IMG/VR virus record: IMGVR_UViG_3300008108_000044
Location: 1-64,000 of that record
Strand: one strand, 5' to 3'
DNA length: 64,000 bases
From: a virus
Of this stretch, positions 1 through 64,000 are shown piece after piece. The position numbers and the translations under genes were made by a program. A model generated the notes under the pieces. The model saw only the letters and a list, made by a program, of their open reading frames with translations, had not been told where the DNA came from and made no database searches. How positions within the stretch are numbered: the first letter of the stretch is position 1; every line of letters starts with the position of its first letter.

Positions 1-23
1 GATTAGTCCGAATTACATATTAC

Positions 24-32
24 TAATAAATA
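24..32 (+). promoter_or_regulatory. T4-type late promoter
   Basis: The sequence TAATAAATA lies about 20 bp before the ATG of the first gene and matches the T4 late-promoter type read by gp55/gp33-modified RNA polymerase. An AAGGA ribosome-binding site follows before the start at 53. This is a pattern match only. Confidence 0.55.
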
Positions 33-52
33 AAAAAAAAGGATTTGCAAAG

Positions 53-844
53 ATGGCATCATACGCAAGCTATAAAAAAATTGACGCTTCAGTGCAATTA
101 GATGATGGCACTCTTCCTACAGATGCGGTAGCATCTGGAGTATTTTGTACTTGGAATGTTAGATATTTTTATGGGAGTCCAAATAGATGTTCTGGTGGTT
201 GTTGCTGTCTTTGGACTGTTCCAACTGGTGTGAGAAGAGTTTATTTTGAACTGTGGGGATCTGGTGGAAATGGGCATGGAATGTGTTCAACCTCCAGATG
301 CCAACATTATGCTGGCGCTCAAGGTGGATTTTATAATACAAAAATGTTAACAGTCTGCCCAGGATGGCAATATACTATCTGTGCTGGCGGTGTATTCCCT
401 TGTGAATCTATAGAATGCGTATCTTGTCGTGGATGTGCATCTTATGTTAATGGATGCAATTTAAGTAATTTTTGTGCTGCAGGAGGAGATGCTGGATGTG
501 CAAATGGAGCATGGAACGAAGCTTGCTTCTCTGATTGGGGATATTGCTGCATGAGTCCTGGGGCATGGGGTGGTGATTTTGGAATGAGTAATCATAGAGG
601 TGCTTTCTTTATTCATCAGGCACAATGCCATTGTCAATGTCAAGGATCTTCACCAACGGCAGCTCCTTTTATTGGAACTCAAGTTCAAACTCAAATTCAT
701 GAATGTTGGATGCGTTGTGGATGCTGGACATCACCATATGGTCATGGTGGTCAAGGTGCAATGACAACTTACTGTGGTGGTGGTAACTGCTGCGGAACTG
801 GATCTACTGGAGGTCCAGGATTAGTTAAGATCAGTTTCTTATAA
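53..844 (+). CDS. Cysteine- and glycine-rich virion/adhesin-like protein
   Basis: This 263-residue protein contains 28 cysteines, many in CC, CxC and CxxC arrangements. It also has a glycine-rich section typical of phage tail-tip adhesins: 'YFELWGSGGNG' near residue 65, 'AQGGFY' near 90 and a GGxG-rich C-terminus ending 'GGPGLVKISF'. The glycine-rich pattern resembles tail-fibre glycine-rich domains. There is no signal peptide or membrane segment. The late promoter before it and the tail-assembly-type gene after it suggest a virion role. The cysteine density is odd for a protein made in a reducing cytoplasm and suggests extracellular disulfides or metal binding. A receptor-binding or tail-fibre tip role is inference. 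Confidence 0.6.
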   Translation: MASYASYKKIDASVQLDDGTLPTDAVASGVFCTWNVRYFYGSPNRCSGGCCCLWTVPTGVRRVYFELWGSGGNGHGMCSTSRCQHYAGAQGGFYNTKMLTVCPGWQYTICAGGVFPCESIECVSCRGCASYVNGCNLSNFCAAGGDAGCANGAWNEACFSDWGYCCMSPGAWGGDFGMSNHRGAFFIHQAQCHCQCQGSSPTAAPFIGTQVQTQIHECWMRCGCWTSPYGHGGQGAMTTYCGGGNCCGTGSTGGPGLVKISFL

Positions 845-847
845 ATA
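840..847 (+). promoter_or_regulatory. Consensus T4 late promoter overlapping a stop codon
   Basis: TATAAATA is an exact match to the T4 late promoter consensus. It overlaps the TAA stop of the cysteine-rich gene and lies about 32 bp before the next ATG, with a GAAGGAG ribosome-binding region between. Confidence 0.75.
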
Positions 848-879
848 TTAATCGAAGGAGTTAACCTGAACAAATAACC

Positions 880-1638
880 ATGGCAGTAAAAATTATTTCA
901 GTAGAATTCGATCTTGGTCTACCAAATGAATATATGGTAGATCACTCTCAGTCTGAAGGTAAGACCCGTAAGTTTACTTATCACGGACCAGATAAAATCT
1001 ATCTTCAACTTGGCGAAGATGGAAAAGAAAAATATGGACCATTAACTGCAGATGAAATCATGGATGGCAGACCAATGCCAGCTGATGTTGTAGAATGGTA
1101 TGAGGTTGATTGTGAAACCAATCCATTGGTTTGTCAACTCAGAGGACCTGTAGTTAATGAACTTCAGGAGATGTATGATGAGACTCCATATCCCCATCCA
1201 AATTCTCCAGTTCTTCCAGGAACTAGTCAAATGATGGTTTATGGTCCTCCAAAACCTTGTGATATCTATGATGCTTTAACTGGAATTAAGAAAGAAGAAG
1301 ATGGTTCACTGTCTGTAAGAAAACTCTCTACACTTGAAGCAATTCATGGTGATGAGCATACTATCACTGAACTTGATCTTAAAAAGCAAAGAAATCAACT
1401 ATTATCAAATAGTGATGGACAAGTTGCTCCTGATATGCCAACTGAATTAATTGAAGAGTGGAAAGCGTATCGTCAAACATTAAGAGACTTTCCTGCAGTA
1501 ATTGAAGAAGCTGGAATTGACCCTAACATTGCTTTCTATATGTTCCCAGAAACACCAAAATCAGCAACTTCAAACGCAGAACTGCAATTGTTAATTGAAC
1601 AGCAAAGATTGCAAGCAGAGGCAGCAAATAACGGGTAA
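880..1638 (+). CDS. Tail-assembly-chaperone-like structural protein
   Basis: This is a 252-residue acidic, soluble protein. Residues about 185-215 read 'EEWKAYRQTLRDFP', the signature of the phage tail assembly chaperone family (Phage_tail_APC type). That motif often sits at the C-terminus of proteins encoded beside tail-fibre genes. The N-terminal part (1-180) is not recognised. It directly follows the adhesin-like gene and has its own consensus late promoter, so a role in fibre folding or assembly is likely. The exact partner is inferred from position. Confidence 0.6.
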   Translation: MAVKIISVEFDLGLPNEYMVDHSQSEGKTRKFTYHGPDKIYLQLGEDGKEKYGPLTADEIMDGRPMPADVVEWYEVDCETNPLVCQLRGPVVNELQEMYDETPYPHPNSPVLPGTSQMMVYGPPKPCDIYDALTGIKKEEDGSLSVRKLSTLEAIHGDEHTITELDLKKQRNQLLSNSDGQVAPDMPTELIEEWKAYRQTLRDFPAVIEEAGIDPNIAFYMFPETPKSATSNAELQLLIEQQRLQAEAANNG

Positions 1639-1665
1639 TATTACTGTTTGAATTTTATATAATAC

Positions 1666-2199
1666 ATGGATTATATTTTATACAAATTTGATTATATTAA
1701 AGATAATCAATTAGAATTGATAAAAGAACTGAAGATATCCCATGATAATATAGTAAAATATGGAGTCTTTGATACTACAAAGGCTTATATTTACTATAAT
1801 ATTTTTGGGGTATCTTCTCCGTCTATACACATGTATAGAATTTATCAAAAAGTTAGAGAGATTGTAAGAAGTAAATTTCCAAATGAAATACTTTGGATTC
1901 AATCTTGGTTAAATTATCATAATTATGATGAGGTTTTGGGTTGGCATAATCACAGTGCCAGTTGGCATGGGTATATATCTATAGAACCACAAGATACGGT
2001 AACTGAATTTGAGAATTGGACAATAGATAACGAATGTGGAAATATTTATTTTGGACCAGGAAGGCATAAGCATAGAGTAGTCAACCAAAGAAAGTATAAG
2101 GGAAAAAGAATCACACTTGGATTTGACATTATATTTGAGAATGATTATACTGGAGAGGTATCCCCAACGGAAAACTTTGGAGCAATTCCATTATTATAA
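1666..2199 (+). CDS. Putative Fe(II)/2-oxoglutarate oxygenase, HxH type
   Basis: This 177-residue protein has 'GWHNHSASWHGYISIEP' near residue 88, then 'GNIYFGPGRHKHRVV' and 'KRITLGFDI'. That order (H-x-H, a second His after a beta turn, then R) matches the small phage 2OG-Fe(II) oxygenase family related to PF13759. Such enzymes hydroxylate or otherwise oxidise small molecules, sugars or proteins; the substrate here is unknown. The stop overlaps the start of the next oxygenase gene (TAATG), so the two are probably translated together. No canonical HxD is present, so activity is uncertain. Confidence 0.6.
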   Translation: MDYILYKFDYIKDNQLELIKELKISHDNIVKYGVFDTTKAYIYYNIFGVSSPSIHMYRIYQKVREIVRSKFPNEILWIQSWLNYHNYDEVLGWHNHSASWHGYISIEPQDTVTEFENWTIDNECGNIYFGPGRHKHRVVNQRKYKGKRITLGFDIIFENDYTGEVSPTENFGAIPLL

Positions 2200-2903
2200 T
2201 GTTTGAAATTAATACTGATTTAAAAGTAAAGATTCAAAAAATAGATGATATATATTGGTCTGCTACAGATACTGGATTGGTTACTTTCAATTCAGATGTA
2301 ATTGTAGAAAAAATGATTTTTATTATTGATGATTTTTATCAAAATCCAGATGAAATACGCGAACTGACAAAAGAATCTGAAGTATATACTGATAAAGATC
2401 GACTAGCTGGTGCAATAGGTAGAAGGGTTTGGAGAGAAGAACCAGAATTGATGTATGAAATGGCACATCAAATGTGTCATGTATTTGAGCAGTTATGTCA
2501 ACATGAAGATTGGCATTTGGAATTTGATAAACAACATCATTATACTAAATGGGATGCTATGAGGTTCGTTGTTAATGTGACGAACAATCAAGAAATTATT
2601 GATTCTGATAGAGACTGGGATACCATTTGTCATATTGATGGTCCGTACAATAAATGGGCATCTTTAGTTTATTTAAATACTCCAGAAGAGTATGGAGAAG
2701 AAGAGTCTACTCCTGGAACTGGTTTTTATTCTGTAGTTCAACCAGAAGCAGATGGAAAAATAAATAAACCAAAGTTGCAATATGTTTGCCCAATGAAGTA
2801 TAATAGGGCAGTATTGTATGATGCTAACATGATCCATGGTGCAATCATGGAGACTGATATGTATAAAGACTATGATAGACTTACTCAAATCATGTTCTTT
2901 TAA
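2199..2903 (+). CDS. DUF6445-like 2OG-Fe(II) oxygenase
   Basis: This 234-residue protein has 'CHIDGPYNKWASLVYLN' (H-x-D iron ligands, near residue 147). After a glycine-rich turn come 'NRAVLYDANMIHGA' (distal His) and 'DRLTQIMFF' (Arg that would bind 2-oxoglutarate). This is the double-stranded beta-helix pattern of DUF6445 and prolyl-hydroxylase-like enzymes, with all expected ligands visible. It is translationally coupled to the upstream oxygenase and sits at the edge of the sugar-modification cluster. The substrate is unknown. Confidence 0.7.
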   Translation: MFEINTDLKVKIQKIDDIYWSATDTGLVTFNSDVIVEKMIFIIDDFYQNPDEIRELTKESEVYTDKDRLAGAIGRRVWREEPELMYEMAHQMCHVFEQLCQHEDWHLEFDKQHHYTKWDAMRFVVNVTNNQEIIDSDRDWDTICHIDGPYNKWASLVYLNTPEEYGEEESTPGTGFYSVVQPEADGKINKPKLQYVCPMKYNRAVLYDANMIHGAIMETDMYKDYDRLTQIMFF

Positions 2904-2932
2904 TTGATCTAAATATTTGTAAATCATGCTAT

Positions 2933-2938
2933 TATAAT
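2933..2938 (+). promoter_or_regulatory. Candidate -10 box before the glycan cluster
   Basis: TATAAT lies about 30 bp before the glycosyltransferase ATG, within an AT-rich gap that has no good -35 match. A GAGG ribosome-binding site follows. It may drive the long rightward cargo operon. Confidence 0.35.
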
Positions 2939-2969
2939 AGCAATATTAATTTAACTCTGAGGTTGAACA

Positions 2970-4082
2970 ATGAGGTCAAAGGCGTTTTTTATTAACGGCG
3001 GAGCGGGGCGTGTAATTTGCTCTATCCCTGCGCTTGAAAAATATGCAGAAACTCACGACGATTTTATTATCGTTTGTGAAGGAGGGACAGATTTTTACAA
3101 GGGTCATCCTACTTTACATGGAAAGGCATTTGATAATTGGCATAAAGGATTATTTGAAAACGAGATTAAACACAGGGATTGTGTATCTCCAGAACCATAT
3201 CGAGATTGGCATTATTACAATCAAAAATGCAGTTTAGCACAGTCATTTGATATTATAATCAATGAATTGGATTCTCCTAGAGATCTTCCTAAACCTAATA
3301 TTGTATTGAGTAAAGCAGAGATTGTTCAGGGTTTTAATATTGTTGAAGAGGTAAAAGCAGGAACGGGCAAAGACAAGGTTTTAGTTGTTCAACCTTTTGG
3401 TAGGTCAGTTGAACAATTGGGATCTGACTTTATTATTGATACTACTTCTAGAAGTTTTTCTTTAAATAATATTGTTAATATTATTAATGAACTTAAAAAA
3501 GATTATGCAATCATTATAATGAGTGAAATTCATTTTCCTTTAGAAGAAAATGAAGACAAGTCAAATTATAAAGTTGCTAGACCACAAATTCAAGATATGA
3601 GAATTTGGTCAGGAGTGATTGCTGCTGCAGATCACTTCTTGGGTTGTGATAGTATGGGTCAACATATTGCTAGAGCACTAGACAAGACTGCTACAGTTGT
3701 TACTGGTTCTACCTATCCAATTAATATTTCTTATCCAGATCATGCTGATTTTGATGTGATTGATGTTGGTGAAGGTAGACGAGTATATTCACCAATCCGA
3801 ATTGCAATAGATGAAGTTTCGGATCGTCTTAATGATGAATCAATGGAGTTGAGTCAATCTCAAGTTAAGGAAATTATTGATTCTGTGAAAAAAAGAATGG
3901 GAAAACCTGCTGCTTACACGGGATCCCTAACACTTCCACAAAAAGATATCGCTTCAAATGAATGTTGCCCTGCAACAGAAAAAAGACAAACCTTTAAATT
4001 TGATCCAACAAAAAATTCAAAGGGGTTTGGTAAACCACTTTTAGATAAAGAAACAGAAAATATCCTTCAAAAACTTAAGTGA
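2970..4082 (+). CDS. Glycosyltransferase family 9-like (heptosyltransferase-type)
   Basis: This 370-residue GT-B-like protein has an N-terminal 'INGGAGRVICSIPAL' loop (like the GDxL/GxA donor start of GT9). A second Rossmann half follows with 'VVQPFGRS' near 143 and 'AADHFLGCDSMGQHIARAL' near 216, matching the 'ADxFLGxDSGxxHxAxA' motif of ADP-heptose:LPS heptosyltransferases. Family members transfer heptose or related sugars from nucleotide donors. HldE- and HldD-like genes lie downstream, so an ADP-heptose-type donor is plausible. The last 80 residues look unstructured and are extra to the family. It heads a tightly packed rightward operon. Confidence 0.7.
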   Translation: MRSKAFFINGGAGRVICSIPALEKYAETHDDFIIVCEGGTDFYKGHPTLHGKAFDNWHKGLFENEIKHRDCVSPEPYRDWHYYNQKCSLAQSFDIIINELDSPRDLPKPNIVLSKAEIVQGFNIVEEVKAGTGKDKVLVVQPFGRSVEQLGSDFIIDTTSRSFSLNNIVNIINELKKDYAIIIMSEIHFPLEENEDKSNYKVARPQIQDMRIWSGVIAAADHFLGCDSMGQHIARALDKTATVVTGSTYPINISYPDHADFDVIDVGEGRRVYSPIRIAIDEVSDRLNDESMELSQSQVKEIIDSVKKRMGKPAAYTGSLTLPQKDIASNECCPATEKRQTFKFDPTKNSKGFGKPLLDKETENILQKLK

Positions 4083-4090
4083 GGTAAATC

Positions 4091-5893
4091 ATGGCAGAAT
4101 GGATCGCAGCTATTGCCAGAGGGCATAACTCTGGTGTTTGTCTTTTACATAATGGAGAAATTGTTTTATCCATTGAAGAGGAAAGACTTTCTAGACATAA
4201 GTATGATGGTGGACCTCTAGCGTCCATGGTTAAGATACTTGAGTATACTAAAAAACTTGATTATCTTGTAATCGCACATACTCAACCTTTGGGGTCAGCA
4301 GGAACAATTGATTTTACTGGTGATGATATTTACACTGGTATGGCAAGAAAACTTGGGTTGATTGATAGGAATCAAGATCCATATGATCATCCTCAAGTTA
4401 TAGATTTGAGTAGAACTCACCATAAACTTCATGCTGCATGTGCCTTTTATAGGTCTGGATTTAAATCTGCAGTATCTGTTGTTGTGGATGGTGCAGGTAC
4501 ATTTATTCCAATGAATATTGGAAGATCTCAAGAGATGAGTTGGGAACTTGAATCTATATTTTCTTGTGAATATCCAGCAAATATCAAAACTTTGTACAAA
4601 CATCAAGCAGGAAAAGGACCTTGGGGATCTGCATTAATTCCTCAGGTTGATAGTTCTGGTGAAGATGAGACTGGCACTCATGAATTAATTTTGGATGAGA
4701 GTGCTGGTATTACTAAAGCATATGAAGCAGTTACTCAGTATTGTGGATGGCCTCCTATTGAAGCTGGTAAAACTATGGGATTATTCCCATATGGAAAACC
4801 AAATAAAAAAGTACCTAAAATTTATACTGATGGTGGTGGGGGATTGTGGAAAACTTCTGATAGAAATGTAATTGTTCCAACCTACCCAAATGGCGCAGTT
4901 GTTAATGAAGGTAGATATGAATTTTTGTATACGCCAGAAGATTGTAAAGACTTGACATTGCTTGAAAATCGTAGAGATATGGCATATGCAATTCAAGTAG
5001 AATCTCAACAAATGGTATTGGATTTAATTCGTAAAGCAGTTGAGATGTCTGGTAATAATAATGTAGTTCTTTCTGGTGGATATGGACTTAACTGTGTTGC
5101 AAATTATTGGTATCTTGATCAGTTAAAGGATGAGAATATTAACTTGTTTGTAGAACCAGTAAGTAATGATGCTGGTACTGCAATAGGTGCTGCTCTACTG
5201 ACTTACTATAGAATTACAAACAGTAAAAAAATTAAAAAACAAATTGATAATCTTTATACTGGACCATCTTATATGTACACTGAACAACAAATACAAGAAG
5301 TTGCTTCAAAATATAACGCAACTTCTGTTACTCAAGCTTCCTATGAAGATGTAATTGATTTGATTACGGATAAAAATATTGTTGCTTTGTTCCAAGGAAG
5401 ATCTGAAGCAGGTCCTCGTGCTCTTGGCAATCGTTCTATTCTTTATGATCCTCGTGATCCAGATGGAAAAGATCATGTAAATAGAATCAAACGTAGAGAA
5501 TATTTTAGACCTTTTGCTGGATCTATTCTTAAAGATTATGTTCATGAGTGGTTTGATCTTCGTGGAATGGATGAGACTCCATTTATGATGTATGCTGTAA
5601 ATTGTCGAGATGGTATAGAAGAAAAAATTCCAGCAATTATTCATGTTGATGGAACTTGTAGAATTCAAACGGTAACTCAAGAACAAAATAAGCATTATTA
5701 TAATCTAATTAATACTTTTTATGAGAGAACTGGTTGTCCTATAATTTTTAATACATCATTTAATCTTGGTGGGGAACCTCTTGTTGAAACTTTAGACGAT
5801 GCTTGTAGAACTCTTGCTAACAGTTTAATTGAATATCTCTATCTACCTGAATATCAAACACTAATTACTATTAAAAATGAAACCCCTTCGTAG
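4091..5893 (+). CDS. Carbamoyltransferase, NodU/CmcH (TobZ) family, full length
   Basis: This protein is 600 residues long, the usual family length. The N-terminal Kae1-like ASKHA domain shows 'ARGHNSGVCLLHNGEIV', 'EEERLSRHKY', 'HHKLHAACAFYRSGF' and 'VLSGGYGLNCVAN'. The C-terminal domain carries the invariant 'GRSEAGPRALGNRSI' and 'NRIKRREYFRPFAGSIL'. The family makes carbamoyl-adenylate from carbamoyl phosphate and ATP and carbamoylates hydroxyls of sugars or natural products. A GAGG ribosome-binding site precedes the ATG. It overlaps the halogenase gene by 17 bp, implying co-translation. The acceptor is unknown. Confidence 0.88.
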   Translation: MAEWIAAIARGHNSGVCLLHNGEIVLSIEEERLSRHKYDGGPLASMVKILEYTKKLDYLVIAHTQPLGSAGTIDFTGDDIYTGMARKLGLIDRNQDPYDHPQVIDLSRTHHKLHAACAFYRSGFKSAVSVVVDGAGTFIPMNIGRSQEMSWELESIFSCEYPANIKTLYKHQAGKGPWGSALIPQVDSSGEDETGTHELILDESAGITKAYEAVTQYCGWPPIEAGKTMGLFPYGKPNKKVPKIYTDGGGGLWKTSDRNVIVPTYPNGAVVNEGRYEFLYTPEDCKDLTLLENRRDMAYAIQVESQQMVLDLIRKAVEMSGNNNVVLSGGYGLNCVANYWYLDQLKDENINLFVEPVSNDAGTAIGAALLTYYRITNSKKIKKQIDNLYTGPSYMYTEQQIQEVASKYNATSVTQASYEDVIDLITDKNIVALFQGRSEAGPRALGNRSILYDPRDPDGKDHVNRIKRREYFRPFAGSILKDYVHEWFDLRGMDETPFMMYAVNCRDGIEEKIPAIIHVDGTCRIQTVTQEQNKHYYNLINTFYERTGCPIIFNTSFNLGGEPLVETLDDACRTLANSLIEYLYLPEYQTLITIKNETPS

Positions 5894-7397
5894 AATTGTA
5901 ATCGTTGGCGGCGGAACCTCTGGATGGTTAACCGCTGCTTTTTTACTTAAAAAAGTAAGATCTTATTGTGAGATTGTAGTTGTTGATAAGACACAATCAG
6001 AAACTGTTGGTGTTGGTGAGGCAACTGTGCTTTCATTTAAACAGTTTATGAATTTTTGTGGTTTTGATGCTGAAGAATGGGTTCCAGCTATAGATGCGAC
6101 TTTTAAAAGTGGAATCTTGTTTACTGACTGGCAAAAAGAAGGAGCAGATCTTTGGCATCCATTTGCCTATCCCGAGTTCAAACACCTCAAAACAAATCTT
6201 TTAAATCTTTGGACATTAAATAAGGATAAAGATTTTTTTACTCATGGTTGTGCATTGTACAATCCAGCGGTAACTGAAAATAAAATTGATCCAACAAACT
6301 TAGGAACATATGCCAATCATATTGACTGTGGTAGGTTGGTTCAATATATTAAAACAAAAATATCGAATAAAATAACTTTTGTAAGTCAAGAAGTTGTAGA
6401 GGTTAAAAGAAATTCTAACGGTGGAATACAGTGTATCATCTTAGAATCTGGAGAAGAAATTGAATCAGATTTATTTGTTGATTGCACTGGATGGAAAAGA
6501 CTATTGGGATCTAAACCAGATACTGTTAATTGTAGGGACAGATTGTTTTGTGATACTGCAGTTGCAGGACATGTTCCCTATGATGATATTGAACAAGAGT
6601 TAACGCCTTATACAAAATGTTGCGCTGTTGATCATGGATGGATATGGAAAATTCCAACACAATCAAGAATTGGATCTGGATTAGTATTTAATCGTGATAT
6701 AACTGATCCAGAAGAAGCAAAAGAATACTTTGTTAGACATTGGAATAATAGGATAAGTAAAAATGATTTAAAATTATTGGATTGGACTCCATATTATCAT
6801 AATAATTTTTGGGAAGATAATGTTGTTTGCATTGGATTATCCGCAGGATTTATTGAACCTTTAGAAAGCACTGGAGTTGCATTAATATGTGCTGGTATTA
6901 TTGAACTTGCAGAAGGACTTAAAGGTAATTACTACAATGTAATGGATACTCTTGTTTACAATAAAAAAATGAAAGCGTTTTTTGAAAATTGTGTTGATTA
7001 TGTAAGTATGCATTATTCACATAATCAAAGAACAACGGGTAAGTTTTGGAAGTTTGTTCAAGATACTTATAATATTACTGAGACACAAAAGTTTTTTGAA
7101 AATGAAGTTCAAAACAATCCATATGAATTACCAACAGATGGTGATTATATGTTTGTTGGAGAAAATTGGGGTGTTTTATTGTGTCAATTATTAAATAAAA
7201 ATAATATTGAACCAAAAAATAATGGAATAACTTCTGATCAAGCATTGATCTTATCTGAAGACTTCTATAAAAATGAAATTGAAAAACATAAAAAATCTAT
7301 TTTACATAAAAAATTTGTTGATGATCTTTTATCTAGAATTGATAGAGGAGAACCAGCAAATATTCCTTTTAACTCGTCTAGTCCCGTTAAGATGTGA
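5877..7397 (+). CDS. Flavin-dependent (tryptophan-type) halogenase
   Basis: This protein is 506 residues long, the normal length for the family. The FAD-binding 'VIVGGGTSGWLTA' (GxGxxG) is at the N-terminus. The halogenase diagnostic WxWxIP appears as 'WIWKIP' near residue 257. The Lys of 'ATFKSGI' near residue 78 fits the catalytic lysine that handles hypohalite. 'EPLESTG' near 328 carries the conserved Glu. The family uses FADH2, oxygen and halide to halogenate aromatic rings; a relative from cyanophage Syn10 (VirX1) is a known iodinating enzyme with broad substrates. It sits between a carbamoyltransferase and an oxygenase. No dedicated flavin reductase is seen in the window. Confidence 0.88.
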   Translation: MKPLRRIVIVGGGTSGWLTAAFLLKKVRSYCEIVVVDKTQSETVGVGEATVLSFKQFMNFCGFDAEEWVPAIDATFKSGILFTDWQKEGADLWHPFAYPEFKHLKTNLLNLWTLNKDKDFFTHGCALYNPAVTENKIDPTNLGTYANHIDCGRLVQYIKTKISNKITFVSQEVVEVKRNSNGGIQCIILESGEEIESDLFVDCTGWKRLLGSKPDTVNCRDRLFCDTAVAGHVPYDDIEQELTPYTKCCAVDHGWIWKIPTQSRIGSGLVFNRDITDPEEAKEYFVRHWNNRISKNDLKLLDWTPYYHNNFWEDNVVCIGLSAGFIEPLESTGVALICAGIIELAEGLKGNYYNVMDTLVYNKKMKAFFENCVDYVSMHYSHNQRTTGKFWKFVQDTYNITETQKFFENEVQNNPYELPTDGDYMFVGENWGVLLCQLLNKNNIEPKNNGITSDQALILSEDFYKNEIEKHKKSILHKKFVDDLLSRIDRGEPANIPFNSSSPVKM

Positions 7398-8023
7398 TGG
7401 ATTTAGTTAAAGCTTACAAAAATTTTATCAGTGAAGAAGAAAAAAATATTCTTAATACTTGGACCCTATCGAATTATAAAAAGAATTATTTTATAGATCC
7501 AAAAATGGATTCAAGAAAACTTGAAAATACAAAATTAACTACAAGATTTGCTAACCCTTTAGTTAATTATGGCAATCCTCTTTTAGATTCTTCTTCTCAT
7601 GATCATATAAATTTTGTAGTTTCTTCTAATCCAAATTTTGTTTATCCTCAAGTTGCTTATGATATACAAAAAAGAATAGCATTGACGTTTGAATTTGAAG
7701 ATTTTGGATTATCTCCAGTTGGTAAAGATGGAATTGTTAGTGAGATAAGTTTTGAAGGAGGAACTGTGCATCCACATGTTGATCCAGTTTGGTTTGACGG
7801 AACACAAACAGTTCATTTTAATTTCATAACACAAAAACCTTTGTCTGGGGGAATAACATATATTGAAAATCAACCATGGGAAGTTGAAGAAACTGATTTA
7901 TTGTCATATATTGTATCAAAAGCTGAACATAAAGTTGATGAGATTATAGGTACTAAAGAAAGAATACTTTGGGTATTCAGTTTTATGTTGTCTGAAAAAG
8001 ATACTGAGAGGATATTTTCGTGA
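7397..8023 (+). CDS. 2OG-Fe(II) oxygenase (HxD..H..R)
   Basis: This 208-residue protein has 'HPHVDPVWFDGTQTVHFNF' near residue 125 (H-x-D ligands). Next come 'GGITYIENQPW', a late His in 'KAEHKVDEI' and an Arg in 'KERILWVFSF'. This is a complete double-stranded beta-helix ligand set. The ATG at 7397 overlaps the halogenase TGA and is preferred to the in-frame GTG one codon upstream. Its stop overlaps the GTG of the adenylyltransferase gene. Substrate unknown; the context suggests tailoring of the same product as the halogenase. Confidence 0.65.
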   Translation: MDLVKAYKNFISEEEKNILNTWTLSNYKKNYFIDPKMDSRKLENTKLTTRFANPLVNYGNPLLDSSSHDHINFVVSSNPNFVYPQVAYDIQKRIALTFEFEDFGLSPVGKDGIVSEISFEGGTVHPHVDPVWFDGTQTVHFNFITQKPLSGGITYIENQPWEVEETDLLSYIVSKAEHKVDEIIGTKERILWVFSFMLSEKDTERIFS

Positions 8024-8427
8024 AAAAAGTTTTTGTAAATGGAACGTTTGATCTCCTTCACAAAGGACATCTTGAACTTTTAAATTTTGCTAAGTCTTAT
8101 GGTGATTACTTGATAGTTGCCATTGATACTGATGAACGAGTAAGAGAAAAAAAAGGGTTAACTAGACCAATATATAATCAAGACGATAGAAAATTTTTTT
8201 TAAATATGTTAAAACCTGTTAATCAGGTTGAGTTATTTTCTAGTGATGAAGAATTAGAAAAATTGATAAAAGGATTTAATCCTGATATAATGATTGTAGG
8301 ATCTGATTGGAAAAATAAACCAGTAATTGGTTCTCAATATGCAAAAAGATTAATTTTTTTTGATAGAATAAGTGACTATGCAACCACAAAAACAATACAC
8401 AGTATTATTAATAGGGGAAACCTGTGA
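8020..8427 (+). CDS. HldE-type (RfaE2) nucleotidyltransferase
   Basis: This 135-residue single-domain nucleotidyltransferase starts with GTG. It shows 'NGTFDLLHKGHLELL' (GxFDxxHxGH), 'VAIDTDERVREKKG', 'RPIYNQDDR', 'PDIMIVGSDW' and a C-terminal 'TTKTIHSI' like the 'STT' end of HldE and TagD. It would activate a sugar phosphate with ATP or CTP. Because the next gene matches the HldE kinase domain and an HldD epimerase lies 3.6 kb on, D-glycero-D-manno-heptose 1-phosphate adenylyltransferase is the best reading. A glycerol-3-phosphate-type cytidylyltransferase is the alternative. Confidence 0.72.
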   Translation: MKKVFVNGTFDLLHKGHLELLNFAKSYGDYLIVAIDTDERVREKKGLTRPIYNQDDRKFFLNMLKPVNQVELFSSDEELEKLIKGFNPDIMIVGSDWKNKPVIGSQYAKRLIFFDRISDYATTKTIHSIINRGNL

Positions 8428-9157
8428 GGATAGTTATATCTACGGAACAGTAGATAGAATAAGTCCAGAAGCTCCTATACCAATTTTAAATTATGAACGA
8501 ACAGAAACTTCTTTAGGAATGTCTGCTAACGTTAAGAATAATCTTGAATCTTTTGGAGTATTTGTAAATCATATTACAAATAAAAAACTCATTAAGAAAA
8601 GAAGATTTGTTCATAGTGGATCTAATCAACAAATATTAAGAGTTGATGAAGATAATTTTGTTGATCCAATAAAACCATCTGAGGTTAGAAGTGCCTTTCT
8701 TCATTTAAATTATGATGCTGTAGTTATTTCTGATTATGATAAAGGATTTTTAACAACGCAAGATCTCAAAGTATTCTGTCAAAATTTTAAAGGTCCAGTA
8801 TTCATTGACACTAAGAAAAGAGATTTGTTTACTGAACCGAACGTAATATTTAAAATAAATCAGAGAGAGTATAACAATCTTATTACAAAACCAGAACCAC
8901 AGCATTTAATTGTTACAAAAGGATCGTCTGGAGTTGAGTATTGTAAATTATTATATCCAGTTGATAAAGTTAATGTGTTTGATGTTGTTGGTGCAGGAGA
9001 CACCTTCCTTGCAGCATTCGTTTATGCATTTTTACAATATGAAAATTATGAGGCAAGATTAGATTCTTCTATTAGATTCGCTAATAAAGCAGCTGCGATA
9101 TCTGTTCAACATTATGGATGTTATACTTTAACACAAGAAGATATTAGGAGTATTTAA
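8378..9157 (+). CDS. HldE-type (RfaE1) sugar kinase, PfkB family
   Basis: This PfkB kinase is about 259 residues, shorter than the 310-320 residue HldE kinase domain. 'GTVDRISPEAPIPIL' is the RfaE1 hallmark. 'SLGMSANVKNNLESFG' follows, where the family has GGAANVA. The C-terminal 'DVVGAGDTFLAAF' holds the catalytic Asp. It should phosphorylate D-glycero-D-manno-heptose 7-phosphate at C1. The ATG at 8378 is preferred to the GTG two codons upstream; either start overlaps the transferase gene by about 50 bp. In bacteria the two domains are usually one protein with the kinase first. Here they are separate genes in reverse order. Confidence 0.75.
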   Translation: MQPQKQYTVLLIGETCEDSYIYGTVDRISPEAPIPILNYERTETSLGMSANVKNNLESFGVFVNHITNKKLIKKRRFVHSGSNQQILRVDEDNFVDPIKPSEVRSAFLHLNYDAVVISDYDKGFLTTQDLKVFCQNFKGPVFIDTKKRDLFTEPNVIFKINQREYNNLITKPEPQHLIVTKGSSGVEYCKLLYPVDKVNVFDVVGAGDTFLAAFVYAFLQYENYEARLDSSIRFANKAAAISVQHYGCYTLTQEDIRSI

Positions 9158-9159
9158 AA

Positions 9160-10236
9160 ATGTCTGTTTATTGGGGAGTAAATTTATCTCATGATGGATC
9201 CATTTGTCAGTTGAATGATGATGGAGAAATTGATTGGTTTGTTGAGGAAGAAAGATATGCGAGAGATAAACAACTTGAATTGCCGTTATCTCCTATTCCT
9301 TTTTTAGATTACAGTGAAGAGATGTATCCATTGCAAATATCAGGTCTTTATGAAATTTGGGATAAAAGAAAAATAGAGGAATCCGCCAGACAATTTTCTA
9401 CTTTAGTTCAAAAATTTTTTAATAGACAAAACTGTAGTAGTAAAAAGAAAGTAACATATGATTTATTTTTAGAACATCATGTTTATCATGCGGCTTGTGG
9501 TTTTTACAATTCTGGATTCAAAGATGCTGCAGTATTAGTCGTTGATGGCATGGGAAATTATATTAACGATGATTATCATGAAGTTGAATCAATATATAAA
9601 TTTCAATATCCAAATAAGTGCAAATGTTACCATGTTAATGTAACAAATTCATTTATGAAATCTGATAAACATCCCTTTGACAGGCAACCAATAGGTATTG
9701 GCATGATTTATAGTGCAATATCAGACTACCTTGGATTTGGATCTTTGGGATCAGGTAAGGTTATGGGTATGTCTGCGTATGGGAAAGAAGATAAAAATAT
9801 AAAATCTTTTATTGTTGATGGTAAATTAGATTCCAGTCAATTCTATAGAACTAAATACGGAATTAATTTTATACCATATGATTATGTAAATTTTAAAGGT
9901 TTTTCAGTTGATAAAAACAATCCGAAGATACAAAATCTTTATAATCTTGCATATAGGATTCAAAAAGATTTTGAAGATTATATGAGTAATTTAATAATGT
10001 ATACCCTTCAAATAACTGGAGCAAAAAATATTGTTTTGACTGGTGGATGTGCTTTAAATTGCGTTGCAAATTATAAGTACTTGGATATCTTACCAAAAGG
10101 TGTAAAATTATATGTAGAACCAATTTCTACTGATGCTGGTACTGCAATCGGTCTTGCTAAATTGCAGTACCATCAACAAACACAATCTATGGATCCAAAA
10201 CCACTTAAAACTTTATATCTGGGATTAGAACAATGA
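9160..10236 (+). CDS. Carbamoyltransferase homolog lacking the C-terminal domain
   Basis: This 358-residue protein matches only the N-terminal ASKHA half of NodU/CmcH proteins. Visible motifs are 'GVNLSHDGSICQL', 'EEERYARDKQ', 'HHVYHAACGFYNSGF', 'GSGKVMGMSAYG' and 'VLTGGCALNCVAN'. It ends at 'LKTLYLGLEQ', just where full-length relatives continue into the 'EAGPRALGNRS' domain that binds carbamoyl phosphate and ATP. The stop is clean and overlaps the next ATG (ATGA), so the truncation looks stable rather than a sequencing break. It may be inactive, regulatory, or a partner of one of the two full-length copies. An AGGAG ribosome-binding site precedes it. Confidence 0.75.
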   Translation: MSVYWGVNLSHDGSICQLNDDGEIDWFVEEERYARDKQLELPLSPIPFLDYSEEMYPLQISGLYEIWDKRKIEESARQFSTLVQKFFNRQNCSSKKKVTYDLFLEHHVYHAACGFYNSGFKDAAVLVVDGMGNYINDDYHEVESIYKFQYPNKCKCYHVNVTNSFMKSDKHPFDRQPIGIGMIYSAISDYLGFGSLGSGKVMGMSAYGKEDKNIKSFIVDGKLDSSQFYRTKYGINFIPYDYVNFKGFSVDKNNPKIQNLYNLAYRIQKDFEDYMSNLIMYTLQITGAKNIVLTGGCALNCVANYKYLDILPKGVKLYVEPISTDAGTAIGLAKLQYHQQTQSMDPKPLKTLYLGLEQ

Positions 10237-10565
10237 AAACTTATTGCGTTGATATTGATGGTGTTATTGCTAAACCACTTGGTATATGTAAAACTTGTAA
10301 ATATGAGTCATCTCTTCCCATAAAAAAGAATATTGAAAGGATAAACAAACTATATGACGAGGGAAATATAATAAAATATTTTACTGCGAGAGGTATGGGA
10401 ACGTATCAAGACGATGGTAACCTTGCGTCTGCAAGATGGAAAGAACTTACTGAACTCCAATTAAGAATTTGGGGATGTAAATACCATCAATTGATTATGG
10501 GTAAACCATCTGCGGACTACTATATAGATGATAAAGCAATAAATTCAGATGACTTCTTTAAATAA
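10233..10565 (+). CDS. HAD-superfamily sugar-phosphatase-like protein
   Basis: This 110-residue minimal HAD protein has 'YCVDIDGVI' (motif I, DxD), 'YFTARGMG' (motif II, Thr), 'MGKPSADYYIDDKAI' (Lys of motif III and DD of motif IV). Similar short HAD proteins lie in capsule and LPS clusters. It might supply the heptose-bisphosphate phosphatase step (GmhB), but it is shorter than GmhB and lacks its zinc-binding cysteine pattern, so that is only a suggestion. It overlaps genes on both sides. Confidence 0.65.
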   Translation: MKTYCVDIDGVIAKPLGICKTCKYESSLPIKKNIERINKLYDEGNIIKYFTARGMGTYQDDGNLASARWKELTELQLRIWGCKYHQLIMGKPSADYYIDDKAINSDDFFK

Positions 10566-10902
10566 ATTTGTCCCTAAAGGATGGGGATATGAAAAGTGGA
10601 TAGTCAATAACGAAAAGTATTGCGGTAAACTTTTATTCTTTGAAAGAAATAAAAGATGTTCTTGGCATTATCATAAAGTAAAAGAAGAAACTTTTTACTT
10701 GCATAGTGGTAAAATATATTTGTGGTATGGATGGGATGAAGATCTTGCAAAAGCTGAAATGAAAATAATGGAACCAGGTGATGCATTTCACGTTCCAATC
10801 GGATTAAAGCATCAGATGATTGCTTTGGAAGATTCTGAATTGTTTGAATTTTCTACAGAACATTTTGATGATGATAGTTATAGGTTGATACGAGGTGATT
10901 GA
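10549..10902 (+). CDS. Cupin-domain protein
   Basis: This 117-residue single cupin has motif 1 'CSWHYHKVKEETFYLHSG' and motif 2 'PGDAFHVPIGLKHQMIAL', giving the usual three His and one Glu metal ligands. It ends 'FEFSTEHFDDDSYRL', as in mannose-6-phosphate-isomerase-type cupins found in surface-sugar clusters. It may be a sugar isomerase or epimerase, or a binding protein. It overlaps the HAD gene by 17 bp, consistent with translational coupling. Confidence 0.68.
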   Translation: MTSLNKFVPKGWGYEKWIVNNEKYCGKLLFFERNKRCSWHYHKVKEETFYLHSGKIYLWYGWDEDLAKAEMKIMEPGDAFHVPIGLKHQMIALEDSELFEFSTEHFDDDSYRLIRGD

Positions 10903-11489
10903 TGATGTTGACGTTCAAAGATTTAATATATGAAAAGCAGGATGCAATAACAAAACAAGAATGTGCAGAATTTATAAAATGGTTTTGGAATAATACTGAT
11001 TTGCATGTTCAAGGAAAAGTTTATGGTGGAGTAGATGCATCATCTTTAAGTAACACTGTAAATTTAGACAGAAAAAATACAACTCAAGCATATCCAAAAC
11101 CAGAAGATCCTATTTCAGATACTATAACTAAAATTATTTTTTCTGGTTATGATGAATATGCCTCTAAATTACCAGTACCACAAGGACAACCATTATGCAC
11201 TACTACATATTCGATACGAGTATATCGCAAGGGTGAAGGAAAGTTTTTAGAACACGTTGATCAATCTGCTGGTCCAAATGTCACGAGAATTTTTGGTGTA
11301 ATTTTATATCTTAATACTGTGGATGATGGTGGAGAAACAGATTTCTTAGATTATAATTTAAAGATAAAACCAGAAGCTGGAAAATTACTTATATTCCCTT
11401 GTAATTATCTTTATCGCCATCAAGGAAATATTCCTATCTCAGATGACAAATATATTGTAACCGCTTTTATTAATTTTGCAGATGTATAA
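10902..11489 (+). CDS. Prolyl-4-hydroxylase-like 2OG-Fe(II) oxygenase
   Basis: This 195-residue protein has 'KGEGKFLEHVDQSAG' (H-x-D) near residue 112, then 'GVILYLNTVDDGGETDF', 'AGKLLIFPCNYLYRHQG' (distal His) and 'DKYIVTAFINF' (Lys in the 2-oxoglutarate position, as in P4H). All expected residues are present. The ATG overlaps the cupin stop and a GAGG ribosome-binding site lies just before it; an ATG one codon on is also possible. Substrate unknown. Confidence 0.72.
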   Translation: MMLTFKDLIYEKQDAITKQECAEFIKWFWNNTDLHVQGKVYGGVDASSLSNTVNLDRKNTTQAYPKPEDPISDTITKIIFSGYDEYASKLPVPQGQPLCTTTYSIRVYRKGEGKFLEHVDQSAGPNVTRIFGVILYLNTVDDGGETDFLDYNLKIKPEAGKLLIFPCNYLYRHQGNIPISDDKYIVTAFINFADV

Positions 11490-12096
11490 TACTAATATTA
11501 CTAAACCATTTGGACCATGTATTTTAGAATGTATGTGTCCTAAAAATATATTAAAAAATTTTAATTCTTTTGTTGATGATATGGATCAAGAAACAAAAGA
11601 ATTGTGTTCTTCCAAATATAGTAAAGTTGATGGATTTCCTGATCTATTGGAACGTGGATTTGAAATTATATACTTGACCTCCAATCAGTGCGAAGAGATT
11701 GGATTTTCTAAATTTATTGCCGATGTTACGCCAGAATATCTTAAAACATTTGGAATTAATAGTGCTGAAATATTTTTTACTCCCGCACATTTTTCAGATG
11801 TATTTGTTGATGTTTGGGTTAATCGTTATTTCGTTGGAGATTATACGCCACCCCATGATCATAAGGGACATATATCTGGAATAACAATATTGGATCTTCC
11901 TAAAGATTCTGATTGGTATGATTTGCACAACTTAGAATTTATTTGGAATAATGAACATCATAGACCAGATCAAGAAGTTGGAAAGACTTTTTTGTTTCCC
12001 AGTACTCTTATGCATTGGGTTGTAAAACAAAAAAGTCTTTTAGAAAGAAGAACAGTAAGTTTTAATTTACTTGTAAATACTCCTCAACAGACTTAA
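11482..12096 (+). CDS. Putative 2OG-Fe(II) oxygenase, HxH type
   Basis: This 204-residue protein has 'RYFVGDYTPPHDHKGHISG' near residue 120. 'GKTFLFPSTLMHWVV' and 'ERRTVSFNL' follow, fitting the PF13759-like fold with His, distal His and Arg. The N-terminal 100 residues are not recognised. It is the last rightward gene of the cargo operon and its 3' end overlaps the convergent HldD gene by 35 bp. Iron-ligand assignment is uncertain because the first motif is H-D-H rather than H-x-D. Confidence 0.58.
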   Translation: MYNTNITKPFGPCILECMCPKNILKNFNSFVDDMDQETKELCSSKYSKVDGFPDLLERGFEIIYLTSNQCEEIGFSKFIADVTPEYLKTFGINSAEIFFTPAHFSDVFVDVWVNRYFVGDYTPPHDHKGHISGITILDLPKDSDWYDLHNLEFIWNNEHHRPDQEVGKTFLFPSTLMHWVVKQKSLLERRTVSFNLLVNTPQQT

Positions 12097-12871
12097 ATTT
12101 ATAATTACCAATCCACTTCATATCTGCACATGTGTATGTTTGGTACTTACCTCGTAAATGCTCTGGGAAGGGAATGGTATTGATAGTACCGTTCTCTTTT
12201 TTTGCAACTAACTCTGCTACATGTTGAAATGATACTGGAGACCCTGTTCCAAGGTCATATATGCCACTCGGAGAGTTGTTATTAAGAACAATATCAATAA
12301 CATCATCTACACATATAAAATCTCTCAAGAATCTATCGGAACCTTCAAAAAGATTTAAAGAACCAGTTTCCTTAATCTCTTTGGTAAATTTACTTACAGG
12401 ACTTGCTTGATTTCCTTTATTTTCTTCTCCACTTCCATAAACATTAAAGTATCTAAATCCTTGAACGAGAGAAAATTTATCTATATTATCTAGAACAGTA
12501 TAATCAACTTGCAATTTAGATATTGCGTATTGATTTAGTGGATTTATTGTACTCTTTTTTTGATGTATATTTTGGTTACCGTAAACGGATGCTGACGATG
12601 CGTATTTAATTGGGATTTCATATTGGACTGCAATATTCAAAAGAGCACATGAGAATGCAACGTTATAGTGCCAAAGCTTATGTAAATCCTTTTCTGTGGT
12701 TGATGATATTGCTCCTTGATGTAGTATCAAAGATACTTTTTCCCATTGATCAAATTCTCTTAATAGTCTCCAAGAATCTTCTTGACCTATTAATAAAATA
12801 TCTTCTCCACTAGTAATCTTGTTTGCAAAATGACTTCCAATGAATCCAGATGAACCAGTAAGTATGATCAT
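12062..12871 (-). CDS. hldD: ADP-L-glycero-D-manno-heptose-6-epimerase-like (HldD)
   Basis: This 269-residue short-chain epimerase has 'ILTGSSGFIGSHFANKI' at the N-terminus (NADP-binding TGxxGFIG), 'SSASVYGN', the catalytic 'YAISK', 'RYFNVYGSGEENKGNQASPV' and 'RDFICVDDVIDIV'. This combination is characteristic of HldD/RfaD, which inverts C6 of ADP-heptose; E. coli HldD is about 310 residues, so this is a compact form. It is on the strand opposite to the rest of the cluster. An AGGA ribosome-binding site precedes the ATG. With the split HldE genes it gives three steps of ADP-L,D-heptose synthesis. Confidence 0.85.
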   Translation of the reverse strand: MIILTGSSGFIGSHFANKITSGEDILLIGQEDSWRLLREFDQWEKVSLILHQGAISSTTEKDLHKLWHYNVAFSCALLNIAVQYEIPIKYASSASVYGNQNIHQKKSTINPLNQYAISKLQVDYTVLDNIDKFSLVQGFRYFNVYGSGEENKGNQASPVSKFTKEIKETGSLNLFEGSDRFLRDFICVDDVIDIVLNNNSPSGIYDLGTGSPVSFQHVAELVAKKENGTINTIPFPEHLRGKYQTYTCADMKWIGNYKFKSVEEYLQVN

Positions 12872-12886
12872 AATTTTCCTATTATC

Positions 12887-12893
12887 ATAAATA
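12887..12893 (+). promoter_or_regulatory. T4-type late promoter
   Basis: ATAAATA lies 29 bp before the ATG at 12923, in the 51-bp gap between the divergent hldD and structural genes. Confidence 0.55.
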
Positions 12894-12922
12894 ATAACAT
12901 AAAAAAGTCTAAAAGTATATCC

Positions 12923-13579
12923 ATGGCGTTTGGATCTCTAGCATCATACCCAACTACAGATAATTTTGCTCATATACTTTATACATCACCTTCATCTAAT
13001 TTTGTTGAAGGTAGAGTTTACGCTGTTAATATGGGATCTGTTCCAGTAAAAATTAGAATTGCAGTTCTGGGAACCGCTAATATAGATGACCTAGCAATAT
13101 CTGATTACATTATATATAACCATTCGATTCAAATTGGTGATAGGTTTGTAACGGATAAAATATTTTTAAAGGATGGAGAATCTGTCGTAGTACGTGCAGA
13201 TGTACCAGGTGTAAAATTTAGTTTCCGTGGGTCTGAGGTAGGATTAACAACATCTCTTTGTGGAATTATATCCGCGTTCAGTCCGTCAACAAGTCTAAAG
13301 ATAGGAGCGGGGCAAACTGTATTTAATTTACCAGCATCAATGGTAGAAACAGATGCAAATCTTTATATTACAAACACTTCTCCAGATTATGTTGAAGTAA
13401 GTGTTGGCATTGGAACTACGATTGGCTCCAATCATTATCTGGTGTATAATCAAAGAGTAGAACCTGGTCACTTTTTCTGTCAAGACGATATTAAATTGGG
13501 CGCAGGAGAAATTATTTTTGCCAAGTCTACTTCAACAAATGTAAACATTGTAGCATTAGGAAAAACAACTCATAGATGA
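12923..13579 (+). CDS. Virion structural protein with two tandem beta domains
   Basis: This 218-residue protein is rich in Thr, Val, Ile and Gly, with no Trp. The two halves align by eye. 'VYAVNMGSVPVKIRIAVLG' then 'YIIYNHSIQIGDRF' (about 32-75) corresponds to 'LYITNTSPDYVEVSVGIG' then 'YLVYNQRVEPGHFF' (about 140-185). Each copy has a following acidic 'LKDGE' or 'LGAGE' turn. The pattern suggests duplicated beta-sandwich modules of a capsid or tail decoration protein. A late promoter supports a virion role. The exact location is unknown. Confidence 0.6.
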   Translation: MAFGSLASYPTTDNFAHILYTSPSSNFVEGRVYAVNMGSVPVKIRIAVLGTANIDDLAISDYIIYNHSIQIGDRFVTDKIFLKDGESVVVRADVPGVKFSFRGSEVGLTTSLCGIISAFSPSTSLKIGAGQTVFNLPASMVETDANLYITNTSPDYVEVSVGIGTTIGSNHYLVYNQRVEPGHFFCQDDIKLGAGEIIFAKSTSTNVNIVALGKTTHR

Positions 13580-13818
13580 TGAAATTTACAGTATATTCTA
13601 AGGACGGTTGTCCATATTGCAGCAAGATTGAACAACTACTTCAAGTTGCAGAACTTCAACATGTAATTTATAAATTGGGAAGAGATTTTACTCGTGAAGA
13701 GTTTTACTCTGAGTTTGGACCTGGGTCAACTTTCCCACAGGTTGTTCTAAATGATCAGCATTTGGGTGGTTGTACAGATACAGCACGTTATTTAAAAGAA
13801 AATAATATTATTGCTTAA
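13576..13818 (+). CDS. grx: Glutaredoxin
   Basis: This 80-residue thioredoxin-fold protein has the dithiol active site 'CPYC' at residues about 12-15, the cis-Pro segment 'TFPQVVL' and the glutathione-binding 'GGCTDT'. It reduces disulfides and can serve ribonucleotide reductase, as T4 NrdC does. Its ATG overlaps the upstream stop. Its stop shares the palindrome TTAA with the stop of the convergent bilin reductase gene. Confidence 0.9.
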   Translation: MMKFTVYSKDGCPYCSKIEQLLQVAELQHVIYKLGRDFTREEFYSEFGPGSTFPQVVLNDQHLGGCTDTARYLKENNIIA

Positions 13819-14459
13819 GCAAGATCGAATAAGAAGTTATTAATATACTTTCTAGCAAATTCTTTATCATAATATGATTTAAGAATTCCATATGCGGGAT
13901 CTGTATATGATAGGTGATGATCGTAACCTATTTGAAATATGTGGGATTGACCAGTCCCACATTTTTTTATGCAATCATTATACCGTTCTAAGTACAAATC
14001 TAGTTTGGTTAAATACTCTTCATAAAAATTTTTATCAGTATTTTTTAACCATAATTTTTTTGAAAAATATTTGTCTAAATCATATACCTTAGATACATTT
14101 TTTACTCTATCTGGTTGGTCGCTAAGGTATGGTAGAATATATTCATTCTCATATTCTTTATCCATTTTTAGTGGATGAAAATCTATAGTGCCAAAATATT
14201 TTTTATCTGAACACGCTACAAATTCTGTACCAAAAATTGGATTGAGATATTGGAAGTCTGGATATATAACAAGAGACTCTGCGATAAATTTATTTTTAAT
14301 ATTTAATTCACACAATCTAATTCTTCTTAACTTTTCTGTTCTCCATACATATGACTTTATTGTTGAGTTATCATCTTTAATTTCTTGATCTAACCAATGA
14401 GGCAGTTCTACATGAATTAGATTTGAATACTTATTAAATAATATATTCTTTACGCTCAT
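13815..14459 (-). CDS. Ferredoxin-dependent bilin reductase (PebS/PebA/PcyA family)
   Basis: This 214-residue protein matches the FDBR fold. 'LVIYPDFQYLNPIFGTEF' and 'SDKKYFGTIDFHPL' (about 83-115) correspond to the PebS segment with catalytic Asp105. 'YFSKKLWLK' and 'YLTKLDLYLERYNDCI' follow. 'YDHHLSYTDPAYG' keeps the Asp equivalent to PebS Asp206, and the end 'YINNFLFDL' is typical. These enzymes reduce biliverdin to phycobilins. Cyanophage PebS makes phycoerythrobilin in one protein of about 233 residues. PebA, PebS or PcyA-like specificity cannot be settled here. It is an auxiliary host-pigment gene on the reverse strand. Confidence 0.82.
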   Translation of the reverse strand: MSVKNILFNKYSNLIHVELPHWLDQEIKDDNSTIKSYVWRTEKLRRIRLCELNIKNKFIAESLVIYPDFQYLNPIFGTEFVACSDKKYFGTIDFHPLKMDKEYENEYILPYLSDQPDRVKNVSKVYDLDKYFSKKLWLKNTDKNFYEEYLTKLDLYLERYNDCIKKCGTGQSHIFQIGYDHHLSYTDPAYGILKSYYDKEFARKYINNFLFDLA

Positions 14460-14480
14460 TACGAAAGCACTATTATTCTG

Positions 14481-14489
14481 TATTTATTA
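14481..14489 (-). promoter_or_regulatory. Candidate late promoter for the bilin reductase
   Basis: On the minus strand the sequence reads TAATAAATA, about 22 bp before the bilin reductase ATG, in a 29-bp divergent gap. Its edge overlaps the ATG of the carbamoyltransferase on the other strand. Confidence 0.4.
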
Positions 14490-16108
14490 TGAAAGTTCTA
14501 ACCATCTTATCTGGGCATGATGCCTCTGCAACTATTTTAAAAGATGGTGTAGTAGAACATTATTTTAAAGAAGAAAGGTACAGCAAGATAAAACATGCGT
14601 CTGGATATAAATTTATTCTTGATATAATAATGAATGGTCTTTTAGAAGACATTGATTATATTATTTTTTCTTCTACAGATAGTCAGGAGGTAAAGGATAA
14701 AACAGATCGTTTAATACATTCTATAAATCCAAAAATAAAATTTGTCGATCCAAAATATCAACACCATTTATTTCACTCTGCTGGAGCATTTTATAGCAGT
14801 GGATTTGATAAAGCATTAGTAATCTGTATAGATTCTGCTGGTGGTTATCCAGTAGATCCAGAGGTGTTTGAATCTGAGTCTGTGTATATTGCAGAATACC
14901 CCGCAAAATTTAAACCAATATACAAAAGATATTGGACAGCAAATCTAAAAAAAAGATTTGATAAGGTTGCAAATAATTGCAGACATGTTAGTAAACATGC
15001 AATAGATGAAATTAATATTGGAAATCTTTATAACAGTGCTGCTCTTGCAATAGGACAGACAGTGGATGATTGTGGGAAGGCGATGGGTTTATCTTCTTAT
15101 GGAAATCCAATTGAACAATTAAAATTTTTTGGAGATAAAACATCTGCAGTAGATTCTATTAAAAAATATTTTAAAGAACAACAAAAGTTATTAGATTACA
15201 TGATAGATTTTGACGATAATGCAAACTATTCTATGGAAATCACAAAAGATAACTATCAATTTTTTGCCAACTATTGTTACGAAGTGCAGAGACAATGCCA
15301 AGAGCAAGTTTGTGGATTAGTAAAACAATATATTAATGAAACTGGAATAAAATCTGTTTGTATAACTGGTGGTTACGCCATGAACATTATTACAAATTAT
15401 GATCTATTAACTAAATTTCCAGATGTTGAGTTTTATTTTGATCCTATTTGTGATGATAGTGGATTGTCAATTGGATCTGCAATGTATACCTACCGCAGAT
15501 TTTCTGAAGATACACAAATACTTCCTCTTAACAACACTTTTTTTCATGGACAGCAATATAAAGTTGATCAGATACCAGATGAATATGCTGATGAAAAACG
15601 GGTTGCAAGACTGTTATATGAGAATAAATCTGTTGCAGTATACAATGGGTTAGCAGAAGCGGGTCAGAGGGCATTAGGGAACCGTTCTATACTGTTTAAT
15701 GCATTGAATCCAGATGCCAGAGAAATTGTGAATCAAATTAAAAAAAGAGAGTGGTATCGCCCATTTGCTGCTATAGTACTTGAGGAGGATGCTCACCTTT
15801 ATTTTGACAATGTGATTCCAAATCTACATATGACAGTTTGTTTTCCTGTTAAGACAAATCTTATACCTGGAGTAACTCATGTTGACAATACATGTAGAAT
15901 ACAGACAGTAAGATCTGGTCATCTTTACTCTATTTTAAATGAGTTTAAAAACTTGACAGGGCATGGTATCCTATTAAATACCAGTTTTAATTTGGCAGGA
16001 GAACCTTTAGTCGAAACCCCACAGGATGCATTTAGGACTTTAAATTCTTCTTCTCTTGATTATCTTTGGTTTTATGAAACAAAAAAGTTGTTTAAATCTA
16101 ATTTTTGA
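14489..16108 (+). CDS. Carbamoyltransferase, NodU/CmcH family (second full-length copy)
   Basis: This 539-residue protein has both domains. The N-terminal half shows 'LSGHDASATILKDGVV', 'KEERYSKIKHASG', 'HHLFHSAGAFYSSGF' and 'CITGGYAMNIITN'. The C-terminal half has 'GLAEAGQRALGNRSI' and 'NQIKKREWYRPFAAIVL', ending 'GHGILLNTSFNLAGEPLVETP'. It is clearly diverged from the 600-residue copy at 4091 and about 60 residues shorter, so it may carbamoylate a different acceptor. It is divergent from the bilin reductase and lies 1.6 kb outside the main cargo operon. Confidence 0.86.
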   Translation: MKVLTILSGHDASATILKDGVVEHYFKEERYSKIKHASGYKFILDIIMNGLLEDIDYIIFSSTDSQEVKDKTDRLIHSINPKIKFVDPKYQHHLFHSAGAFYSSGFDKALVICIDSAGGYPVDPEVFESESVYIAEYPAKFKPIYKRYWTANLKKRFDKVANNCRHVSKHAIDEINIGNLYNSAALAIGQTVDDCGKAMGLSSYGNPIEQLKFFGDKTSAVDSIKKYFKEQQKLLDYMIDFDDNANYSMEITKDNYQFFANYCYEVQRQCQEQVCGLVKQYINETGIKSVCITGGYAMNIITNYDLLTKFPDVEFYFDPICDDSGLSIGSAMYTYRRFSEDTQILPLNNTFFHGQQYKVDQIPDEYADEKRVARLLYENKSVAVYNGLAEAGQRALGNRSILFNALNPDAREIVNQIKKREWYRPFAAIVLEEDAHLYFDNVIPNLHMTVCFPVKTNLIPGVTHVDNTCRIQTVRSGHLYSILNEFKNLTGHGILLNTSFNLAGEPLVETPQDAFRTLNSSSLDYLWFYETKKLFKSNF

Positions 16109-16116
16109 TATATAAT
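16088..16116 (+). promoter_or_regulatory. Sigma70-type promoter
   Basis: TTGTTT, a 17-bp spacer and TATAAT (16111-16116) lie at the end of the carbamoyltransferase gene. They would start transcription of the following block of small early-type genes. Confidence 0.55.
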
Positions 16117-16140
16117 TTACAAATGGGAGCAACCGTTTTC

Positions 16141-16500
16141 ATGGAAGAGGAGATTGTCACACTTCACTACGACGTAGAGAAGGCAGTAGACTTTGCCTTT
16201 CAGGGTAAGTTCATCTTGGACTTTTACCAATATCTTAAAACAAACAATGCTAAACGCCGTCATGCTGAAAATTTTATTGGAAGCACTACTGCTGAGAGTA
16301 TCAATTGTATGATTTTAGAATTAGATGAATATCTAAAAGGTGGTCAGGACTCCGAACATAAACTTCTTCGTGAAGCGTATGGGCACATTCCTAAACCACA
16401 AGCAAGAAAAATAAAAGAATATCTTCATGGTATTCTTGAAGATGCCTGGAGATATAGTCATGACAAACGACCAGGAAGAAGGAAAAAGTCAAATAAATAA
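16141..16500 (+). CDS. Conserved hypothetical early-type protein
   Basis: This 119-residue acidic N-terminus and basic C-terminus ('RPGRRKKSNK') protein has no recognised domain. The reading frame is open from 16105, but the -10 box at 16111 makes upstream starts unlikely. ATG 16141 has GGGAG about 11 bp before it and is preferred; ATG 16123 is the alternative. It overlaps the next gene by 41 bp. Function unknown. Confidence 0.6.
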   Translation: MEEEIVTLHYDVEKAVDFAFQGKFILDFYQYLKTNNAKRRHAENFIGSTTAESINCMILELDEYLKGGQDSEHKLLREAYGHIPKPQARKIKEYLHGILEDAWRYSHDKRPGRRKKSNK

Positions 16501-16678
16501 AACAGAATCCTCTGATATTAATCGTGGATTTGAGTTAATGTTGCGACATCGTAGCAGGAGGGAGAAAACGCCAGAACCTAAAACATTTGGTATAATGTTT
16601 GGGAAGGTAATCTCTCTCTTTAAACGAGAGATACACTTCCGATTTGAAATTTCACTTGATATCATTAAAAAACCATAA
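16460..16678 (+). CDS. Hypothetical protein
   Basis: This 72-residue basic protein ('MLRHRSRREKTPEPKTFG') has a hydrophobic C-terminal half. It starts at ATG 16460 inside the end of the previous gene. No family is recognised. Its support is the overlap pattern and an uninterrupted frame in a dense operon. Confidence 0.5.
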   Translation: MTNDQEEGKSQINKTESSDINRGFELMLRHRSRREKTPEPKTFGIMFGKVISLFKREIHFRFEISLDIIKKP

Positions 16679-16695
16679 CTCTCGGGAGAAGTCCA

Positions 16696-16926
16696 ATGTT
16701 AGCAGTAACTCTCACATTCTCTGCCCTCTTTTCAATAATGTTTTTGTTTTTGGGTGGAGTAATCGGATGGATCGCAAAGCAACACTTCTATGAAGGAACT
16801 GCGATAGCTTATACGCATCCCGAAATGTTTGACGAAAATGGGAATGTTATTCCCGATGAAATATTAGCTGTACGATTTGAAAACGCAAATGACTACTACG
16901 AAGACGAAGAAGGAGACGAAGAGTGA
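16696..16926 (+). CDS. Small membrane protein
   Basis: This 76-residue protein has one strong N-terminal transmembrane helix (about residues 3-27, 'FSALFSIMFLFLGGVIGWIA') and an acidic soluble tail ending 'YYEDEEGDEE'. A GGGAGAAG ribosome-binding site lies before the ATG. Its 3' end overlaps the next gene by 38 bp. Likely inserted in the host inner membrane; role unknown. Confidence 0.65.
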   Translation: MLAVTLTFSALFSIMFLFLGGVIGWIAKQHFYEGTAIAYTHPEMFDENGNVIPDEILAVRFENANDYYEDEEGDEE

Positions 16927-17458
16927 AGCAGTTGAAGAACTGCAACCGAATCCTTTTCAATTTGAAATTTTAGATTTAGTTTCAAAACAAAGATCAAGTT
17001 CTAAAAAGGCAGAAGTCCTTCAGAAATATAGAAATGAAGGACTTGTTGCGTTATTGATTTGGAACTTTGATGATACTGCCATCTCTCTTTTGCCAACAGG
17101 AGATGTGCCTTATTCTAGAGTTGAAGAGCAGTCTGCATTTAATGATACCCTATCTGCATCTGTGGAAAAATTAAACAAGGTGCAAGGTCTCTCCAATGCT
17201 GATGAGTTTGTTCGTAACAGAGCAACTTCTATCCGTAAGGAATGGGAGAATTTTTACAACTACCTTCAAGGTGGTAATCCATCTTTAACTAGTCTTCGTA
17301 GAGAGACTATGTTCATTCAAATGCTTGAAGGTCTTCACCCTAGGGAAGCTGAAATCATGGTTCTTGTAAAGGATAAAAAACTTCAAGAGAGATATAAAAT
17401 TACTAAAGATAATGTGTCTGAAGCATACCCTGATATTCAGTGGGGTGGTCGCTCTTGA
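16889..17458 (+). CDS. DUF6433-like conserved phage protein
   Basis: This 189-residue soluble protein has 'ILDLVSKQRSSSKKAEVLQKY' near residue 30 (19 of these residues are diagnostic of the DUF6433-type start), then 'LLIWNFDDTAISLLP', 'RRETMFIQMLEGLHPREAEI' and 'VKDKKLQERYKITKDNVSEAYP'. The order matches a family widespread in T4-like phages. ATG 16889 is chosen over a TTG four codons upstream. No biochemical function is established that I know of. Confidence 0.65.
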   Translation: MTTTKTKKETKSEAVEELQPNPFQFEILDLVSKQRSSSKKAEVLQKYRNEGLVALLIWNFDDTAISLLPTGDVPYSRVEEQSAFNDTLSASVEKLNKVQGLSNADEFVRNRATSIRKEWENFYNYLQGGNPSLTSLRRETMFIQMLEGLHPREAEIMVLVKDKKLQERYKITKDNVSEAYPDIQWGGRS

Positions 17459-17715
17459 ATATTAAAATCCTTCAGCAAAATTGTGACCCAGAAGTAGCAA
17501 AAGATAGATCTCTTCCATACAATTCCTATCTGGTTCATTACGAAGTTGATGGGGAACTATGTTATGATCTTATTACTTCTAATAAAAAAGTAGATACCTT
17601 TGATTACTATTGGGACAAGTATAGAGAAGGTCTCAAATGGTTCAAACAATCTGAGGGAAGAACTAATCCTAAACTCTGGGGAGCAAGTCCAAAAGAAAAT
17701 AAAAACAAAAAGTGA
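17455..17715 (+). CDS. Conserved hypothetical cyanophage protein
   Basis: This roughly 86-residue protein starts at TTG 17455, which overlaps the upstream TGA (TTGA); a GTG five codons earlier is the alternative. It contains 'NSYLVHYEVDGELCYDLI', 'FDYYWDKYREGLKW' and 'NPKLWG', a compact alpha/beta pattern with several aromatic residues. No function is recognised. Confidence 0.55.
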   Translation: MNIKILQQNCDPEVAKDRSLPYNSYLVHYEVDGELCYDLITSNKKVDTFDYYWDKYREGLKWFKQSEGRTNPKLWGASPKENKNKK

Positions 17716-17724
17716 GGCAACATT

Positions 17725-17931
17725 ATGTCCAGTGGATTTGGTGCTGAAAAAATTAAAGATGGCAAAGCAGTCGTAACAATTCATACTGATGAGGTTTCTA
17801 AACTTTTAAAGGAATATAAAAAACTTAAAAAGTATATGAAATCTTCTTTGTATAAAGTTAAAGTTATGGATGGCACAGAAGAGACTGTAAAGAATCTTTT
17901 GGAAGAATACGGCGATGATGAACTCACTTGA
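17725..17931 (+). CDS. Hypothetical small protein
   Basis: This 68-residue Lys- and Glu-rich protein has a probable helix around 'EVSKLLKEYKKLKKYMKSSL'. A GAGG ribosome-binding site precedes the ATG. It overlaps the sulfotransferase start by 17 bp. Function unknown. Confidence 0.6.
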   Translation: MSSGFGAEKIKDGKAVVTIHTDEVSKLLKEYKKLKKYMKSSLYKVKVMDGTEETVKNLLEEYGDDELT

Positions 17932-18628
17932 CCTATTAAACTTCGACTGGGAAAAATATAAAAAAGATATAGATATCTGCGTCTCTAAAAAATACTTTTT
18001 AGATTATAACCCTTCAGTCATTGACGAAGGGTTTGATGCTTTTTATGTATCCAAAAAACATAAAATTTTATATATTCCAATATCTAAAAATGCTTCTACT
18101 TCCTTGAAGGATTCCTTGGACTTTGAACCAGTATATCAAGTACCAAATAGACATCGTGAGTTTGATTTACAAATACCAGAAGAATATAAAAGAGAATATA
18201 AAATATTGGTAATTGTCAGACATCCTAAAGAACGTTGGATATCTGGATTTAATCAATTTCTTAGTGACGTTGGAATATATTTGTCCACTTCAGATGCAAA
18301 GGATGTATTACTGGAACTGAAGAATAAAAAATTTATATTTGATGGACATACTCTACCTCAGTTAAGATTTATTGATTATTGTTTTCAACCTTCTGATATT
18401 AATTTTGATATTAATTTAATAAGAATGGATCATAACTTTGAGAGTAAGTTGGTTGATTTTATTGGTGAGGACTTTAAAATAAAAGAAAAAAATTTAATGG
18501 AAAAAGAACACTTAAAGATACAAAATCATGAGGTGTGCCACAAAATTTTTAATGATTATTGTATGCGACAACAACAGTTTATAAATGCATACAAAGAAGA
18601 TTATAACCTTTATAAAAATTCTAAATAG
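17915..18628 (+). CDS. Sulfotransferase-like protein
   Basis: This 237-residue protein has 'ILYIPISKNASTSLKDSL' near residue 50 (the 5'-phosphosulfate-binding loop, normally PKxxSTSL) and 'ILVIVRHPKERWISGFNQF' near residue 90 (the 3'-phosphate-binding RxPxxRxxSxF). These are the two PAPS-binding motifs of the Sulfotransfer_2-like fold. It would transfer sulfate from PAPS to a sugar or other hydroxyl. It lies outside the main glycan cluster but could act on the same product. Two adjacent ATGs (17915, 17918) are possible. Confidence 0.7.
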   Translation: MMNSLDLLNFDWEKYKKDIDICVSKKYFLDYNPSVIDEGFDAFYVSKKHKILYIPISKNASTSLKDSLDFEPVYQVPNRHREFDLQIPEEYKREYKILVIVRHPKERWISGFNQFLSDVGIYLSTSDAKDVLLELKNKKFIFDGHTLPQLRFIDYCFQPSDINFDINLIRMDHNFESKLVDFIGEDFKIKEKNLMEKEHLKIQNHEVCHKIFNDYCMRQQQFINAYKEDYNLYKNSK

Positions 18629-18648
18629 AAAATACTTATTTTTTAACG

Positions 18649-18975
18649 ATGGGAAAGCATTACTTATTGAATTTGTATGGATGTTCTTTTGTATTATTAG
18701 ACGATCAAGAATATCTAATTAAGTTATTAGAATCCGCTGCTTCTTTAAGTGGAGCAACAGTAGTTAATACAATATTCAAAAAGTTTGATCCACAAGGAGT
18801 AACGGTTTTAACTTTACTTTCAGAGAGTCATATTAGTATTCATACTTGGCCTGAGAAGGGAGAAGCTGCAGTAGATTTATTTACTTGTGGAGATTGCAAT
18901 CCTAAGTTGGGTTGTGATATGATTATACAACAATTATATGCATCAAATCATACACTTAGTTACATTGAAAGATGA
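18649..18975 (+). CDS. speD: S-adenosylmethionine decarboxylase proenzyme (SpeD)
   Basis: This 108-residue protein contains 'LLSESHISIHTWPEKGEAAVD' around residues 56-76 (the first 20 carry the signature). The Glu-Ser bond there is the autocleavage site that generates the pyruvoyl cofactor. 'FTCGDCNPKLG' follows. The enzyme makes decarboxylated AdoMet for spermidine synthesis and is a well-known cyanophage auxiliary gene. Its stop overlaps the ATG of the next small ORF. Confidence 0.92.
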   Translation: MGKHYLLNLYGCSFVLLDDQEYLIKLLESAASLSGATVVNTIFKKFDPQGVTVLTLLSESHISIHTWPEKGEAAVDLFTCGDCNPKLGCDMIIQQLYASNHTLSYIER

Positions 18976-19103
18976 TCCACAGATTTTTTGATATTATTGA
19001 TCCAGTTTTAGTTGGATCAATAATGGGGACTCTTTTATTATTCCCCTTTGCTTTTTTTATTTACGACTCAGCAAAAAATCCAGACAAATATAATCATAAG
19101 TAG
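18972..19103 (+). CDS. Small membrane protein next to speD
   Basis: This 43-residue frame overlaps the speD stop (ATGA). It encodes a single hydrophobic helix (about residues 12-31, 'VLVGSIMGTLLLFPFAFFIY') followed by a charged 'DSAKNPDKYNHK' tail. The composition looks like a real membrane micro-protein. The DNA also contains an 8-bp inverted repeat (ATTGATCC/GGATCAAT, 18996-19021) and a GGGGA/TCCCC stem followed by T-rich sequence, so part of the region may act as a terminator. Confidence 0.55.
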   Translation: MIHRFFDIIDPVLVGSIMGTLLLFPFAFFIYDSAKNPDKYNHK

Positions 19104-19132
19104 TTGACAAATACTGACTTTTATTTTAAAAT
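19104..19132 (+). promoter_or_regulatory. Strong sigma70-type promoter
   Basis: TTGACA, a 17-bp spacer and TAAAAT begin right at the stop of the 43-residue ORF. The ATG at 19150 follows 18 bp later. Confidence 0.7.
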
Positions 19133-19149
19133 ACAAAACATATAATGTT

Positions 19150-19353
19150 ATGGTTATGGATTACAAACCTTATTCTCCTGAGTGGCATCGCAAACGCTAT
19201 CTAAAAGAAGCGTTGGACAAGTATTTGGATGAATACATTGATAATAAAACAATCCTTGGAGATATCACTGATATTCTATCTGAACGTTCTGAACGAGCTT
19301 ATGAAGAATTCAGTAGGATTAATGATTTGGAAGCAATGATTAATACTAAATAA
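19150..19353 (+). CDS. Conserved hypothetical protein
   Basis: This 67-residue acidic, helical protein contains 'YSPEWHRKRYLKEALDKYLD'. A second ATG two codons on (19156) is possible; neither has a clear ribosome-binding site, and the promoter leaves a very short leader. Function unknown. Confidence 0.6.
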   Translation: MVMDYKPYSPEWHRKRYLKEALDKYLDEYIDNKTILGDITDILSERSERAYEEFSRINDLEAMINTK

Positions 19354-19372
19354 CCCTATACGGAGATTGCAT

Positions 19373-19699
19373 ATGCTCTCTACACAATATCGCCTACGCT
19401 TGGAAGGTATCTGCAGCAAGATTGCCAGGCATGAAGAGGTGAGTTTGGAGGATATGATTTGGGCAGAGAAACTTGCTAATGCAAATAGATCTGCCGCTAC
19501 TATGCTTCGTCAAGCAAGAAGGACTGCAGAAAATCCTGACATGCAAGAAGGAGATATGGATGATTTTTTAAACCAACTTGATATTGGTGGCACTGGTCAT
19601 GAACGTTTTGGTAAACGTGGATTTGATAGTGTTGATGATATGGTTGATTGGTGGACTGAGGGAAGAGACAAACCAGAAGACTGGAGGCAACGGGACTGA
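19373..19699 (+). CDS. Conserved hypothetical protein
   Basis: This 108-residue helical protein has 'EDMIWAEKLANANRSAATML' and an acidic C-terminal half ending 'WWTEGRDKPEDWRQRD'. ATG 19373 is preceded by CGGAG and is preferred to an in-frame TTG. The stop is adjacent to the next ATG. No family assigned. Confidence 0.6.
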   Translation: MLSTQYRLRLEGICSKIARHEEVSLEDMIWAEKLANANRSAATMLRQARRTAENPDMQEGDMDDFLNQLDIGGTGHERFGKRGFDSVDDMVDWWTEGRDKPEDWRQRD

Positions 19700-20172
19700 T
19701 GAGTGAAGTAACATTTAAAAAACATAGAGTATTCCGAGAGACAGAAGCAGTTGTCTTTTACGATATCTCTGTGGATGGATCTAATGCACAAGACCTTGTA
19801 TGTCACACTGGTGCCGCAATCTCACCACCAGATGATATTGTAGGGGCAAAACAATTTTATATTCACTATCACCAGATAGATCACAATCGTGTGCTGTCTG
19901 GACTTCGCACATTTGAGTTGGTGAATCCTGAATGGAGATACCCATATCACATCGTTCATCTTAATCGTTCTTCTGGTGCTCTAGTGATTCCTAAGATGAC
20001 CTTTCATCGTTCATATTCTGGTGCCGATGGTTCTATTGTCATCAACCAGGCAATTCGTGATGAAGAGTTTGATCCTGAGACAGAGTTTGTCCCCGTATCA
20101 GCAGCAAAAAATACTGAACTGTATCATATTCTTGCTCATGAGAAGCCAGTAATCCATACTTTGGGTGAGTGA
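19699..20172 (+). CDS. Conserved hypothetical, cupin-like
   Basis: This 157-residue protein contains 'FYIHYHQIDHNRVLSGLRTF', 'YPYHIVHLNRSSGALVIPK' and 'TFHRSYSGADGSIVINQAIR'. Alternating hydrophobic strands with several His residues suggest a small beta-barrel (cupin or WxcM-like). No catalytic site can be named. It ends the operon begun at 19104. Confidence 0.5.
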   Translation: MSEVTFKKHRVFRETEAVVFYDISVDGSNAQDLVCHTGAAISPPDDIVGAKQFYIHYHQIDHNRVLSGLRTFELVNPEWRYPYHIVHLNRSSGALVIPKMTFHRSYSGADGSIVINQAIRDEEFDPETEFVPVSAAKNTELYHILAHEKPVIHTLGE

Positions 20173-20209
20173 AGAAAAGTAAAACTGTATCAGGAAATAC
20201 ACACAAAGC

Positions 20210-20238
20210 TTGCTATATAAAGTAACTAGGGGTATAAT
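20210..20238 (+). promoter_or_regulatory. Sigma70-type promoter with -10 box in a hairpin loop
   Basis: TTGCTA, a 17-bp spacer and TATAAT (20233-20238) lie before the secreted-protein gene. The -10 box is the loop of a perfect AGGGG/CCCCT inverted repeat (20228-20246). Confidence 0.6.
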
Positions 20239-20258
20239 AATCCCCTAACGTTCATCCT

Positions 20259-20465
20259 ATGACTAAGGCACTTTTGCTCTTGGCATGGGTTCCACTTCTT
20301 TCTATTTCTACGCCTCAACTTGCTAAATCTAATCAGGTGACAATAAGTTGCGACGCAGCGTGGGAACTAATGGACATCGTTAAAAACGACGATGTAGTAG
20401 ACCAAAGAAGAGAAGACCGATTGCTATCAGAACTCCGAAAGGATGTTGTGAAACTTAAGTGCTAA
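20259..20465 (+). CDS. Small exported protein
   Basis: This 68-residue protein begins with a signal-peptide-like segment, 'TKALLLLAWVPLLSISTPQL', with possible cleavage after 'AKS'. The rest is charged, with two Cys that could pair in the periplasm. It has its own promoter and is followed by host-like small ORFs. Role unknown. Confidence 0.6.
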   Translation: MTKALLLLAWVPLLSISTPQLAKSNQVTISCDAAWELMDIVKNDDVVDQRREDRLLSELRKDVVKLKC

Positions 20466-20482
20466 ACAATTAAATAGGACGG

Positions 20483-20511
20483 AAGTAAGCCGACTCGGAA
20501 CGGATCGTTCA
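20483..20511 (+). repeat. Host-type leader motif, copy 1
   Basis: 'AAGCCGACTCGGAACG' follows GGACGGAAGT upstream of a 50-residue ORF. A related copy, 'AAGCCGACTGAAGGAACG', occurs at about 20657-20674 before the DUF4278 gene. From memory, marine Synechococcus and Prochlorococcus carry similar 'GGACGGAAGT..GAAGGAACGC' leaders before small ORFs. That comparison is recollection, not a search. Confidence 0.45.
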
Positions 20512-20514
20512 TCT

Positions 20515-20667
20515 ATGGAGACACTCATTCTTACATGTTTACAAGCACAATTAATTGCTGGGAGAGTTCATCAACAGAACATTCCCAAACAAGCAAAGAA
20601 TGATTTAATTTGGGAGATCAAACAGATCTCTCCAAAAGAGTGTAAAATAGACGCAAAAGCCGACTGA
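20515..20667 (+). CDS. Small host-like protein
   Basis: This 50-residue frame has 'METLILTCLQAQLIAGRVHQ' at the N-terminus, resembling short uncharacterised marine cyanobacterial proteins. It lies between two copies of the leader motif; its last codons overlap the second copy. No ribosome-binding site is obvious. Function unknown. Confidence 0.5.
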   Translation: METLILTCLQAQLIAGRVHQQNIPKQAKNDLIWEIKQISPKECKIDAKAD

Positions 20668-20707
20668 AGGAACGCTCTTTAACCTCAAAAACTAAGGAGA
20701 AAACCTA

Positions 20708-20869
20708 ATGTCACAAGTCACTTATAGAGGGTGTAAGTACAACACCGAAGATGCAAAAAGAGAGTATGTCTCTTGGTATAACCAAACTCATGCTCCTGCT
20801 CATCCACATAATACATATCGTGGAGTAGCATATCGTCCTTGTAATAATAACAAGGAGGTATCACAATGA
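20708..20869 (+). CDS. DUF4278-like small protein
   Basis: This 53-residue protein has 'VTYRGCKYNTEDAKREY' near the N-terminus and a second 'YRGVAYRPC' near the C-terminus. The YRGxxY motif is the DUF4278 signature of small cyanobacterial proteins. An AAGGAG ribosome-binding site precedes the ATG. It overlaps the next ORF by four bases. Probably acquired from a host. Confidence 0.6.
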   Translation: MSQVTYRGCKYNTEDAKREYVSWYNQTHAPAHPHNTYRGVAYRPCNNNKEVSQ

Positions 20870-20967
20870 ATACTTACTTCGTTCGCTATCTCAAACTCAA
20901 AGCAAAGAAGGAAAAACTCCTTCACAATGCACAACTGAATATGGCAAAGCAACCACAAGTTGCTTAA
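20866..20967 (+). CDS. Short basic ORF
   Basis: This 33-residue Lys-rich frame is translationally coupled (ATGA) to the DUF4278 gene, with AAGGAGG about 7 bp before its ATG, and ends just before a terminator. The strong ribosome-binding site supports translation. Function unknown. Confidence 0.5.
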   Translation: MNTYFVRYLKLKAKKEKLLHNAQLNMAKQPQVA

Positions 20968-20970
20968 TGT

Positions 20971-21000
20971 AAAGGAGGGGTTGATCCCCTCCTTTTTTTA
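20971..21000 (+). terminator. Rho-independent terminator
   Basis: A perfect 10-bp stem (20971-20980 with 20986-20995, AAAGGAGGGG) has loop TTGAT and runs into a T-tract. It ends the host-like small-ORF unit. The loop doubles as the -35 region of the next promoter. Confidence 0.88.
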
Positions 21001-21009
21001 TAGTATAAT
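20981..21009 (+). promoter_or_regulatory. Promoter overlapping the terminator
   Basis: TTGATC in and beside the hairpin loop, a 17-bp spacer and TATAAT (21004-21009) form a promoter that would restart transcription directly after the terminator, toward the 54-residue ORF and thyX. Confidence 0.6.
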
Positions 21010-21031
21010 TTAAAAGAGTTCTTCATCTAAA

Positions 21032-21196
21032 ATGGAAAGGGATAAATTAAAAGCATTGGTCCGTGATCTTAAAAGAATTGTTGAAGAAATAGAATCAGAG
21101 GTATTTTCAGATACTGATAGTTATATTTCTGAATATAATTATGGTATTACTGATTATGATGAAGTATTTGAGGATGATGATGGATACTGCGATTAA
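21032..21196 (+). CDS. Short acidic ORF
   Basis: This 54-residue frame begins 'MERDKLKALVRDLKRIVEEI' and continues with a very acidic half. It sits just after a promoter and overlaps the next gene by 17 bp. It looks coiled-coil-like. Function unknown. Confidence 0.5.
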   Translation: MERDKLKALVRDLKRIVEEIESEVFSDTDSYISEYNYGITDYDEVFEDDDGYCD

Positions 21197-21749
21197 TATT
21201 TACCATAGGTATTTGAATCTCCCATTCACTATTGGACCACTGGACATATTTAAGCATTGTGATAATCAGATAAAACATTTTTACATTAATGATTATCCAT
21301 TTTATCCAATGGAAGAATTATTCAGTGATTTGGGATTAATACTGCATCTTAAGGAAGTTTTTTATACACCACCATTCTCTAAAATTCCGATTCATACTGA
21401 TCATGGGCACTATACAAACCATGCCAAAATCAATATGACTTGGGGACCAGATGAAGGTGTGATACAATGGTGGAAGAGTGATAAAGTTAAAAGGATGCAA
21501 TTGAACGGGCATCAAGATAACACGAGCGAATATCACGATAATCTGTGGGCAGAAGAAGAAGATTGTGAACTTCTTTATGAAGCAAATACCAATCGTCCAA
21601 GTCTAGTTAATGTTGGTATTCTTCACGGCACAAACAATCCCACACCGCATGGTAGATGGACGTTATGCTTTGTCCCAGTCAACCAAGCAGGTCAATTTAT
21701 TCACTGGGATTCCGCATTGGAAATTTTTAAAAATTATTTGGAGAGTTAA
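21180..21749 (+). CDS. Putative aspartyl-hydroxylase-like 2OG oxygenase
   Basis: This is a roughly 189-residue protein when started at ATG 21180; upstream in-frame ATGs lie inside the overlapping ORF. It has 'FSKIPIHTDHGHYTNHAKIN' (H-x-D near residue 68), a Trp-rich turn, 'VGILHGTNNPTPHGRWTL' (distal His) and the Arg just after it. This fits the 2OG-Fe(II) jelly-roll ligand set. The substrate is unknown. It immediately precedes thyX with no gap. Confidence 0.6.
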   Translation: MDTAINIYHRYLNLPFTIGPLDIFKHCDNQIKHFYINDYPFYPMEELFSDLGLILHLKEVFYTPPFSKIPIHTDHGHYTNHAKINMTWGPDEGVIQWWKSDKVKRMQLNGHQDNTSEYHDNLWAEEEDCELLYEANTNRPSLVNVGILHGTNNPTPHGRWTLCFVPVNQAGQFIHWDSALEIFKNYLES

Positions 21750-22466
21750 ATGTCTAATATTGTTAAACTGATTGCTGTTACTCAAGGTGCAGGAGAACTT
21801 TCTGGAAAGTCTGCACAGGAAGTAATTACATACAATGCTCGTGTAAGCAATCCAAGTAATCAACTTAAATTTGATACTGCTGCTGGACTTCTTCGGTATT
21901 GTATTAAGGAAAACCATTGGTCTATCTTTGAGCAAGCAGATATGACACTTGAAATTAATACCACTAGAGGTATCGCAGCCCAAGTGCTTCGTCATAGGTC
22001 GTTTACATTTCAAGAATTTTCACAACGTTACGCAGATACAAAATTACTTACTGATCTTCCTGAGGTTCCTGAACTTCGCAGGCAAGATGAAAAGAATCGT
22101 CAGAACTCAACCAATGATCTGGATGAGCATGTGCGTGAAAAGTTTGAGGGAATGATTGAGCAGCACTTTGAAGAGGCGCAACGTCTCTATGATAAGATGC
22201 TTGATCATGGAGTTGCAAAGGAATGTGCAAGGTTTGTGCTCCCACTCGCAACACCAACAAGAATTTACATGAAGGGCTCTGTAAGGTCATGGATCCATTA
22301 TATTGACCTTCGTTCTGCTCATGGCACCCAGAAGGAGCACATGAACATTGCAGAAGCAGCACGTTGCGTCTTTATCTGTCAGTTCCCTGATATTGCTAAG
22401 GCACTTGGTTGGGAACCAGAAAATTGTCCAGAGTGTAATGATGCTCCTTCTATTATCATTGAATAA
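21750..22466 (+). CDS. thyX: Flavin-dependent thymidylate synthase (ThyX)
   Basis: This 238-residue protein has the ThyX motif RHRx7S as 'RHRSFTFQEFS', plus 'ECARFVLPLATPTRIYMKGS' and 'DLRSAHGTQKEHMNIAEAAR'. It methylates dUMP using methylene-tetrahydrofolate, FAD and NADPH, supplying dTTP for phage replication. The length is normal for the family. Confidence 0.95.
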   Translation: MSNIVKLIAVTQGAGELSGKSAQEVITYNARVSNPSNQLKFDTAAGLLRYCIKENHWSIFEQADMTLEINTTRGIAAQVLRHRSFTFQEFSQRYADTKLLTDLPEVPELRRQDEKNRQNSTNDLDEHVREKFEGMIEQHFEEAQRLYDKMLDHGVAKECARFVLPLATPTRIYMKGSVRSWIHYIDLRSAHGTQKEHMNIAEAARCVFICQFPDIAKALGWEPENCPECNDAPSIIIE

Positions 22467-22469
22467 ATA
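22463..22469 (+). promoter_or_regulatory. T4-type late promoter
   Basis: ATAAATA overlaps the thyX stop region and lies 22 bp before ATG 22491. It may give late transcription of the phoH block. Confidence 0.45.
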
Positions 22470-22490
22470 AATTATCCTTCGGTATTAAAT

Positions 22491-22733
22491 ATGGCAATTT
22501 ATCCCATTATTCATAAAGAAACAGGTGAGAAGAAGGTTATTGAGATGAGCGTTCATGATATCCAACAATGGTATGTGGATAATCCTGAATGGCAGAGAGA
22601 TTGGTCCGAAGGGTGTGCTTCCGCCGCTGAAGTAGGTGAGTGGAAGGACAAACTTATCAAATCTAAACCAGGATGGAATGAAGTTCTGGAAAGAGCATCA
22701 AAAGCACCAAAATCCAACGTTAAGAAGATTTAA
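22491..22733 (+). CDS. FmdB-like small phage protein
   Basis: This 80-residue protein begins 'MAIYPIIHKETGEKKVIEMS' and has 'NPEWQRDWSEG' and 'KPGWNEVLERASKAP'. This matches the layout of FmdB-type regulatory proteins in T4-like phages, but it lacks the zinc-ribbon cysteines, so metal binding is unlikely. Function unknown. Confidence 0.5.
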   Translation: MAIYPIIHKETGEKKVIEMSVHDIQQWYVDNPEWQRDWSEGCASAAEVGEWKDKLIKSKPGWNEVLERASKAPKSNVKKI

Positions 22734-22736
22734 CTT

Positions 22737-23495
22737 ATGCCAAGTAGAAAAAGAAGAACCGATTTGCAACCAATTGGTGTTGGCATGACTGCCAAACAAA
22801 TGAAGAGAAGAAAACCTGTAAACATAGACTTTTTACTTGATATCGAACCTCTAAATGATAATCAAGCTAGATTATTTGAATCCTTTGATCAAGATAAAAA
22901 CATCGTTGCTTATGGTGCGGCAGGAACAGGTAAAACTTTTATCACTCTTTATAATGCTTTAAAGGATGTTTTATCTGAGAATACACCTTATGAAAAGATT
23001 TACATTGTAAGGTCTTTAGTTGCTACTAGAGAAATCGGATTCCTTCCTGGCACACACGAAGATAAAGCAGATATCTATCAGATTCCATACAAGAACATGG
23101 TTAAATACATGTTCCAAATGGCAACAGATGCTGACTTTGAAATGCTGTATGGAAATTTAAAGACACAAGGCACAGTTAGTTTTTGGTCAACTTCTTTCTT
23201 GAGAGGAACAACTCTTGATAAATCTATTATCATTGTTGATGAATTCCAAAACTTGAATTTTCATGAACTTGATAGTATAATCACAAGATCGGGTGAGAAT
23301 ACCAAGATTTGTTTCTGTGGTGATGCAACTCAATCAGACTTGCAAAAAACTAATGAAAGAAATGGTATCATCGATTTTATGAAAATTCTTAGAGTTATGC
23401 CTTCGTTTGATATTATTGAGTTTGGTCTTGATGATATTGTTCGTTCGGGTCTCTGTAAAGAATACTTAATTGCAAAACATGAATTAGGATTTTGA
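22737..23495 (+). CDS. phoH: PhoH-like P-loop ATPase
   Basis: This 252-residue protein has Walker A 'YGAAGTGKTFITL' near residue 58, 'VRSLVATREIGFLPGTHEDK' typical of PhoH, Walker B 'IIIVDEFQNLNFHE' and 'FCGDATQSDL' (sensor). PhoH is a phosphate-starvation-associated ATPase/helicase and a common cyanophage marker gene; its exact role in infection is not settled. The 30-residue basic N-terminus is extra. Confidence 0.93.
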   Translation: MPSRKRRTDLQPIGVGMTAKQMKRRKPVNIDFLLDIEPLNDNQARLFESFDQDKNIVAYGAAGTGKTFITLYNALKDVLSENTPYEKIYIVRSLVATREIGFLPGTHEDKADIYQIPYKNMVKYMFQMATDADFEMLYGNLKTQGTVSFWSTSFLRGTTLDKSIIIVDEFQNLNFHELDSIITRSGENTKICFCGDATQSDLQKTNERNGIIDFMKILRVMPSFDIIEFGLDDIVRSGLCKEYLIAKHELGF

Positions 23496-24175
23496 TGTTT
23501 AATCACATTGATTTGAATCTTCCCAAGTTAAATCGGGAAACTATAGATGGTGTTCGTTATTATCAAGTACCAGACGATGGAGAACTACTTAAGTTAGTTT
23601 CTATTACTTCGGTAACTAGTCATAAAAATCGCCAGTTCTTTGCGAACTGGCGTAAAAAAGTTGGCGAGGCAGAGGCAGATAAAATTACACGACAAGCAAC
23701 AAGTCGTGGAACTGACATGCATAGTCTAGTAGAAAATTATCTTTACAATATTCCAGAACTTCCTAAAGTTCAACCATTGTCAGAATTCTTATTTAAAATT
23801 GCTCAAGCAGATTTAAAAAGAATAAATAATATTTACGCTCTTGAAGGTTCTATGTACAGCAAGGTTCTGGGAATCGCTGGGACCGTAGACTGTATTGCTG
23901 AGTTTGATGGAGAACTTGCAATTATTGATTTCAAGACATCAAAAAAACCTAAACCTGTAGAGTGGATCGAACATTATTTTGTACAATGTATGGCATATGG
24001 ATGTATGCTGTATGAACTTACTGGATTACAAGTAAAAAAACTTGTCATTATTATGGCATGTGAAAATGGAGAATGTGTTGTTTATGAAGAATACGACAAG
24101 TCAAAATACATCAAGTTACTCATGGAGTACACTAGAGAGTTTCTTAAATACAAATTGGAAAGCTATGCCAGTTAA
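23495..24175 (+). CDS. PD-(D/E)xK exonuclease (RecB/Cas4-like)
   Basis: This 226-residue nuclease has 'RGTDMHSLVENYL' (catalytic His motif near 70), 'GIAGTVDCIAEFDGELAIID' with the metal-binding Asp, then 'FKTSKK' (the DFK part of the PD-ExK site) and 'YFVQCMAYGCML' (Q-x3-Y motif). It likely processes DNA ends for recombination or replication. ATG 23495 overlaps the phoH TGA and has AGGA upstream; the in-frame TTG one codon earlier is less likely. It overlaps gp33 by 11 bp. Confidence 0.85.
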   Translation: MFNHIDLNLPKLNRETIDGVRYYQVPDDGELLKLVSITSVTSHKNRQFFANWRKKVGEAEADKITRQATSRGTDMHSLVENYLYNIPELPKVQPLSEFLFKIAQADLKRINNIYALEGSMYSKVLGIAGTVDCIAEFDGELAIIDFKTSKKPKPVEWIEHYFVQCMAYGCMLYELTGLQVKKLVIIMACENGECVVYEEYDKSKYIKLLMEYTREFLKYKLESYAS

Positions 24176-24434
24176 ACTAGAAGACGAGTTTGAAAAGGTA
24201 TTAGAAAAAAAGTTTTTTTGTCCAACCAAATTTGCTCAAGAGATTGAAGTTCTGGTTAAAAATAATAAGGACATGAATTATATTGATGCGATCATTCATT
24301 TTTGTGATAAAAATAGTATTGATCTGGAGTCAGTTCCTAAACTTATATCTAAACCATTAAAAGAAAAGATAAAGTACGATGCGATGGAGTTGAACTTCCT
24401 TAAGAGAACTTCCAGAGCAAAATTGGTTTTTTAA
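24165..24434 (+). CDS. 33: Late-transcription coactivator gp33
   Basis: This 89-residue protein starts at ATG 24165, inside the end of the exonuclease gene. 'NYIDAIIHFCDKNSIDLESV' and 'PLKEKIKYDAMELNFL' align by eye with T4 gp33 'SYLEATTAFLEENSIPETQF' and 'GIIEKIQSEAIDENLL'. gp33 bridges the sliding clamp and RNA polymerase for late transcription. The frame is open upstream, but the longer N-terminus would be a shadow of the exonuclease. It lies just before gp59, close to the T4 arrangement. Confidence 0.78.
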   Translation: MPVKLEDEFEKVLEKKFFCPTKFAQEIEVLVKNNKDMNYIDAIIHFCDKNSIDLESVPKLISKPLKEKIKYDAMELNFLKRTSRAKLVF

Positions 24435-24493
24435 TTAAGAAAAAGTCGGAAAATTTATCGCGGGGAAAAATCCAAAAAACCCCTTTTGTAAAA

Positions 24494-25081
24494 ATGACTC
24501 CTTTTGATGTATATAAAACTTACTTATCTTTGAAAAATCATTTTACAAAAGATAATTACGATTACCACAAATATTGTGGTAAAACTCGTGCGTCTTTGCA
24601 GTCCTTTTACAAAAGGAAGGATAGATATTGGTTTGAAAAACTAAGTAGACAAAAAAACGATCAGGAGATCGTAGATTATTTTGTTTCCAACTTTATTGTG
24701 TCTGGGGATGCAGACTCACTCTGGATTGGTGAAATGATTAGATCTGGAGAATCTGTGTATAATGATTGGAAACGGAAAAAGGAGTCTCTAACATATCTGT
24801 TTAAGGAAGAGACAGAATCTCTTTTTGGAGAATATGAATTAGATGCTGTTTTTGACTGTTCTAAAGGACATCCGCCATTATTAAAAAAATACTTGATTGG
24901 TAAAATTAGTTTAGAGACTCTTGTAATTTATGATCGAATATTTTTGTTTGGTAAACAATTTGATAAAAAATTGGATGATCCAGTTTGGCAGTTGGTATCA
25001 AAAAATATTAAAAAGTACAGTTCTTTCCTAAATATTGATATATTTAAGTTTAGAAAAATTTTAAAGGAGTGTGTATTATGA
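24494..25081 (+). CDS. 59: Helicase loader gp59
   Basis: This 195-residue basic protein has 'MTPFDVYKTYLSLKNHFTK', 'YDYHKYCGKTRASLQSFYKR' and 'YWFEKLSRQ', the conserved N-terminal HMG-like domain of T4-type gp59. gp59 loads the gp41 replicative helicase on gp32-coated DNA. Its stop overlaps the ATG of the next gene. The 60-bp gap upstream contains a GGGG/CCCC stem ending in TTTT that could act on gp59 expression. Confidence 0.88.
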   Translation: MTPFDVYKTYLSLKNHFTKDNYDYHKYCGKTRASLQSFYKRKDRYWFEKLSRQKNDQEIVDYFVSNFIVSGDADSLWIGEMIRSGESVYNDWKRKKESLTYLFKEETESLFGEYELDAVFDCSKGHPPLLKKYLIGKISLETLVIYDRIFLFGKQFDKKLDDPVWQLVSKNIKKYSSFLNIDIFKFRKILKECVL

Positions 25082-25416
25082 GTTTTTTTGATTCTGAAGT
25101 CGTTCGCTCTGAAATAGCACATATTAATGAACTTCAGGAAGAACTCTATAATAGCATGTTCAAGTTTTTTAAGATGGACCGACAAGGAAAACTTGACCAC
25201 GTAAATTTACTCCAAAATTTGCTAGAAAAGCAAAAAGTTTTATACACAAGATTGTCTCTGTCTGACGATCCAGAGGCAAAAAAGATGAAAGAGAATATAT
25301 CTAAGTCTGCCATGATGATGGGTCTTCCAGAAGGCATGGACATGAACATCATTTTTTCAAATATGGAAAAGTTGATCCAGCAAATGAAAGATCAGGTCAA
25401 TAAAACAGAAGGTTGA
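25078..25416 (+). CDS. DUF1825-family protein (host-like)
   Basis: This 112-residue protein begins 'MSFFDSEVVRSEIAHINELQ' and contains 'KQKVLYTRLSLSDDPEAKKM' and 'MMGLPEGMDMN', the DUF1825 pattern of cyanobacterial proteins. AGGAG is 8 bp before ATG 25078; an upstream GTG lies inside that site and is rejected. It occupies the T4 slot between genes 59 and 32 and is all-helical. The function in host or phage is not known to me. Confidence 0.75.
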   Translation: MSFFDSEVVRSEIAHINELQEELYNSMFKFFKMDRQGKLDHVNLLQNLLEKQKVLYTRLSLSDDPEAKKMKENISKSAMMMGLPEGMDMNIIFSNMEKLIQQMKDQVNKTEG

Positions 25417-25441
25417 CATACAAGGGGACTTGCACTATATT
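25413..25441 (+). promoter_or_regulatory. Strong promoter for gene 32
   Basis: TTGACA, a 17-bp spacer and TATATT overlap the end of the DUF1825 gene. Predicted transcription begins near 25448, about 64 bases before the gp32 ATG. Confidence 0.7.
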
Positions 25442-25475
25442 GGTAAGTGTCCACCGCAAGTCCCCTTAAGGACAC
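25422..25475 (+). promoter_or_regulatory. Nested inverted repeats in the gp32 leader
   Basis: A perfect 12-bp inverted repeat (25422-25433 with 25456-25467) spans the -10 box. A second, overlapping stem GTGTCC/GGACAC (25447-25452 with 25470-25475) begins at the predicted transcript start. T4 gene 32 mRNA is autoregulated through a leader pseudoknot, so this may be an analogous operator. Confidence 0.55.
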
Positions 25476-25511
25476 ACACAAGCCGAATCTCACAAAATAC
25501 GAGGTAATCTA

Positions 25512-26468
25512 ATGTCTTTCGCAGATCTTAAGAAGCAATCTTCTCTTGGTTCTCTTACTCAAAAACTGGTAAAAGAAGTTGAGAAGATGAATAACGGATC
25601 TAACGGCGCTGATGAGCGTCTTTGGAAACCAGAAATGGATAAAACTGGCAATGGTTATGCAGTTATCCGATTTCTCCCTGCTCCCGAGGGTGAAGATCTT
25701 CCTTGGGTAAAAATGTACTCACACGGATTCCAAGGTCCTGGTGGTTGGTATATTGAAAATTCTTTGACCACTATTGGACAAAAAGATCCAGTATCTGAAT
25801 ACAATCGCGGTCTTTGGAACAGTGGTAATGAAAAGGACAAAGAAACTGTTCGCAAGCAAAAACGTAAACTGTCTTACTACAGCAATATCTACGTTGTAAA
25901 AGACCCTGCCAATCCTGCTAATGAGGGTAAAGTATTCCTCTTTAAGTATGGTGCTAAAATCTTTGATAAGGTGATGGCAGCAATGCAACCAGAATTTGAA
26001 GATGAGGAACCAATTAATCCCTTTGACTTCTGGCAAGGTGCTAATTTCAAACTGAAACTTCGTAAAGTTGATGGTTATTGGAATTACGATAAGTCTGAGT
26101 TTGATCGTCAAGCACCCCTTCTTGAAGATGATGATGCTCTTGAAGGAATTTGGAAAAAGCAATATTCTCTTCAAAGTCTTGTTGCTCCTTCTGAGTTTAA
26201 AACTTTTGAAGAACTTCAAAAACGTCTTGATTATGTTCTTGGTAAGAAAGGAACTCCTCGTCTCCAAAATATGGACGAAGAACTCCAAAGTGAAGATGAA
26301 GGTCGTGGATCATTCACTCCTAGTTTTGGATCTCGTACTGAGAAATCAGAACTTCCAGAAGAACTTAGTGCTCAACTAAATTCTCTTGGTTCTTCTAAAT
26401 CAACTGCAGATGAAGAAGAAGAGGATGATGATGCTCTGAGTTATTTTCAGCGTCTCGCAGAGAGCTGA
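25512..26468 (+). CDS. 32: Single-stranded DNA-binding protein gp32
   Basis: This 318-residue protein has 'LWKPEMDKTGNGYAVIRFLP' and 'GFQGPGGWYIENSLTTIGQ' (OB-fold core), then 'KLSYYSNIYVVKDP' and 'GKVFLFKYGAKIFDK'. The acidic C-terminal tail 'ADEEEEDDDALSYFQRLAES' is the protein-interaction tail. It coats ssDNA in replication and recombination and recruits gp59. Zinc-binding Cys of T4 gp32 are not seen. It abuts the convergent gp53 gene with no gap. Confidence 0.95.
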   Translation: MSFADLKKQSSLGSLTQKLVKEVEKMNNGSNGADERLWKPEMDKTGNGYAVIRFLPAPEGEDLPWVKMYSHGFQGPGGWYIENSLTTIGQKDPVSEYNRGLWNSGNEKDKETVRKQKRKLSYYSNIYVVKDPANPANEGKVFLFKYGAKIFDKVMAAMQPEFEDEEPINPFDFWQGANFKLKLRKVDGYWNYDKSEFDRQAPLLEDDDALEGIWKKQYSLQSLVAPSEFKTFEELQKRLDYVLGKKGTPRLQNMDEELQSEDEGRGSFTPSFGSRTEKSELPEELSAQLNSLGSSKSTADEEEEDDDALSYFQRLAES

Positions 26469-28853
26469 TTATTCATACAATCTAGGATTGTCTCCTTTTT
26501 TCAGGGTGTTGGACACATACTGTTCAGCACCCTCTTTGTATGTCATGATATTTTCAATATCATCTAAAACAATTCCTAAAAATTGTGGTTTTAGAATGTA
26601 GATATTTCTTTTTTTGTTTTCCTCTATCTCTTCATATTCATAGTTTGATACGGGAACGCAAGATTCTAAACCACTAATTTCTTCTATTTGTGAAGATCGT
26701 GAATCAAAATAAACTGTACCATAAGTTAATCTCTTTCTCCAGTTAAATCCGTCAAATTTCCATTCCTGTCCTGCTCTTTCAAAAACCTCATTTACTTGTG
26801 GAGTATAAAGTGGACCTGGTTTGCTGAATATTAGATCTGGTGGTGTATTATATCCTCTTCCTGGATTGGTTAATGTGATTTCTATTACACCACCATTTTC
26901 AGTTTTTAATGAAGCTGTTGCTGTAATTGGAGGCAGTGGATTTTCAATTACTGCTGTTGGCGCAGTTCTATAGTTGTAACCTCTGTCAACTACTATGACC
27001 TCATCTACTTGTCCATTTTTAATGATTACATATCCAGTTGCAGTTCTGTGTGGAATTGGTGGAGCAATATAAATGTTTGGTGGATCACCTTGCAAGTAAC
27101 CAGCACCACCCTTTGTAACTGTTATGGATACTATTTTTTCTGAAGTAGTTGTTCCAACACCAACTGTTGCCGTTGCTGTTGCTGTAATATCTGTAGTATA
27201 TTTGTAAAGTTTTCTATTATTAGTTCCACCAACAATGAATAGTGTTTCTGATGGATTTGCATATGCTTCTAGTGGGAAGGGATCACCACTGTCTGTTTGA
27301 ATATTACGAGTTCCTATGAGAGTAAATGTGTCTAGATCCCAATTTGACCCAAGTTCTAATACGTGCATTGATCTGGTGATAGATCCAGAAACATATAGTT
27401 TTGATCCATCATCCTTAAATGCAAAACCATTAATTAATGATTCTCCACCGATTAATGTTTGAATATTGATTTGTTGTACTGGTAGTGGATAGATCGTTGT
27501 AACATCCCAATCCACAAACATTGAATATTTTTTGATTGTATCTGGATCTTGTGTATCTATAATGAATAAGTGAGTTCCATCGTCTTGTAGTCTGACTCCA
27601 GACGATGTGGGCATACTGATTGCTCCAGCAACAGTTGCTGTGCTTATATCCCAGTCAGTAGACAAGTCATATTGTGCAATTTTAAAACCAGAGTTTGTTA
27701 AACCACATAAGTACATTCTCGATCCATCTGGTTTAAATTCTATACCAGTAATATAAAGGAAGGATGCCCCACCAAAATTCATTGTTCTATCTGCAATTTT
27801 TGTTCCACTTGTAATGTCATATGCAGATGATAATTCGTAATGTTCAATTACTCCACTGGTGTATGCACTTGCTCCATGGCAAGTGTAAACTCTAACACCA
27901 AGAGCATCCATAAAATATCCTTCAAATCCAGATTCAACTACAAAATTGGAGTCTGTAACAAATTGTGCGCTACTAATTACATCTGGGGGAGGATCAATTA
28001 CAATTGTTGGTGTAAACGTATAACCGTCTCCTGGATTTGTAATTACAATTGAAGTTATAGATCCACCTGCACTGACAACTGGTACTAATGTTGGTGGGAA
28101 TGTTGGCGGTGGATCACTAAATGTAATTGTTGGTTGGAATGTGTAACCTGTACCATTATCGATAATAGTAATTAAACCTACTTCCCTATCATCTGGAGGT
28201 ACGTTTAATGCAACATCAACAACACCTTTTCTTGGATTTGGTGGTGGAGTAATTGTTACTGATGCAATTCCAGTGTATCCTGTTCCTGGATTTGTAATTA
28301 CTACAGAGGTAACCTCACCACTATTTGAATTAACTGTTGCAGATCCTACGGCAAAGTCTCCAGGAATAACTGTTGGAAGTTGTACGTTTGGATCCAATTC
28401 AACTTCATATTCTGGTGCTTTATAAAATCCTTCATTAACTCTTTTTCCACCCTCAACTATAATATAATCTTCTTTGGTTCTGACTTCTTTTGTCTCATAA
28501 TGATGAATTCCCGAGTATAATTCTTCGTAACTTCCATACTTTTGAAGTAAATGTTCATTGAATGCATACTGTGTTTTTGGCCATTCATCATAAACATTAT
28601 TAATGTTATTTGCTAGTAAAACTAACCAATCTAGTGTTGGGTCATTATAAATTTTATCTGCTACTTGATCTGGTCTTTCATCTCCAAGAACAGTATACTT
28701 TTCAAAAAAAGATACGTTTTGGAAGATATCTTCTCTAATTTTTGCTCTTTTAAAAAGATTTTTTACAATAGTGTAATCTGATATGGAATTTTTATCCAAT
28801 TCTCTTGATACATATTCAAAATTAGGAACTTTTTTAAAATATTCTTGTGTCAT
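26469..28853 (-). CDS. 53: Baseplate wedge gp53 with large beta-repeat and propeller insertion
   Basis: This protein is 794 residues; T4 gp53 is about 196. The N-terminal 140 residues ('YFKKVPNFEYVSREL', 'GDERPDQVADKIYNDPTLDW', 'LVLLANNINNVYDEWP') and the C-terminal 100 residues ('GTVYFDSRSSQIEEISGLES') fit gp53. Between them lie about six repeats of the type 'VVITNPGTGYT..P.I.I..PPP' and, in the middle (about 305-545), beta-propeller-like units such as 'GIEFKPDGSRMYLCG' and 'GFAFKDDGSKLYVSG'. The insert probably projects from the baseplate. Confidence 0.82.
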   Translation of the reverse strand: MTQEYFKKVPNFEYVSRELDKNSISDYTIVKNLFKRAKIREDIFQNVSFFEKYTVLGDERPDQVADKIYNDPTLDWLVLLANNINNVYDEWPKTQYAFNEHLLQKYGSYEELYSGIHHYETKEVRTKEDYIIVEGGKRVNEGFYKAPEYEVELDPNVQLPTVIPGDFAVGSATVNSNSGEVTSVVITNPGTGYTGIASVTITPPPNPRKGVVDVALNVPPDDREVGLITIIDNGTGYTFQPTITFSDPPPTFPPTLVPVVSAGGSITSIVITNPGDGYTFTPTIVIDPPPDVISSAQFVTDSNFVVESGFEGYFMDALGVRVYTCHGASAYTSGVIEHYELSSAYDITSGTKIADRTMNFGGASFLYITGIEFKPDGSRMYLCGLTNSGFKIAQYDLSTDWDISTATVAGAISMPTSSGVRLQDDGTHLFIIDTQDPDTIKKYSMFVDWDVTTIYPLPVQQINIQTLIGGESLINGFAFKDDGSKLYVSGSITRSMHVLELGSNWDLDTFTLIGTRNIQTDSGDPFPLEAYANPSETLFIVGGTNNRKLYKYTTDITATATATVGVGTTTSEKIVSITVTKGGAGYLQGDPPNIYIAPPIPHRTATGYVIIKNGQVDEVIVVDRGYNYRTAPTAVIENPLPPITATASLKTENGGVIEITLTNPGRGYNTPPDLIFSKPGPLYTPQVNEVFERAGQEWKFDGFNWRKRLTYGTVYFDSRSSQIEEISGLESCVPVSNYEYEEIEENKKRNIYILKPQFLGIVLDDIENIMTYKEGAEQYVSNTLKKGDNPRLYE

Positions 28854-28855
28854 CT

Positions 28856-30397
28856 TTAGTAACCGATTGAGTGGTTTGAAGTATCATAATCTGAAGAGTA
28901 AATTGGTTCTAATTCCATGAATTGTAAATTGATTGTATATGAAAGCATGGCAGCATCTTCAAATGATACATAACTTCCATCTGGAGTATAATCAACGGTG
29001 CAAGATTGAAGAGCACAATCTTTTATTAAGTTTATACCACCATGATTTTCTTTATCGTTATGATAATATGTAATACCAAAGACATTGGGTGCTTTTAAAT
29101 ACAGTTCTGAAGATGTTGTTGCAGCTGCCATATTTCTTTTAAAAAAGTTGATGATTTTTTTTACCATTTCACCTTCAGGTTTTGATCTGGGAGTAAGTTT
29201 AAATTGAAAATTAAATGCTCTTAACTGTGGTCCTTGGAATAAAAGCTCTGTATTTGGATTAAATACTGCACCACCTAATTTAGGTAAAACTTGAACACCA
29301 ACTGCTTGTTCTGTAAAATAAGCAATAATTGCTTTTTGAACATCGTCAGAATATCCTTGACCCGTATTAACCGCAGCACTAACCGCATTTTTTATTCCTT
29401 CAAGTCCTTTATCTATTCCTGAGATTGCTATAGAGGAACCAACAACTTGTGCTGGATTAAAAGTTTCTTCATTCCATCCAACAGTATTTGTATCTGTGAT
29501 TCCAGTTTGAAATGGTAAAATAACAGTTTCCGTTGTAGATTGATTTTGTCTATCTCTTGTAGTTACTGCATTTTGACCTGTCCCGATTGTACTAGAAAAT
29601 CCAAAAGTACTATTGTTAAATGTTTTGTTACCATATTTTTTAGCAGAAAATTTTATATAATCCATTCCCTGTGTCCATTTTACTGGATATCTTAATCCAC
29701 CACTAATGGTGCCATCAGGATTTTTTCTCTCCTTATTTGATTCTGGAATTGTGGCTCTATTATCAGTTATGTCAGTGAGCACTCCACCAATATCATTGGT
29801 TATTGATTGACCCAGTTGAGTGGCGCTGGCACCCCGATTGGTGGTATCAGGATTATCTCCATCACCGCCACTCTGCTGTTGCTGCTGTTGGCCCTGTCCA
29901 CCTGGTCCGCTGCTAGGTGGAGTTCCGATTGGACGATTTGATCCGATTCCATTATTTGCAGTAAACCTGGTCCCTATAACAGACCTTGCGGCAGCAATTT
30001 GTGGATCATTTAACGATTGTCCTGTACGACCAATACTGTCCTGATTAATGGTATAATCTACTGATCGATTAAAATTTTGTGCAGTAGTTCCGTTATTGTT
30101 TATTGAATTAACTAATGTTGAACTTCCTAAAGTTTCTGCATATCGTGTTGAATGCCACCTGTTATCTCTTCCATACACAGCGATTGTGTTATTCATATCT
30201 AGATCTTCTGCTTGACGAAGAGCATTATATGTTTGCCTAATAATCCGAGTTTCTCCAGTTCTAGGAACAAAAACAGATCTATACTGTATATCGTTTGTAT
30301 TTGGCAAAGATTGTACTGGAGATATTAATATTTCAGTACCATCTGAACCATTTCTATTGTTATTAATGGTTCCTGCTGTTGTGCGGAGTATAGTCAT
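28856..30397 (-). CDS. 48: Baseplate tail-tube cap gp48
   Basis: This 513-residue protein has 'TQGMDYIKFSAKKYGNKTF' near 235, 'NPNTELLFQGPQLRAFNFQF' near 390, 'LTPRSKPEGEMVKKIINFFK' and 'PDGSYVSFEDAAMLSYTINL' near the C-terminus. These are gp48-type tube-cap motifs. The middle (about 165-190) is a low-complexity Gly/Gln/Pro segment. It lies two bases from gp53 and one from the next gene, all leftward. gp48 closes the baseplate and starts the tail tube with gp54. Confidence 0.82.
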   Translation of the reverse strand: MTILRTTAGTINNNRNGSDGTEILISPVQSLPNTNDIQYRSVFVPRTGETRIIRQTYNALRQAEDLDMNNTIAVYGRDNRWHSTRYAETLGSSTLVNSINNNGTTAQNFNRSVDYTINQDSIGRTGQSLNDPQIAAARSVIGTRFTANNGIGSNRPIGTPPSSGPGGQGQQQQQQSGGDGDNPDTTNRGASATQLGQSITNDIGGVLTDITDNRATIPESNKERKNPDGTISGGLRYPVKWTQGMDYIKFSAKKYGNKTFNNSTFGFSSTIGTGQNAVTTRDRQNQSTTETVILPFQTGITDTNTVGWNEETFNPAQVVGSSIAISGIDKGLEGIKNAVSAAVNTGQGYSDDVQKAIIAYFTEQAVGVQVLPKLGGAVFNPNTELLFQGPQLRAFNFQFKLTPRSKPEGEMVKKIINFFKRNMAAATTSSELYLKAPNVFGITYYHNDKENHGGINLIKDCALQSCTVDYTPDGSYVSFEDAAMLSYTINLQFMELEPIYSSDYDTSNHSIGY

Positions 30398-30398
30398 T

Positions 30399-31043
30399 TT
30401 ATGGTCCTTTGAAGTCCTGATCGTTTTGACCGTATCCCTTATATATTCTTGACCCCCTCAACATATTTCTAAAGGATTTGTTATTTTGTTTCCAAATATC
30501 TTCCAAAATTAAATCATTCTCTTGACCATCTTTAATAGATACAAATCCTTCTAATGGTAGGTTAGCAACAGTAGTCCACTCACTAAAAGCAATATCTAAA
30601 AGTAGACCGTCGATTCGGCTTATTATATATTTAGATATCGAATTCCAAGGAAGTGTTAATTTTCCTTGCTGTAAATTTTCAATTACAAATTTTCTTTTAA
30701 TTGGATGAATATAATGTAAATTACAACCCATAAAAGATCTTCCATCAAAAGAAATGACGTATACAAGTGGGAAAGGATCAAATATTTTTACATCTTTTTT
30801 AAATGGGGGATTGTATTCAAACATATAAATATGTCCTTGCCTTGGAACTCTTCTTAGTAAGTTCTCGTCCTGCTCTTCTTCATCTTCAGCATTATCTGCT
30901 CTCTCATCCAAAATCATTTTTTTGGGATTTGATAGATATTTTCTAGTTAATCTTCTAAATGCTCTTCTATAGAAAAAGGGAGACCTTCCTTTTTCTATAT
31001 CAACCTCTTCTTTTAATTCTTCAAAAAGAGTTTTTTTTGCCAT
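30399..31043 (-). CDS. Conserved phage protein between gp4 and gp48
   Basis: This 214-residue protein has a basic, helical N-terminus and an acidic 'AEDEEEQDEN' linker. The beta-rich core contains 'GHIYMFEYNPPFKKDV', 'FDPFPLVYVISFDGRSFMGC' and 'NLHYIHPIKRKFV'. I recognise this core as recurrent beside head/tail completion genes in T4-like marine phages but cannot name a function. Likely virion-associated or a completion factor. It is immediately downstream of gp4 in the same leftward operon. Confidence 0.6.
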   Translation of the reverse strand: MAKKTLFEELKEEVDIEKGRSPFFYRRAFRRLTRKYLSNPKKMILDERADNAEDEEEQDENLLRRVPRQGHIYMFEYNPPFKKDVKIFDPFPLVYVISFDGRSFMGCNLHYIHPIKRKFVIENLQQGKLTLPWNSISKYIISRIDGLLLDIAFSEWTTVANLPLEGFVSIKDGQENDLILEDIWKQNNKSFRNMLRGSRIYKGYGQNDQDFKGP

Positions 31044-31487
31044 TTATTTGATTCCTAATTCGTCTTCTGTGATTATCTTGAATTCTAATAATCTATCTTT
31101 ACACCATTCTTCTGCAGCTCTCCATTTTGCTTTATTTACTTCATATGTTTTTGCTTCGTAAATAAAATTTTTGGTCACTCTTGATTTTCTTTGAGGTGGC
31201 ATTGTTTGCCGTTTAGGTTTTACCTCAACCACATAAGTTTTTATTCTTCCAGTAGATTCTTTTACCTTTATAATAAAATCTGGATAATATCGATGCACTT
31301 TTTTATCTATTGGAGATATGTATGGTATAAAAAATTCTTCACTTGCCCACTCTAAAATATTTTCATTTAAATCACACCAAGAACAAAATTTTCTCTCCCA
31401 ACTACTTCTACACACAATATTGTTAGGATTTCCTTTGTATTTTTGTGGATACGATGGTTTGTACCGACTTTTAATACTTTCGTTCAT
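31044..31487 (-). CDS. 4: Head completion protein gp4
   Basis: This 147-residue basic protein has 'YPQKYKGNPNNIVCRSSWER', 'WASEEFFIPYISPIDKKVHR', 'YYPDFIIKVKE' and 'YVVEVKPKRQTMPP'. This is the nuclease-like fold of T4 gp4 (gp50/65), with the PDF...EVK residues of a PD-(D/E)xK-like site. gp4 completes filled heads before tail joining. It is first in the leftward operon gp4, unnamed gene, gp48, gp53. Confidence 0.88.
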   Translation of the reverse strand: MNESIKSRYKPSYPQKYKGNPNNIVCRSSWERKFCSWCDLNENILEWASEEFFIPYISPIDKKVHRYYPDFIIKVKESTGRIKTYVVEVKPKRQTMPPQRKSRVTKNFIYEAKTYEVNKAKWRAAEEWCKDRLLEFKIITEDELGIK

Positions 31488-31528
31488 TAAATTGGATACA
31501 TATATTATATAAGGTTAAAAGTATTTAG

Positions 31529-32464
31529 ATGGCAACCCCACCAAATCAATATGCTGTCAGTATGAATACCTTGAAAAGTAGGATTCTTAATCCTTCTTTA
31601 ACTTCTCATTATTCTGTTGTAATAGATCCTCCATCTACTGCACCGAACAATGGAACAACAATAACTGCTTTATATAAAGAAAAATATCCAGATCTTCCCC
31701 AATATGATAAAGGATTGATGGAATTGACATGCACAGAAGCATCTCTTCCAGGGTCTAATATGGGTACAATTGAGACCATGGACTATACTGGAGTTACTGA
31801 AAAACATGCATATCGAAGAATATTTGACGACACCATAGATTTTACTTTTATTGTAACCCAAGACTCTAATTATCACCAAATTAGATTTTTTGATTTATGG
31901 ATGTCTTACATATTAAGAGAAGGTGAAATCAGAGGACTCACTGATTTGAATAAAAATATTTACTATAGGGCAAGATATGCAGAAGATTATCAAGGAACCA
32001 TAGCTATTTCTAAATTTGAAAAAAATATGGGGTATAATAATACCTCACCAGTTCCAATTTTAACTTATAGATTTATTGGTGCATATCCAAAACAAATAAA
32101 TTCTATACCGATTTCATATGAAGCATCGGAATTGTTAAAAGTTACAGTATCTTTTACGTATACTCGTTATTTTGTAGATAGACAATTAATTAAGATTGGA
32201 GGAAGCAATTCTCCTGTACCTAGTCCACAAGCTCCAGCGAATCCTGCAGCGGCGCTACAAAATCCACAAGCACCATCAACACAATCCTGGAGGTATAGTC
32301 AGGCAGAACTTGAAGCATTTAGAGGAGCAGCTGCTTTATCATCAATCGCATCATCGCGTAATGCTGATAGATTGTTATCTGGTCAATCTGGATCATCAGC
32401 TGCAAATAGAATAGTTGATCAGAGTTACAATAGAGTTCTTTATGGATCTCCCACCCCACCTTAA
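31529..32464 (+). CDS. 54: Baseplate-tail tube initiator gp54
   Basis: This 311-residue protein has a tail-tube-like fold: 'FDDTIDFTFIVTQDSNYHQI', 'FFDLWMSYI', 'TYRFIGAYPKQINSIPISYE' and 'LLKVTVSFTYTRY'. The last 90 residues are Pro/Ala/Ser-rich and look disordered. gp54 (about 320 residues in T4) sits between the baseplate and gp19 tube. It diverges from the gp4 operon across a 41-bp gap. Confidence 0.78.
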   Translation: MATPPNQYAVSMNTLKSRILNPSLTSHYSVVIDPPSTAPNNGTTITALYKEKYPDLPQYDKGLMELTCTEASLPGSNMGTIETMDYTGVTEKHAYRRIFDDTIDFTFIVTQDSNYHQIRFFDLWMSYILREGEIRGLTDLNKNIYYRARYAEDYQGTIAISKFEKNMGYNNTSPVPILTYRFIGAYPKQINSIPISYEASELLKVTVSFTYTRYFVDRQLIKIGGSNSPVPSPQAPANPAAALQNPQAPSTQSWRYSQAELEAFRGAAALSSIASSRNADRLLSGQSGSSAANRIVDQSYNRVLYGSPTPP

Positions 32465-32470
32465 TAAATA
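32464..32470 (+). promoter_or_regulatory. T4-type late promoter
   Basis: ATAAATA lies 28 bp before the gp26 ATG, at the end of gene 54. Confidence 0.6.
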
Positions 32471-32498
32471 ATCACACTGAAACTTATATCAGAATATC

Positions 32499-33218
32499 AT
32501 GCCTTTACCTAAAATATCTACACCAACATATGAACTTGAATTGCCATCATCTGGAGAAACAATTCAATACCGACCATTTTTAGTAAGAGAAGAAAAACTT
32601 CTTGTCCTTGCACTAGAAAGTGAAGATACAAAACAAATTACTACTGCAATTAAAACAGTAATTAAAAGTTGCATTTTGACTAAAGGTGTAAAAGTAGAAA
32701 CACTACCAACTTTTGATATTGAATATTTGTTTTTAAACATTAGGGGAAAATCAGTTGGTGAAGAATTGGAAGTCAATGTTGTTTGTCCAGACGATGAACA
32801 AACATTAGTTCCAATTACAATTAGTATTGATGATATTAGTGTTAAAAAAAGCGAAGATCATGTAAAACAAATTAAAGTTGATGATAGTATTATGATGGAA
32901 ATGAAATATCCATCATTAGACCAATTTATTAAGAACAACTTTGATTTTGCTTCTGGTGGAACTGTTGAACAGTCTTTTGATTTGGTTGCTAGTTGCATTG
33001 ACCAGATTTATACTGAAGAAGAATCTTGGGCAACATCAGATCTTCCTAAAAAAGAAGTAGTTGAATTTTTAGATCAGATGAATTCTTCTCAATTTAAGCA
33101 GATTGAAAAGTTTTTTGAGACTATGCCAAAACTATCTCATGAAGTTAAAGTTAAGAATCCAAATACTGGAGTTGAGAGCACTGTAGTTCTGGAGGGACTA
33201 TCAAGTTTTTTCGCATAG
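32499..33218 (+). CDS. 26: Baseplate hub protein gp26
   Basis: This 239-residue protein has 'TYELELPSSGETIQYRPFLV', 'REEKLLVLALES', 'EYLFLNIRGKSVGEELEV' and 'KYPSLDQFIKN', the T4 baseplate (PF12322-type) pattern of gp26. It assists assembly of the central hub. It is followed by gp51, as in T4, but here by a tiny gene in a short gap. Confidence 0.85.
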   Translation: MPLPKISTPTYELELPSSGETIQYRPFLVREEKLLVLALESEDTKQITTAIKTVIKSCILTKGVKVETLPTFDIEYLFLNIRGKSVGEELEVNVVCPDDEQTLVPITISIDDISVKKSEDHVKQIKVDDSIMMEMKYPSLDQFIKNNFDFASGGTVEQSFDLVASCIDQIYTEEESWATSDLPKKEVVEFLDQMNSSQFKQIEKFFETMPKLSHEVKVKNPNTGVESTVVLEGLSSFFA

Positions 33219-33229
33219 CCCTCTCGCAC

Positions 33230-33397
33230 ATGGATTTAGAGAATTATTATAAATTAAATTTTGCGTTAATGCAGTACCATAAATATTCATTAACTGAAAT
33301 TGAAAATCTAATTCCATGGGAGCGAGACATTTACGTTGCTCTATTGAAGGCTCATTTAGAAGAAGAGAAATTAAAGCAACAACAAAATGGCGGATAA
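33230..33397 (+). CDS. 51: Hub assembly catalyst gp51
   Basis: This 55-residue frame between gp26 and the tape-measure-like gene contains 'YYKLNFALMQYHKYSLTEIE' and 'IPWERDIYVALL', the signature of small gp51-type proteins needed for hub assembly. It overlaps the next gene by 11 bp. The synteny 26-51 is that of T4. Confidence 0.75.
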   Translation: MDLENYYKLNFALMQYHKYSLTEIENLIPWERDIYVALLKAHLEEEKLKQQQNGG

Positions 33398-35801
33398 CCC
33401 AAAGCATGTAGAAAAATTTATATCTTATTCTTCTGTTCAGGCAAAACGTGGACTTTGGAGGTCCATTCTTGCTGATCGAATTGAGTATGCTAAGCATTTA
33501 ATTGCTAATAATTACAAGGTTGATCCAGATAGAGTAGTAAGTATATTTTTGTCTGCTTGGGATAAATCAACAAAAGATTATCCGTCTCCAAAATATGCTA
33601 GACCACAAAACTCAACAGAGTGGTTATCTTTTAATGAGTATATTTTATATCTTTGGAAGTATTATGTAGAAGACACTCAAGCAAGAAAAAAACCACCAAA
33701 AGAACCAGATCAAGGCACTACTGAAGATAAAAGTTCTAATAATCAGACACCTCCGCCAGGAAAGGAAAGATTATATGATGGTGTAGGAGAAGGTGATCTT
33801 GTTGATGAAGATGTTGATGAACGTATATTAAAATTATTGGGTATTGATGATGTATTCGATATTGATTATGCAACATATCTGTCTCTGTTAAGAGAAAGAA
33901 TGGCTGCTGCCAGAATGTCTGGTAGTAATATACCATCAGAAGAGGCAGAATTATTAACAAATGAATGGAAAAGGGTAAAGGGTAAAGTTGGAAGATTTAG
34001 AATCAGGAAAAAGAATGTAAACACTGAAGGATTCGGTGGTGGAGGACCTTTAGCAATAAGAACTGGATCATTTTTTGTTGCACAAAAAGTAGCATTTCCA
34101 GAAAAGACAGAACAAGATACTAAATTAGTTGGTCTTGCTGCAATCGCAGAAGATATTGCAGCAATTAGAAAATCTGTTGTGTCAATTGTAGATCTAATGA
34201 CTCAACAATTTTCAACGCTCCGAAAACAAATGGAGCAAGATAGGAGAAGGAGAGAAGGTAAACAACGCGCAGATAAAGAAAATTTATTAGAAAAGAGTGG
34301 AAAGGCAGCATTAGCATTAGCTAAAAAAATGCTGTCTCCTGTTCAAAGTTTACTTGATAGAATTATACAGTTTTTAACTACGGTTTTTCTTGGGCATCTT
34401 GTATTAAAACTTTGGAGATGGTTGGCAAATCCAGAGAACAAGGCAAAACTGGATACAATTTTAAGGTTTATAAAAGATTGGTGGCCTGCTTTACTTGCTG
34501 CTTTTGTTTTATTTGGCACTTCTGCTGGAAGTTTAATTAGAACTGTTATTGGAACACTAACTAAACTGACTATAACTATGGCAAGAAAGGGCATTCCAAT
34601 GCTCTTAAACTTCTTGCGTAAAAATCCTTATGTTGCTGGTGCATTAGCAGTCACTGGATTAGCGATTGCTGCAAATGAAATTACTGGACAAAAACAAGCA
34701 GCTCCACTCCAAGCAGATCAAAAAGCAAAAGCGCAAAGAGGGGAAGGTGTTTATTTAAGAGGAACAGATACTGGAATAGATAAAAGTCCAAGTGTTGGTG
34801 ATTTGGGTCCAGTTACTCCAACTGGAATGATTCAGGGCGCAAGTGGTGGTGGAAAGATTCTTAATCTTAAACCACAACCAACAAAACCCGAACCGATGCA
34901 ATTGGATGCGTTTACGGGTGGGGCACAAATAACAGAGGAGTCTGGAGTTCCAATCACTGGTGCAGGTAAAGATACGCAGTTAGTTGCTGCAAGACCAGGT
35001 GAAATTATCATATCAAAAGAAGCAGTAGACAAGCATGGAGCTAACTTCTTTTTAAGACTTAACAAGTCTGGTGGAGGAACCAACATTCCTAGAATGGTTA
35101 ATAATGTTCAACTTGCATCTGGTGGTGGATTGGTCGGTGGTTTTATGGATTGGTGGAATAAAGGTAGAAATGCCAGAGTTCCAAATGAAAATACTGCGAG
35201 ATTTGGAGGATTGCAACAGTATCTCAAAAAATCTCCAAACCCAATGACTTTATTTGGGGATGATAAACTTCAAATTACAAAATCAAATAAAGCATTTAAA
35301 TCTGGTGCTACTGGGTATAGAGGATGGAATCCATTTAAAGCATTTACTCCTAATATGGTAAAAACTGGTCCAACACCAGCAATTCGTCAAGCTGTTGAAA
35401 GACCAATAAGAGCAATTGCCCCACTTATTCCACAAGCTGGAAGAATGTTAAAAGTTGGTGGTGCTTTAGCTGGACCTTTATTGGATGCTGCTTTTCCAGA
35501 ACCAGCATTTAATCCTACTCTTGATGATGCAAGAAGGATGGGATTCCCAATGGGTCCACAATCTTCTTCTCCAAATAGAGTATTGCCAAAACCCAATACA
35601 AATTTATCTGCAAACATACCAGCACCACCAGAACATAAAATAACCATAACTACAGCAACTATAAATCAAGCAAAAAGAATTAAACAGGATAAATCTGTGG
35701 GAATGAGAGGAGTTAATGCTCCAGAAAAAACATATTATCCAAGTACAACTAGATCAAAACTTGCTTCAATCTACGGAATAAGAGGAGTGGCATTGACATA
35801 A
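33387..35801 (+). CDS. Tape-measure-like tail protein
   Basis: This 804-residue protein has a helical, charged N-terminus (1-300) and a basic coiled region, 'LRKQMEQDRRRREGKQRADK'. Hydrophobic segments follow ('QFLTTVFLGHLVLKLWRWL' near 330 and 'WWPALLAAFVLFGTSAGSLI' near 370). The C-terminal 'AARPGEIIISKEAVDKHGA' and 'FFLRLNKSGGGTNIP' motif is common in phage tape-measure proteins. It sits where T4 has gp29 hub/tape-measure genes. Whether it is the length ruler or a companion to the next protein is unclear. Confidence 0.62.
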   Translation: MADNPKHVEKFISYSSVQAKRGLWRSILADRIEYAKHLIANNYKVDPDRVVSIFLSAWDKSTKDYPSPKYARPQNSTEWLSFNEYILYLWKYYVEDTQARKKPPKEPDQGTTEDKSSNNQTPPPGKERLYDGVGEGDLVDEDVDERILKLLGIDDVFDIDYATYLSLLRERMAAARMSGSNIPSEEAELLTNEWKRVKGKVGRFRIRKKNVNTEGFGGGGPLAIRTGSFFVAQKVAFPEKTEQDTKLVGLAAIAEDIAAIRKSVVSIVDLMTQQFSTLRKQMEQDRRRREGKQRADKENLLEKSGKAALALAKKMLSPVQSLLDRIIQFLTTVFLGHLVLKLWRWLANPENKAKLDTILRFIKDWWPALLAAFVLFGTSAGSLIRTVIGTLTKLTITMARKGIPMLLNFLRKNPYVAGALAVTGLAIAANEITGQKQAAPLQADQKAKAQRGEGVYLRGTDTGIDKSPSVGDLGPVTPTGMIQGASGGGKILNLKPQPTKPEPMQLDAFTGGAQITEESGVPITGAGKDTQLVAARPGEIIISKEAVDKHGANFFLRLNKSGGGTNIPRMVNNVQLASGGGLVGGFMDWWNKGRNARVPNENTARFGGLQQYLKKSPNPMTLFGDDKLQITKSNKAFKSGATGYRGWNPFKAFTPNMVKTGPTPAIRQAVERPIRAIAPLIPQAGRMLKVGGALAGPLLDAAFPEPAFNPTLDDARRMGFPMGPQSSSPNRVLPKPNTNLSANIPAPPEHKITITTATINQAKRIKQDKSVGMRGVNAPEKTYYPSTTRSKLASIYGIRGVALT

Positions 35802-35802
35802 T

Positions 35803-38781
35803 ATGGCAACCTTAGATCCTAAAAAATTATTAAATTCCTCTAGTGGTTCTGGTGGTAGATTGGCATCACAACCAAAAATGTTTTTGGTTCCAATTAAAAA
35901 TACTCAATATAAACAAACTGTTGATTTATCTCAGGAAATAGAAGAAACTAATGTATCTGATGCTGATCAAAAAGTAATAGATGATATAAAAGTTATTCGT
36001 GAAAAAGTAGTCAAGATAGAAGATATTCTTAAACAGTCAATTAAAATAAATCTTAAAAAAATACAACTTACTAGGAAGCAGGAAGAGAATCAAAAAAGAA
36101 AAAAGCAAGAAGATAAATTAGAGAAAAAGAAGGATAAATCAGAAAAAGGAGTTCCAAAACTTCCCATTCCTGGAATGAGTTTTATTGATAGAATAAAACA
36201 ATTTTTAGGAACAATTTTTACTGGATTTTTAGTACTAAGATTAGTTAAGTTATTACCACAATTGGTTGCTTTTATAGATTTTATAAAACCAATCAGTGAT
36301 TTTATAATGGATTTTGCTGCGGGAATGTTTGACAAGTTTATATGGGCGATTGACACTGGATATAAAATTGTAGATGGCGCTCAAGCCAAAATGAAAGAAC
36401 TTTTTGGTGATGATGGAGAGAAAAAATTTAAAGAATTTACAAGCACATTTACTAAGTTTATGAATCTCGCAATCATTGCGGGAATGGCAACGATGGGTGG
36501 TAACGATCCATTACGGGATCGTAGATTTGATGGACCACAGAGAAGAGGATTTGATCGTTCTGGAAGACGAGTATCTAGAGGAGCACAACAAAGATATAGA
36601 CAAAGATTTGGTGATCGCAAATATCAAGAAAGATTTGGTAGAAAAAATTTAAATAGACTTAATAAAGGTGCTCCTAAACCAGGACCTATCGATCCACTCT
36701 CAAGAGGATTGCAGAGAGGCGTTACAAAAATTGCTGGCAAAAACGTAGGAAGATTTGCTGGTAGATTGCCAATTGTTGGTCCATTAATTGATTTTGGAAT
36801 TAGGACGTTAATCTTTAAAGAACCTTTAGGAAAAGCAGCAGCTGGTGCTGTTGGTGCTGGTGTTGGTCAAGCACTGGGAACTTGGTTAGGTGGAACTGTC
36901 GGTACGGTTGCTGGATCAGTAGTTCCAATTGTTGGTAATCTTATAGGTGGTGCTGCTGGTGCTACAATTGGTGGGTTATTGGGTGGATTGATCGGAGATC
37001 AAATAGGTGTTAGTCTTTATAATGTTATCAATAAATCAAATTCAACTAAAATTGAAGGACGAGCAGAAGGTGGTTCAGTTGGTGGTAAAAGAGGATATGA
37101 TCCAGGCAAAAAGAAAAAAAAGCGTAAAGCAATACCAATTCAAAAAGTAAAAACCGATAAGACAAAACCTGGATTATCTATTGGGCAAGATAAACTTAAA
37201 AAGATATATGGATCTCAAGCAAGCACTACAAAACCACCACTATCAGTTTTAGTTAAAAGTTCTGAAAAATTAAAGAAACAGGGGTCATCAATTTTTGGTA
37301 AGGTGATGTCTTTGGGAGTTGATTATGTATTGGGAATGAAACCATCAACGTCAACTAAAAAAAGTATTGCTAAAGCTTTTGCTGGACTATTTGCACAAGC
37401 AAGTAATCCTGATATGATGCTTGGAGAACTTACAAGAACGTTCCAAGCTTTAGCTGAAGGTGGTGAAGTTGGAATACAACAAAGAGAGATGTTGAGGAGA
37501 AATCAGTCAATAATTGATTTGATGAGAGGTATAGAAACAGCACTTAATAAAGATTTTAATATACTGAATACCATACTAGGAATTCCTACTCAAGAAACAA
37601 TACCTCCAGGGGATGATGGTGGTATACCTGGAGCAAGACTTCGTGATGGATCTAGTGCTCAAATAGAAGCAGATCTTTTGGAATATTTTACCGCACTCTA
37701 TGGAAAAAATGGAGCTATTGGAATTGTTGCAAATTTAAGAAGGGAGAGTGGATATAGAGTAAGCACTCCTGATAATTCTCTTTATGAAGGTATGGCACAA
37801 TGGAGCAGAAATGCAAGATGGCCAAGATTTGTTGAATGGGCACGGAACAAAGGATTGGATCCATATAGTAGAAATGCACAAGCACAATTTATTGCAGTTG
37901 AACTTAAAGAATTAGGAACTGCAAGCAGAATATCTGCTGCAAGAAGTCCTGAGGAAGCTGCTAGTCTTTTTTACAATGAATTTGAAAGGGGAGCCCACAG
38001 TAGACCTGTAGTTGGTGCTAGAAATTATGATCCAAATAATCCACATGAACGATTAAATAAATCTTTTATAGGGGATATTTCAGGTAGAAATCCAAACATT
38101 GGTAGAAGAACAAGAGAAGTTGTAGTAAGACCATCACCTCAATCTGTACCTGGTAATTTAATAGATACTGGAATAAAAGATTCATCGGGAAGACCAATTA
38201 AACTTAAAGGTGTTATTGCCAATGCTTTTGTTGATATGGCAGCAGAAGCAAGACGACAAGGAATTAATATAGGATCTGGAATTTCAAATTCATTGAGATC
38301 ACCAGAACATAATGCGAGAGTTGGTGGCGCAGAAGGATCTAAACATTTAACTGGAGAGGCATTTGATATCAATTGGAATTCTCAAGCTGGAGTTTGGATA
38401 CGAAATAATGCCTCTAGGTTTGGATTTCAATTTAATAGTTATTCTGGAGAATCCACACACTTTGATTGGGTTGGTGGATACACTCCAATAGCAAATAGGA
38501 GATCTCCTAGACCAACTAGAATTGCAGCAGCTCCTGGAACAAAATACAGTTATCAAGGAACAACAATTTTTAAGGGAACTGATGGTAAGTTTTATGAAGA
38601 AAATAGTGGAGGAAATCCACTAGAGGTTGATAAGCGTAATTGGGAATACATAAAACAAAGAGGAAATTTATTGTCGGTGCAACCAAGACAAAACTCAACG
38701 GATATAGCATCATTACAACAAAAACCATCATATGATCAAGGATCAACAACTCATGTGCTTATTGTGGAAAAAACTGGTTAA
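35803..38781 (+). CDS. Tape-measure-like protein with tail lysozyme and M15 peptidase domains
   Basis: This 992-residue protein has a coiled coil at about 50-115 and a hydrophobic region at 130-175, with 'FIDRIKQFLGTIFTGFLVLR' similar to the upstream protein. A glycine-zipper region spans about 344-406. A phage tail lysozyme-like domain lies at about 617-762 ('NLRRESGYRVSTPDNSLYEG', 'GMAQWSRNARWPRF'). An M15 D-Ala-D-Ala-carboxypeptidase-like domain spans about 780-890, with 'SKHLTGEAFDI' (HxxGxAxD, His848 and Asp855) and 'STHFDW' (His886) as zinc ligands. It probably opens the cell wall during DNA entry. Confidence 0.78.
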   Translation: MATLDPKKLLNSSSGSGGRLASQPKMFLVPIKNTQYKQTVDLSQEIEETNVSDADQKVIDDIKVIREKVVKIEDILKQSIKINLKKIQLTRKQEENQKRKKQEDKLEKKKDKSEKGVPKLPIPGMSFIDRIKQFLGTIFTGFLVLRLVKLLPQLVAFIDFIKPISDFIMDFAAGMFDKFIWAIDTGYKIVDGAQAKMKELFGDDGEKKFKEFTSTFTKFMNLAIIAGMATMGGNDPLRDRRFDGPQRRGFDRSGRRVSRGAQQRYRQRFGDRKYQERFGRKNLNRLNKGAPKPGPIDPLSRGLQRGVTKIAGKNVGRFAGRLPIVGPLIDFGIRTLIFKEPLGKAAAGAVGAGVGQALGTWLGGTVGTVAGSVVPIVGNLIGGAAGATIGGLLGGLIGDQIGVSLYNVINKSNSTKIEGRAEGGSVGGKRGYDPGKKKKKRKAIPIQKVKTDKTKPGLSIGQDKLKKIYGSQASTTKPPLSVLVKSSEKLKKQGSSIFGKVMSLGVDYVLGMKPSTSTKKSIAKAFAGLFAQASNPDMMLGELTRTFQALAEGGEVGIQQREMLRRNQSIIDLMRGIETALNKDFNILNTILGIPTQETIPPGDDGGIPGARLRDGSSAQIEADLLEYFTALYGKNGAIGIVANLRRESGYRVSTPDNSLYEGMAQWSRNARWPRFVEWARNKGLDPYSRNAQAQFIAVELKELGTASRISAARSPEEAASLFYNEFERGAHSRPVVGARNYDPNNPHERLNKSFIGDISGRNPNIGRRTREVVVRPSPQSVPGNLIDTGIKDSSGRPIKLKGVIANAFVDMAAEARRQGINIGSGISNSLRSPEHNARVGGAEGSKHLTGEAFDINWNSQAGVWIRNNASRFGFQFNSYSGESTHFDWVGGYTPIANRRSPRPTRIAAAPGTKYSYQGTTIFKGTDGKFYEENSGGNPLEVDKRNWEYIKQRGNLLSVQPRQNSTDIASLQQKPSYDQGSTTHVLIVEKTG

Positions 38782-38803
38782 ATAGTAAATATAACTTCAA
38801 AAA

Positions 38804-40105
38804 ATGGCAGGAAATACTCCAAATACAAAGGCAGAATCTGGTAATATTACTAAGTGTTTGATACACTCTAAAAAATCTGGAACCGCAGATATTTCTGCTG
38901 GAATAGTAGATTTTTCGTATTTTGAAAGTATTTTGGATGCTTCTGTAAGAGTCACTTTAATGATTATTGATACTGGAAATAGTCAAGGAGGAGCAGAAAG
39001 TCTTGCTATTTTATATAAGTTAAAGTTGACTGGTTTTGAAAAAGTAGAATTAAGTTTTAATGATAATAATGGAAATAAATTGACTTTTAGTGGTAATAAT
39101 GCGCTTTATATTGATAAAATTAGGAATGTGATCTCATCATCAGAAACTACATTTTATGTTCTCGATCTTGTGTCTAAAGAATTATTAGCGAATGATTTTC
39201 TAAAAACAGAAGTCTATCAAAGATATGATGGAGAACTCTCGGCATCTGTTGGTATAATTTTAAAAGAAGTATTAAAATCTAAGAAAAGATATCTTAGTGA
39301 TCAATCGGAAAACAAAGTTAATTTTTTTGGATCTGGTAAAAAACCATTCCAGGTAATACCAGAAGTTGCAAAACTTGGAATTCCTAGTGGTTCAAAAAAT
39401 TCTGCAGGATATCTCATATTTGAGACATATGATGGATATAACTTTAAAGGAATTGATAAATTATTTGATGGATCACCTAGAAAAAAATTAATTTATAACA
39501 GTTCTACTTTATTGCCACAAGGATATGATGCAAAAATTATTCAATATACCTCAAAGAAAACTGTAGATACGCAGAAAAATTTAGTAACTGGTGCATTTGG
39601 TGCAAGACTAGAAACCCGTAATCCAGAAAAACAAATATTCAATCCAAAAGCAAAAGAGGTAAAAAATAAAGATCAAAAGCCAAGAGGTGGAACTGAGTTA
39701 TCTGAAATACCAGAAGAATTTGTTAGAGATTATGGTGAAACTAGTAAAAGAATTAGTCATGCAATGGATGTTGGAGCATCTCCATCAGGAAATAAAGGAA
39801 GACAACTTGAGAAAAGAAAAGAAGAAAATGTAGAGTCTGCTAAAATTTTAGCTCAATCGGCAATGACTTATAATAAGTTGTTTACATTATCGACAGATAT
39901 TACTATTGCTGGAGATTTTAGTTTAAGAGCTGGTCAAATGATTCACTGTGATTTTCCAGAACAATCTTCAAAAAAAGAAACTCAAACAAATAAAGAATTA
40001 AGTGGTATATATATCATATCGGACATATGTCATTATTTGACACCAAAACAATGTCTTACTATAATGACTTTGGTTAGAGATTCTTACGGTAGGAAACCAA
40101 GATAG
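38804..40105 (+). CDS. 27: Baseplate hub protein gp27
   Basis: This 433-residue protein has 'ISAGIVDFSYFESILDASVR' at the N-terminus (hub barrel), 'KPFQVIPEVAKLGIP' and 'GYLIFETYDGYNFKGIDKLF' mid-protein, and 'LSGIYIISDICHYLTPKQCL' near the C-terminus. This is typical of gp27, which forms the trimeric hub that carries the gp5 spike. A Lys-rich linker near 280-340 is extra. It is followed by a CP12-like ORF and gp5. Confidence 0.8.
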   Translation: MAGNTPNTKAESGNITKCLIHSKKSGTADISAGIVDFSYFESILDASVRVTLMIIDTGNSQGGAESLAILYKLKLTGFEKVELSFNDNNGNKLTFSGNNALYIDKIRNVISSSETTFYVLDLVSKELLANDFLKTEVYQRYDGELSASVGIILKEVLKSKKRYLSDQSENKVNFFGSGKKPFQVIPEVAKLGIPSGSKNSAGYLIFETYDGYNFKGIDKLFDGSPRKKLIYNSSTLLPQGYDAKIIQYTSKKTVDTQKNLVTGAFGARLETRNPEKQIFNPKAKEVKNKDQKPRGGTELSEIPEEFVRDYGETSKRISHAMDVGASPSGNKGRQLEKRKEENVESAKILAQSAMTYNKLFTLSTDITIAGDFSLRAGQMIHCDFPEQSSKKETQTNKELSGIYIISDICHYLTPKQCLTIMTLVRDSYGRKPR

Positions 40106-40117
40106 GATTCATTTTAG

Positions 40118-40330
40118 ATGGAAAACATTCAACAGCATATTGATCAAGATAAAAAAATTCTTGATGATCCAACAATTTCTCCACAGGCTCGCAGACACAC
40201 TGAAGAAGAATTGTCTGCTCTTGAGGCTTACAAAGAAAATCATCCTGGAGAAGATCATGATCCAACTCCACTAGAACTATATTGTGATACTCATCCAGAC
40301 GCAGCAGAGTGTAGAGTTTACGACGATTAA
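40118..40330 (+). CDS. CP12 C-terminal-domain-like protein
   Basis: This 70-residue acidic protein ends 'LELYCDTHPDAAECRVYDD'. This matches the C-terminal GAPDH-binding end of CP12 (C-x8-C, then RxYDD), with both cysteines kept. The N-terminal half ('ISPQARRHTEEELSALEAYK') lacks the CP12 N-terminal Cys pair and AWD-type core. CP12 redox-locks GAPDH and PRK of the Calvin cycle; cyanophage CP12 is proposed to shut it down. This short form lies unusually between baseplate genes 27 and 5. Confidence 0.72.
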   Translation: MENIQQHIDQDKKILDDPTISPQARRHTEEELSALEAYKENHPGEDHDPTPLELYCDTHPDAAECRVYDD

Positions 40331-40334
40331 ATAA

Positions 40335-42695
40335 ATGAATTTAGAAACTATACCATATTATAATATTTTTGAAGATTCATCATTTAAAAGTGGTTGGACA
40401 GGAGTAGTTGCACCAAGAGAATCTTGGAGTACAAATAGTCAAGAAGAGGGTACTAAAGATCCTAAAAAACTTGAAAATTGGGGTAAAAGAGTAAAAGTTA
40501 GAATAGAAGGGGTTCACCCAGATTCAAGACAAATACTTTCTGATGACCAGTTGCCTTGGGCAGAGGTTAGATTGGGGTCAGCGGGATCTGGGCATCAAGG
40601 GGCTTGTCTTATTGGTGGAATAACTCAAGGAACTAGAGTATATGGAATATATGAAAAACCAGAAACAAAAGAACTCCCAATTATTTTGGGATGTTTGGGA
40701 GTAAATGACGAAGTTCCTCTTTCTAGAACAGTTCCCACCAGTGGATTTGCAAATATCTCTGGATACGTAAATGGTGGTAATGGATTATCTGATCTTGTTG
40801 CTGGATACAACATTCCTGCAGTTCAAGGTTTGCCATTAGAGGGTGGTTGGCATTCAAATGTCTGGGGAATTTCTGATATCAATTTGATGAAGGAATTTTC
40901 ATACGGGATTGCTTCACCAACAGATTGTGAAAAAGTTCCATTAAATGGAATTATGAAATCAATGCAAGAATTGATTCAAAAGGTTGAAAAGTGGCAAAAG
41001 CAACTATCAGAATGGGAAACAGCAGCACAAAAATGGATTGGTGATAAGCAAGCATGGATTCAACAAAAAACACAAGAAGCACAAATATTCATTACAGAAG
41101 GTATTAAATGGATATTTAAAGAAATTCGTAAATATGTTGAAGAAGAAATAAACAAAAAAACCAAACCAATTAAAGAAGCATTAAATCCACCAGATAGGGA
41201 TAAAGCTAAAGTGGGTCATGATGCCATGATGGAACTTATAACATGTCTGTTTAATAAGTTAATTGGCAATCTATTTAAAATGATTGGTAATTTTTTAAAT
41301 GGAATGTTTGATCGTTATATCAATGTGCCAGCATGTGCAGTATCTAATTTTATTGCAAGTTTATTGGGCAATACAATCGGTAGAATTGCTGGTGCTGTAG
41401 ATGCAATTATTAGTTCAGTTTCTGGATTAATTGGTGGTGTTTTTAGTTTAGCGAATTCTATTTTAAACCTTTTAAAAGCACTTGCTGGATTTTTTGCATG
41501 TGAGGAAGATCAGGAATGTCCAGAGACAAAAGAATGGAATATATTTGAAGGGGGACAACCATCAGCAATTTTTGATATAAATTCAATTGTAGGTGCTGCT
41601 CAAGGAATTGCATCTGAAGCACTGGGATTGGTTGGTAACGCTACAGGATTAATTGATAGTATTGCTGCTGCTGTTGATTTTGGAGACCTATTTAATAGTG
41701 CAGTTAGTGCTACAAGTGGTTGTAATATTGGTCCAGTATTTTGTGGTCCACCTCAAGTAACATTTTGGGGTGGTGGCGGCAGCGGTGCCAGAGGTAATGT
41801 TATAGTTAGTGCAATTGGAGACATACTTGGTGTCGATGTACGTGCTGGCGGCGGTGGGTATACTAAAGCACCATTTGTTGACATTAGGGATAATTGTGGA
41901 AAAGGTGCTGGTGCATCTGGAACTGCTTTAATTGAACCTGATGGTGGAATAAATCCAGATACTGGAGAACCAACTTATAGGGTTACCAATGTTGTTGTTG
42001 ATAATCCTGGCGCTGATTATCCTTCTAGACCTGATGGTGATTTGGGTGGAGATGGTAGAGTTTGGGCACCTGCGGAAAATACCGTTGTAAGAACACCAGA
42101 TGGTAGATGGGAACAATATCCTCCAGGATCCGAAATACCTCAAAGAGAAGGTGATACTATTTTTTCTCCAGAAGATCGGCAAATTTTACAAGGAGGAGTT
42201 CCTATAACAACTCTTCTTCCAGAAACTACTGCTGATGCAGGTATACCAATTGATAATCAAATTGCTAATGCTAGAGGTATAACAGATATTCCTGGCACGG
42301 GAATTAATGGTGCTACTGACGTTAGCGCATTTCCAGTCATCAATGTGGGTAGTTATCCAATTATTTTATATCTTTGTGATCTTATTATTGATAATGCTGG
42401 AATAAATTATTCTGCTGGTGATCAGGTTGTAATTGAACCTAATACTGCTGGTGCTGAGGTTGAAGCTACTTTTGGTCCATTTGGAGTTGTTACTGGAGTT
42501 AGGATTACTAATCCTGGTAGTGGATTTACAGAAAGACCAGAGATTTACATTAAATCTGAAACTGGTTATAATGTAGTATTACAACCAGTTTTCTGTGTAA
42601 GAAGAATTGGTGATGATACTGAAGGAAGAGATTTAACAGATCAAGAAAAGTTCAATGTTATCAGAGTTGTAGACTGCGTAGGTAGGATCGATTAA
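40335..42695 (+). CDS. 5: Baseplate spike/hub protein gp5-like
   Basis: This 786-residue protein has an N-terminal OB-fold: 'SGWTGVVAPRESW', 'GKRVKVRIEGVHP' and 'LPWAEVRLGSAGSG'. These match T4 gp5 residues 1-129. No lysozyme domain is present. Instead there is a helical, hydrophobic middle (about 280-400) and a glycine-rich, repeat-bearing C-terminus with 'GVRITNPGSGFTERPEIYI' and related units shared with gp53. Cysteine pairs occur near 388-396. The next gene probably supplies the beta-helical tip. Confidence 0.8.
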   Translation: MNLETIPYYNIFEDSSFKSGWTGVVAPRESWSTNSQEEGTKDPKKLENWGKRVKVRIEGVHPDSRQILSDDQLPWAEVRLGSAGSGHQGACLIGGITQGTRVYGIYEKPETKELPIILGCLGVNDEVPLSRTVPTSGFANISGYVNGGNGLSDLVAGYNIPAVQGLPLEGGWHSNVWGISDINLMKEFSYGIASPTDCEKVPLNGIMKSMQELIQKVEKWQKQLSEWETAAQKWIGDKQAWIQQKTQEAQIFITEGIKWIFKEIRKYVEEEINKKTKPIKEALNPPDRDKAKVGHDAMMELITCLFNKLIGNLFKMIGNFLNGMFDRYINVPACAVSNFIASLLGNTIGRIAGAVDAIISSVSGLIGGVFSLANSILNLLKALAGFFACEEDQECPETKEWNIFEGGQPSAIFDINSIVGAAQGIASEALGLVGNATGLIDSIAAAVDFGDLFNSAVSATSGCNIGPVFCGPPQVTFWGGGGSGARGNVIVSAIGDILGVDVRAGGGGYTKAPFVDIRDNCGKGAGASGTALIEPDGGINPDTGEPTYRVTNVVVDNPGADYPSRPDGDLGGDGRVWAPAENTVVRTPDGRWEQYPPGSEIPQREGDTIFSPEDRQILQGGVPITTLLPETTADAGIPIDNQIANARGITDIPGTGINGATDVSAFPVINVGSYPIILYLCDLIIDNAGINYSAGDQVVIEPNTAGAEVEATFGPFGVVTGVRITNPGSGFTERPEIYIKSETGYNVVLQPVFCVRRIGDDTEGRDLTDQEKFNVIRVVDCVGRID

Positions 42696-43285
42696 TGGCA
42701 AAACCAAAGCTTCACAATCCAGTAGAACTGGGAAGTAATTATGGTCACTTAAAACTTGGACATATTAATACAAATAATACTGTCTCTGGTGTTCTTCTAA
42801 GAAATGCTATGCCAGGTATGGCAGCAGAGCAGTATCTTATGTTTATGTCAACTGGTAAAATGGCAGGAAGTACGATAAATCGTTGTCCTGGTGTTTATCA
42901 AATTCATTGTGGAGAAAAACCAGTAAATAATACCTCATTTATGTTGAGGGCAGCTTCGGGGGATATTGTTATCTCCGCACCAGTTGGAAGAATTAGGTTA
43001 GAAGCAAGAAATATTGATTTAATTGCAAATGGTGGTAATAATAAAAGCGGACACATTAACATTGAATCGAATGAAAAAATTACCATCAGATCAAAAAATG
43101 TAGAAATTAATGGAGATTCTGTTTGTAAATTTTTATCATCTGGAACATGTGAAATTGTTGGCAGTGGCGCATTAAATTTTTATGGTGGATTAATTGATTG
43201 TGCAGATTCTTGCACAACATTAAAACCATCCAAAGGTACATCAAAATTTGAAGATCAGCAAAGAACTGGAGGATTTTTGGCATGA
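42695..43285 (+). CDS. Baseplate spike beta-helix protein
   Basis: This 196-residue protein has repeating short strands ('SGDIVISAPVGRIRLEARNI', 'GHINIESNEKITIRSKNVEI') typical of the triple-stranded beta-helix at the end of gp5/VgrG spikes. The start overlaps the gp5 stop (TAATG). Cysteines near the C-terminus ('LIDCADSCTTL') could stabilise the tip. In T4 this helix is part of gp5, so the spike may be split into two genes here. Confidence 0.68.
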   Translation: MAKPKLHNPVELGSNYGHLKLGHINTNNTVSGVLLRNAMPGMAAEQYLMFMSTGKMAGSTINRCPGVYQIHCGEKPVNNTSFMLRAASGDIVISAPVGRIRLEARNIDLIANGGNNKSGHINIESNEKITIRSKNVEINGDSVCKFLSSGTCEIVGSGALNFYGGLIDCADSCTTLKPSKGTSKFEDQQRTGGFLA

Positions 43286-44052
43286 AAGTACCCGATTTAA
43301 CAGTTAAAAAAACCTTCTATTGTGGAGTAGGTGATCCAAGTTTGGTTCTTGGTAAAGGACCACTTCAAACTAGAGGAGGTTTTTTTGCTGAAGGTCCAGC
43401 TATTATTGGATCTATCCCACCATTTTTAACTGCAACTTTGATGGTGGGACCATGTGAAAATTCGGATATGATCAAACCTCCCTTGATTCCAGGGGCATTA
43501 TGCACGGGAATTAATAATCCATATTCACTTGCTGTTGATGGTCCAGCGGCATTTCTGGGAGTAGTCGATACAAACGCTAACGTTAATGTCGGTGGAAATT
43601 TAATCACTCAAGGAGAAGTAATGTCTCGTTGTGGTGGACATATTCTCTCTGCTAAAAAGAATTTTGACATTCCTCATCCAACAAAAGAGGGATGGAGACT
43701 TCGCCATACTTGTCCAGAAGGTCCATCAAATGATGTATACATAAGGGGTAAACTTAAAAACAGTAATGTAATTGATCTTCCAGATTACTGGGCAGAATTA
43801 GTAGAGACTGATTCTATTACTGTATCAATTACGCCAGTAGGAACTCATCAAAATATTATTGTCCAATCTATAAAAGACAATAAAGTTTATCTTCACTCAT
43901 CTACGCCAATTAACTGTCATTATCATGTTTTTGGTGAACGTAAAGATGGAGAGAAGTTAATTCCAGAATATCAAGGGTCTACACCAGCAGATTATCCTGG
44001 TAATAATGATGAATATTCTGTATCTGGATATCACTATGATCGTAAAAAATAA
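43282..44052 (+). CDS. Fibre-like structural protein, paralog 1
   Basis: This 256-residue protein has a collagen-poor, Pro/Gly-rich N-terminus. Its C-terminal domain begins 'AKKNFDIPHPTKEGWRLRHT' and continues 'CPEGPSNDVYIRGK', 'IDLPDYWAEL', 'ITVSITPVG' and 'YHVFGERKDGEKLIPEYQG'. This domain recurs at the ends of tail fibre-like proteins near S74-type chaperone regions. The next gene carries a second copy. Probably attached to the spike or short fibres. Confidence 0.6.
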   Translation: MKVPDLTVKKTFYCGVGDPSLVLGKGPLQTRGGFFAEGPAIIGSIPPFLTATLMVGPCENSDMIKPPLIPGALCTGINNPYSLAVDGPAAFLGVVDTNANVNVGGNLITQGEVMSRCGGHILSAKKNFDIPHPTKEGWRLRHTCPEGPSNDVYIRGKLKNSNVIDLPDYWAELVETDSITVSITPVGTHQNIIVQSIKDNKVYLHSSTPINCHYHVFGERKDGEKLIPEYQGSTPADYPGNNDEYSVSGYHYDRKK

Positions 44053-44054
44053 CA

Positions 44055-44702
44055 ATGGCTGAATTTACTCTTAACTCATCAAATAAATCAAATTGTAAAG
44101 ACGAAGGAATCACTGGTCCTTTTTCTTCAAAATTTGATTATATTTTAAAATCAACAACTGGTGATCCTGATTATCCAGCAGAAGCATGTACTCCTTGGAT
44201 TCATTACAATGTTAAAGTTGGAAATCTAAAGGCAGATGCTCTTGTTCAGGCACAGGATGTTAAGACTGCTGCGGTCGGATCATTGAACGCAAAGGCTGCA
44301 ATTTGGGATGCTAAAAAATCGTTTGATATTCAACATCCCACTAAACAAGATCATCGCCTTAGATATATTTGTCTTGAGGGACCAACAGCAGATGTGTATT
44401 TAAAAGGTAAACTTATTAACGAATCTTATATCCAATTACCAGATTATTGGAAAGATTTTGTTGATATGGAGAGTCTTGTAATAAATCTAACTCCTAATGG
44501 TCATTGGCAAGAGTTATTTGTTGATAAGATTGAATGGGGAGATAGAATTTATATTAGAAATAATTCTGGAACGGCGATTAATTGTGATTATGTTGTATTT
44601 GGTGAGCGTATTGATACCACCAAAAACATTTCTGAATATCAAGGCTTGACACCAGCAGACTATCCAGGCGATAATAGAGAGTACAATATTAACGGTAAGT
44701 AA
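44055..44702 (+). CDS. Fibre-like structural protein, paralog 2
   Basis: This 215-residue protein has the same C-terminal domain as its neighbour: 'AKKSFDIQHPTKQDHRLRYI', 'CLEGPTADVYLKGK', 'IQLPDYWKDF', 'LVINLTPNG' and 'YVVFGERIDTTKNISEYQG'. Its N-terminal region is shorter and different. Tandem duplication followed by divergence of the N-terminus is the simplest explanation. Its stop overlaps the ATG of an oxygenase gene. Confidence 0.6.
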   Translation: MAEFTLNSSNKSNCKDEGITGPFSSKFDYILKSTTGDPDYPAEACTPWIHYNVKVGNLKADALVQAQDVKTAAVGSLNAKAAIWDAKKSFDIQHPTKQDHRLRYICLEGPTADVYLKGKLINESYIQLPDYWKDFVDMESLVINLTPNGHWQELFVDKIEWGDRIYIRNNSGTAINCDYVVFGERIDTTKNISEYQGLTPADYPGDNREYNINGK

Positions 44703-45376
44703 TGCACCGAGTACATGAAGCATTCCCTTTGATTGTTTATCAGGGAATGGTGGAGTCCCAGGATAAAATTAAGATTTACTTAGAAGAACTTCGTGATTAT
44801 TGGTTTGATGGATATCAAAATGAAAGTCCAGAGTATTCTGGTAGGATTTTTGCACATCAAAATGAGATTTATCGTCCATTTTTTGAAGAACTTCGTACCC
44901 ATGTAGATAATTATTTTGGATACCTTAATGTAGATTATTCAAAACTTGATTATCATATTATTAAATCGTGGGTTGGATATCATAAGGATGATGATACTCC
45001 ATCAATTAAACCTCACAATCACAATGCATCAGATTTAAGTTTCGTATATTACGTTAAAACTGATGAAACTTCTGATAAGTTTTGTGTAGCACAGGAGAAG
45101 AATCCTAATGAGTGTGTGGGTGATATGTTTACTGAAGCATTGCAAAAGAATTTAATCACTGGATACAATCGTTATAATTGTAATGTTTACAGTATTACTC
45201 CAATTGAAGGAAGCGTAGTAATCTTCCCTAGTAAAATCGGGCACTTTACTCAAAAGTTTACTGAGAGGAAGGGTGAACGTCTTGTCATTCCTGGTGATAT
45301 CCGAGTTACTTTAAAACCACAAAACCCAGATTATCATCAAGGATCTACTCATCCTTCTCAGTGGTTACAACTCTAG
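44702..45376 (+). CDS. 2OG-Fe(II) oxygenase (PF13759-like) in the tail module
   Basis: This 224-residue protein has 'SIKPHNHNASDLSFVYYVKT' near 100 (H-x-H), 'EGSVVIFPSKIGHFTQ' (distal His) and 'IRVTLKP' (Arg). It matches small phage oxygenases of the PF13759 type. It overlaps the fibre-like gene upstream (TAATG) and the convergent glycosyltransferase-like gene downstream. Position suggests it may hydroxylate a tail or fibre protein; that is inference. Confidence 0.65.
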   Translation: MHRVHEAFPLIVYQGMVESQDKIKIYLEELRDYWFDGYQNESPEYSGRIFAHQNEIYRPFFEELRTHVDNYFGYLNVDYSKLDYHIIKSWVGYHKDDDTPSIKPHNHNASDLSFVYYVKTDETSDKFCVAQEKNPNECVGDMFTEALQKNLITGYNRYNCNVYSITPIEGSVVIFPSKIGHFTQKFTERKGERLVIPGDIRVTLKPQNPDYHQGSTHPSQWLQL

Positions 45377-46085
45377 TCGGTTCATGTTTTTTATAAATTT
45401 TTTGAACTTCTGACATCCAGGGTTCATCTCTCATCTTCCAATCCATATCATAATCCAATGTGATATGTTCGGAACCAATATACCTATTGATGTATGATTT
45501 GATTAGGGTTTCTCCAAGGGAGACATCACCCCAATCATTATCATGCATCTCTTTTATTCTGGAGTATAATTTAAGATATTTTTTCATCCAATAGCAATTA
45601 CCATGTGCAAAGTAATCTACATATGAATCTTCTGGATTACATGGTCCTGGATGTACTTTCCATGCTGGTATAACTAAATCTTTTTCTGGTTGAAGTGTAA
45701 AATTTTTAATAGAGAAGTCTCCTCTGCATTTTATGATGGTGTTATATTCCATAGGATCAAAAAGACGCAATCCTAAGTAATTTGCATACCATTGTCTGAG
45801 AATTCTGTATGACCACTCTCTTCCATTTATTTCTAATCCATTTGGTCTGAACTCAAAATCTGGAAGAGTTTCTTTGTCTCTAAACAAGCAGTTTTTAGGT
45901 TTATATTTTTGTATTATTCTATCGGTGTCAATATTTACAATACCAGAACCCATATAAAGTTCTGAATAATTGTAAGAGCTAATATATACATCTGCAGAAT
46001 ACTTATCAATAAGGTTTTCTTTTATGTTGGGAAAATGATTCTCCCAATTTCTCATGTAACCTGTTAATAATAGAGCAACTTTCAC
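45345..46085 (-). CDS. Putative glycosyltransferase-like protein
   Basis: This protein is about 246 residues from GTG 46085, giving the N-terminus 'KVALLLTGYMRNW'. The frame stays open to an ATG at 46106, but that adds 'MYFFIFI' from AT-rich spacer. Features are 'YSADVYISSYNYSEL', 'YNTIIKCRGDFSIKNF' and 'DDWGD'-like 'HDNDWGDVSLGETLIKSYI'. These resemble viral capsular-polysaccharide or LPS glycosyltransferase-like proteins, but no DxD donor motif is certain. It is reverse to its neighbours and its tail overlaps the oxygenase by 32 bp. Confidence 0.55.
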   Translation of the reverse strand: MKVALLLTGYMRNWENHFPNIKENLIDKYSADVYISSYNYSELYMGSGIVNIDTDRIIQKYKPKNCLFRDKETLPDFEFRPNGLEINGREWSYRILRQWYANYLGLRLFDPMEYNTIIKCRGDFSIKNFTLQPEKDLVIPAWKVHPGPCNPEDSYVDYFAHGNCYWMKKYLKLYSRIKEMHDNDWGDVSLGETLIKSYINRYIGSEHITLDYDMDWKMRDEPWMSEVQKIYKKHEPTRVVTTEKDE

Positions 46086-46086
46086 A

Positions 46087-46093
46087 ATAAATA
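46087..46093 (+). promoter_or_regulatory. T4-type late promoter
   Basis: ATAAATA lies 23 bp before the ATG at 46117, at the divergent boundary with the glycosyltransferase-like gene. Confidence 0.55.
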
Positions 46094-46116
46094 TAAAAAA
46101 ATACATATAATGATTT

Positions 46117-46869
46117 ATGGGAATTGTTGTAACAAAATTACAAGAAGATAGGGAAACTCTTTTACGGCAAAATCAAGTACTACCAGAAAGAATTTCCGTT
46201 GCATCTTCTTTAAGGGATGCTTTTAATGGACCATCTGCAAATGCTGCTCAACAAAGCTTAAATACCGTTAATGCTGCAAATGCGGTTAAAGTTCAAATCA
46301 TTGCCATTGGTGGAAATACTGGACTATTAACAACAAGATATGGTTCCAGTACAGCAAATATTACATCACAGTATGGAAGTATTGTATCTGGAGTTGGCAC
46401 TGCCACTGCTGTATCTTTGGGTATTGCTGGATTAGGAACAGCAATTATTGCGTATGGGACAGTCACAGCAGATGTTCTTAAATCTTATGACTATCCAAAA
46501 ATTTCTGGAGGAAATTATGGATCTGATTATCCATTCACTGGAGAAGGATATGTTACTGTTACATCTTCTAATGTTGGACTTGGCGTAAGTACACGATTAT
46601 TTCAAAATAGTGGGTCTGAACTGGGAAAGGTATTTGATATTATTGGTCCAGCAGTAGATGTAACCACCCTTATATCGCAATATAATTCTGGAATTGGTAC
46701 TGTATCATCTCAAAACAGTGTTGCCACAGCAACTCAAAAGATTAAGGGAGAATATGAATTGCAAGTTTGGGGTCTTAATAGACAATTACAGGAAAATAAT
46801 GAAAGATTAACCGAAATTAATGAAGCTCTTGGTTATGCAAATGATCCTGGATACGGAGGACCTTGGTAA
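46117..46869 (+). CDS. Virion structural protein
   Basis: This 250-residue Ala/Gly/Ser/Thr-rich protein has helical ends ('VTKLQEDRETLLRQNQVLPE', 'ELQVWGLNRQLQENNERLTE') and a beta-rich middle with 'YGSIVSGVGTATAVSLGIAG' and 'GYVTVTSSNVGLGVSTRLF'. A late promoter precedes it. The 'VGLGVST' and 'GIGT' style is shared with other structural proteins in the window. Specific location unknown. Confidence 0.6.
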   Translation: MGIVVTKLQEDRETLLRQNQVLPERISVASSLRDAFNGPSANAAQQSLNTVNAANAVKVQIIAIGGNTGLLTTRYGSSTANITSQYGSIVSGVGTATAVSLGIAGLGTAIIAYGTVTADVLKSYDYPKISGGNYGSDYPFTGEGYVTVTSSNVGLGVSTRLFQNSGSELGKVFDIIGPAVDVTTLISQYNSGIGTVSSQNSVATATQKIKGEYELQVWGLNRQLQENNERLTEINEALGYANDPGYGGPW

Positions 46870-46875
46870 GAGGGG

Positions 46876-46904
46876 TTGACAACCCAGAAGCAACGTCGTA
46901 TAAT
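46876..46904 (+). promoter_or_regulatory. Consensus sigma70 promoter for an RNA unit
   Basis: TTGACA, a 17-bp spacer and TATAAT (46899-46904) form a perfect consensus promoter just after the structural gene. The -35 lies in a small palindrome (46873-46885). The predicted start is near 46910, at the base of a long hairpin. Confidence 0.82.
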
Positions 46905-46908
46905 ATAT

Positions 46909-46964
46909 GGGTAATCAGTTGAGGGGTCGCCCAAGTCTCAGTTTAGATCTCTCAATGATTACCC
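46909..46964 (+). ncRNA. Structured leader RNA upstream of tRNA-Gly
   Basis: A 9-bp perfect stem (46909-46917 with 46956-46964) continues after a one-base bulge as a 5-bp stem (46919-46923 with 46951-46955). It encloses a possible GGG/CCC mini-hairpin (46924-46932). It begins at the predicted transcription start and ends five bases before tRNA-Gly. RNase P cleavage would release it as a roughly 60-nt RNA. No known family is recognised. It could be a stable small RNA, a processing aid or a degenerate tRNA-like element. Confidence 0.55.
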
Positions 46965-46969
46965 CACAC

Positions 46970-47040
46970 GCGAATGTGGTGTAGCGGTAACATCCCATCC
47001 TTCCAAGTTGGTGTCACGGGTTCGATCCCCGTCATTCGCT
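46970..47040 (+). tRNA. tRNA-Gly (anticodon TCC)
   Basis: This is a 71-nt cloverleaf. The acceptor GCGAATG/CATTCGC is perfect, the D-stem is GTGT/ACAT, and the anticodon loop CTTCCAA carries TCC (reads GGA). The T-arm is ACGGG-TTCGATC-CCCGT. The discriminator is T; CCA is not encoded. One T:T mismatch lies in the anticodon stem. Confidence 0.88.
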
Positions 47041-47041
47041 T

Positions 47042-47090
47042 GGGGAAGTGATCCTGCGGTTCTGTCCAAGAGCTCTCCTTCCCCTTTTTA
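47042..47090 (+). terminator. Rho-independent terminator after tRNA-Gly
   Basis: GGGGAAG (47042-47048) pairs with CTTCCCC (47078-47084) and is followed by TTTTT. With the promoter at 46876 it defines a roughly 180-nt RNA transcription unit. Confidence 0.65.
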
Positions 47091-47103
47091 CAAACTGAAT
47101 ATC

Positions 47104-47352
47104 ATGAAGACAAAACCTTTTTATTCCGACCTAATTGAAATGCCTGTAAAGACAACACCAGAAAATGTCAAGGAAGCAAACCTAGGTCTTTTTAATTGTA
47201 CGATGACACTTCCTGCTGCCGCAGTTCACTGTGGTATGACACAGAAGGAAATGAAAATGACCTTCCGTGAATATTTGAAGTATCATCCACCCACTTATGG
47301 GAGCGTGGTGGAATCGGTAGACACACCAGACTTAAAATCTGTCGGGAATTAA
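47104..47352 (+). CDS. Small phage protein whose end reads into tRNA-Leu
   Basis: This 82-residue frame starts at ATG 47104. The first about 65 residues ('PFYSDLIEMPVKTTPENVKE', 'FNCTMTLPAAAVHCGMTQKE', 'MKMTFREYLKYHPPTY') look like a real helix-turn-helix-containing protein. The last about 17 residues are encoded by the tRNA-Leu gene (47299-47383). The stop lies inside the tRNA. The natural C-terminus may have been replaced when the tRNA arrived. Function unknown; a DNA-binding role is a weak guess. Confidence 0.6.
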   Translation: MKTKPFYSDLIEMPVKTTPENVKEANLGLFNCTMTLPAAAVHCGMTQKEMKMTFREYLKYHPPTYGSVVESVDTPDLKSVGN

Positions 47353-47383
47353 TCCTGTGGGGGTTCAAGTCCCCCCGCTCCTA
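47299..47383 (+). tRNA. tRNA-Leu (anticodon TAA)
   Basis: This is an 85-nt class II tRNA. The acceptor GGGAGCG pairs with CGCTCCT (first pair G:T), the anticodon loop CTTAAAA carries TAA (reads TTA), a long variable arm is present, and the T-arm GGGGG-TTCAAGT-CCCCC is clear. TTA is a favoured Leu codon in AT-rich phage genes. Confidence 0.88.
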
Positions 47384-47460
47384 CTGGGAGGAGTAATAAA
47401 GGGATAGAGTATAACTCTCCGCCTCCCTCCAACTAAATATAAAAAAAGATGGTATGATGC

Positions 47461-47748
47461 ATGAAGCTTAAAATTACTAAAGCTTATTGCTGGCACTCAC
47501 CAGAAAAATCAATAAGAAACGTAGTAATGATGTACTTCATAAATTCTATACCATTTACATGGGATGATTTAACGGAAGAGGAAGAACAAAATCCAGAAGT
47601 AGTAATTCAAGCAAATAATAATGTTGTATATACTGCTGAAGATTTATTCAGAGCTTCTGCTTATTTGATAATGGAAGAAGCACATCCGTGTTTTTTTGAA
47701 ATGGAATTAGAAAATCCTGAAGTATTGGCAGAATTAGATGATTTTTAA
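47461..47748 (+). CDS. Hypothetical acidic protein
   Basis: This 95-residue protein contains 'VVMMYFINSIPFTWDDLTEE' and 'ASAYLIMEEAHPCFFEMELE', strongly acidic overall. It fills the gap between tRNA-Leu and tRNA-Thr and its stop is one base before the tRNA-Thr. No family recognised. Confidence 0.6.
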   Translation: MKLKITKAYCWHSPEKSIRNVVMMYFINSIPFTWDDLTEEEEQNPEVVIQANNNVVYTAEDLFRASAYLIMEEAHPCFFEMELENPEVLAELDDF

Positions 47749-47749
47749 T

Positions 47750-47821
47750 GCCCTTGTAGCTCAGTGGTAGAGCAACGGTTTTGTAAACCGTTGGTCGCTG
47801 GTTCAAATCCAGTCGGGGGCT
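47750..47821 (+). tRNA. tRNA-Thr (anticodon TGT)
   Basis: This is a 72-nt tRNA. The acceptor GCCCTTG/CGGGGGC has two G:T pairs, the D-arm GCTC/GAGC is clear, the anticodon loop TTTGTAA carries TGT (reads ACA), and the T-arm is CTGG-TTCAAAT-CCAG. The CCA end is not encoded. It lies directly between two protein genes. Confidence 0.92.
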
Positions 47822-47839
47822 TTTAGTTTTAGTAGAGAT

Positions 47840-48943
47840 ATGATATTTGATGCTACTCATAATGAATATGATTTGAGTAAATATCCTTTACCACAGATTG
47901 TTTTATCTGCGGTTCAAAAATATTATCCTGATGTAGATAATTTACAATACTTACATGAACATGTGCCTAAAGATTCCATTGGCGAATTGGTAAAATATCT
48001 AACCAAAGATTTAGCAGATACTAATTTTTATGTCTTGTTTGACAAGATGGTTGAAGAGTATGTTTTACCAAAATTAAATACCGATATTTTGATACAAAAA
48101 TTTGGAAACGTAAGAATTACTGTTCCTAATCAAGATCAAAATGGCACTGTTTTACCATTTCATCAGGGAAGATGGGTTGGGAATGGATTAGGATTAAGAA
48201 CAGTTTGGTTACCATTTACAGAGACTTTTGATAGTAACTCTTTGCAAATTATTGGAATTGATAAAAGTAGAGAGATTACAAAAAAATCAACATCGGAAAA
48301 ATGGTCATATGAATCTTTGCAGGATGTATGTCTGCAAGAGTGTTATCCTGTAAATATGTCTCCTGGAAACTTTTTACTTTTTACTCAAGAAAATATTCAT
48401 GGAGGAATTCCAAATAGAACTGGAAAGACTAGAATGAGTATTGACGTTAGACTTTTATTGAGGAATGGACAACCACATAGGAAATGGCCAGGAGCATACT
48501 TTAGGAAATTAAATGACACAAATATTCAATCTCGTAAAATTAAAATTTTACCTGAAGAAAGTGTGATCACTTATGCCGAGTATGATGGATTTAAAACAAG
48601 GTATATTGATTTGTACTTTCAAACATTAACAGTCAGGGAATATTGTAACAGAATGGGATATAAATTCCCACATCAAACGGGAGACAATGAGGGTAGAGAT
48701 CATACGTTTTTGGAATATTCAATCAAAAATACACAACTAAATCATATCATTTTGTTTAGTATTTTTTCTCTTCCTGATGACAAATTTAGAAGATCATATA
48801 TAATGAATCTTGCATTAGAACATAATTGCAAACTTCATTTTGCGAACGAAGAATTTGTTCTTGACAGTCAAGAAATGATGGAAAAAATAGAATATTTAAG
48901 ATCATTCACAACCGATTGGAGTAATCCTGCATATGAAAATTAA
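47840..48943 (+). CDS. Fused 2OG oxygenase-like and LIC12192-like sporadic carbohydrate protein
   Basis: This is a 367-residue two-domain protein. Residues about 90-215 resemble the sporadic-carbohydrate-cluster 2OG oxygenase: 'VLPFHQGRWVGNG', 'GLRTVWLPFTE', 'PGNFLLFTQENIHGGIPNRT' and 'TRMSIDVRLL'. The first iron motif reads H-Q-G instead of H-x-D. Residues about 235-360 resemble the LIC12192 family: 'TVREYCNRMGYKF', 'IILFSIFSLPDDKFRRSYIM' and 'CKLHFANEEFVL'. In bacteria these are usually separate genes in polysaccharide clusters. The missing Asp suggests inactivity or halogenase-like chemistry. Confidence 0.65.
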   Translation: MIFDATHNEYDLSKYPLPQIVLSAVQKYYPDVDNLQYLHEHVPKDSIGELVKYLTKDLADTNFYVLFDKMVEEYVLPKLNTDILIQKFGNVRITVPNQDQNGTVLPFHQGRWVGNGLGLRTVWLPFTETFDSNSLQIIGIDKSREITKKSTSEKWSYESLQDVCLQECYPVNMSPGNFLLFTQENIHGGIPNRTGKTRMSIDVRLLLRNGQPHRKWPGAYFRKLNDTNIQSRKIKILPEESVITYAEYDGFKTRYIDLYFQTLTVREYCNRMGYKFPHQTGDNEGRDHTFLEYSIKNTQLNHIILFSIFSLPDDKFRRSYIMNLALEHNCKLHFANEEFVLDSQEMMEKIEYLRSFTTDWSNPAYEN

Positions 48944-49094
48944 TCTCTGGTATTGTAAAGATATGGATCTTTGGCGATGGACTCTTACAGATGATCATCG
49001 TCCAGTTGTTCGCCAAGAGTCTGGACAAAGACCAAATTTGAGAGACGCTATGAATGATGTTGCAACCACCGTAGAGTATCTAATGACAAAATAA
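48933..49094 (+). CDS. Short hypothetical protein
   Basis: This 53-residue frame overlaps the end of the fusion gene by 11 bp. It encodes 'NLWYCKDMDLWRWTLTDDHR' and 'DAMNDVATTVEYLM', a compact Trp-rich then helical composition like other small phage proteins. No function recognised. Confidence 0.5.
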   Translation: MKINLWYCKDMDLWRWTLTDDHRPVVRQESGQRPNLRDAMNDVATTVEYLMTK

Positions 49095-49110
49095 TAAACT
49101 CTAGTGTATG

Positions 49111-49118
49111 AATAAATA
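49111..49118 (+). promoter_or_regulatory. T4-type late promoter within an inverted repeat
   Basis: AATAAATA lies 29 bp before the ATG of the giant structural gene. ACTCTAG (about 49098-49104) and CTAGAGT (about 49134-49140) flank it as a 7-bp perfect inverted repeat. Confidence 0.6.
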
Positions 49119-49147
49119 AATCATAATAGCCATCCTAGAGTAATAAA

Positions 49148-52100
49148 ATGGGTCTTAGTCGCTTAGATAATTTTCTGAAGAATAGTAGAGGCGATATTCT
49201 ATACGTCGATCCCTCCAGTATAGACTCTACAGATAGTATTGAAAATCAGGGTAATTCATTAGTTAGACCTTTTAAGACAATCCAAAGGGCACTAATTGAG
49301 GCAGCAAGATTTTCATATCAAAAGGGACTTGATAATGATAGATTTAGTAGAACTACCATTATCGTATATCCTGGTGAGCATGTAATTGATAATAGACCTG
49401 GATGGATTCCAATTCATGATAATCCAATCACAGGAAATAATTGGTTAACGAGAAGTGGTGCGTCAACAAACGACCTTACGGAATTTACTTTAAATAGTGA
49501 TTTTGATATTGATTCACCAGATAATGATTTATATAAAATGAATTCTGTCTACGGGGGAGTTATTATTCCTCGTGGTACTTCTATTGTTGGTATGGATCTT
49601 CGTAAAACTAAGATTCGTCCAAAGTTTGTTCCAAATCCATCTGACGATACAATTGATTCAACTTGTTTGTTTAGAGTAACTGGTACTTGTTATTTTTACC
49701 AATTTACATTTTTTGATGCTGATCCAAACTCAAACGTATTTAAAGATTATGGAACCACAAAATACGTTCCTAATTTCTCTCACCACAAATTAACTTGTTT
49801 TGAGTATGCCGATGGTGTCAATGATGTAAAATTTAAGGATACTTACTTAGATTACAATACAAATAGGACAGATCTTGACATTTATTATCAAAAGATCGGA
49901 TTGGTTTATGGATCTTCAAGTGGAAGAGAAATTACTCCAGATTATCCAAGTGCAAATATCGATGTTCAATCAAAAATTGATGAATTTAGAATTGTTGGAT
50001 CTAAAGGACAAAATGTTGGTATTTCAAGCATTAAAGCTGGAGATGGTGTAACTTCTAGTAAGAAAATTACTGTTGATCTTGTTGAATCTATTGGTGGTCT
50101 TGACGTAGATACTCCAATTAGAATTGAAGGTATTCCTACAGGTGGATATAATGGATCCTTCGTTATTAAAACAGTTGAGTCTCCAACTAGAATTACTTAT
50201 GAAGTATCTTCTGCGCCAGGAAATGCTCTTCCAGCAATCGTATCTGGTGCTCCTACATTAAACATTGTTGTTGATTCTGTAACCTCAGCATCTCCATACA
50301 TCTTTAACTGTTCGTTACGTTCAGTGTATGGAATGTGCGGACTTCATGCGGATGGAAGCAAAGCCGATGGATTTAAGTCCATGGTTGTTGCACAATTTAC
50401 TGGAATTGGTCTGCAAAAAGATGATGCTGCATTTGTAAAATATAATGCAGTTTCTGGTGTATATGAAGACTCTACTGCTGTTAGCAATCTTCACACCAAT
50501 TCTTCTGCTGTATATAAACCAGCTTACGAAAACTTCCATATTAAGGCATCAAATGATGCATTCCTTCAGTTAGTATCTGTGTTTGCTATTGGATATGCAA
50601 ACCACTTTGTTGCTGAGTCTGGTGGAGACCACTCAATTACAAACTCTAACTCTAACTTTGGTGCAAAAGCAATTGTTTGCCGTGGATTTAGAAATGATGC
50701 ATTCCCAAGAGACGATACGGGATATATTACACATATTCTTCCCCCACAAAGAGTAGAAAGTAGTGACATAACAATTGAATTTGCTCCAATTGATGTTGAA
50801 AAAACAATATCAGTAGCAAATACTTCAAGACTTTATCTTTACAATGAATTTAATAGAAATATTCCACCAAAATCTGTTCTAGAAGGATACAGAATTGGTG
50901 CAAAAACTGGGGATAAATTAAAAGTTGTAATTAATATTGGTAACGTTGGTGTTACCAAAGAAGCTACAATTATAATGCCAGAAACTCAGGGAACTGGTAT
51001 CTATGAAGTTTCCTCAACAAAATTAGCTACTATTGGTAGAACCGCAATCGGTATCAATAGTATTACATCAAATATTTTTACAGCAACAGAACCGCACCAA
51101 TTTACTAATGGTGAATCTGTTCGTATTTTGAGTGATGATGGAGAACTTCCAGATGGATTGAGACATAATCAAGTTTATTATGCAATTACTTCTGGAATCA
51201 ATAGTGATCAAATTAAATTAGCACAAACATTTAATGATACTGTAAGTTTATCTGCAATTACAGTCAATAGTAAGGGAGGAATCCTTCAAGTTGAATCTAG
51301 AGTTTCTGATAAAAAATCTGGAGATATTGGACATCCTATACAATATGATAGTGCAATAGGACAATGGTATATTACTGTAAGTCAAACCAACAATAACATA
51401 TACAGTACTATTGTTGGACTTGGAACTGCTGCTTTAGGAAGAGCAACTCCAAAAACATTTATTAGTAGAACTCCAGACAATAGATCTCTTGATGATAGAA
51501 TCTATAAAGTTAGATATGTTATTCCAAGAGATTCGACTGTTTTAGGAAGACCACCAGAAGATGCATTTATTCTTCAAGAATCTAGTAGCACAGTTGGATT
51601 TACTAATGCTGAGGTTGCCAAGTTTAAGAGCATTGCTCCAGCAGTTTTATCTAATACCTCAGAATTAAGGAATCCCAGATTTATCTCTGGCGCTAGTTGG
51701 GATGCAATTGTTGGACTTGCAACATTTACAACAGATATTCCTCATGAATTATCTGTTGGATCAAAAGTACAAATTTTTAATGTTGTATCAACCTCAAACA
51801 CAACTGGTTTAGGATACACTGGATTTAATGGTGTTTTTACCGTCCTTGATAATCCAACTAGAAGAGAATTTACCGTTGGACTTACAACAAATCCTGGGGT
51901 ATTTTCCAATAATATTAATCAAAGAACCTTAGATCTTCCTAGATATGAAAGAAAAGAGTTTAATAATACTCTTTATATTTACAGAAAGGAAGCAGTACAA
52001 GAATATATTCCAAATGCGAAAGATGGTGTTTATCACTTAACATTATTAGATTCTTCTTCATCTCCGCAAGTTTCTCCATTCCAAAATCTTAGATTCTCGC

Positions 52101-54967
52101 AACCAGTAAGAAATCTATATCCACAACTTGATCGTGATAATCCAGTATCTGATCCAGATCAGACAAGAACGTTTGCTCTTCCAACACCACTTGGATACAC
52201 TGAAATTAATAATCCTCAGAATAGTATTACAAAAGAGGTTATTAATAAAAATATTAGAGACTTTGTAGTTGGTGTTGGTATTGTCGAGCTTCATTCATCT
52301 TCTGGAACTTCTCATACAATAACTACTAAAAAAGATCATGGATTAAATTATATTACTAGAGTTGGTATTACTAGTGCTGGTCTTAATTATGGTGATGGAA
52401 CTGGGAGTATTCAGACTCTTTATAATGCTAAACTCGTAGGATTTGCTGGATCAACGACTGGTAAATATGCAACTGCTAATATTGAGATTGACTCCGCTGG
52501 TTCAATTTCTGCAATTAAAATTGTAGATGGAGGATCTGCGTTTGGAATTGGTAATACTCTTGCTGTTGTTGGTGTAGGAACTACAAATGGATGGGTTCCT
52601 GGTGTTGTCACGGTTTTAGATATTCATAATAGTGTTGGGGATATAATCAGAATTGATGGCATCCGTGATAGTAGATTTACTGATTATAACAATCTATACA
52701 AGATTGTAAATGTTCCAACTGGTGATGATCAGAATGTAACGGTATCTTCTGCATCCACAATTTATGCTCGATATCAATTTACGGGCGCTCAACCAATTAC
52801 TGGCATTAATACAAATGGTCTCAGTAACGTTAATGCTACGGTTCTTTCTGACGTTACTGCTTATGTAACTGGTCCATCAGTAGGAATATCCTCATTAACA
52901 TATAATAATGTTACAGGTATTGCTAGTGTTGTAACTTCAAACTCTCATGGAGTTTTAGTTGGAAATAGAGTAGTATTCTCTGGATTTAATCAAGAACTCT
53001 ATCATGGTGAGTTTACAGTAACTGAAGTTTATAATGTAAGTAGTTTTGCTGTTAATGTTGGTGTAGGAACAACAAATCCAATTGCTTCTGGATCTGGTGA
53101 TGTATTCCCAGTTGGATTTAGCGCACAAAATGATACAATTGATTTTGCGGATGAAGCATCATCTTCAAGACTTGTCTATCAATATGCAGGGATTACAACA
53201 ACATTAAGCGTTGCATTAATTGATCCAACAATTAATACACTCACTGTAACAAATGCAACTAAAATTGGATGGGATTTGGGTGATTATATTGTTGTTGATA
53301 ATGAGATTATGCGTATTAGTGAGTCTATCACTTCTGATACTGCAATAGATGTATTCCGTGGTCTATTCGGAACCCAGAAACAAGTTCACCCCGTTGGGTC
53401 TGTAGTTAAAAAAGTTAGATTTAAACCAGTTGAATTTAGAAGAAACTCAATTATTCGTGCTTCTGGACATACTTTTGAATATCTTGGATTCGGTCCTGGT
53501 AACTATTCAACAGCATTACCAGAAAGACAAGATAGACAATTTAGGAGTGTTGAAAGAATCCTATCACAATCGGTATCTGATAATGGAGGAACTCCATTCT
53601 ATAATGGACTAGATGATAAAGGTAACGCTTACACAGTCACTAGATTTACTAGTGGCGCAACGGGACAAGACTTGCTTACCAGTGCTCCAATTCCTACAGT
53701 AAGAGGTGAAGATCTTACAAGTGGTAGTGATGCGGTTGGTTTTGACGTTGATTCAACAGAACAATTAACTGTAAATCGTGGATTAAAAGTTGATGGTGGT
53801 AAGGACAATAATATTTTATCTGAGTTTAACGGACCTCTTGTGGTTAATGAAAAGTTAACCGTCAATGATTCTGTAGAAACAAATAGTATTCTTATTCAAG
53901 GTGATCAAATCATTGCAAGAGAATATACCATTGGTATTGCAACTCCAGCAATTGCTGGTAACGTTGGTAATGTTGTATATGATGCAGAACCACCTTCTGG
54001 TGGTGAAGTCGGTTGGGTTTACACCAATGATAATTACTGGAAAAAGTTTGGACCTATTCAATCTGGTAGTGATAATTATTATGTTGGTTTATGGAGCGGT
54101 GCATTTAAAGGTGATGGATCTGGATTGAGCAATGTATCCGACGTTTGGGTATTTGATGGTGTTGGTATTTCAACTACTACTAACGTCGGTGTTGAGACAA
54201 CTTCAGCAAAAGTTGGTTATTCATTGTACGTAGCTGGACCAACACTATTTGAAAATAACGTTGAATTTAGAGCAACGTCCTTAACTTGGAATATCACTAA
54301 TGGATTCTTAGTTAATACTGGTATTAGTACATTTAACCAGCAGGTTAACATCAATACTATGCGAGTAATTGGTATATCTACATTTAGAAATGATGTTCTA
54401 ATTACTACAAATGATCAAACGACTGGTGATATTGATGGAAACTACCTCAGATTCCAGCAAACAGATCTTGCATTAAATGCTTCTTATACTTATGGTGGTG
54501 TAAAATTTGAAGGTAGAGATATTGGTAATGATGGTGAGCGTGGATACATCAAGGGTGTATCTGAAGGAACTTCTGGTCAATTTGCATTAATATTTGGCAC
54601 ACAAGGATCTGGACCTTCAGCACCACAAGAAAGACTTAGAATCAACAATGCTGGTAATGCTACCTTCTCTGGTACTGTCACTGCAAACTCTGATGAGAGA
54701 TTAAAGGAAAATGTTGTTGGAATCTCCAATGCATTGTCTAAAGTTCTATCTTTAAGAGGTGTTGAATTTAATCGTATTGGTCAAACAGATCGTGAGATTG
54801 GTGTTATCGCACAAGAAGTTGAGAAAGTTCTACCAGAGCTAGTTCACGAGGGTGTTGATGGTGTTAAGTCTGTTGCATACCAAAATATGGTTGCTGTTCT
54901 AATTGAAGCAATCAAGGAGCAGCAAGCACAGATTGACGAACTCAAAGCACGATTGGACAATCTTTGA
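49148..54967 (+). CDS. Giant fibre-like structural protein with S74 chaperone domain
   Basis: This 1939-residue protein has an N-terminal 'GDILYVDPSSIDSTDSIENQ' and 'VRPFKTIQRALIEAARFSY' region that fits a pectate-lyase-like right-handed beta-helix. Many Gly/Thr/Val-rich repeats such as 'NVGVGTTNP' and 'VVGVGTTNG' follow. The C-terminal about 90 residues ('SDERLKENVVGISNALSKVL', 'REIGVIAQEVEKVLPELVHE') are a Peptidase_S74 intramolecular chaperone, normally autocleaved after trimer folding. It is probably a long fibre or baseplate-attached host-recognition protein. Transcribed from a late promoter and ended by a strong terminator. Confidence 0.8.
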   Translation: MGLSRLDNFLKNSRGDILYVDPSSIDSTDSIENQGNSLVRPFKTIQRALIEAARFSYQKGLDNDRFSRTTIIVYPGEHVIDNRPGWIPIHDNPITGNNWLTRSGASTNDLTEFTLNSDFDIDSPDNDLYKMNSVYGGVIIPRGTSIVGMDLRKTKIRPKFVPNPSDDTIDSTCLFRVTGTCYFYQFTFFDADPNSNVFKDYGTTKYVPNFSHHKLTCFEYADGVNDVKFKDTYLDYNTNRTDLDIYYQKIGLVYGSSSGREITPDYPSANIDVQSKIDEFRIVGSKGQNVGISSIKAGDGVTSSKKITVDLVESIGGLDVDTPIRIEGIPTGGYNGSFVIKTVESPTRITYEVSSAPGNALPAIVSGAPTLNIVVDSVTSASPYIFNCSLRSVYGMCGLHADGSKADGFKSMVVAQFTGIGLQKDDAAFVKYNAVSGVYEDSTAVSNLHTNSSAVYKPAYENFHIKASNDAFLQLVSVFAIGYANHFVAESGGDHSITNSNSNFGAKAIVCRGFRNDAFPRDDTGYITHILPPQRVESSDITIEFAPIDVEKTISVANTSRLYLYNEFNRNIPPKSVLEGYRIGAKTGDKLKVVINIGNVGVTKEATIIMPETQGTGIYEVSSTKLATIGRTAIGINSITSNIFTATEPHQFTNGESVRILSDDGELPDGLRHNQVYYAITSGINSDQIKLAQTFNDTVSLSAITVNSKGGILQVESRVSDKKSGDIGHPIQYDSAIGQWYITVSQTNNNIYSTIVGLGTAALGRATPKTFISRTPDNRSLDDRIYKVRYVIPRDSTVLGRPPEDAFILQESSSTVGFTNAEVAKFKSIAPAVLSNTSELRNPRFISGASWDAIVGLATFTTDIPHELSVGSKVQIFNVVSTSNTTGLGYTGFNGVFTVLDNPTRREFTVGLTTNPGVFSNNINQRTLDLPRYERKEFNNTLYIYRKEAVQEYIPNAKDGVYHLTLLDSSSSPQVSPFQNLRFSQPVRNLYPQLDRDNPVSDPDQTRTFALPTPLGYTEINNPQNSITKEVINKNIRDFVVGVGIVELHSSSGTSHTITTKKDHGLNYITRVGITSAGLNYGDGTGSIQTLYNAKLVGFAGSTTGKYATANIEIDSAGSISAIKIVDGGSAFGIGNTLAVVGVGTTNGWVPGVVTVLDIHNSVGDIIRIDGIRDSRFTDYNNLYKIVNVPTGDDQNVTVSSASTIYARYQFTGAQPITGINTNGLSNVNATVLSDVTAYVTGPSVGISSLTYNNVTGIASVVTSNSHGVLVGNRVVFSGFNQELYHGEFTVTEVYNVSSFAVNVGVGTTNPIASGSGDVFPVGFSAQNDTIDFADEASSSRLVYQYAGITTTLSVALIDPTINTLTVTNATKIGWDLGDYIVVDNEIMRISESITSDTAIDVFRGLFGTQKQVHPVGSVVKKVRFKPVEFRRNSIIRASGHTFEYLGFGPGNYSTALPERQDRQFRSVERILSQSVSDNGGTPFYNGLDDKGNAYTVTRFTSGATGQDLLTSAPIPTVRGEDLTSGSDAVGFDVDSTEQLTVNRGLKVDGGKDNNILSEFNGPLVVNEKLTVNDSVETNSILIQGDQIIAREYTIGIATPAIAGNVGNVVYDAEPPSGGEVGWVYTNDNYWKKFGPIQSGSDNYYVGLWSGAFKGDGSGLSNVSDVWVFDGVGISTTTNVGVETTSAKVGYSLYVAGPTLFENNVEFRATSLTWNITNGFLVNTGISTFNQQVNINTMRVIGISTFRNDVLITTNDQTTGDIDGNYLRFQQTDLALNASYTYGGVKFEGRDIGNDGERGYIKGVSEGTSGQFALIFGTQGSGPSAPQERLRINNAGNATFSGTVTANSDERLKENVVGISNALSKVLSLRGVEFNRIGQTDREIGVIAQEVEKVLPELVHEGVDGVKSVAYQNMVAVLIEAIKEQQAQIDELKARLDNL

Positions 54968-54974
54968 TCTGGAC

Positions 54975-54998
54975 GGGGGTTGACAAACCCCCTTTTTT
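54975..54998 (+). terminator. Rho-independent terminator
   Basis: GGGGGTT (54975-54981) pairs with AACCCCC (54986-54992), with loop GACA and TTTTTT after it. It ends the giant structural gene. Confidence 0.88.
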
Positions 54999-55010
54999 AT
55001 GGGTTATAAT
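54980..55010 (+). promoter_or_regulatory. Promoter overlapping the terminator hairpin
   Basis: TTGACA spans the terminator loop and TATAAT is at 55005-55010 (19-bp spacer). It would restart transcription for the helicase-methyltransferase gene. Confidence 0.65.
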
Positions 55011-55049
55011 GACTGGAGTTTACAAGCATAGCACTTGATCAACATTTAT

Positions 55050-58000
55050 ATGGACACCCTTCGGGGTGCAACCAACAGTTTTAATGTGGGGGAGACGCAC
55101 TTCTCTTGGGAAGAACGCCACCGTGGCAGTGACTACGGAAAGGCAAAGCAAGTGCTGACTCAACTTGACTCAAACTATGATCGCTGTGCTTGGTGGACTG
55201 ATGTATCTACTCGTACAGATAAGGATCATCACCACGATTCGATTATCCATGCTTGGTTGCTGACTCTTCCTGGCATCAAAAAGATTGGTCAAGAGACTTT
55301 TGAGTTTGATCCTAATCTCTATACTCTTGAGATCATTGCTCAGATGATCTATGAGAAGTTTTTCTCTGGCAAACAAGAAGAATACGAAGATTTTCTTCCT
55401 CGCCCCTATCAAAATAAATTCCTGGATAAGATCAGTCGTGCATGGAAGCAGGCAGAATATCTTGAGTTCCTTCTCTTTGCCAAGTGCCGTGCAGGTAAGT
55501 CTGCAATGGTCCTTAAGCATATCGTAGATAGCAATTATAAACTTTCGATTGTTTGTTCTCGTCAAAAATCTCCTGAGGGATCTTGGAAGAATGATGCTAA
55601 GAGGTTTTTCCGTACTATCAAATATATTTCTGTTAAGGACCCTTCTTGGGAGGTTCAACTTGAATATTGGATGCGGCGTGATGTAAATATCGTTCTCTGG
55701 GGTACGGTTCAAAGTATCATTAAGCGTCTTAACAAGATCAGCAACGTTGATTTTGTTGCTTTTGATGAAGCACATATTGGTGGCACGGCAGATCAATTTG
55801 TACAAGTTAAGAATGCATTGAATGCTCGTACTTGCTATATCTCTGGCACTGCTCATAAACTATGCTGGATGTTCCCTGAGGAAGATCAGAAGTTTGTTTA
55901 TACTTATTTTGATGAGCAACTAGATGTTCAGCGGGGAGTTTTTGAGCGCCCTAAGATGAATGTTGCTTTCGCAAAGTATCAAACTGCAGCATATCAGGAA
56001 TTGTTTGGTGACGATCCTGATGCAATGAAAAATATCTTTACTATGAAGGGTGATAAGTTCCTTCATGAGTCTCTTGTTCGTGAGTTTATTCACAACTACT
56101 TTGGTCCTCAGCGTGAGATTCGTATCGGAGATCGTCTTCTTAAAGGAACCTATCACATGATGGCAATGCCCAGTGTGAAGGCATGTCATGCATTTCAAGA
56201 GTTGGTTAGCTGCTATTATCCTGCTCTGGTAGTTACTTCCGATACTAAGAATGATCAAGATGATATTAATCGCTTTCTGGATGAACACTCTAAAGCACTC
56301 ATCATTACTCAGTCTGCAAATGTTCTTGGTGTGACTGCTAAGAAGATTGATACTGTTATCAACTGTCGTGGTGGAGAATCCATTGAGTTTTGGACTCAGT
56401 TTGCTTTCCGTGGTGGTTCAGGTGATCATGACTGGTGGGTGATTGATTTTGATGCTCAGCGGTGTCTCCGTGCTATTCACACTGCTTTCCAACTTGCATG
56501 TGATAATAATCCATCTCTTTCCCAATATAGTGTGGTGGACTTTACCAATATTCATGAGTGGAACAATGGATTTCAAATGCTTTCCAAAGAGATGCTTGAA
56601 GATGCTCTTGCTGCTGACGTTGAAGGAAGCATCTCTACCATCACCAGTATTGTAGAATCTCTGGATCTCAGTAAGATTAGTGATTTTAATCTAAAACTCA
56701 AAACCGATCTTTCCACGGTTATGAAAGAATCGCAACTTAACGATGAAGGTGCCAATAACAAAAGTTGCATCGTTCGGGAGACTGAACGTGTAAAAAAGTC
56801 TGATGACCTTGATACTCTGAAGAAGCAGACTGTCAAGGCACTGCTTGAATCCATTCCCTTGACCATGTTTTACATTATTCGTAATGGTCAAAATGTGTAC
56901 TCAATCAATGATGTTATTGGATCTGCAGTTTATCCTTCTGTCACGGGTGATTATGAAGGCATTCTTGATGAAGTGATCTCCAAGAATCCTCATAGCATTG
57001 AACTTTTGACTCGTCGTATTGGGATTGTCTCCAACAGCATTCAAAAAAGTATCAGGGAATCTGTTTCTCACACTATCAATGAACTGTCTGTTTCATCTCA
57101 AACTCAACAATGTATTCCTGTTGAACTTTTTGATTCTATGATTGACAACTGTAGTGACCTTTCTAACGTTTATATGTTTGGTGATCCTAGTGGTTCTCAT
57201 ACTGCCCGTCTTTTGGAAAGGGACGTGAACCCGAATAACATTACTGTGTGGGAGAGTTGCGACAGTCATCGTAATCGTGTAAAATATGTAAATGATAGTG
57301 TCAACGTTGTTGGTTCTCACCCAAATATGAAGTTTACTGCTATTCTTGCCAATCCCCCATATAACGACCCAACCAAAAAAGCGAAGAACAATAAACTTTG
57401 GCCTATTGTGGTTGAACAACATCTTGAATTGATTGCTCCTGGTGGAGATTTGTGTGAAGTTACTCCCGCATCTGTTCTTGGAACCACTGGTAAGGGTAAA
57501 AAGTTTATGAAGTTGTTCTCTACAAAGTATAATCTAAAAATGATTGATTATACTGCGGATGATTATTTTACGGAAGGTGTTGCTATTTGTCGTTGGCATC
57601 TTACGAATGAACCTTATCAGGGTAAAACCACTGTCATTACTCATGATGGTTCCTTCACTTGGGATTTGCGTGATGGTCTTCCTGTTGTTGGAGATGCCGC
57701 TCTCAAGCATTCTATTCTTAATAAAATTGCCAACTCCAGTCATCCTCGTATTCCTCTGAAGATGGGTCAAGCAATTGGCAAGGAAGATCACATTCCTGAT
57801 GGTAAGTATGAGATTTACCACTCTTCTAAAAAAATTAAACGTACTAATATTGTTCCTACAACAGGAGATATGCTAAAGTTTATTGTTCCATTCTCTTCTA
57901 CTTATAAGAGTGGTGGTATCTTTACCTCTAATGGATGTGTTGGTATGTTTAATTGTTGGTGTCCCATTACTTCGGAGGAAGAAGGAGATCGTCTTAGTAA

Positions 58001-58178
58001 AATCTTTGACAATAAAATCATTCAGTTCTTTATTGATAATTATAAAAAGACTGCAGGATTTACTCCTGCCATTAAGAATGGTGAGGTTCCTGATATTACT
58101 GATTACACTAATTTGATTGAACAGTTTGGTTTTACTGAAGAAGAAGTTGAATATTTGAATCGTATCAATGTCATCTAA
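55050..58178 (+). CDS. SF2 helicase fused to adenine-DNA methyltransferase-like domain
   Basis: This protein is about 1042 residues from ATG 55050; a TTG five codons upstream is also open. The helicase half has 'LPRPYQNKFLDKISRAWK', Walker A 'AKCRAGKSAMVL' near 150, DEAH 'VAFDEAHIGG', 'YISGTAHK' and a motif VI-like 'WTQFAFRGGSGDHDW'. The C-terminal part has 'YMFGDPSGSHTARLL' (SAM-motif-like, degenerate) and 'ILANPPYNDP' (N6-adenine catalytic NPPY) near 770. This layout resembles Type ISP restriction-modification proteins but without a recognisable N-terminal nuclease. Codon choice is more GC-rich than in the flanking virion genes. Confidence 0.75.
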   Translation: MDTLRGATNSFNVGETHFSWEERHRGSDYGKAKQVLTQLDSNYDRCAWWTDVSTRTDKDHHHDSIIHAWLLTLPGIKKIGQETFEFDPNLYTLEIIAQMIYEKFFSGKQEEYEDFLPRPYQNKFLDKISRAWKQAEYLEFLLFAKCRAGKSAMVLKHIVDSNYKLSIVCSRQKSPEGSWKNDAKRFFRTIKYISVKDPSWEVQLEYWMRRDVNIVLWGTVQSIIKRLNKISNVDFVAFDEAHIGGTADQFVQVKNALNARTCYISGTAHKLCWMFPEEDQKFVYTYFDEQLDVQRGVFERPKMNVAFAKYQTAAYQELFGDDPDAMKNIFTMKGDKFLHESLVREFIHNYFGPQREIRIGDRLLKGTYHMMAMPSVKACHAFQELVSCYYPALVVTSDTKNDQDDINRFLDEHSKALIITQSANVLGVTAKKIDTVINCRGGESIEFWTQFAFRGGSGDHDWWVIDFDAQRCLRAIHTAFQLACDNNPSLSQYSVVDFTNIHEWNNGFQMLSKEMLEDALAADVEGSISTITSIVESLDLSKISDFNLKLKTDLSTVMKESQLNDEGANNKSCIVRETERVKKSDDLDTLKKQTVKALLESIPLTMFYIIRNGQNVYSINDVIGSAVYPSVTGDYEGILDEVISKNPHSIELLTRRIGIVSNSIQKSIRESVSHTINELSVSSQTQQCIPVELFDSMIDNCSDLSNVYMFGDPSGSHTARLLERDVNPNNITVWESCDSHRNRVKYVNDSVNVVGSHPNMKFTAILANPPYNDPTKKAKNNKLWPIVVEQHLELIAPGGDLCEVTPASVLGTTGKGKKFMKLFSTKYNLKMIDYTADDYFTEGVAICRWHLTNEPYQGKTTVITHDGSFTWDLRDGLPVVGDAALKHSILNKIANSSHPRIPLKMGQAIGKEDHIPDGKYEIYHSSKKIKRTNIVPTTGDMLKFIVPFSSTYKSGGIFTSNGCVGMFNCWCPITSEEEGDRLSKIFDNKIIQFFIDNYKKTAGFTPAIKNGEVPDITDYTNLIEQFGFTEEEVEYLNRINVI

Positions 58179-58584
58179 AAATAAACATAACAAGCAACAT
58201 GGATCTAAATTAGATAGATCTGATGAGAGAATTAAACAAACTCAGGAAGTTTTTACACCTCCTGAGTTGATTGATAAGATGATTTTGGATCTTCCAGAAG
58301 AAGTTCTAAAAAATCCAAATTCTAAATTTATTGATAATTGTGCTGGTGATGGTAATTTTTTAATTCAATTACTTCAGGCACTTAGAAAGTATCATAGTGA
58401 ACAGCATATTGTAGATAACATGTTGTATGCTGTAGAATTAATGGAAGACAATCATAAAGAATTGTGTAGGAGACTTGACGTTCCAACAAATCACCCCCAT
58501 TATGTGTGCTATAATGCCCTTGAGTATCACTACAGGTTTGATGGGACGCTAGGACCAACTACTTTAGACCAATTCTATAACTGA
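58168..58584 (+). CDS. Truncated N6-adenine DNA methylase-like protein
   Basis: This 138-residue protein has 'IKQTQEVFTPPELIDKMI' and the SAM-binding motif I 'FIDNCAGDGNFLIQLLQ', then 'YAVELMEDNHKELCRRL'. It stops before any (D/N)PPY catalytic motif. It overlaps the upstream fusion gene by 11 bp. As it stands it could bind SAM but not methylate alone. It may be a remnant, a regulatory partner, or complement the weak motif I of the upstream protein. Confidence 0.7.
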   Translation: MSSKNKHNKQHGSKLDRSDERIKQTQEVFTPPELIDKMILDLPEEVLKNPNSKFIDNCAGDGNFLIQLLQALRKYHSEQHIVDNMLYAVELMEDNHKELCRRLDVPTNHPHYVCYNALEYHYRFDGTLGPTTLDQFYN

Positions 58585-58591
58585 CCACTAG

Positions 58592-58606
58592 CTCCCCTCT
58601 GGGGGG
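58592..58606 (+). terminator. Possible terminator hairpin
   Basis: CTCCCC and GGGGGG form a stem with loop TCT, followed by CAAATTTT. The T-tract is weak and the -10 box of the next unit (58619) begins close behind. Confidence 0.45.
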
Positions 58607-58618
58607 CAAATTTTGCTG

Positions 58619-58624
58619 TATAAT
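58619..58624 (+). promoter_or_regulatory. Candidate -10 box for the helicase gene
   Basis: TATAAT lies 13 bp before ATG 58637. No clear -35 is seen, and the hairpin occupies the -35 region, so a regulated or weak promoter is likely. Confidence 0.4.
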
Positions 58625-58636
58625 ATTCCTATCGTT

Positions 58637-59875
58637 ATGACACCCATGCAACTTCGTCCCCACCAATCCGAAGCACTTGCCATCATGGAGCGTATCCTCA
58701 AGGGTATGATAGTGGTTCCCACTGGCGGTGGTAAGTCCCTGATTGCTATCATGGATGCTGTACGCCAATTCCTTTTTGGCAATAAGACCATTGTAGTGGT
58801 TGCTCCTCGCCTCATGCTTGCTCGTCAGTTGTCTGCCGAGTTTACTGAGCACATTACAAATGCTTCTGTGATGCATGTCCACTCTGGTAAAGATCTTCCT
58901 TACTTCACCAGTACCAAACCAAATGAGATCTTCTCCTGGTGCTATCATACTAAAGGTAACAAGTTGATCTTTACCACGTACCAATCTTTGCATCGTATTC
59001 AAGAAGCAAACATTGCTGTTGATACTATCTACTATGATGAAGCGCACAATTCTGTTAAAAAGAGTTACTTCCCTTCCGTCAAGCATTTCTCTGCTGTTGC
59101 TGACCGCAGTTATTTCTTCACTGCTACTCCTAAGTATTCTTCCACTCCTGCCAAACCTGGGATGAACGATACTAGTGTGTATGGTGGCATTATCTACAAT
59201 GTCCCTGCTCCACGCCTTGTCAAGAATGGTTCTATCCTTCCTCCTAAGATCAATGCCATCAATGTTGGTGGCATTCGTCTGAAGGGCGAGGAGGCAGCAG
59301 AGAGGGATTGCATGACCCTTCTGGACACTCTGTACAACGAAGATTGTATGGAGAAGGTGCTGATTGCTGCTCCTAACACAAAGGTCATGATTCGTATGCT
59401 TGCGGAGACTGACTTTATGAAGGAAGTTCAGTCAATGGGTTACGATCTTCTTTGGATCACTAGCAAGCATGGTGCATTCCTTAATGACAAGAAGATCACT
59501 CGTGAGCACTTCTTTAACCTTGTCCGCGAGTTTGGTGCTGATCCTGATAAGAAGTTTATTGTTCTTCACTACTCTATTCTCAGCGAAGGTATCTCTGTCC
59601 CTGGTCTTACTTCTCTGGTTCTTATGCGTCAGATGAACGTGATTGAGATGTGTCAGTCTGTTGGTCGTGTTATTCGTCTCCATCTTGACGATGTGAAGCG
59701 TATTCAGGATGGTACTCTGACTCCTGGTAACCTACAGGATTACACCAAATCGTTTGGTTTGGTCCATGTTCCTGTGTACAGCAACGTTGGTATTGCCACT
59801 GTTAAACGCCTACAAAACGTGGTTGACACTGTGTTTGTTGAAGGTCAACCTGCAATCTCTACTATTAAGAGGTAA
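58637..59875 (+). CDS. UvsW-like SF2 DNA helicase
   Basis: This protein is about 412 residues from ATG 58637; an in-frame TTG upstream lies within the promoter and is rejected. Visible motifs are 'QLRPHQSEALAIMER', Walker A 'VVPTGGGKSLIAI', 'TYQSLHRI', DEAH 'IYYDEAHNSV', 'YFFTATPKY', 'LSEGISVPGLTSLVL' and motif VI 'QSVGRVIRLH'. It fits phage UvsW/type III Res-like helicases that unwind branched DNA. It is shorter than typical UvsW (about 480-500), so it may be a paralog linked to the methylase pair. Confidence 0.8.
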   Translation: MTPMQLRPHQSEALAIMERILKGMIVVPTGGGKSLIAIMDAVRQFLFGNKTIVVVAPRLMLARQLSAEFTEHITNASVMHVHSGKDLPYFTSTKPNEIFSWCYHTKGNKLIFTTYQSLHRIQEANIAVDTIYYDEAHNSVKKSYFPSVKHFSAVADRSYFFTATPKYSSTPAKPGMNDTSVYGGIIYNVPAPRLVKNGSILPPKINAINVGGIRLKGEEAAERDCMTLLDTLYNEDCMEKVLIAAPNTKVMIRMLAETDFMKEVQSMGYDLLWITSKHGAFLNDKKITREHFFNLVREFGADPDKKFIVLHYSILSEGISVPGLTSLVLMRQMNVIEMCQSVGRVIRLHLDDVKRIQDGTLTPGNLQDYTKSFGLVHVPVYSNVGIATVKRLQNVVDTVFVEGQPAISTIKR

Positions 59876-59877
59876 TT

Positions 59878-60051
59878 ATGTTAGAAGGATTTGTAACAAA
59901 AGATGGTTATGCTGCCGTACCATTTGGCAAACAACTTATGATCATCTATAATGGAGAGCAACTGGAAGTATGTAAAACTATCAGATCTGCTAACAATTTT
60001 ATCAAGAAACACCGCTCACAACCTCAATCTGGAACTGTATTTGTAAAATGA
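59878..60051 (+). CDS. Small hypothetical protein
   Basis: This 57-residue frame follows the helicase after two bases and overlaps the next ATG (ATGA). It contains 'LEGFVTKDGYAAVPFGKQLM' and 'VCKTIRSANNFIKKHRSQ', a beta-then-helix composition. Function unknown. Confidence 0.6.
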   Translation: MLEGFVTKDGYAAVPFGKQLMIIYNGEQLEVCKTIRSANNFIKKHRSQPQSGTVFVK

Positions 60052-60242
60052 AAACTAAATTTGTTTGTGTAAGTCCTATTAGTAAGGAAGCAAAATTCAA
60101 GTTCAATTCCGATATGCTTCAATTTCACTCTTGTAGGGTTAAAGAGGAAGATTCTTCCCGTTACTACCTTGAGTCTTTGAACAAATCTTATTACTTCTGG
60201 GTTGATAAGAAATCAGATCCTAATTGGAGAATTGAAAAATGA
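60048..60242 (+). CDS. Small hypothetical protein
   Basis: This 64-residue basic protein has 'FVCVSPISKEAKFKFNSDML' and 'YFWVDKKSDPNWRIEK'. It overlaps both neighbours by four bases (ATGA type), so the block is a translationally coupled operon. Function unknown. Confidence 0.6.
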   Translation: MKTKFVCVSPISKEAKFKFNSDMLQFHSCRVKEEDSSRYYLESLNKSYYFWVDKKSDPNWRIEK

Positions 60243-60463
60243 AATTGGAACCATCTTCTGATCCTAGTACTTTGGTTAAAATTACGGTTGATCAGGAAGG
60301 ACTACGGACAATGATTAAAGCTGCAATTTGTGCCATTAGATATGGTGAAGATTGGAATTTTGGAGATGAGTATGATCTAGATCTCACTCCATATCATGAC
60401 ATGCGAGATCGTCTTATTGAAAAATACAGGGAGGTTTATTCCGATGAAAATTTCACAATCTGA
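60239..60463 (+). CDS. Small hypothetical protein
   Basis: This 74-residue acidic helical protein has 'GLRTMIKAAICAIRYGEDWN' and 'YHDMRDRLIEKYREV'. It is coupled to the gene upstream and contains the ribosome-binding site of the gene downstream. Function unknown. Confidence 0.6.
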   Translation: MKLEPSSDPSTLVKITVDQEGLRTMIKAAICAIRYGEDWNFGDEYDLDLTPYHDMRDRLIEKYREVYSDENFTI

Positions 60464-60626
60464 ACTTAAGCACCAACGTCTTCAGGCATGGTTGCGTGAA
60501 CATGAGTGTGATGATATTGAATATCTTGGTGAGAAAGGTGGTGAATACTGGTATCGTATTGGACCACATGAAATTACATCCGACCAATTTGAAGACATTG
60601 AATTCGTCGGTATGGTAGATGATTAA
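60444..60626 (+). CDS. Small hypothetical protein
   Basis: This 60-residue protein starts at ATG 60444, which has GGGAGG upstream; the longer open frame is ignored. It contains 'SQSELKHQRLQAWLREHECD' and an acidic beta segment. It overlaps genes on both sides. Function unknown. Confidence 0.58.
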   Translation: MKISQSELKHQRLQAWLREHECDDIEYLGEKGGEYWYRIGPHEITSDQFEDIEFVGMVDD

Positions 60627-61104
60627 ACAATTTTTTGTAGAGGATGAAGTAAGCGATTACTTTAATCTTCTACTTCTTTTTGTTTCTGATAACGCCGATG
60701 TCTATAAAGACTCTAAAAATAGTTCTTTAAGTAGTAATTGTTTTTCTACATTAAATCTTTTAGATAAAGTACCATCGGAAAAATTTTATAACTATATTGG
60801 TATTCTTTTATCTTTATGTCAACGCGAGTTGAATTTAAACTTGGAATATTTTTATATTCATATGGTAAACTATGAGAATGGTGGTGACATGAAAATTCAC
60901 CAACATATTCACAATGAGGATTATAGTTTCATATTATATTTAAATTCCTGCACAGACGGAAATACCATTCTTCACTTGGATAATAAAACACATAAAGTAA
61001 TTCCTGTTAAAAATAAGGTTTTACTATTCCCATCAAATATTCCTCACTCTGCAGAATATTCAAACTCTAAAAAAGTTTTGGTTGGTGGATTAAAATTAAA
61101 ATAA
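60619..61104 (+). CDS. Putative 2OG-Fe(II) oxygenase, HxH type
   Basis: This 161-residue protein has 'YENGGDMKIHQHIHNEDYSF' near 92 (H-x-H), 'ILYLNSCTDGNTILHLD', 'KVLLFPSNIPHSAEYS' (distal His) and 'KKVLVGGLKLK' (Lys in the 2-oxoglutarate position). It matches the small phage oxygenase type, with its ligand set partly non-canonical. It ends the small-ORF operon and precedes a radical SAM pair. Confidence 0.58.
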   Translation: MIKQFFVEDEVSDYFNLLLLFVSDNADVYKDSKNSSLSSNCFSTLNLLDKVPSEKFYNYIGILLSLCQRELNLNLEYFYIHMVNYENGGDMKIHQHIHNEDYSFILYLNSCTDGNTILHLDNKTHKVIPVKNKVLLFPSNIPHSAEYSNSKKVLVGGLKLK

Positions 61105-61115
61105 AGAGAGAACTT

Positions 61116-61298
61116 ATGGAAAAAGAACAAAAACGTCGTGATGCATTCAACCTTTTTTATGAAAGTGTTCTAAAACCTGATCATGATTTAAGGCAACAAG
61201 CGCACGAGCAAAAATGTTTTCATGAACTTATGGAGTGGAGGGAAGAAATTTTACATTATCTAGATAAGAAAAGAGCAGAAGATTTTACATATGAGTAA
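61116..61298 (+). CDS. Small helical hypothetical protein
   Basis: This 60-residue highly charged helical protein has 'KEQKRRDAFNLFYESVLKPD' and 'FHELMEWREEILHYL'. A GAGAG-type ribosome-binding region precedes the ATG. Function unknown. Confidence 0.55.
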   Translation: MEKEQKRRDAFNLFYESVLKPDHDLRQQAHEQKCFHELMEWREEILHYLDKKRAEDFTYE

Positions 61299-61303
61299 TT
61301 AAT

Positions 61304-62122
61304 ATGCTAAAAGTACCTCATGAAATACAACTACATGTAACACACTCTTGCAATTTAACTTGCGAGGGATGCACTCATTATATGAACCAAGGACACTCTG
61401 GTTCTGTAACTTTAGAAGAAGCTGCAAAATGGATGGATAACTGGAATACAAAAGTCCTTCCAATGAGGTTTACTCTGATGGGTGGTGAACCAGCACTACA
61501 CCCAGATCTGGTGGAGTTTGTTTATTTGGCAAGGAAGAAATGGCCAAATTCGTATCTTGATTTGATATCGAATGGTTTTTATTTGTATAAACACCCAGAT
61601 CTTTGGAAGGCATTAAAAGAAACTAAGACAACCTTAGGAGTCTCTGTACATTCGGATGGAGATCCTGAGTATAGAAAAAAGTTTGAACCAGTCTACCAGT
61701 TAATGAAGGAGTGGATTGCAAAAGGTGCTCCAGTTGAGATGAGACCCTCAATTATTCACTGGATCAGGCAATACAAAGGATTTGGGGATAAAATGGAACC
61801 GTATGAGGACAATGATCCAAAAAAAAGTTGGAAATATTGTGTCTCAAAATTGTGTGTGCAATTACATGAAAACAAGTTGTGGAAGTGTCCAGCGTTAGCA
61901 TATTTGCCGATGCAAGCAGAAAAATATAATCTTTCTGAAAAATGGGATCCATATCTTAAATATGTTCCGTTAAATAGTGATTGTACAAAAGAGGAATTGA
62001 AGGACTTTTTTACTCGTAAAGAAGAGTCTTTTTGTTCTATGTGCCCTGCAAAAGAAGAATTCTTTACTCCACAAAATCCATTATTACCAGTAAGTTATTG
62101 GAAAAAGTTATATGACACTTGA
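61304..62122 (+). CDS. Radical SAM enzyme with C-terminal cysteine cluster
   Basis: This 272-residue protein has the CxxxCxxC motif 'CNLTCEGC' (residues about 16-23) for the SAM-bound 4Fe-4S cluster, 'LMGGEPALHPDL' (GGE motif) and 'VSVHSDGDPE'. The C-terminal cysteines 'YCVSKLC', 'KCPAL' and 'CSMCPA' resemble a SPASM/Twitch auxiliary cluster site. Such enzymes catalyse radical modification of peptides, sugars or cofactors. The substrate is unknown. It overlaps an oxygenase-like gene by 11 bp, suggesting joint action. Confidence 0.78.
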   Translation: MLKVPHEIQLHVTHSCNLTCEGCTHYMNQGHSGSVTLEEAAKWMDNWNTKVLPMRFTLMGGEPALHPDLVEFVYLARKKWPNSYLDLISNGFYLYKHPDLWKALKETKTTLGVSVHSDGDPEYRKKFEPVYQLMKEWIAKGAPVEMRPSIIHWIRQYKGFGDKMEPYEDNDPKKSWKYCVSKLCVQLHENKLWKCPALAYLPMQAEKYNLSEKWDPYLKYVPLNSDCTKEELKDFFTRKEESFCSMCPAKEEFFTPQNPLLPVSYWKKLYDT

Positions 62123-62762
62123 TATATCACCAATCTATCCTGAGGATCCAAGAGTCATAGAACATTTTGATTTCTGTGGTAATACAATTTATAGGGCATA
62201 TAATCTTTTAAGTAAATATGATATGCGTAATTTACTAGAAGAGGTTGATAATGAACTTGAAGTTTGTGAAGACAAATGGGATTTGTCTGTTGAAGCAACA
62301 AATAGATTATCGCAACGTAAATTGTGGTATAAAAAAAGCTGGACAAACTTTTTTAAGATGGTGAAAAAACATCTTTATAATTATTCAGAAATAACTAATG
62401 ACCCCAAAGTTAAAGAATATAAGGTCCAATCATATTGGGCAAAAAGAATGAGGGGCACAACTGAAGAAAATTATGGGAATGAATTGTATATAAATTATGG
62501 CAACAGTCATAGTCATGACAATTTTGATCTTGGAATGATTTATTATTTAAAAAACCCATCAAGAATATATGGAACCTTAATTGAGAATAAGGACAGAGAA
62601 ATTATTATTCCTGGAGATGAAAATTCTTTACTAATACATCATTCACATATAAATCATCAACCAGTGATGCCACCACCAATTGTGGCAAATCAATATTATA
62701 GATGTGTTATAGTTGTTGATTTTATGCATCCATCAAAGGTAGATTACTATGAAGGCAAATGA
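62112..62762 (+). CDS. Putative 2OG-Fe(II) oxygenase partner of the radical SAM enzyme
   Basis: This 216-residue protein has 'INYGNSHSHDNFDLGMIYYL' near 130 (H-x-H-D), 'PGDENSLLIHHSHINH' (distal His) and 'YYRCVIVVDFMHP' (Arg). It fits the phage oxygenase pattern, though assignment of the carboxylate ligand is uncertain. It overlaps the genes on both sides. Confidence 0.55.
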   Translation: MTLDISPIYPEDPRVIEHFDFCGNTIYRAYNLLSKYDMRNLLEEVDNELEVCEDKWDLSVEATNRLSQRKLWYKKSWTNFFKMVKKHLYNYSEITNDPKVKEYKVQSYWAKRMRGTTEENYGNELYINYGNSHSHDNFDLGMIYYLKNPSRIYGTLIENKDREIIIPGDENSLLIHHSHINHQPVMPPPIVANQYYRCVIVVDFMHPSKVDYYEGK

Positions 62763-62982
62763 TAGAATAAAATATGCAACTATTGTTGAAAAAATTAATA
62801 AAAGAAGAATATCTGAATTAACAGAAGAAGAATATGATTGGTTGAAGTATCATCCAGATTTAATTGCTAAGATAAAATTCCAAAAACAAAAGAATGACAT
62901 AATTAAGTCAAGTTCTGGCAATAAAGATACAATAGAAGAGATTTTATTTGAATTGGACTTGTCAGATCGGATGTTTAGATGA
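62749..62982 (+). CDS. Small hypothetical protein
   Basis: This 77-residue basic helical protein has 'KYATIVEKINKRRISELTEE' and 'WLKYHPDLIAKIKFQKQ'. It overlaps the oxygenase gene by 14 bp and its end contains the -35 box of the RNA ligase promoter. Function unknown. Confidence 0.6.
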   Translation: MKANDRIKYATIVEKINKRRISELTEEEYDWLKYHPDLIAKIKFQKQKNDIIKSSSGNKDTIEEILFELDLSDRMFR

Positions 62983-62988
62983 TATAAT
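62959..62988 (+). promoter_or_regulatory. Sigma70-type promoter for the RNA ligase
   Basis: TTGTCA, an 18-bp spacer and TATAAT (62983-62988) lie 23 bp before ATG 63011. Confidence 0.6.
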
Positions 62989-63010
62989 GGGTTGATACTT
63001 TTTATTGAGT

Positions 63011-63751
63011 ATGGATTATTTTTTTCCAGTAATTCATAATATTTCTCAAGTTCTGAGGGAATTAAAACAATTAGATTACAATATCATTAATCAGGATCAA
63101 TTTTCTATTGTGAATTGTAATAATATAGATTCTCCACTCTTACGGGAAATTAAAGGAATTGCTTTTGATCTTAATGGAAACATTATTGCAAGACCATATC
63201 ATCGGGCATTTACTTTAGATACTCATGATGAGACGGAATATAATAAAACCATAAAGCAATTAAAAAAACTTAATGTTTTTTTAGAAAAACTTGATGGCAC
63301 AATGATTTATCCAGTACCAACTCCTTATGGATATAGATTAACATCTAAAGATGGTATCGGAAGTGCGTCTCTTAATGCTGAAGTTTTTATTGCGAATAAA
63401 ACCCAGTATAATGAGTTTATAAAAATATGTTTGTCTAAAAATTGCACACCCATATTTGAGTGGTGTTCTTTACAGAATAAAATAGTGGTAGAATATCCAG
63501 AAGAAAACTTAATTCTTACTGGATTGCGTAATGTTAAAACTGGTGTATATTGCAAATATAAATTTCTTCGTAAACTTGCCACTAACTTAAAAATTCCTGT
63601 GGTAAATAAAGTGTGTGTTGATTACTATGATATTGGATCTTACATTAACACAATAAAAACACAAAAAGAATCAGAAGGAGTAGTTGTAAAATTTGATAGT
63701 GGACATATGTTTTATATTAAATCGGAAGAATACTTAAAACAACGAAGTTAA
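63011..63751 (+). CDS. T4 Rnl1-like RNA ligase
   Basis: This protein is about 246 residues from ATG 63011; an in-frame TTG two codons upstream is less likely. Visible are 'LREIKGIAFDLNG', the nucleotidyl-lysine motif I 'EKLDGTMI' (KxDG), motif III 'IFEWCS', motif IV 'ESEGVVVKF' and motif V 'YIKSEEY'. It lacks much of the C-terminal domain of T4 Rnl1 (374 residues). It would repair cleaved tRNA or RNA. A polynucleotide kinase partner is not seen in the window. Confidence 0.82.
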   Translation: MDYFFPVIHNISQVLRELKQLDYNIINQDQFSIVNCNNIDSPLLREIKGIAFDLNGNIIARPYHRAFTLDTHDETEYNKTIKQLKKLNVFLEKLDGTMIYPVPTPYGYRLTSKDGIGSASLNAEVFIANKTQYNEFIKICLSKNCTPIFEWCSLQNKIVVEYPEENLILTGLRNVKTGVYCKYKFLRKLATNLKIPVVNKVCVDYYDIGSYINTIKTQKESEGVVVKFDSGHMFYIKSEEYLKQRS

Positions 63752-63756
63752 CTTCT

Positions 63757-64000
63757 ATGGAACATCTAAAAATCAGACCACATCAAACAGTGTTGGTATT
63801 AAACTCTAGTTATGAACCAATTAATTTTACTAATTGGAAAAGAGCAGTTATTTTGGTTTTAAAAGAAAAAGTTCAAGTTATATCTGAGAGAGTAATTAGG
63901 CTTCTTAATTACATTAAAGTTCCAGTTGACTATGCTGCAAAATGTAAACCATCCAGAACTGCAATATACAAAAGAGATCGTAATACTTGCCAATATTGTG
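63757..64000 (+). CDS. HNH endonuclease (5' part only)
   Basis: The window ends inside this gene. The visible 81 residues include 'TVLVLNSSYEPINFTNWKRA', 'VILVLKEKVQVI', 'PSRTAIYKRDRNTCQYC' and the first Cys pair of the zinc-stabilised HNH core. This N-terminus is typical of HNH endonucleases common in cyanobacteria and phages. The catalytic His residues lie beyond the window. Confidence 0.75.
   Translation, partial: MEHLKIRPHQTVLVLNSSYEPINFTNWKRAVILVLKEKVQVISERVIRLLNYIKVPVDYAAKCKPSRTAIYKRDRNTCQYC

Follow-up and report, generated by a model that had tools for sequence, protein, structure and literature searches.

A candidate cupin isomerase and a putative ADP-heptose pathway encoded beside tail-fibre genes in cyanophages

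The 64,000-nucleotide stretch of marine cyanophage DNA analysed here (the window; positions 1 to 64,000 of IMG/VR record IMGVR_UViG_3300008108_000044) carries a block of tightly packed, mostly overlapping genes in which a small cupin probably performs the step otherwise assigned to GmhA, so that the ADP-heptose pathway would be complete, its isomerase being of a non-SIS type. On balance we favour a scheme in which the phage makes ADP-L-glycero-D-manno-heptose from host sedoheptulose 7-phosphate and puts the heptose, probably carbamoylated, on its own tail fibres. The cupin would act as a metal-dependent ketose-aldose isomerase, converting sedoheptulose 7-phosphate to D-glycero-D-manno-heptose 7-phosphate as GmhA does elsewhere; HldE-N would then phosphorylate C1, the small HAD protein remove the 7-phosphate, HldE-C add AMP and HldD epimerise C6. 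The GT9-fold protein would transfer the heptose, most likely onto the products of the neighbouring upstream genes, the Cys/Gly-rich fibre proteins, and CarbA (with CarbN, borrowing carbamoyl-AMP) would carbamoylate a sugar hydroxyl, while the halogenase and 2OG oxygenases would supply variable modifications, possibly on fibre protein side chains. A preliminary description had recognised the dense block with its GT9-like, HldE, HldD, HAD and cupin genes, and profile, motif and fold evidence bears it out. The near-complete ADP-heptose route it proposed is also supported, and is fuller than was thought, since the isomerase step listed as missing has a strong candidate in the cupin.

Table 1. Features in and around the block, with the evidence for each assignment (positions in the window).
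Position	Strand	Feature	Basis
53..844	+	Cys/Gly-rich fibre-like protein	Composition: 28 Cys, 44 Gly in 263 aa; conserved Cys; weak Gly_rich_2 match, E 0.048
880..1638	+	Tail-fibre assembly chaperone (Phage_tail_APC)	Pfam PF16778 1.3e-8, over cut-off; PHROG tail fiber assembly
1666..2199	+	2OG-Fe(II) oxygenase-like	PHROG 81, E 1.1e-6; Pfam only E 0.025
2199..2903	+	DUF6445 protein	PF20043 1.2e-7; oxygenase-like by HxD..H pattern only
2970..4082	+	GT9-fold (heptosyltransferase-like) protein	Predicted fold; motif GGAGR; invariant Arg14
4091..5893	+	CarbA, complete NodU/TobZ-type O-carbamoyltransferase, core gene	Carbam_trans_C 4.7e-60, N 3.8e-25
5877..7397	+	Flavin-dependent halogenase, variable add-on	Strong match
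7394..8023	+	Possible 2OG oxygenase, rare add-on	HxD motif only
8020..8427	+	HldE C-terminal domain (HldE-C), heptose-1-phosphate adenylyltransferase	TIGR02199 (RfaE domain II) 103 bits (TagD 72; curated cut-off 181.5); HKGH motif
8372..9157	+	HldE N-terminal domain (HldE-N), heptose-7-phosphate kinase, short PfkB	TIGR02198 (RfaE domain I) 140 bits (ribokinase 51; curated cut-off 345); GAGD, NxxE kept
9160..10236	+	CarbN, carbamoyltransferase N (Kae1-like) domain only	Variable but conserved add-on
10233..10565	+	Small HAD phosphatase that may stand in for GmhB	TIGR01689 4e-8; weak EcbF/BcbF-like match only (33 bits); DxDG, GKP..DDK motifs
10549..10902	+	Cupin, proposed sedoheptulose-7-phosphate isomerase	Metal-ligand set H40, H42, E47, H88 invariant
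10899..11489	+	2OG-Fe(II) oxygenase, variable add-on	PF13640 5.8e-11
11476..12096	+	2OG-Fe(II) oxygenase, variable add-on	PF13759 9.7e-10
12062..12871	-	HldD, ADP-glyceromanno-heptose 6-epimerase	TIGR02197 218 bits (curated cut-off 274.6); 1eq2 5.5e-43
14489..16108		Third carbamoyltransferase, just outside block

The core gene order is repeated in S-SSM7, P-SSM2, S-CAM1 and Sf-FS3 and in about 20 IMG/VR contigs, and dN/dS is ~0.05-0.25 for every block gene against a relative 76-91% identical. Because the order is kept in four isolates and ~20 contigs and the genes are under purifying selection, the block is not a product of chance, and its homologs travel together rather than always occurring separately. 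A scan of viral contigs with the kinase alone returned four loci. The preliminary description knew of no account of the full combination as one pathway; a 2010 paper had already recorded that its core genes, under the name 'LPS genes', occur together in three cyanophages (PMC3037559). The cyanophage clusters T4-GC 302-308 (P-SSM2, S-SSM7, S-SM2; Sullivan et al. 2010) contain the same families in the same order, and the window adds one more member to them. What was earlier read as LPS genes or filler DNA we propose here to be a heptose cassette that is linked to fibres and uses a cupin as its isomerase.

HldE and HldD are the best NCBIfam equivalogs for HldE-C, HldE-N and HldD, with every score under its curated cut-off. 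At the syntenic place one locus (L039) has a fused bifunctional HldE, scoring 406 bits against a cut-off of 521. Aligned to E. coli HldD, the phage protein keeps Y140, K144 and K178, that is, the SDR Tyr-x-x-x-Lys and the second catalytic Lys; the minus-strand orientation of hldD is common to nearly all relatives. Compared with the E. coli pathway (GmhA, HldE, GmhB, HldD), the kinase, adenylyltransferase and 6-epimerase are homologous, whereas the phage has a cupin instead of GmhA, a split and shortened HldE, and a 110-residue HAD protein for GmhB. The identity of GmhB had been called uncertain; the HAD protein has no GmhB match and lacks the HAD-IIIA and zinc-loop character of that enzyme. 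Far from GmhB as it is, it may yet remove the 7-phosphate, and we think it fairly likely to be the phosphatase of the pathway.

The cupin has a confidently predicted cupin fold (pLDDT 89.5), and the two His, one Glu and one His that serve cupin isomerases as metal ligands are invariant. The best solved-structure matches of its profile, weak at E 4e-4, are D-lyxose/D-mannose and L-ribose isomerases, and D-lyxose isomerase and archaeal phosphomannose isomerase are among the structures that its fold matches. It shares with these sugar isomerases the fold and the HxH..E..H metal set; unlike them, the phage-type cupin is smaller, lies fused to or beside heptose-7-phosphate kinases and would have another substrate. 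By membership it is not a GmhA, being of cupin and not SIS fold (PF13580, TIGR00441), and it may act like one. A GmhA-type SIS_2 protein, already missed in the preliminary description, was found in none of 12 phage records, six of them complete genomes. In SynMITS9220M01, however, the island that holds the cupin also encodes, at another place, a divergent SIS protein resembling GmhA (47 bits), so the two are not strictly exclusive in phages. Among cyanophages the distribution of the cupin nearly matches that of HldE-C, in two different genomic settings; in Bellamy and SynMITS9220M01 the cupin is flanked by an HddA-type GHMP heptose-7-phosphate kinase, which is unrelated to the HldE kinase, and an HddC-like transferase. 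Erysipelotrichaceae relatives of the cupin adjoin hexulose-phosphate synthase/isomerase. Cellular matches of 60-70% identity (L052-L060, L074) were left out of the cellular evidence, since they seem to be phage contigs that were assigned to other genomes during binning.

Patescibacteria have ADP-heptose clusters that lack gmhA and in which the cupin is fused to the HldE kinase, either domain coming first; where unfused, the cupin occupies the exact place of gmhA. The 21 kinase-positive genomes divide into 15 with gmhA only and 6 with the cupin only, none having both or neither, a split with a chance of 1 in 54,264 if the genes were independent, in which a gmhA that seems absent may simply lie in a gap, because most patescibacterial genomes are metagenome assemblies. 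A third genome sample, partly the same as those before it, brought no new kinase-positive genomes. The kinase tree needs three switches between gmhA and cupin, at least two of them forced by supported branches, and one genome (G020) has the cupin at the position where its sister (G092) has gmhA. Were the cupin not an isomerase, heptose 7-phosphate would come from host GmhA and the cupin would take another step. The CapF cupin domain, its top structural match, speaks for this; the mutual exclusion with gmhA, the replacement in place, the kinase fusion in both orders and the partnership with two unrelated heptose-7-phosphate kinases speak against it, and we consider it unlikely, as we do the specific case of a CapF- or RmlC-like 3- or 5-epimerisation of a nucleotide sugar. 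Proteins of many different activities match a cupin fold, CapF, KdgF and oxalate decarboxylase scoring equally high. Retaining the isomerase assignment, we suggest tentatively that sedoheptulose-7-phosphate isomerases include a class not recognised so far, represented by the cupin, which displaced GmhA several times, and that cyanophages use the product to heptosylate their Cys/Gly-rich tail-fibre proteins. Such displacement would cover cyanophages and several Patescibacteria lineages. What is new here is the proposal that a cupin probably takes the GmhA step; a literature search, with most subscription journals outside its scope, found nothing relevant on a cupin as heptose isomerase or in ADP-heptose synthesis.

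The predicted fold of the putative heptosyltransferase matches GT9 at Z 20.1, WaaF at 18.0, TibC at 16.8 and WaaC at 16.6, with the next-best GT-B fold at 12.1. It has no Pfam match, a PDB sequence search with its alignment gave nothing real, and its profile aligns weakly with E. coli GT9s over 41 columns, so the GT9 assignment is one of fold. The Arg, invariant in 23 phage sequences, replaces the catalytic Asp that follows the N-terminal Gly loop in WaaC (D13) and WaaF, and the protein may therefore use other chemistry or be no enzyme. The autotransporter heptosyltransferases TibC and AAH (BAHT), which act on proteins, would share with the phage system the GT9-like fold, a supply of ADP-heptose and a neighbouring acceptor gene; the phage protein differs in its Arg, and its putative acceptor is a fibre-like phage protein. 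Cys/Gly-rich fibre-like genes and the assembly chaperone lie just upstream of the GT9 gene in 39 of 39 loci (the gene in the window is the last of three paralogues, as found in related loci), and one locus (L041) has fibre, GT9 and CarbA genes with heptose genes absent within 10 kb. Cyanobacterial LPS is reported to be without heptose (PMC4515613; PMC4390846), and this, with the tail-fibre neighbourhood, points to the virion rather than host LPS as target. That the Cys/Gly-rich fibre accepts the sugar, with a role in the virion, may be so, and we are similarly hesitant in proposing that the pathway feeds carbamoylated heptose to virion fibres.

Activated heptose might instead be added to the LPS or capsule of the host, where it would alter the receptor and keep other phages out. 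The genes were originally described as LPS genes (PMC3037559), and HldE/Hdd genes occur with the cupin in islands of S-SM2, P-TIM68, Bellamy, S-T4 and Sf-CH8, which hold several ordinary glycosyltransferases and capsule-type genes. By contrast, the window and its syntenic relatives have no glycosyltransferase island, and the unbroken fibre/chaperone link and the heptose-free host LPS further reduce this to a rather improbable account.

Where one carbamoyltransferase was first reported, the block has two, CarbA and CarbN, with a third gene just beyond it. CarbA has both the Kae1-like N and YrdC-like C domains of the NodU/TobZ type, and GdmN, novobiocin CTase and TobZ are close PDB relatives. 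CarbN is without the YrdC-like C domain, keeps HHxxH and D, and has dN/dS 0.11; its length is 336-385 aa across 11 loci, S-SSM7 and Sf-FS3. The halogenase call stands: aligned to PrnA, the protein conserves GxGxxG, WxWxIP and the catalytic Lys and Glu. Its gene is present in 11 of 23 loci, about half of otherwise intact clusters. Flavin halogenases have aromatic rings as substrates. Of the halogenated or carbamoylated sugar suggested earlier, carbamoylation is plausible, at a site we assign tentatively; halogenation of the sugar is not supported, given the enzyme class and the variable presence of the gene. VirX1 of cyanophage Syn10, also a viral flavin-dependent halogenase of the same superfamily (E 4e-52), is only ~30% identical and has another gene setting. 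Two of the three oxygenases originally counted pass Pfam; the third (7394-8023) has no significant family match in Pfam and PHROG searches, and a counterpart in 3 of 23 loci. Two further 2OG-oxygenase-like ORFs, one by motif only, lie upstream of the block. Variable presence marks the halogenase and most of the oxygenases as add-ons.

Carbamoyltransferases, halogenases and oxygenases are typical tailoring enzymes, and the PDB relatives of CarbA fit a cluster that, like those for bacterial natural products, would make a small diffusible molecule bearing halogen and carbamoyl groups; a scaffold synthase is absent, the halogenase and oxygenases are variable and the block sits in the late structural region, which makes this product very improbable. 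Least credible is the idea that the genes lie in a hypervariable region as hitch-hikers without function or as filler for packaging, raised by Sullivan et al. 2010 for cyanophage LPS genes (PMC3037559), given strong purifying selection on each gene and an order conserved across genera.

If the preferred reading of a cupin-initiated, fibre-directed heptose pathway is true, it would fill a gap in a pathway known since 2005-2010 in abundant marine phages and never explained, and places a heptose pathway in phages of hosts whose LPS has none. The first committed step of heptose synthesis would also gain an enzyme outside the SIS family, including in Patescibacteria seemingly without GmhA. ADP-heptose is a signal to animal innate immunity, and its makers are for that reason of wider interest. 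Should the sugar go on fibres, the phage would be building and attaching its own virion glycan, which is testable in cultured S-SSM7, P-SSM2 and S-CAM1. Two widespread labels would be corrected: the PHROG label 'cysteine dioxygenase' for the cupin is unsupported by profile or gene contexts, and 'phosphoheptose isomerase', given to the HAD protein in PHROGs and GenBank, is ruled out by its HAD motifs and the absence of an SIS match.

The cassette at 2970-12871, which the preliminary description had proposed as a near-complete ADP-heptose pathway, is real and conserved and in part already known; new are the cupin as a candidate isomerase completing the pathway, the linkage to tail fibres and a split carbamoyltransferase. 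Its source, a 79.5 kb IMG/VR virus record with baseplate and tail genes, speD and a bilin reductase, is a T4-like cyanophage. Few-base overlaps join most of the twelve ORFs. The fibre-like protein contains 28 Cys among its 263 aa, a content out of the ordinary for a phage structural protein, and the Cys positions are highly conserved; the relatives L007 and L008 carry three fibre-like paralogues in tandem.

Features of the cassette and its flanks, in gene order (window coordinates)
Feature	Coordinates	Strand
Cys/Gly-rich fibre-like protein, immediately 5'	53-844	
Tail-fibre assembly chaperone (PF16778), immediately 5'		
Two oxygenase-like ORFs, immediately 5'		
GT9-like protein		
CarbA, complete carbamoyltransferase	4091-5893	
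Flavin halogenase		
Possible oxygenase		
HldE-C		
HldE-N		
CarbN, carbamoyltransferase N-domain	9160-10236	
Small HAD		
Cupin	10549-10902	
2OG oxygenase		
2OG oxygenase		
HldD	12062-12871	minus
Bilin reductase	13815-14459	minus
Third, complete carbamoyltransferase	14489-16108	
Sulfotransferase-like ORF	17915-18628	

Cyanophages S-SSM7, S-CAM1, P-SSM2 and Sf-FS3 share the core and its gene order, including the reversed HldD, and here too it adjoins tail genes. A homologue search with the GT9-like protein returned 40 IMG/VR loci: Cys-rich fibre-like genes and a chaperone lie 5' of the GT9-like gene in all 39 with upstream sequence, and the entire core is present in 20 of 22 with enough downstream sequence, the exceptions being L039 (fused HldE, no HAD) and L041 (no heptose genes within 10 kb). 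At L041:5778-15670, a radical-SAM-like gene and two halogenase genes come after the fibre, GT9 and CarbA genes, a variant modification block in the same place. The halogenase occurs in 11 of 23 loci, CarbN in 11 and the oxygenases in 3 to 12. Every block gene has a dN/dS of 0.05-0.25 against a relative with 69-91% protein identity (a mis-paired CarbB row was left out). In nearly every relative HldD is reversed, its 3' end overlapping its neighbour. S-SM2 and P-TIM68 hold HldE, HldD, HAD and cupin genes within capsule-like islands, without a carbamoyltransferase. Sullivan et al. 2010 (PMC3037559) recorded that T4-GC 304, 305, 307 and 308 co-occur in three phages, called them 'LPS genes' and did not decide whether they function. 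Cyanophage-like cassettes, the whole block in L055 and L074, also appear on contigs attributed to Planctomycetaceae, Euryarchaeota, Rhodobacteraceae, Patescibacteria and Thaumarchaeota (L052-L055, L057, L059, L060, L074), which are likely phage contigs mis-binned into other genomes.

HldE-C matches RfaE domain II at 103 bits (glycerol-3-phosphate cytidylyltransferase, 72), HldE-N matches RfaE domain I at 140 (ribokinase, 51) and HldD matches ADP-heptose 6-epimerase at 218, each the best match yet under its curated cut-off. In alignment, HldD retains the E. coli catalytic residues Y140, K144 and K178. Because of these RfaE matches, and because the HldE halves are joined in the distant relative L039 (same place; 414 residues, 406 bits with bifunctional HldE), the split genes have a good likelihood of descending from HldE.

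Searching 12 phage records, including six complete genomes, yielded no protein with SIS_2, the fold of the usual isomerase GmhA; the 'phosphoheptose isomerase' label in phage records of this family belongs to the small HAD. The cupin, annotated as a 'cysteine dioxygenase', has nearly the same distribution among cyanophages as HldE-C. Its profile best matches, among PDB sequences, D-lyxose/D-mannose and L-ribose isomerases (4e-4 to 4e-3), and its model (pLDDT 89.5) matches the CapF cupin domain, D-lyxose isomerases, archaeal phosphomannose isomerase and KdgF about equally, so fold alone does not decide its function. In Bellamy and SynMITS9220M01 it is flanked by an HddA-type GHMP heptose-7-P kinase (279-287 bits, under cut-off) and an HddC-like transferase, and thus accompanies heptose-7-P kinases of two unrelated folds. 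A caveat is that SynMITS9220M01 has a divergent GmhA-like SIS gene elsewhere in the same island.

In L061 (Parcubacteria) and L062 (Levybacteriota), the HldE kinase carries the cupin as its C-terminal domain, the fusion genes adjoin HldE-C, GmhB, HldD and GT9 genes, and neither genome has gmhA above cut-off. Among Patescibacteria genomes (192 drawn from the phylum, 281 from a class), an HldE kinase of at least 170 bits is present in 21: in 15 of these gmhA is present (183-226 bits) and the cupin gives no match at the reporting limit, in six the cupin is present (117-168 bits) and gmhA is absent, and none has both or neither. Such exclusion would arise by chance once in 54,264 if genomes were independent, which they are not fully. 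Weaker kinase-like matches (115-148 bits) occur in ten further genomes, none with a strong cupin; gmhA-like genes are present in seven of these, and three have neither. The cupin domain follows the kinase domain in the fusions of G006, G007 and G233 and precedes it in those of G176 and G198; in G020 it is an unfused neighbour. In many genomes gmhA likewise adjoins the kinase gene, and in G134 the two lie in a single open frame. The kinase tree requires three changes of cupin label, of which supported branches force at least two; G020 falls within the gmhA clade next to G092, whose gmhA position its cupin occupies. More distant cupins (L063-L076, Erysipelotrichaceae) lie directly 3' of hexulose-6-phosphate synthase and 6-phospho-3-hexuloisomerase genes and are possibly sugar-phosphate isomerases too. 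Taken together, the kinase fusions, exclusion and replacement of gmhA, two unrelated kinase partners and Erysipelotrichaceae contexts single out the cupin as the best candidate sedoheptulose-7-P isomerase.

Family searches gave no match for the GT9-like protein. Its model (pLDDT 79) has a GT9 match at Z 20.1 (4.1 A over 276) and aligns with WaaF at Z 18.0 (4.0 A over 265), the protein heptosyltransferase TibC at 16.8 (3.9 A over 261) and WaaC at 16.6, other GT-B proteins being well lower (12.1). The motif GGAGR is invariant, and Arg stands in place of the catalytic Asp of WaaC and WaaF, so its chemistry may differ from theirs. We favour a virion fibre over host LPS as sugar acceptor because of the constant linkage to fibre and chaperone genes, the kinship with TibC and reports of cyanobacterial LPS without heptose (PMC4515613, PMC4390846).

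CarbA is complete, with TobZ, GdmN and novobiocin carbamoyltransferase as relatives; Pseudomonas LPS is known to contain carbamoylated heptose. CarbN lacks the C domain that makes carbamoyl-AMP yet is maintained at 336-385 residues in eleven loci under purifying selection, and therefore probably obtains carbamoyl-AMP from CarbA. The halogenase conserves every PrnA catalytic motif in alignment, and cyanophage Syn10 encodes VirX1, a viral member of the same superfamily with halogenase activity (PMC8407142). A halogenated sugar had been suggested; because such halogenases act on aromatic rings, a Trp or Tyr side chain or small aromatic would be the more likely substrate. Downstream, the bilin reductase gene and a glutaredoxin precede the third carbamoyltransferase, a group found again in relatives, and the nearby sulfotransferase-like ORF is common to L047 and L048 only.

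Follow-up and report, generated by a model that had tools for sequence, protein, structure and literature searches.

TibC is a heptosyltransferase that modifies an adhesin, its acceptor TibA, and it provides the precedent for adhesin heptosylation (PMC4358343). The viral locus that we describe resembles the TibC/AAH autotransporter adhesin heptosyltransferase systems in having a transferase of similar predicted fold, a supply of NDP-heptose, and an adjacent adhesin-like protein (PMC4358343). It differs in that the acceptor would be a cysteine-rich phage protein, and in that the cassette adds enzymes for carbamoyl, halogen, and hydroxyl groups. A cluster in phage P-SSM2 (T4-GC 302-308) encodes a glycosyltransferase-like protein, an O-carbamoyltransferase (CBT), and HldE-like and HldD-like proteins, directly after the tail fibre genes. 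We found that this is the same core cassette, but its variable slot lacks a halogenase, and it was annotated as separate sugar genes rather than as a tail-fibre module.

Among halogenases, the tryptophan halogenases PrnA and RebH share their fold family, the GxGxxG and WxWxIP motifs, and the Lys and Glu residues with the viral enzyme studied here. However, their identity to it is low, and its locus has no small-molecule cluster. The viral halogenase VirX1 is CPUG_00131 of phage Syn10 (its sequence is identical to PDB 6qgm); statements on its activity are taken from a review (PMC8407142). VirX1 is also a viral PF04820 protein with the same motifs, and it also lies beside 2OG oxygenases and glycine-rich tail-fibre ORFs (the Gly-rich ORF that adjoins it matches tail-fibre PHROGs). 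But VirX1 has no CBT or heptose cassette alongside, and its Gly-rich neighbours are not Cys-rich.

An intact halogenase in a block of tail-fibre and sugar genes

The window is the 64,000-nucleotide stretch of DNA that we analysed; it is part of a 79.5-kb record from a virus of marine cyanobacteria, and the gene content of this record is that of a T4-like cyanophage. The halogenase ORF is complete, with an ATG start, 506 codons for amino acids, and zero internal stops. Residues 6–434 match Pfam Trp_halogenase (PF04820) with E = 6e-93 and a score of 312.6 bits, as compared to a cut-off of 21 bits. The initial annotation described an intact halogenase with GxGxxG, WxWxIP, a catalytic lysine, and EPLESTG, and we found all of these: GGGTSG at residues 11–16, WIWKIP at 255–260, EPLESTG at 327–333, and Lys77, which aligns with the catalytic Lys79 of PrnA. 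In an alignment of the 188 viral halogenases that we collected, K77, E48, W255, E327, P328, and E330 are invariant. The catalytic pair would be Lys77 and Glu330.

We computed dN/dS for the halogenase gene against five relatives and obtained about 0.06 with a 99%-identical relative, about 0.15 with a 76%-identical relative, and 0.21–0.27 with relatives of 61–65% identity. These values imply purifying selection, so the gene has been kept as a functional protein. Overall, the gene is predicted to encode a flavin-dependent halogenase of the working type.

VirX1 had been cited as a cyanophage relative of this enzyme. It does belong to the same viral PF04820 family, but it is not close. In a tree that comprised 111 viral representatives as well as PrnA and Th-Hal, the window's halogenase and VirX1 did not group together: the former is in a clade of 48 (SH-aLRT 100), while VirX1 is in another viral clade, of 29 (support 100), and PrnA and Th-Hal are nearer to VirX1 (support 86). 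Given this separation and an identity of about 30%, the activity of VirX1 does not transfer closely to the window's halogenase, and we know of no assayed members of the window's clade. A scan of bacterial genomes, using two patterns that were both strict, found just three distant matches (27–31% identity).

The genes around the halogenase are listed in Table 1. As the initial annotation had it, the halogenase lies in a one-strand block of overlapping genes: all ORFs in the run 53–12096 share a strand, and adjacent ones either overlap, by 56 nt at most, or are separated by no more than 66 nt. The halogenase is overlapped by the upstream CBT (17 nt) and by the downstream ORF (4 nt).

Table 1. 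Predicted genes around the halogenase (positions in the window)
Feature	Position	Strand	Basis
Cys-rich (10%), Gly-rich (16%) adhesin-like ORF	53–844	+	phrog_4205, composition; Gly_rich_2 sub-threshold
Tail (fibre) assembly chaperone family	880–1638	+	PF16778, phrog_4912
2OG-Fe(II) oxygenase-like, weak	1666–2199	+	phrog_81 E 1e-6; also a sub-threshold match
DUF6445 / 2OG-oxygenase-like ORF	2199–2903	+	Profile match
Putative heptosyltransferase-fold glycosyltransferase	2970–4082	+	phrog_8954 (no annotated function), AlphaFold2 fold matches
O-carbamoyltransferase (CBT), NodU/CmcH type	4091–5893	+	Carbam_trans_N and Carbam_trans_C both matched
Flavin-dependent halogenase (predicted), intact	5877–7397	+	PF04820, motifs, selection
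Putative 2OG-Fe(II) oxygenase	7394–8023	+	HxD...H pattern, weak fold matches
HldE C-domain-like heptose-1-P nucleotidyltransferase (RfaE domain II)	8020–8427	+	NCBIfam E 1e-29, below curated cut-off
HldE N-domain-like heptose-7-P kinase (RfaE domain I)	8372–9157	+	NCBIfam E 8e-41, below curated cut-off
Stand-alone carbamoyltransferase N (Kae1-like) domain	9160–10236	+	Profile match; recurs as 296–390 aa ORF
EcbF/BcbF-like capsule phosphatase	10233–10565	+	NCBIfam/PHROG; annotated as phosphoheptose isomerase in phages
Cupin, probably sugar metabolism	10549–10902	+	Profile and PHROG match
2OG-Fe(II) oxygenase	10899–11489	+	PF13640 5.8e-11
2OG-Fe(II) oxygenase	11476–12096	+	PF13759 9.7e-10
ADP-heptose 6-epimerase-like (HldD family)	12062–12871	-	TIGR02197 1.8e-64, below curated cut-off
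Tail fibre protein family	12923–13579	+	phrog_11338

The window begins at the adhesin-like ORF, which corresponds to the last of three copies found in relatives. For the heptose enzymes, the NCBIfam matches are the best by far, yet their bit scores are below the equivalog cut-offs. A carbamoyltransferase and an oxygenase had been reported next to the halogenase. The CBT has both domains, and the downstream ORF is a probable oxygenase: it has no match in Pfam or PHROG, and a PDB-based sequence search did not confirm it either, but its HxD...H pattern is invariant, and the structures that its low-confidence model (pLDDT 50) resembles are for the most part 2OG dioxygenases of the prolyl-hydroxylase type, with no E-value below 0.01.

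The putative transferase does not match the curated GT9 families in Pfam or NCBIfam, so we name it by its heptosyltransferase fold only. Because a profile search against PDB sequences gave nothing relevant, we relied on the predicted fold. The best matches of the AlphaFold2 model (pLDDT 65.7, a modest confidence that is low at the C-terminus) were GT9 3tov (Z = 17.5), WaaF (Z = 15.5), TibC (Z = 14), and WaaC (Z = 13.6). The N-terminal beta-barrel of TibC is absent, as residue 1 of the model aligns with residue 96 of TibC.

Conservation of the cassette and its variable slot

A lack of conserved neighbours around other viral halogenases had been named as the result that would speak against a functional link. 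Within the window's clade, we found conservation instead. The cassette has the same order in S-SSM7 and S-SSM6a, whose halogenase is 42% identical to the window's, and the order recurs in dozens of IMG/VR contigs. In S-SSM7 and Sf-FS3, the cassette is located between the tail fibre genes and gp13. Each cassette has between one and three adhesin-like ORFs that are rich in Cys and Gly, and nearly every cassette has the PF16778-family chaperone.

We collected 65 cassettes from IMG/VR and phages via their halogenase or CBT. The slot between CBT and RfaE2 contains one or two halogenases in 55 of these; in the other 10, it contains 2OG genes or nothing. Phages P-SSM2, S-CAM1, and Sf-FS3 also have the cassette with no halogenase in the slot. 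On a tree of the CBT proteins, the presence of the halogenase requires five changes, of which at least three are forced by supported branches. We also scanned for the transferase and counted the 41 loci with enough flanking sequence. All 41 had CBT together with one or more Cys-rich, Gly-rich ORFs, 30 had heptose genes, and 24 had a halogenase. Thus, the core of the cassette is the adhesin-like ORF, the chaperone, the transferase, and CBT, and the halogenase is an accessory.

The cysteine content of the adhesin-type ORFs tracks the transferase. At 82 transferase-positive loci, most of which share ancestry, the Gly-rich adhesin-type ORFs average 10.1% Cys (range 7.8–11.1), versus 0.6% (0–3.7) at 33 transferase-negative loci, and the ranges do not overlap. 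The diverged adhesin-type ORFs of S-CAM1 and P-SSM2 have 8–12% Cys. Furthermore, in Aeromonas phage HJ05, which is from a different lineage, a tail-fibre ORF whose C-terminus is Cys-rich is immediately followed by a homologue of the phrog_8954 transferase (E = 1.7e-26). From this arrangement and from the tracking of Cys content, we infer that the Cys-rich, Gly-rich proteins are the acceptor or the partner of the transferase. The Cys-rich protein is probably the tip of the tail fibre. The adhesins of halogenase-positive and halogenase-negative cassettes did not differ in how much Trp or Tyr they contain (p = 0.28 and 0.22, respectively).

Neighbours of viral halogenases in general

We also compared 38 halogenase loci with 28 ThyX loci, with one locus each; this control is small and is not matched for tail location, and the loci share descent and so are not independent. 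Gly-rich ORFs were present within ten genes of 28/38 halogenases versus 2/28 controls (p = 4e-8), 2OG oxygenases were near 32/38 versus 6/28 (p = 6e-7), and heptose genes were near 8/38 versus 0/28 (p = 0.017). CBT was not significantly enriched around viral halogenases (10/38 versus 3/28, p = 0.13). In six complete cyanophage genomes, tail-region halogenases lie beside Gly-rich ORFs and runs of 2OG genes. Within each genome, the distance from a tail-region halogenase to a Gly-rich ORF is only moderately unusual (fractions of 0.03–0.18), so we rely on the multi-locus comparison with ThyX. Proximity by itself is also weak evidence here, because the tail region is known as a hypervariable island for host recognition in which varied genes accumulate (PMC7029224).

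One phage group (L039/L044) has two halogenases followed by a bifunctional HldE, HldD, and a cupin, with no Gly-rich ORF in the flanking sequence that was fetched. The link to heptose therefore recurs in another context as well.

The initial annotation took the coupling of the halogenase to a carbamoyltransferase and an oxygenase as the clue to its natural substrate. Both neighbours are conserved in the window's clade, but the CBT association does not extend to viral halogenases in general. We would replace that pair, as the main clue, with the module of heptose genes, heptosyltransferase-fold enzyme, and CBT beside Cys-rich proteins of the probable tail-fibre tip, into which the halogenase is an optional insert.

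Proposed function and alternatives

We propose that the cassette modifies the phage's own tail-fibre tip and that the halogenase serves there as a tailoring enzyme that the cassette can do without; the chances that this is correct seem to us about even. The HldE-like kinase and nucleotidyltransferase and the HldD-like epimerase would make NDP-heptose. The heptosyltransferase-fold enzyme would put heptose on the adjacent Cys-rich, Gly-rich adhesin-like proteins, before or during their folding with the dedicated chaperone. The sugar might be O-linked, as it is by TibC on its adhesin, or it might be attached to cysteine, which we considered because the Cys content of the adhesins tracks the transferase so closely. 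The carbamoyltransferases would O-carbamoylate the sugar or the protein. We infer that the adhesin is also the substrate of the halogenase: this enzyme, using FADH2, O2, and halide, and the 2OG oxygenases would add halogen and hydroxyl groups to the same tail-fibre proteins, with aromatic and other side chains as the most likely sites. The turnover of halogenases, hydroxylases, and extra CBTs in the slot that separates CBT from RfaE2 would vary the surface that contacts the host. The broadest form of the proposal is that marine phages, after translation, add halogen, heptose, carbamoyl, and hydroxyl groups to the Cys-rich proteins at the tips of their own tail fibres, with a swappable halogenase and perhaps with heptose on cysteine. 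We suggest this only tentatively, as it is possible but rather doubtful.

We also considered that the cassette might alter a glycan on the host's surface (LPS or capsule) during infection, for instance to block superinfection, and that the halogenase might act on an aromatic group linked to this glycan. Genes for NDP-heptose, heptosyltransferase-fold enzymes, and CBT are typical of surface polysaccharide loci, and the authors of a study of pelagimyophages proposed that glycosyltransferases encoded in this island change the host surface (PMC7029224). However, the LPS of marine Synechococcus contains neither heptose nor KDO (PMC4515613), so a role at the host's LPS core is unlikely. Modification of a host glycan also does not fit with the constant presence of Cys-rich adhesin-like ORFs at transferase loci, almost always with the fibre chaperone, or with the tracking of the adhesins' Cys content, and we saw no lipid-linked or export genes in the block. 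We consider this explanation unlikely. Still less probable, in our view, is a small-molecule substrate: the halogenase would act on free tryptophan, on indole, or on some metabolite of the host, as happens when pyrrolnitrin is made, and an antimicrobial or signalling product would result. Such a role would suit the family-level similarity to PrnA, RebH, and VirX1 and the published speculation about antibiotic protection (PMC2984593; PMC9964418), but the genes conserved next to the halogenase have to do with tail fibres and sugars, and none of the contexts that we examined had biosynthetic partner genes for a small molecule. Also, the local alignment to PrnA ends at PrnA residue 412 (the profile alignment is weak beyond this), which is before the C-terminal segment that binds the backbone of tryptophan.

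Another explanation is that the halogenase has no functional link to its neighbours and is an auxiliary gene, unrelated to them, that is carried along in a hypervariable island. This would account for the variable slot and for the 10 cassettes and three isolates with no halogenase. It would not account for the reuse of the same slot for halogenases and for 2OG or CBT genes across divergent cassettes, or for the enrichment of Gly-rich ORFs and 2OG oxygenases around viral halogenases as a whole, and we think that it is very unlikely. Some phage carbamoyltransferases modify 5-hydroxymethylcytosine, and by this precedent, the carbamoyltransferase and the oxygenases could modify bases of the phage's DNA, with the halogenase acting on a modified base. 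This is highly improbable: nothing in our analysis points to DNA modification, and the cassette belongs to the tail-fibre region, where its companions are a heptosyltransferase-fold enzyme and Cys-rich ORFs of structural type rather than DNA-modification genes.

Implications

The published ideas that we found for viral halogenases are protection from antibiotics (PMC2984593, PMC9964418) or general halogenation of metabolites, and cyanophage 2OG oxygenases have been assigned roles in nitrogen metabolism or in the repair of DNA (PMC3037559). The antibiotic-protection, nitrogen-metabolism, and DNA-repair ideas do not explain the gene order. The conserved context leads to a specific prediction about the substrate, which concerns named proteins of the cultured phages S-SSM7 and Syn10, such as the Cys-rich ORFs of S-SSM7 among SSSM7_114 to 118. 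If modification of the tail-fibre tip is correct, it would provide a natural role for viral halogenases and would assign functions to phrog_8954 and many of the cyanophage 2OG oxygenases; phages would then have a modular system for decorating their adhesins.

Halogenases and transferases in other viruses

Cyanophage S-SSM7 has a second, shortened halogenase-like gene (168249-169352, 367 aa) that is distant from its tail-fibre region, and a similar gene is present in another virus record, G002. S-RIM44 (at ~172 kb) and Sf-FP1 (at ~176 kb) each have a second halogenase locus as well; neither is in the tail region, and both have a Gly-rich (tail-fibre-type) ORF immediately adjacent.

Four virus contigs (L020, L037, L059, and L089) carry 3–5 halogenase genes each, with many 2OG oxygenases in between, and each of these arrays adjoins three Gly-rich ORFs. 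Three other loci (L039, L044, and L048), which belong to a different T4-like phage group than the window's, have two halogenases followed by bifunctional HldE, HldD, and a cupin; their fetched flanks contained no Gly-rich ORF.

Homologs of the phrog_8954 transferase, a predicted glycosyltransferase, also occur in ~30 Vibrio phage records, including D505, where a large tail protein adjoins the homolog. In Aeromonas phage HJ05 (L386:7303-9918), a homolog comes directly after a tail fibre gene whose product has a Cys-rich C-terminus.

Additional carbamoyltransferases in the window

Additional features of the window
Feature	Position	Strand	Length
Carbamoyltransferase N-domain, stand-alone	9160-10236		358 aa
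Ferredoxin-dependent bilin reductase	13815-14459	minus	
Third carbamoyltransferase, beside the bilin reductase	14489-16108		

The closest PDB relative of the bilin reductase is 15,16-dihydrobiliverdin:ferredoxin oxidoreductase (2x9o).

The stand-alone N-domain protein lacks the YrdC-like C-domain. Similar ORFs of 296–390 amino acids recur in many cassettes, which makes a genuine enzyme likely; it may use carbamoyl-adenylate that is supplied by the full-length carbamoyltransferase.

Follow-up and report, generated by a model that had tools for sequence, protein, structure and literature searches.

RNase P cleaves at the 5' ends of tRNAs, and the stable RNAs C and D of phage T4 are non-tRNA RNAs processed from the transcript of the phage tRNA cluster. 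Short structured RNAs located ahead of phage tRNAs have at least one known example, abiF RNA. In Clostridioides difficile, abiF RNA neutralises AbiF in trans through direct binding (PMC12373285), and an abiF RNA has been annotated in the cultured phage S-CREM1 (PMC9964418). Here we describe a different hairpin RNA, which heads a tRNA operon in IMG/VR record IMGVR_UViG_3300008108_000044. The window, that is, the whole stretch of 64,000 nucleotides that was analysed, is part of this 79.5-kb virus record. Judged by its gp32, gp53 and tail-tube-cap genes and by its similarity to Synechococcus phages, the source phage is a T4-like cyanophage.

The promoter, hairpin and tRNA-Gly locus

An earlier note, made from the sequence alone, proposed that this locus is a stand-alone unit made up of a perfect promoter, a 56-nt hairpin RNA, tRNA-Gly and a terminator. 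We confirm that the promoter-hairpin-linker-tRNA anatomy is real (Table 1). The promoter is indeed perfect, matching the consensus at 12/12 positions, and its -35 box begins 7 bases past the stop codon of the upstream gene, whose protein has no match in PHROG. The window holds 2 perfect promoters when 0.19 are expected by chance. The second one (40037-40065, where a large gene ends) was set aside as a comparable unit, as a small reading frame and no structured RNA lies downstream of it. A G run of variable length separates the stop codon of the upstream gene from the -35 box (46870-46876 in the window; also in L005 and L009).

Table 1. Features of the tRNA-Gly locus, in window coordinates.
Feature	Position	Strand	Basis or remark
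Conserved phage protein gene, 250 aa, C-terminus ..YGGPW	46117..46869	+	5' of every hairpin found
Consensus sigma-70 promoter, TTGACA-17-TATAAT	46876..46904	+	
Hairpin RNA, 56 nt, predicted +1 at 46909-46911	46909..46964	+	Fold and homologues
Conserved outer stem GTAATC, partner 46957-46962	46911..46916	+	Paired in all homologues
Conserved inner stem GAGGGGTC, partner 46946-46953	46921..46928	+	97% of cells paired
Apical loop GCCCAAGTCTCAGTTTA, 17 nt	46929..46945	+	Near invariant (one R, two Y positions)
Linker between hairpin and tRNA, 5 nt	46965..46969	+	Differs among relatives
tRNA-Gly, anticodon TCC; RNase P site expected at 5' end	46970..47040	+	ARAGORN, Rfam
Terminator-like hairpin and T5	47042..47089	+	G+C-rich hairpin 47042-47084, TTTTT 47085-47089
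Small conserved protein gene, PHROG 1920	47104..47352	+	Overlaps tRNA-Leu in window
tRNA-Leu (TAA)	47299..47384	+	
tRNA-Thr (TGT)	47750..47821	+	

The transcript is predicted to start at the hairpin base, as proposed, with +1 in a run of G. The hairpin has a minimum free energy of -23 kcal/mol (z = -4.9), and 0/200 shuffled sequences were equally stable. The single bulge of the earlier note is present (G46918), but the 14-bp stem is replaced by 9 + 10 bp, with 46909-46917 pairing to 46956-46964 and 46919-46928 to 46946-46955. The loop had been drawn too large, with a GGUC/GAUC extension omitted; the computed loop is 17 nt. Both ARAGORN and Rfam call the tRNA-Gly, and the hairpin lies 5 nt 5' of the tRNA's 5' end, which is the expected RNase P cut position, again as described.

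Also in line with the earlier note, the hairpin belongs to no known RNA family: at gathering level, Rfam 15 finds tRNAs alone in the window. A permissive search of 46890-46975 (E<=10) returned one chance match (E=1.9). The abiF RNA model (RF03085) does not match the hairpin at gathering level or at E<=10, and the same library does detect abiF RNA beside tRNAs in other phages. An identity as a tRNA, tRNA-like element or degenerate tRNA was rejected, with ARAGORN and Rfam calling just the tRNA-Gly itself here.

The terminator fared less well. A hairpin followed by TTTTT is present, but it is not conserved in relatives; the proposed stand-alone unit with its own terminator is therefore not supported, the terminator being specific to the window. 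After tRNA-Gly, relatives carry CCCC-TTAATT-GGGG-ATTT or CCCCC-TTCG-GGGGG, with no T run. We found homologues of the window's 47042-47084 element, of ~43 nt and lacking a T run, directly 5' of tRNA-Gly in L228 and between genes in phage DSL-LC02 (105582-105623). Judged by its hairpin and T5, the element would terminate transcription in the window, and from its distribution it seems better seen as another modular element. L017, L021 and L023 share a conserved insert of >100 bases 3' of tRNA-Gly, which could form several hairpins (AACGGACTTGGCAAACGTCCGTACTCAC..) and matches no Rfam family. In the window, the small gene lacks the stop codon seen before tRNA-Leu in relatives and reads into tRNA-Leu.

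Conservation of the hairpin in cyanophage relatives

The upstream protein served to retrieve homologous contigs, as did the exact sequence of the loop. In T4-like cyanophages, ~22 other IMG/VR contigs contain the promoter-hairpin-tRNA unit, and one of them (L050/L062) breaks off within the hairpin. The gene order is common to all: a gene ending in GGPW, a consensus promoter, the hairpin and tRNA-Gly(TCC). A further contig, L038, breaks off right after the -35 box and is uninformative on the hairpin.

The homologues fall into two groups with ~50% identical upstream proteins and different tRNA-Gly sequences. The tRNAs are separated by 21 substitutions and one indel while the hairpin is kept, and both tRNA-Gly versions are present in many other phage contigs. 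On this comparison, tRNA-Gly has been exchanged while the hairpin stayed. At third codon positions, the adjacent gene differs by ~0.5 between the clades, and in the promoter the -10 and -35 boxes are kept while the spacer has diverged.

Across nine distinct hairpins, 5/41 columns vary in the 5' arm and loop, whereas 15/20 vary in the 3' arm and linker (Fisher p = 2e-6). Changes in the 3' arm mostly preserve pairing through G-C/G-U exchange, and the bases facing the internal loop vary freely. Pairing is kept in 98.4% of cells across the homologues, compared with 35-52% for slid partners, and four hairpin variants have the same predicted fold. Compensatory changes, which the earlier note had expected in relatives, did not appear. 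Pairs are kept in divergent homologues with 0 double changes in 14 pairs, a count that is uninformative because the 5' arm almost never varies.

The 5' arm and loop are nearly invariant beside a diverged gene, an exchanged tRNA and a 3' arm that drifts while staying paired. Therefore, selection acts beyond folding, and on these alignments it falls on the sequence of the 5' arm and loop. The pattern of variation fits a recognised loop and 5' strand, as judged from the columns, and not a passive stem. Recombination that moves the hairpin from phage to phage may have contributed to its uniformity; in the group that includes the window, however, drift has reached the 3' arm and, in part, the promoter spacer, and the loop has hardly changed. 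The earlier reading of a phage small RNA that is released by tRNA processing is plausible and partly supported; conservation strengthens it, and its release and function are what we infer.

Some relatives have the surrounding genes without the hairpin. L215 and L235 encode the homologous gene (51-54% identity), the promoter and tRNA-Gly with a leader of a few bases; therefore, the tRNA does not require the hairpin. SynMITS9220M01 has the homologous gene and promoter followed by a different small gene and tRNA-Met, with no hairpin. Such relatives with gene, promoter and tRNA indicate that the hairpin is accessory.

We found no match to the hairpin in cultured phages, and a genome-contig search with the exact loop sequence gave none either. 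A covariance model of the hairpin found no match in 61 picocyanobacterial genomes and no relative at host AbiF loci. In other phage contigs rich in tRNAs, the same model detected no divergent homologues; two matches with E ~1 were rejected as chance. Additional viral-contig matches to a broader 5'-arm pattern lack the loop, the promoter and the tRNA context and are likely chance. In a literature search that mostly covered papers readable without subscription, neither this hairpin RNA nor tRNA-leader RNAs as a class were described. The hairpin RNA family is new.

Structured leaders ahead of phage tRNAs

From the fetched viral loci, we took all tRNAs that have a near-consensus promoter <=200 nt away. 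They gave 294 distinct leaders that contain no inner tRNA; 119 of these are 30-110 nt long. The leaders in this size range mostly belong to about seven recurring families, the hairpin included, and most of these families have no Rfam entry.

The largest family (L198, L207, L208, L218, L219, L326 and others) starts at +1 with a GGGC-stem-loop-TAAGTCCC element, which is followed by Rfam's abiF RNA as its second half. It shows double compensatory changes in 11/13 pairs and sits before tRNA-Arg, tRNA-Ile or tRNA-Tyr. The cultured phage Bellamy has an element similar to this family 5' of tRNA-Gly (155488-155536). Another family that starts at +1 (L199, L226, L330, L332 and others) precedes tRNA-Gly and consists of CCGTGTGAAGG..GTGC and then a variable hairpin, with extra-domain inserts in some phages (L276, L334, L345).

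Rfam places abiF RNA 4-8 nt 5' of tRNAs at L208:2554-2590, L219:4205-4241 and L326:10325-10361. In cultured S-CREM1, it lies 4 nt 5' of tRNA-Gly (L392:401-437). Among the fetched loci, which were chosen for their tRNAs, 24/27 abiF-like motifs are within 60 nt 5' of a tRNA, and no Abi_2/AbiF homologue was found in those phage loci. The abiF tRNA leaders of cyanophages are likely orphan antitoxin decoys. At L334:9419-9455, an abiF RNA adjoins a tRNA-like sequence that was not called in full. In the unrelated mycobacteriophage Bromden, an abiF-like sequence (L390:601-643) lies between tRNA-Gly and tRNA-Lys, just 5' of tRNA-Lys. A manA RNA can also adjoin a tRNA, as the last base of the one in S-CREM1 (L392:85-371) is the first base of tRNA-Asn.

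On the host side, 11/251 picocyanobacterial genomes encode an Abi_2 gene. Six Abi_2 loci (L380-L384, L386) have an abiF-like RNA directly 5', with the same core, GGCCUCU...AUGCCCAAA, and with the GGUCACU tail of S-CREM1. These host RNAs resemble the phage tRNA leaders and are missed by Rfam's model. Two other loci (L378, L379) have a different hairpin 5' of the Abi_2 gene.

Possible functions and comparison with known RNAs

We tentatively read the hairpin as a small RNA specific to its phage lineage, a putative protein-bound decoy that acts in trans after release by RNase P. Host RNA polymerase would use the perfect promoter, starting the RNA at the hairpin base and continuing into tRNA-Gly. 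An RNase P cut at the 5' end of the tRNA would then free an RNA of ~60 nt with a closed 5' end, which would accumulate early in infection. A host protein may bind the near-invariant loop and the 5' internal-loop strand of the freed RNA. By analogy with abiF, this partner is most likely a defence toxin that depends on an RNA antitoxin, for which the phage RNA would be a decoy antitoxin. In related viruses, this slot is often occupied by RNAs that resemble host antitoxin RNAs, and therefore the hairpin may be an anti-defence decoy. Against a decoy, the hairpin itself is no abiF RNA, and no host RNA resembling it is present in the searched genomes. All its copies lie 5' of tRNA-Gly at one locus, as a role in cis would equally predict.

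Such a role in cis, on polymerase or on transcript stability, is the main rival and, on balance, unlikely. The nascent hairpin would bind the transcribing host RNA polymerase in the manner of HK022 put and promote terminator readthrough, and one early promoter would serve tRNA-Gly, the small gene, tRNA-Leu and tRNA-Thr together. Its location right at +1 of a strong promoter, its strict linkage to one operon and its near-invariant loop all agree with this, as do the terminator-like hairpin after tRNA-Gly in the window and the lack of another good promoter ahead of tRNA-Leu. put RNAs are ~70 nt long, need no dedicated protein factor and, in the case of putL, lie just past an early promoter (PMC9378689). 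However, relatives keep the hairpin without a conserved terminator, there is a single stem-loop where put has two, and L215, L235 and SynMITS9220M01 retain the gene order without the hairpin. A passive 5' cap, a stable hairpin that shields the pre-tRNA and becomes waste once RNase P cuts, is quite improbable. The hairpin base does lie at +1, and unrelated structured leaders of several kinds are found in this slot. Yet structure alone would suffice for a passive stem, which has no need of a near-invariant loop and 5' strand; here the 3' arm drifts and the loop does not, and tRNA-Gly also occurs with no leader or a very short one.

The 17-nt loop and internal-loop strand are seed-like in their near-invariance, and they could, with the 5' arm, pair in trans with a host or phage mRNA. 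We consider such a base-pairing sRNA distinctly unlikely: the 64-kb phage window has no perfect complement of >=10 nt, and 121 picocyanobacterial genomes have no 16-18-nt near-match above background, tests that apply to matches longer than short seeds. A short peptide encoded in the conserved block is very improbable. Most homologues do have an open frame starting at TTG AGG, in which two of the variable bases are synonymous. Against this, the frame is shifted in L008, the C-termini differ in all groups, L001 and clade B have no ATG near +1, there is no ribosome-binding site, and what is kept is the structure. The peptide was rejected, as its reading frame is not conserved.

If the hairpin is a trans-acting decoy, phage tRNA operons might be a general slot for antitoxin-like decoys freed by RNase P, with abiF-like RNAs directed against AbiF and the hairpin against another RNA-controlled defence. 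We regard this generalisation as doubtful. Were it true, it would account for the conserved non-tRNA hairpins on many phage tRNA transcripts, make tRNA-borne RNA decoys a further kind of phage counter-defence and provide testable counterparts in cultured S-CREM1 and Bellamy. With roughly seven leader families, most of which lack an Rfam entry, the question becomes a general one. Even if it acts in cis, the hairpin is a new conserved RNA family heading a phage tRNA operon.

Among known systems, T4 RNAs C and D resemble the hairpin by description, not by sequence, and differ from it in host and in cluster position. HK022 put RNA is likewise structured and lies just past an early phage promoter (PMC9378689). 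It consists of two stem-loops (~70 nt) that bind the zinc-binding domain of RNA polymerase and act on downstream terminators, whereas the hairpin is one stem-loop of 56 nt at +1 of a consensus promoter, ahead of a terminator that is not conserved. The manA and wcaG RNAs are also structured phage RNAs of the same virus group (PMC2864571), but they are larger, differ in sequence and are described as cis-regulators of metabolic genes. abiF RNA (RF03085) has a GCC..GCnCAAACA core with conserved unpaired bases on its 3' side, whereas the conserved bases of the hairpin are in the apical loop and the 5' internal-loop strand, and cmscan finds no match in sequence or structure. The hairpin nevertheless has in common with abiF RNA that it is a short structured RNA of T4-like cyanophages whose 3' end stops 4-8 nt short of a tRNA.
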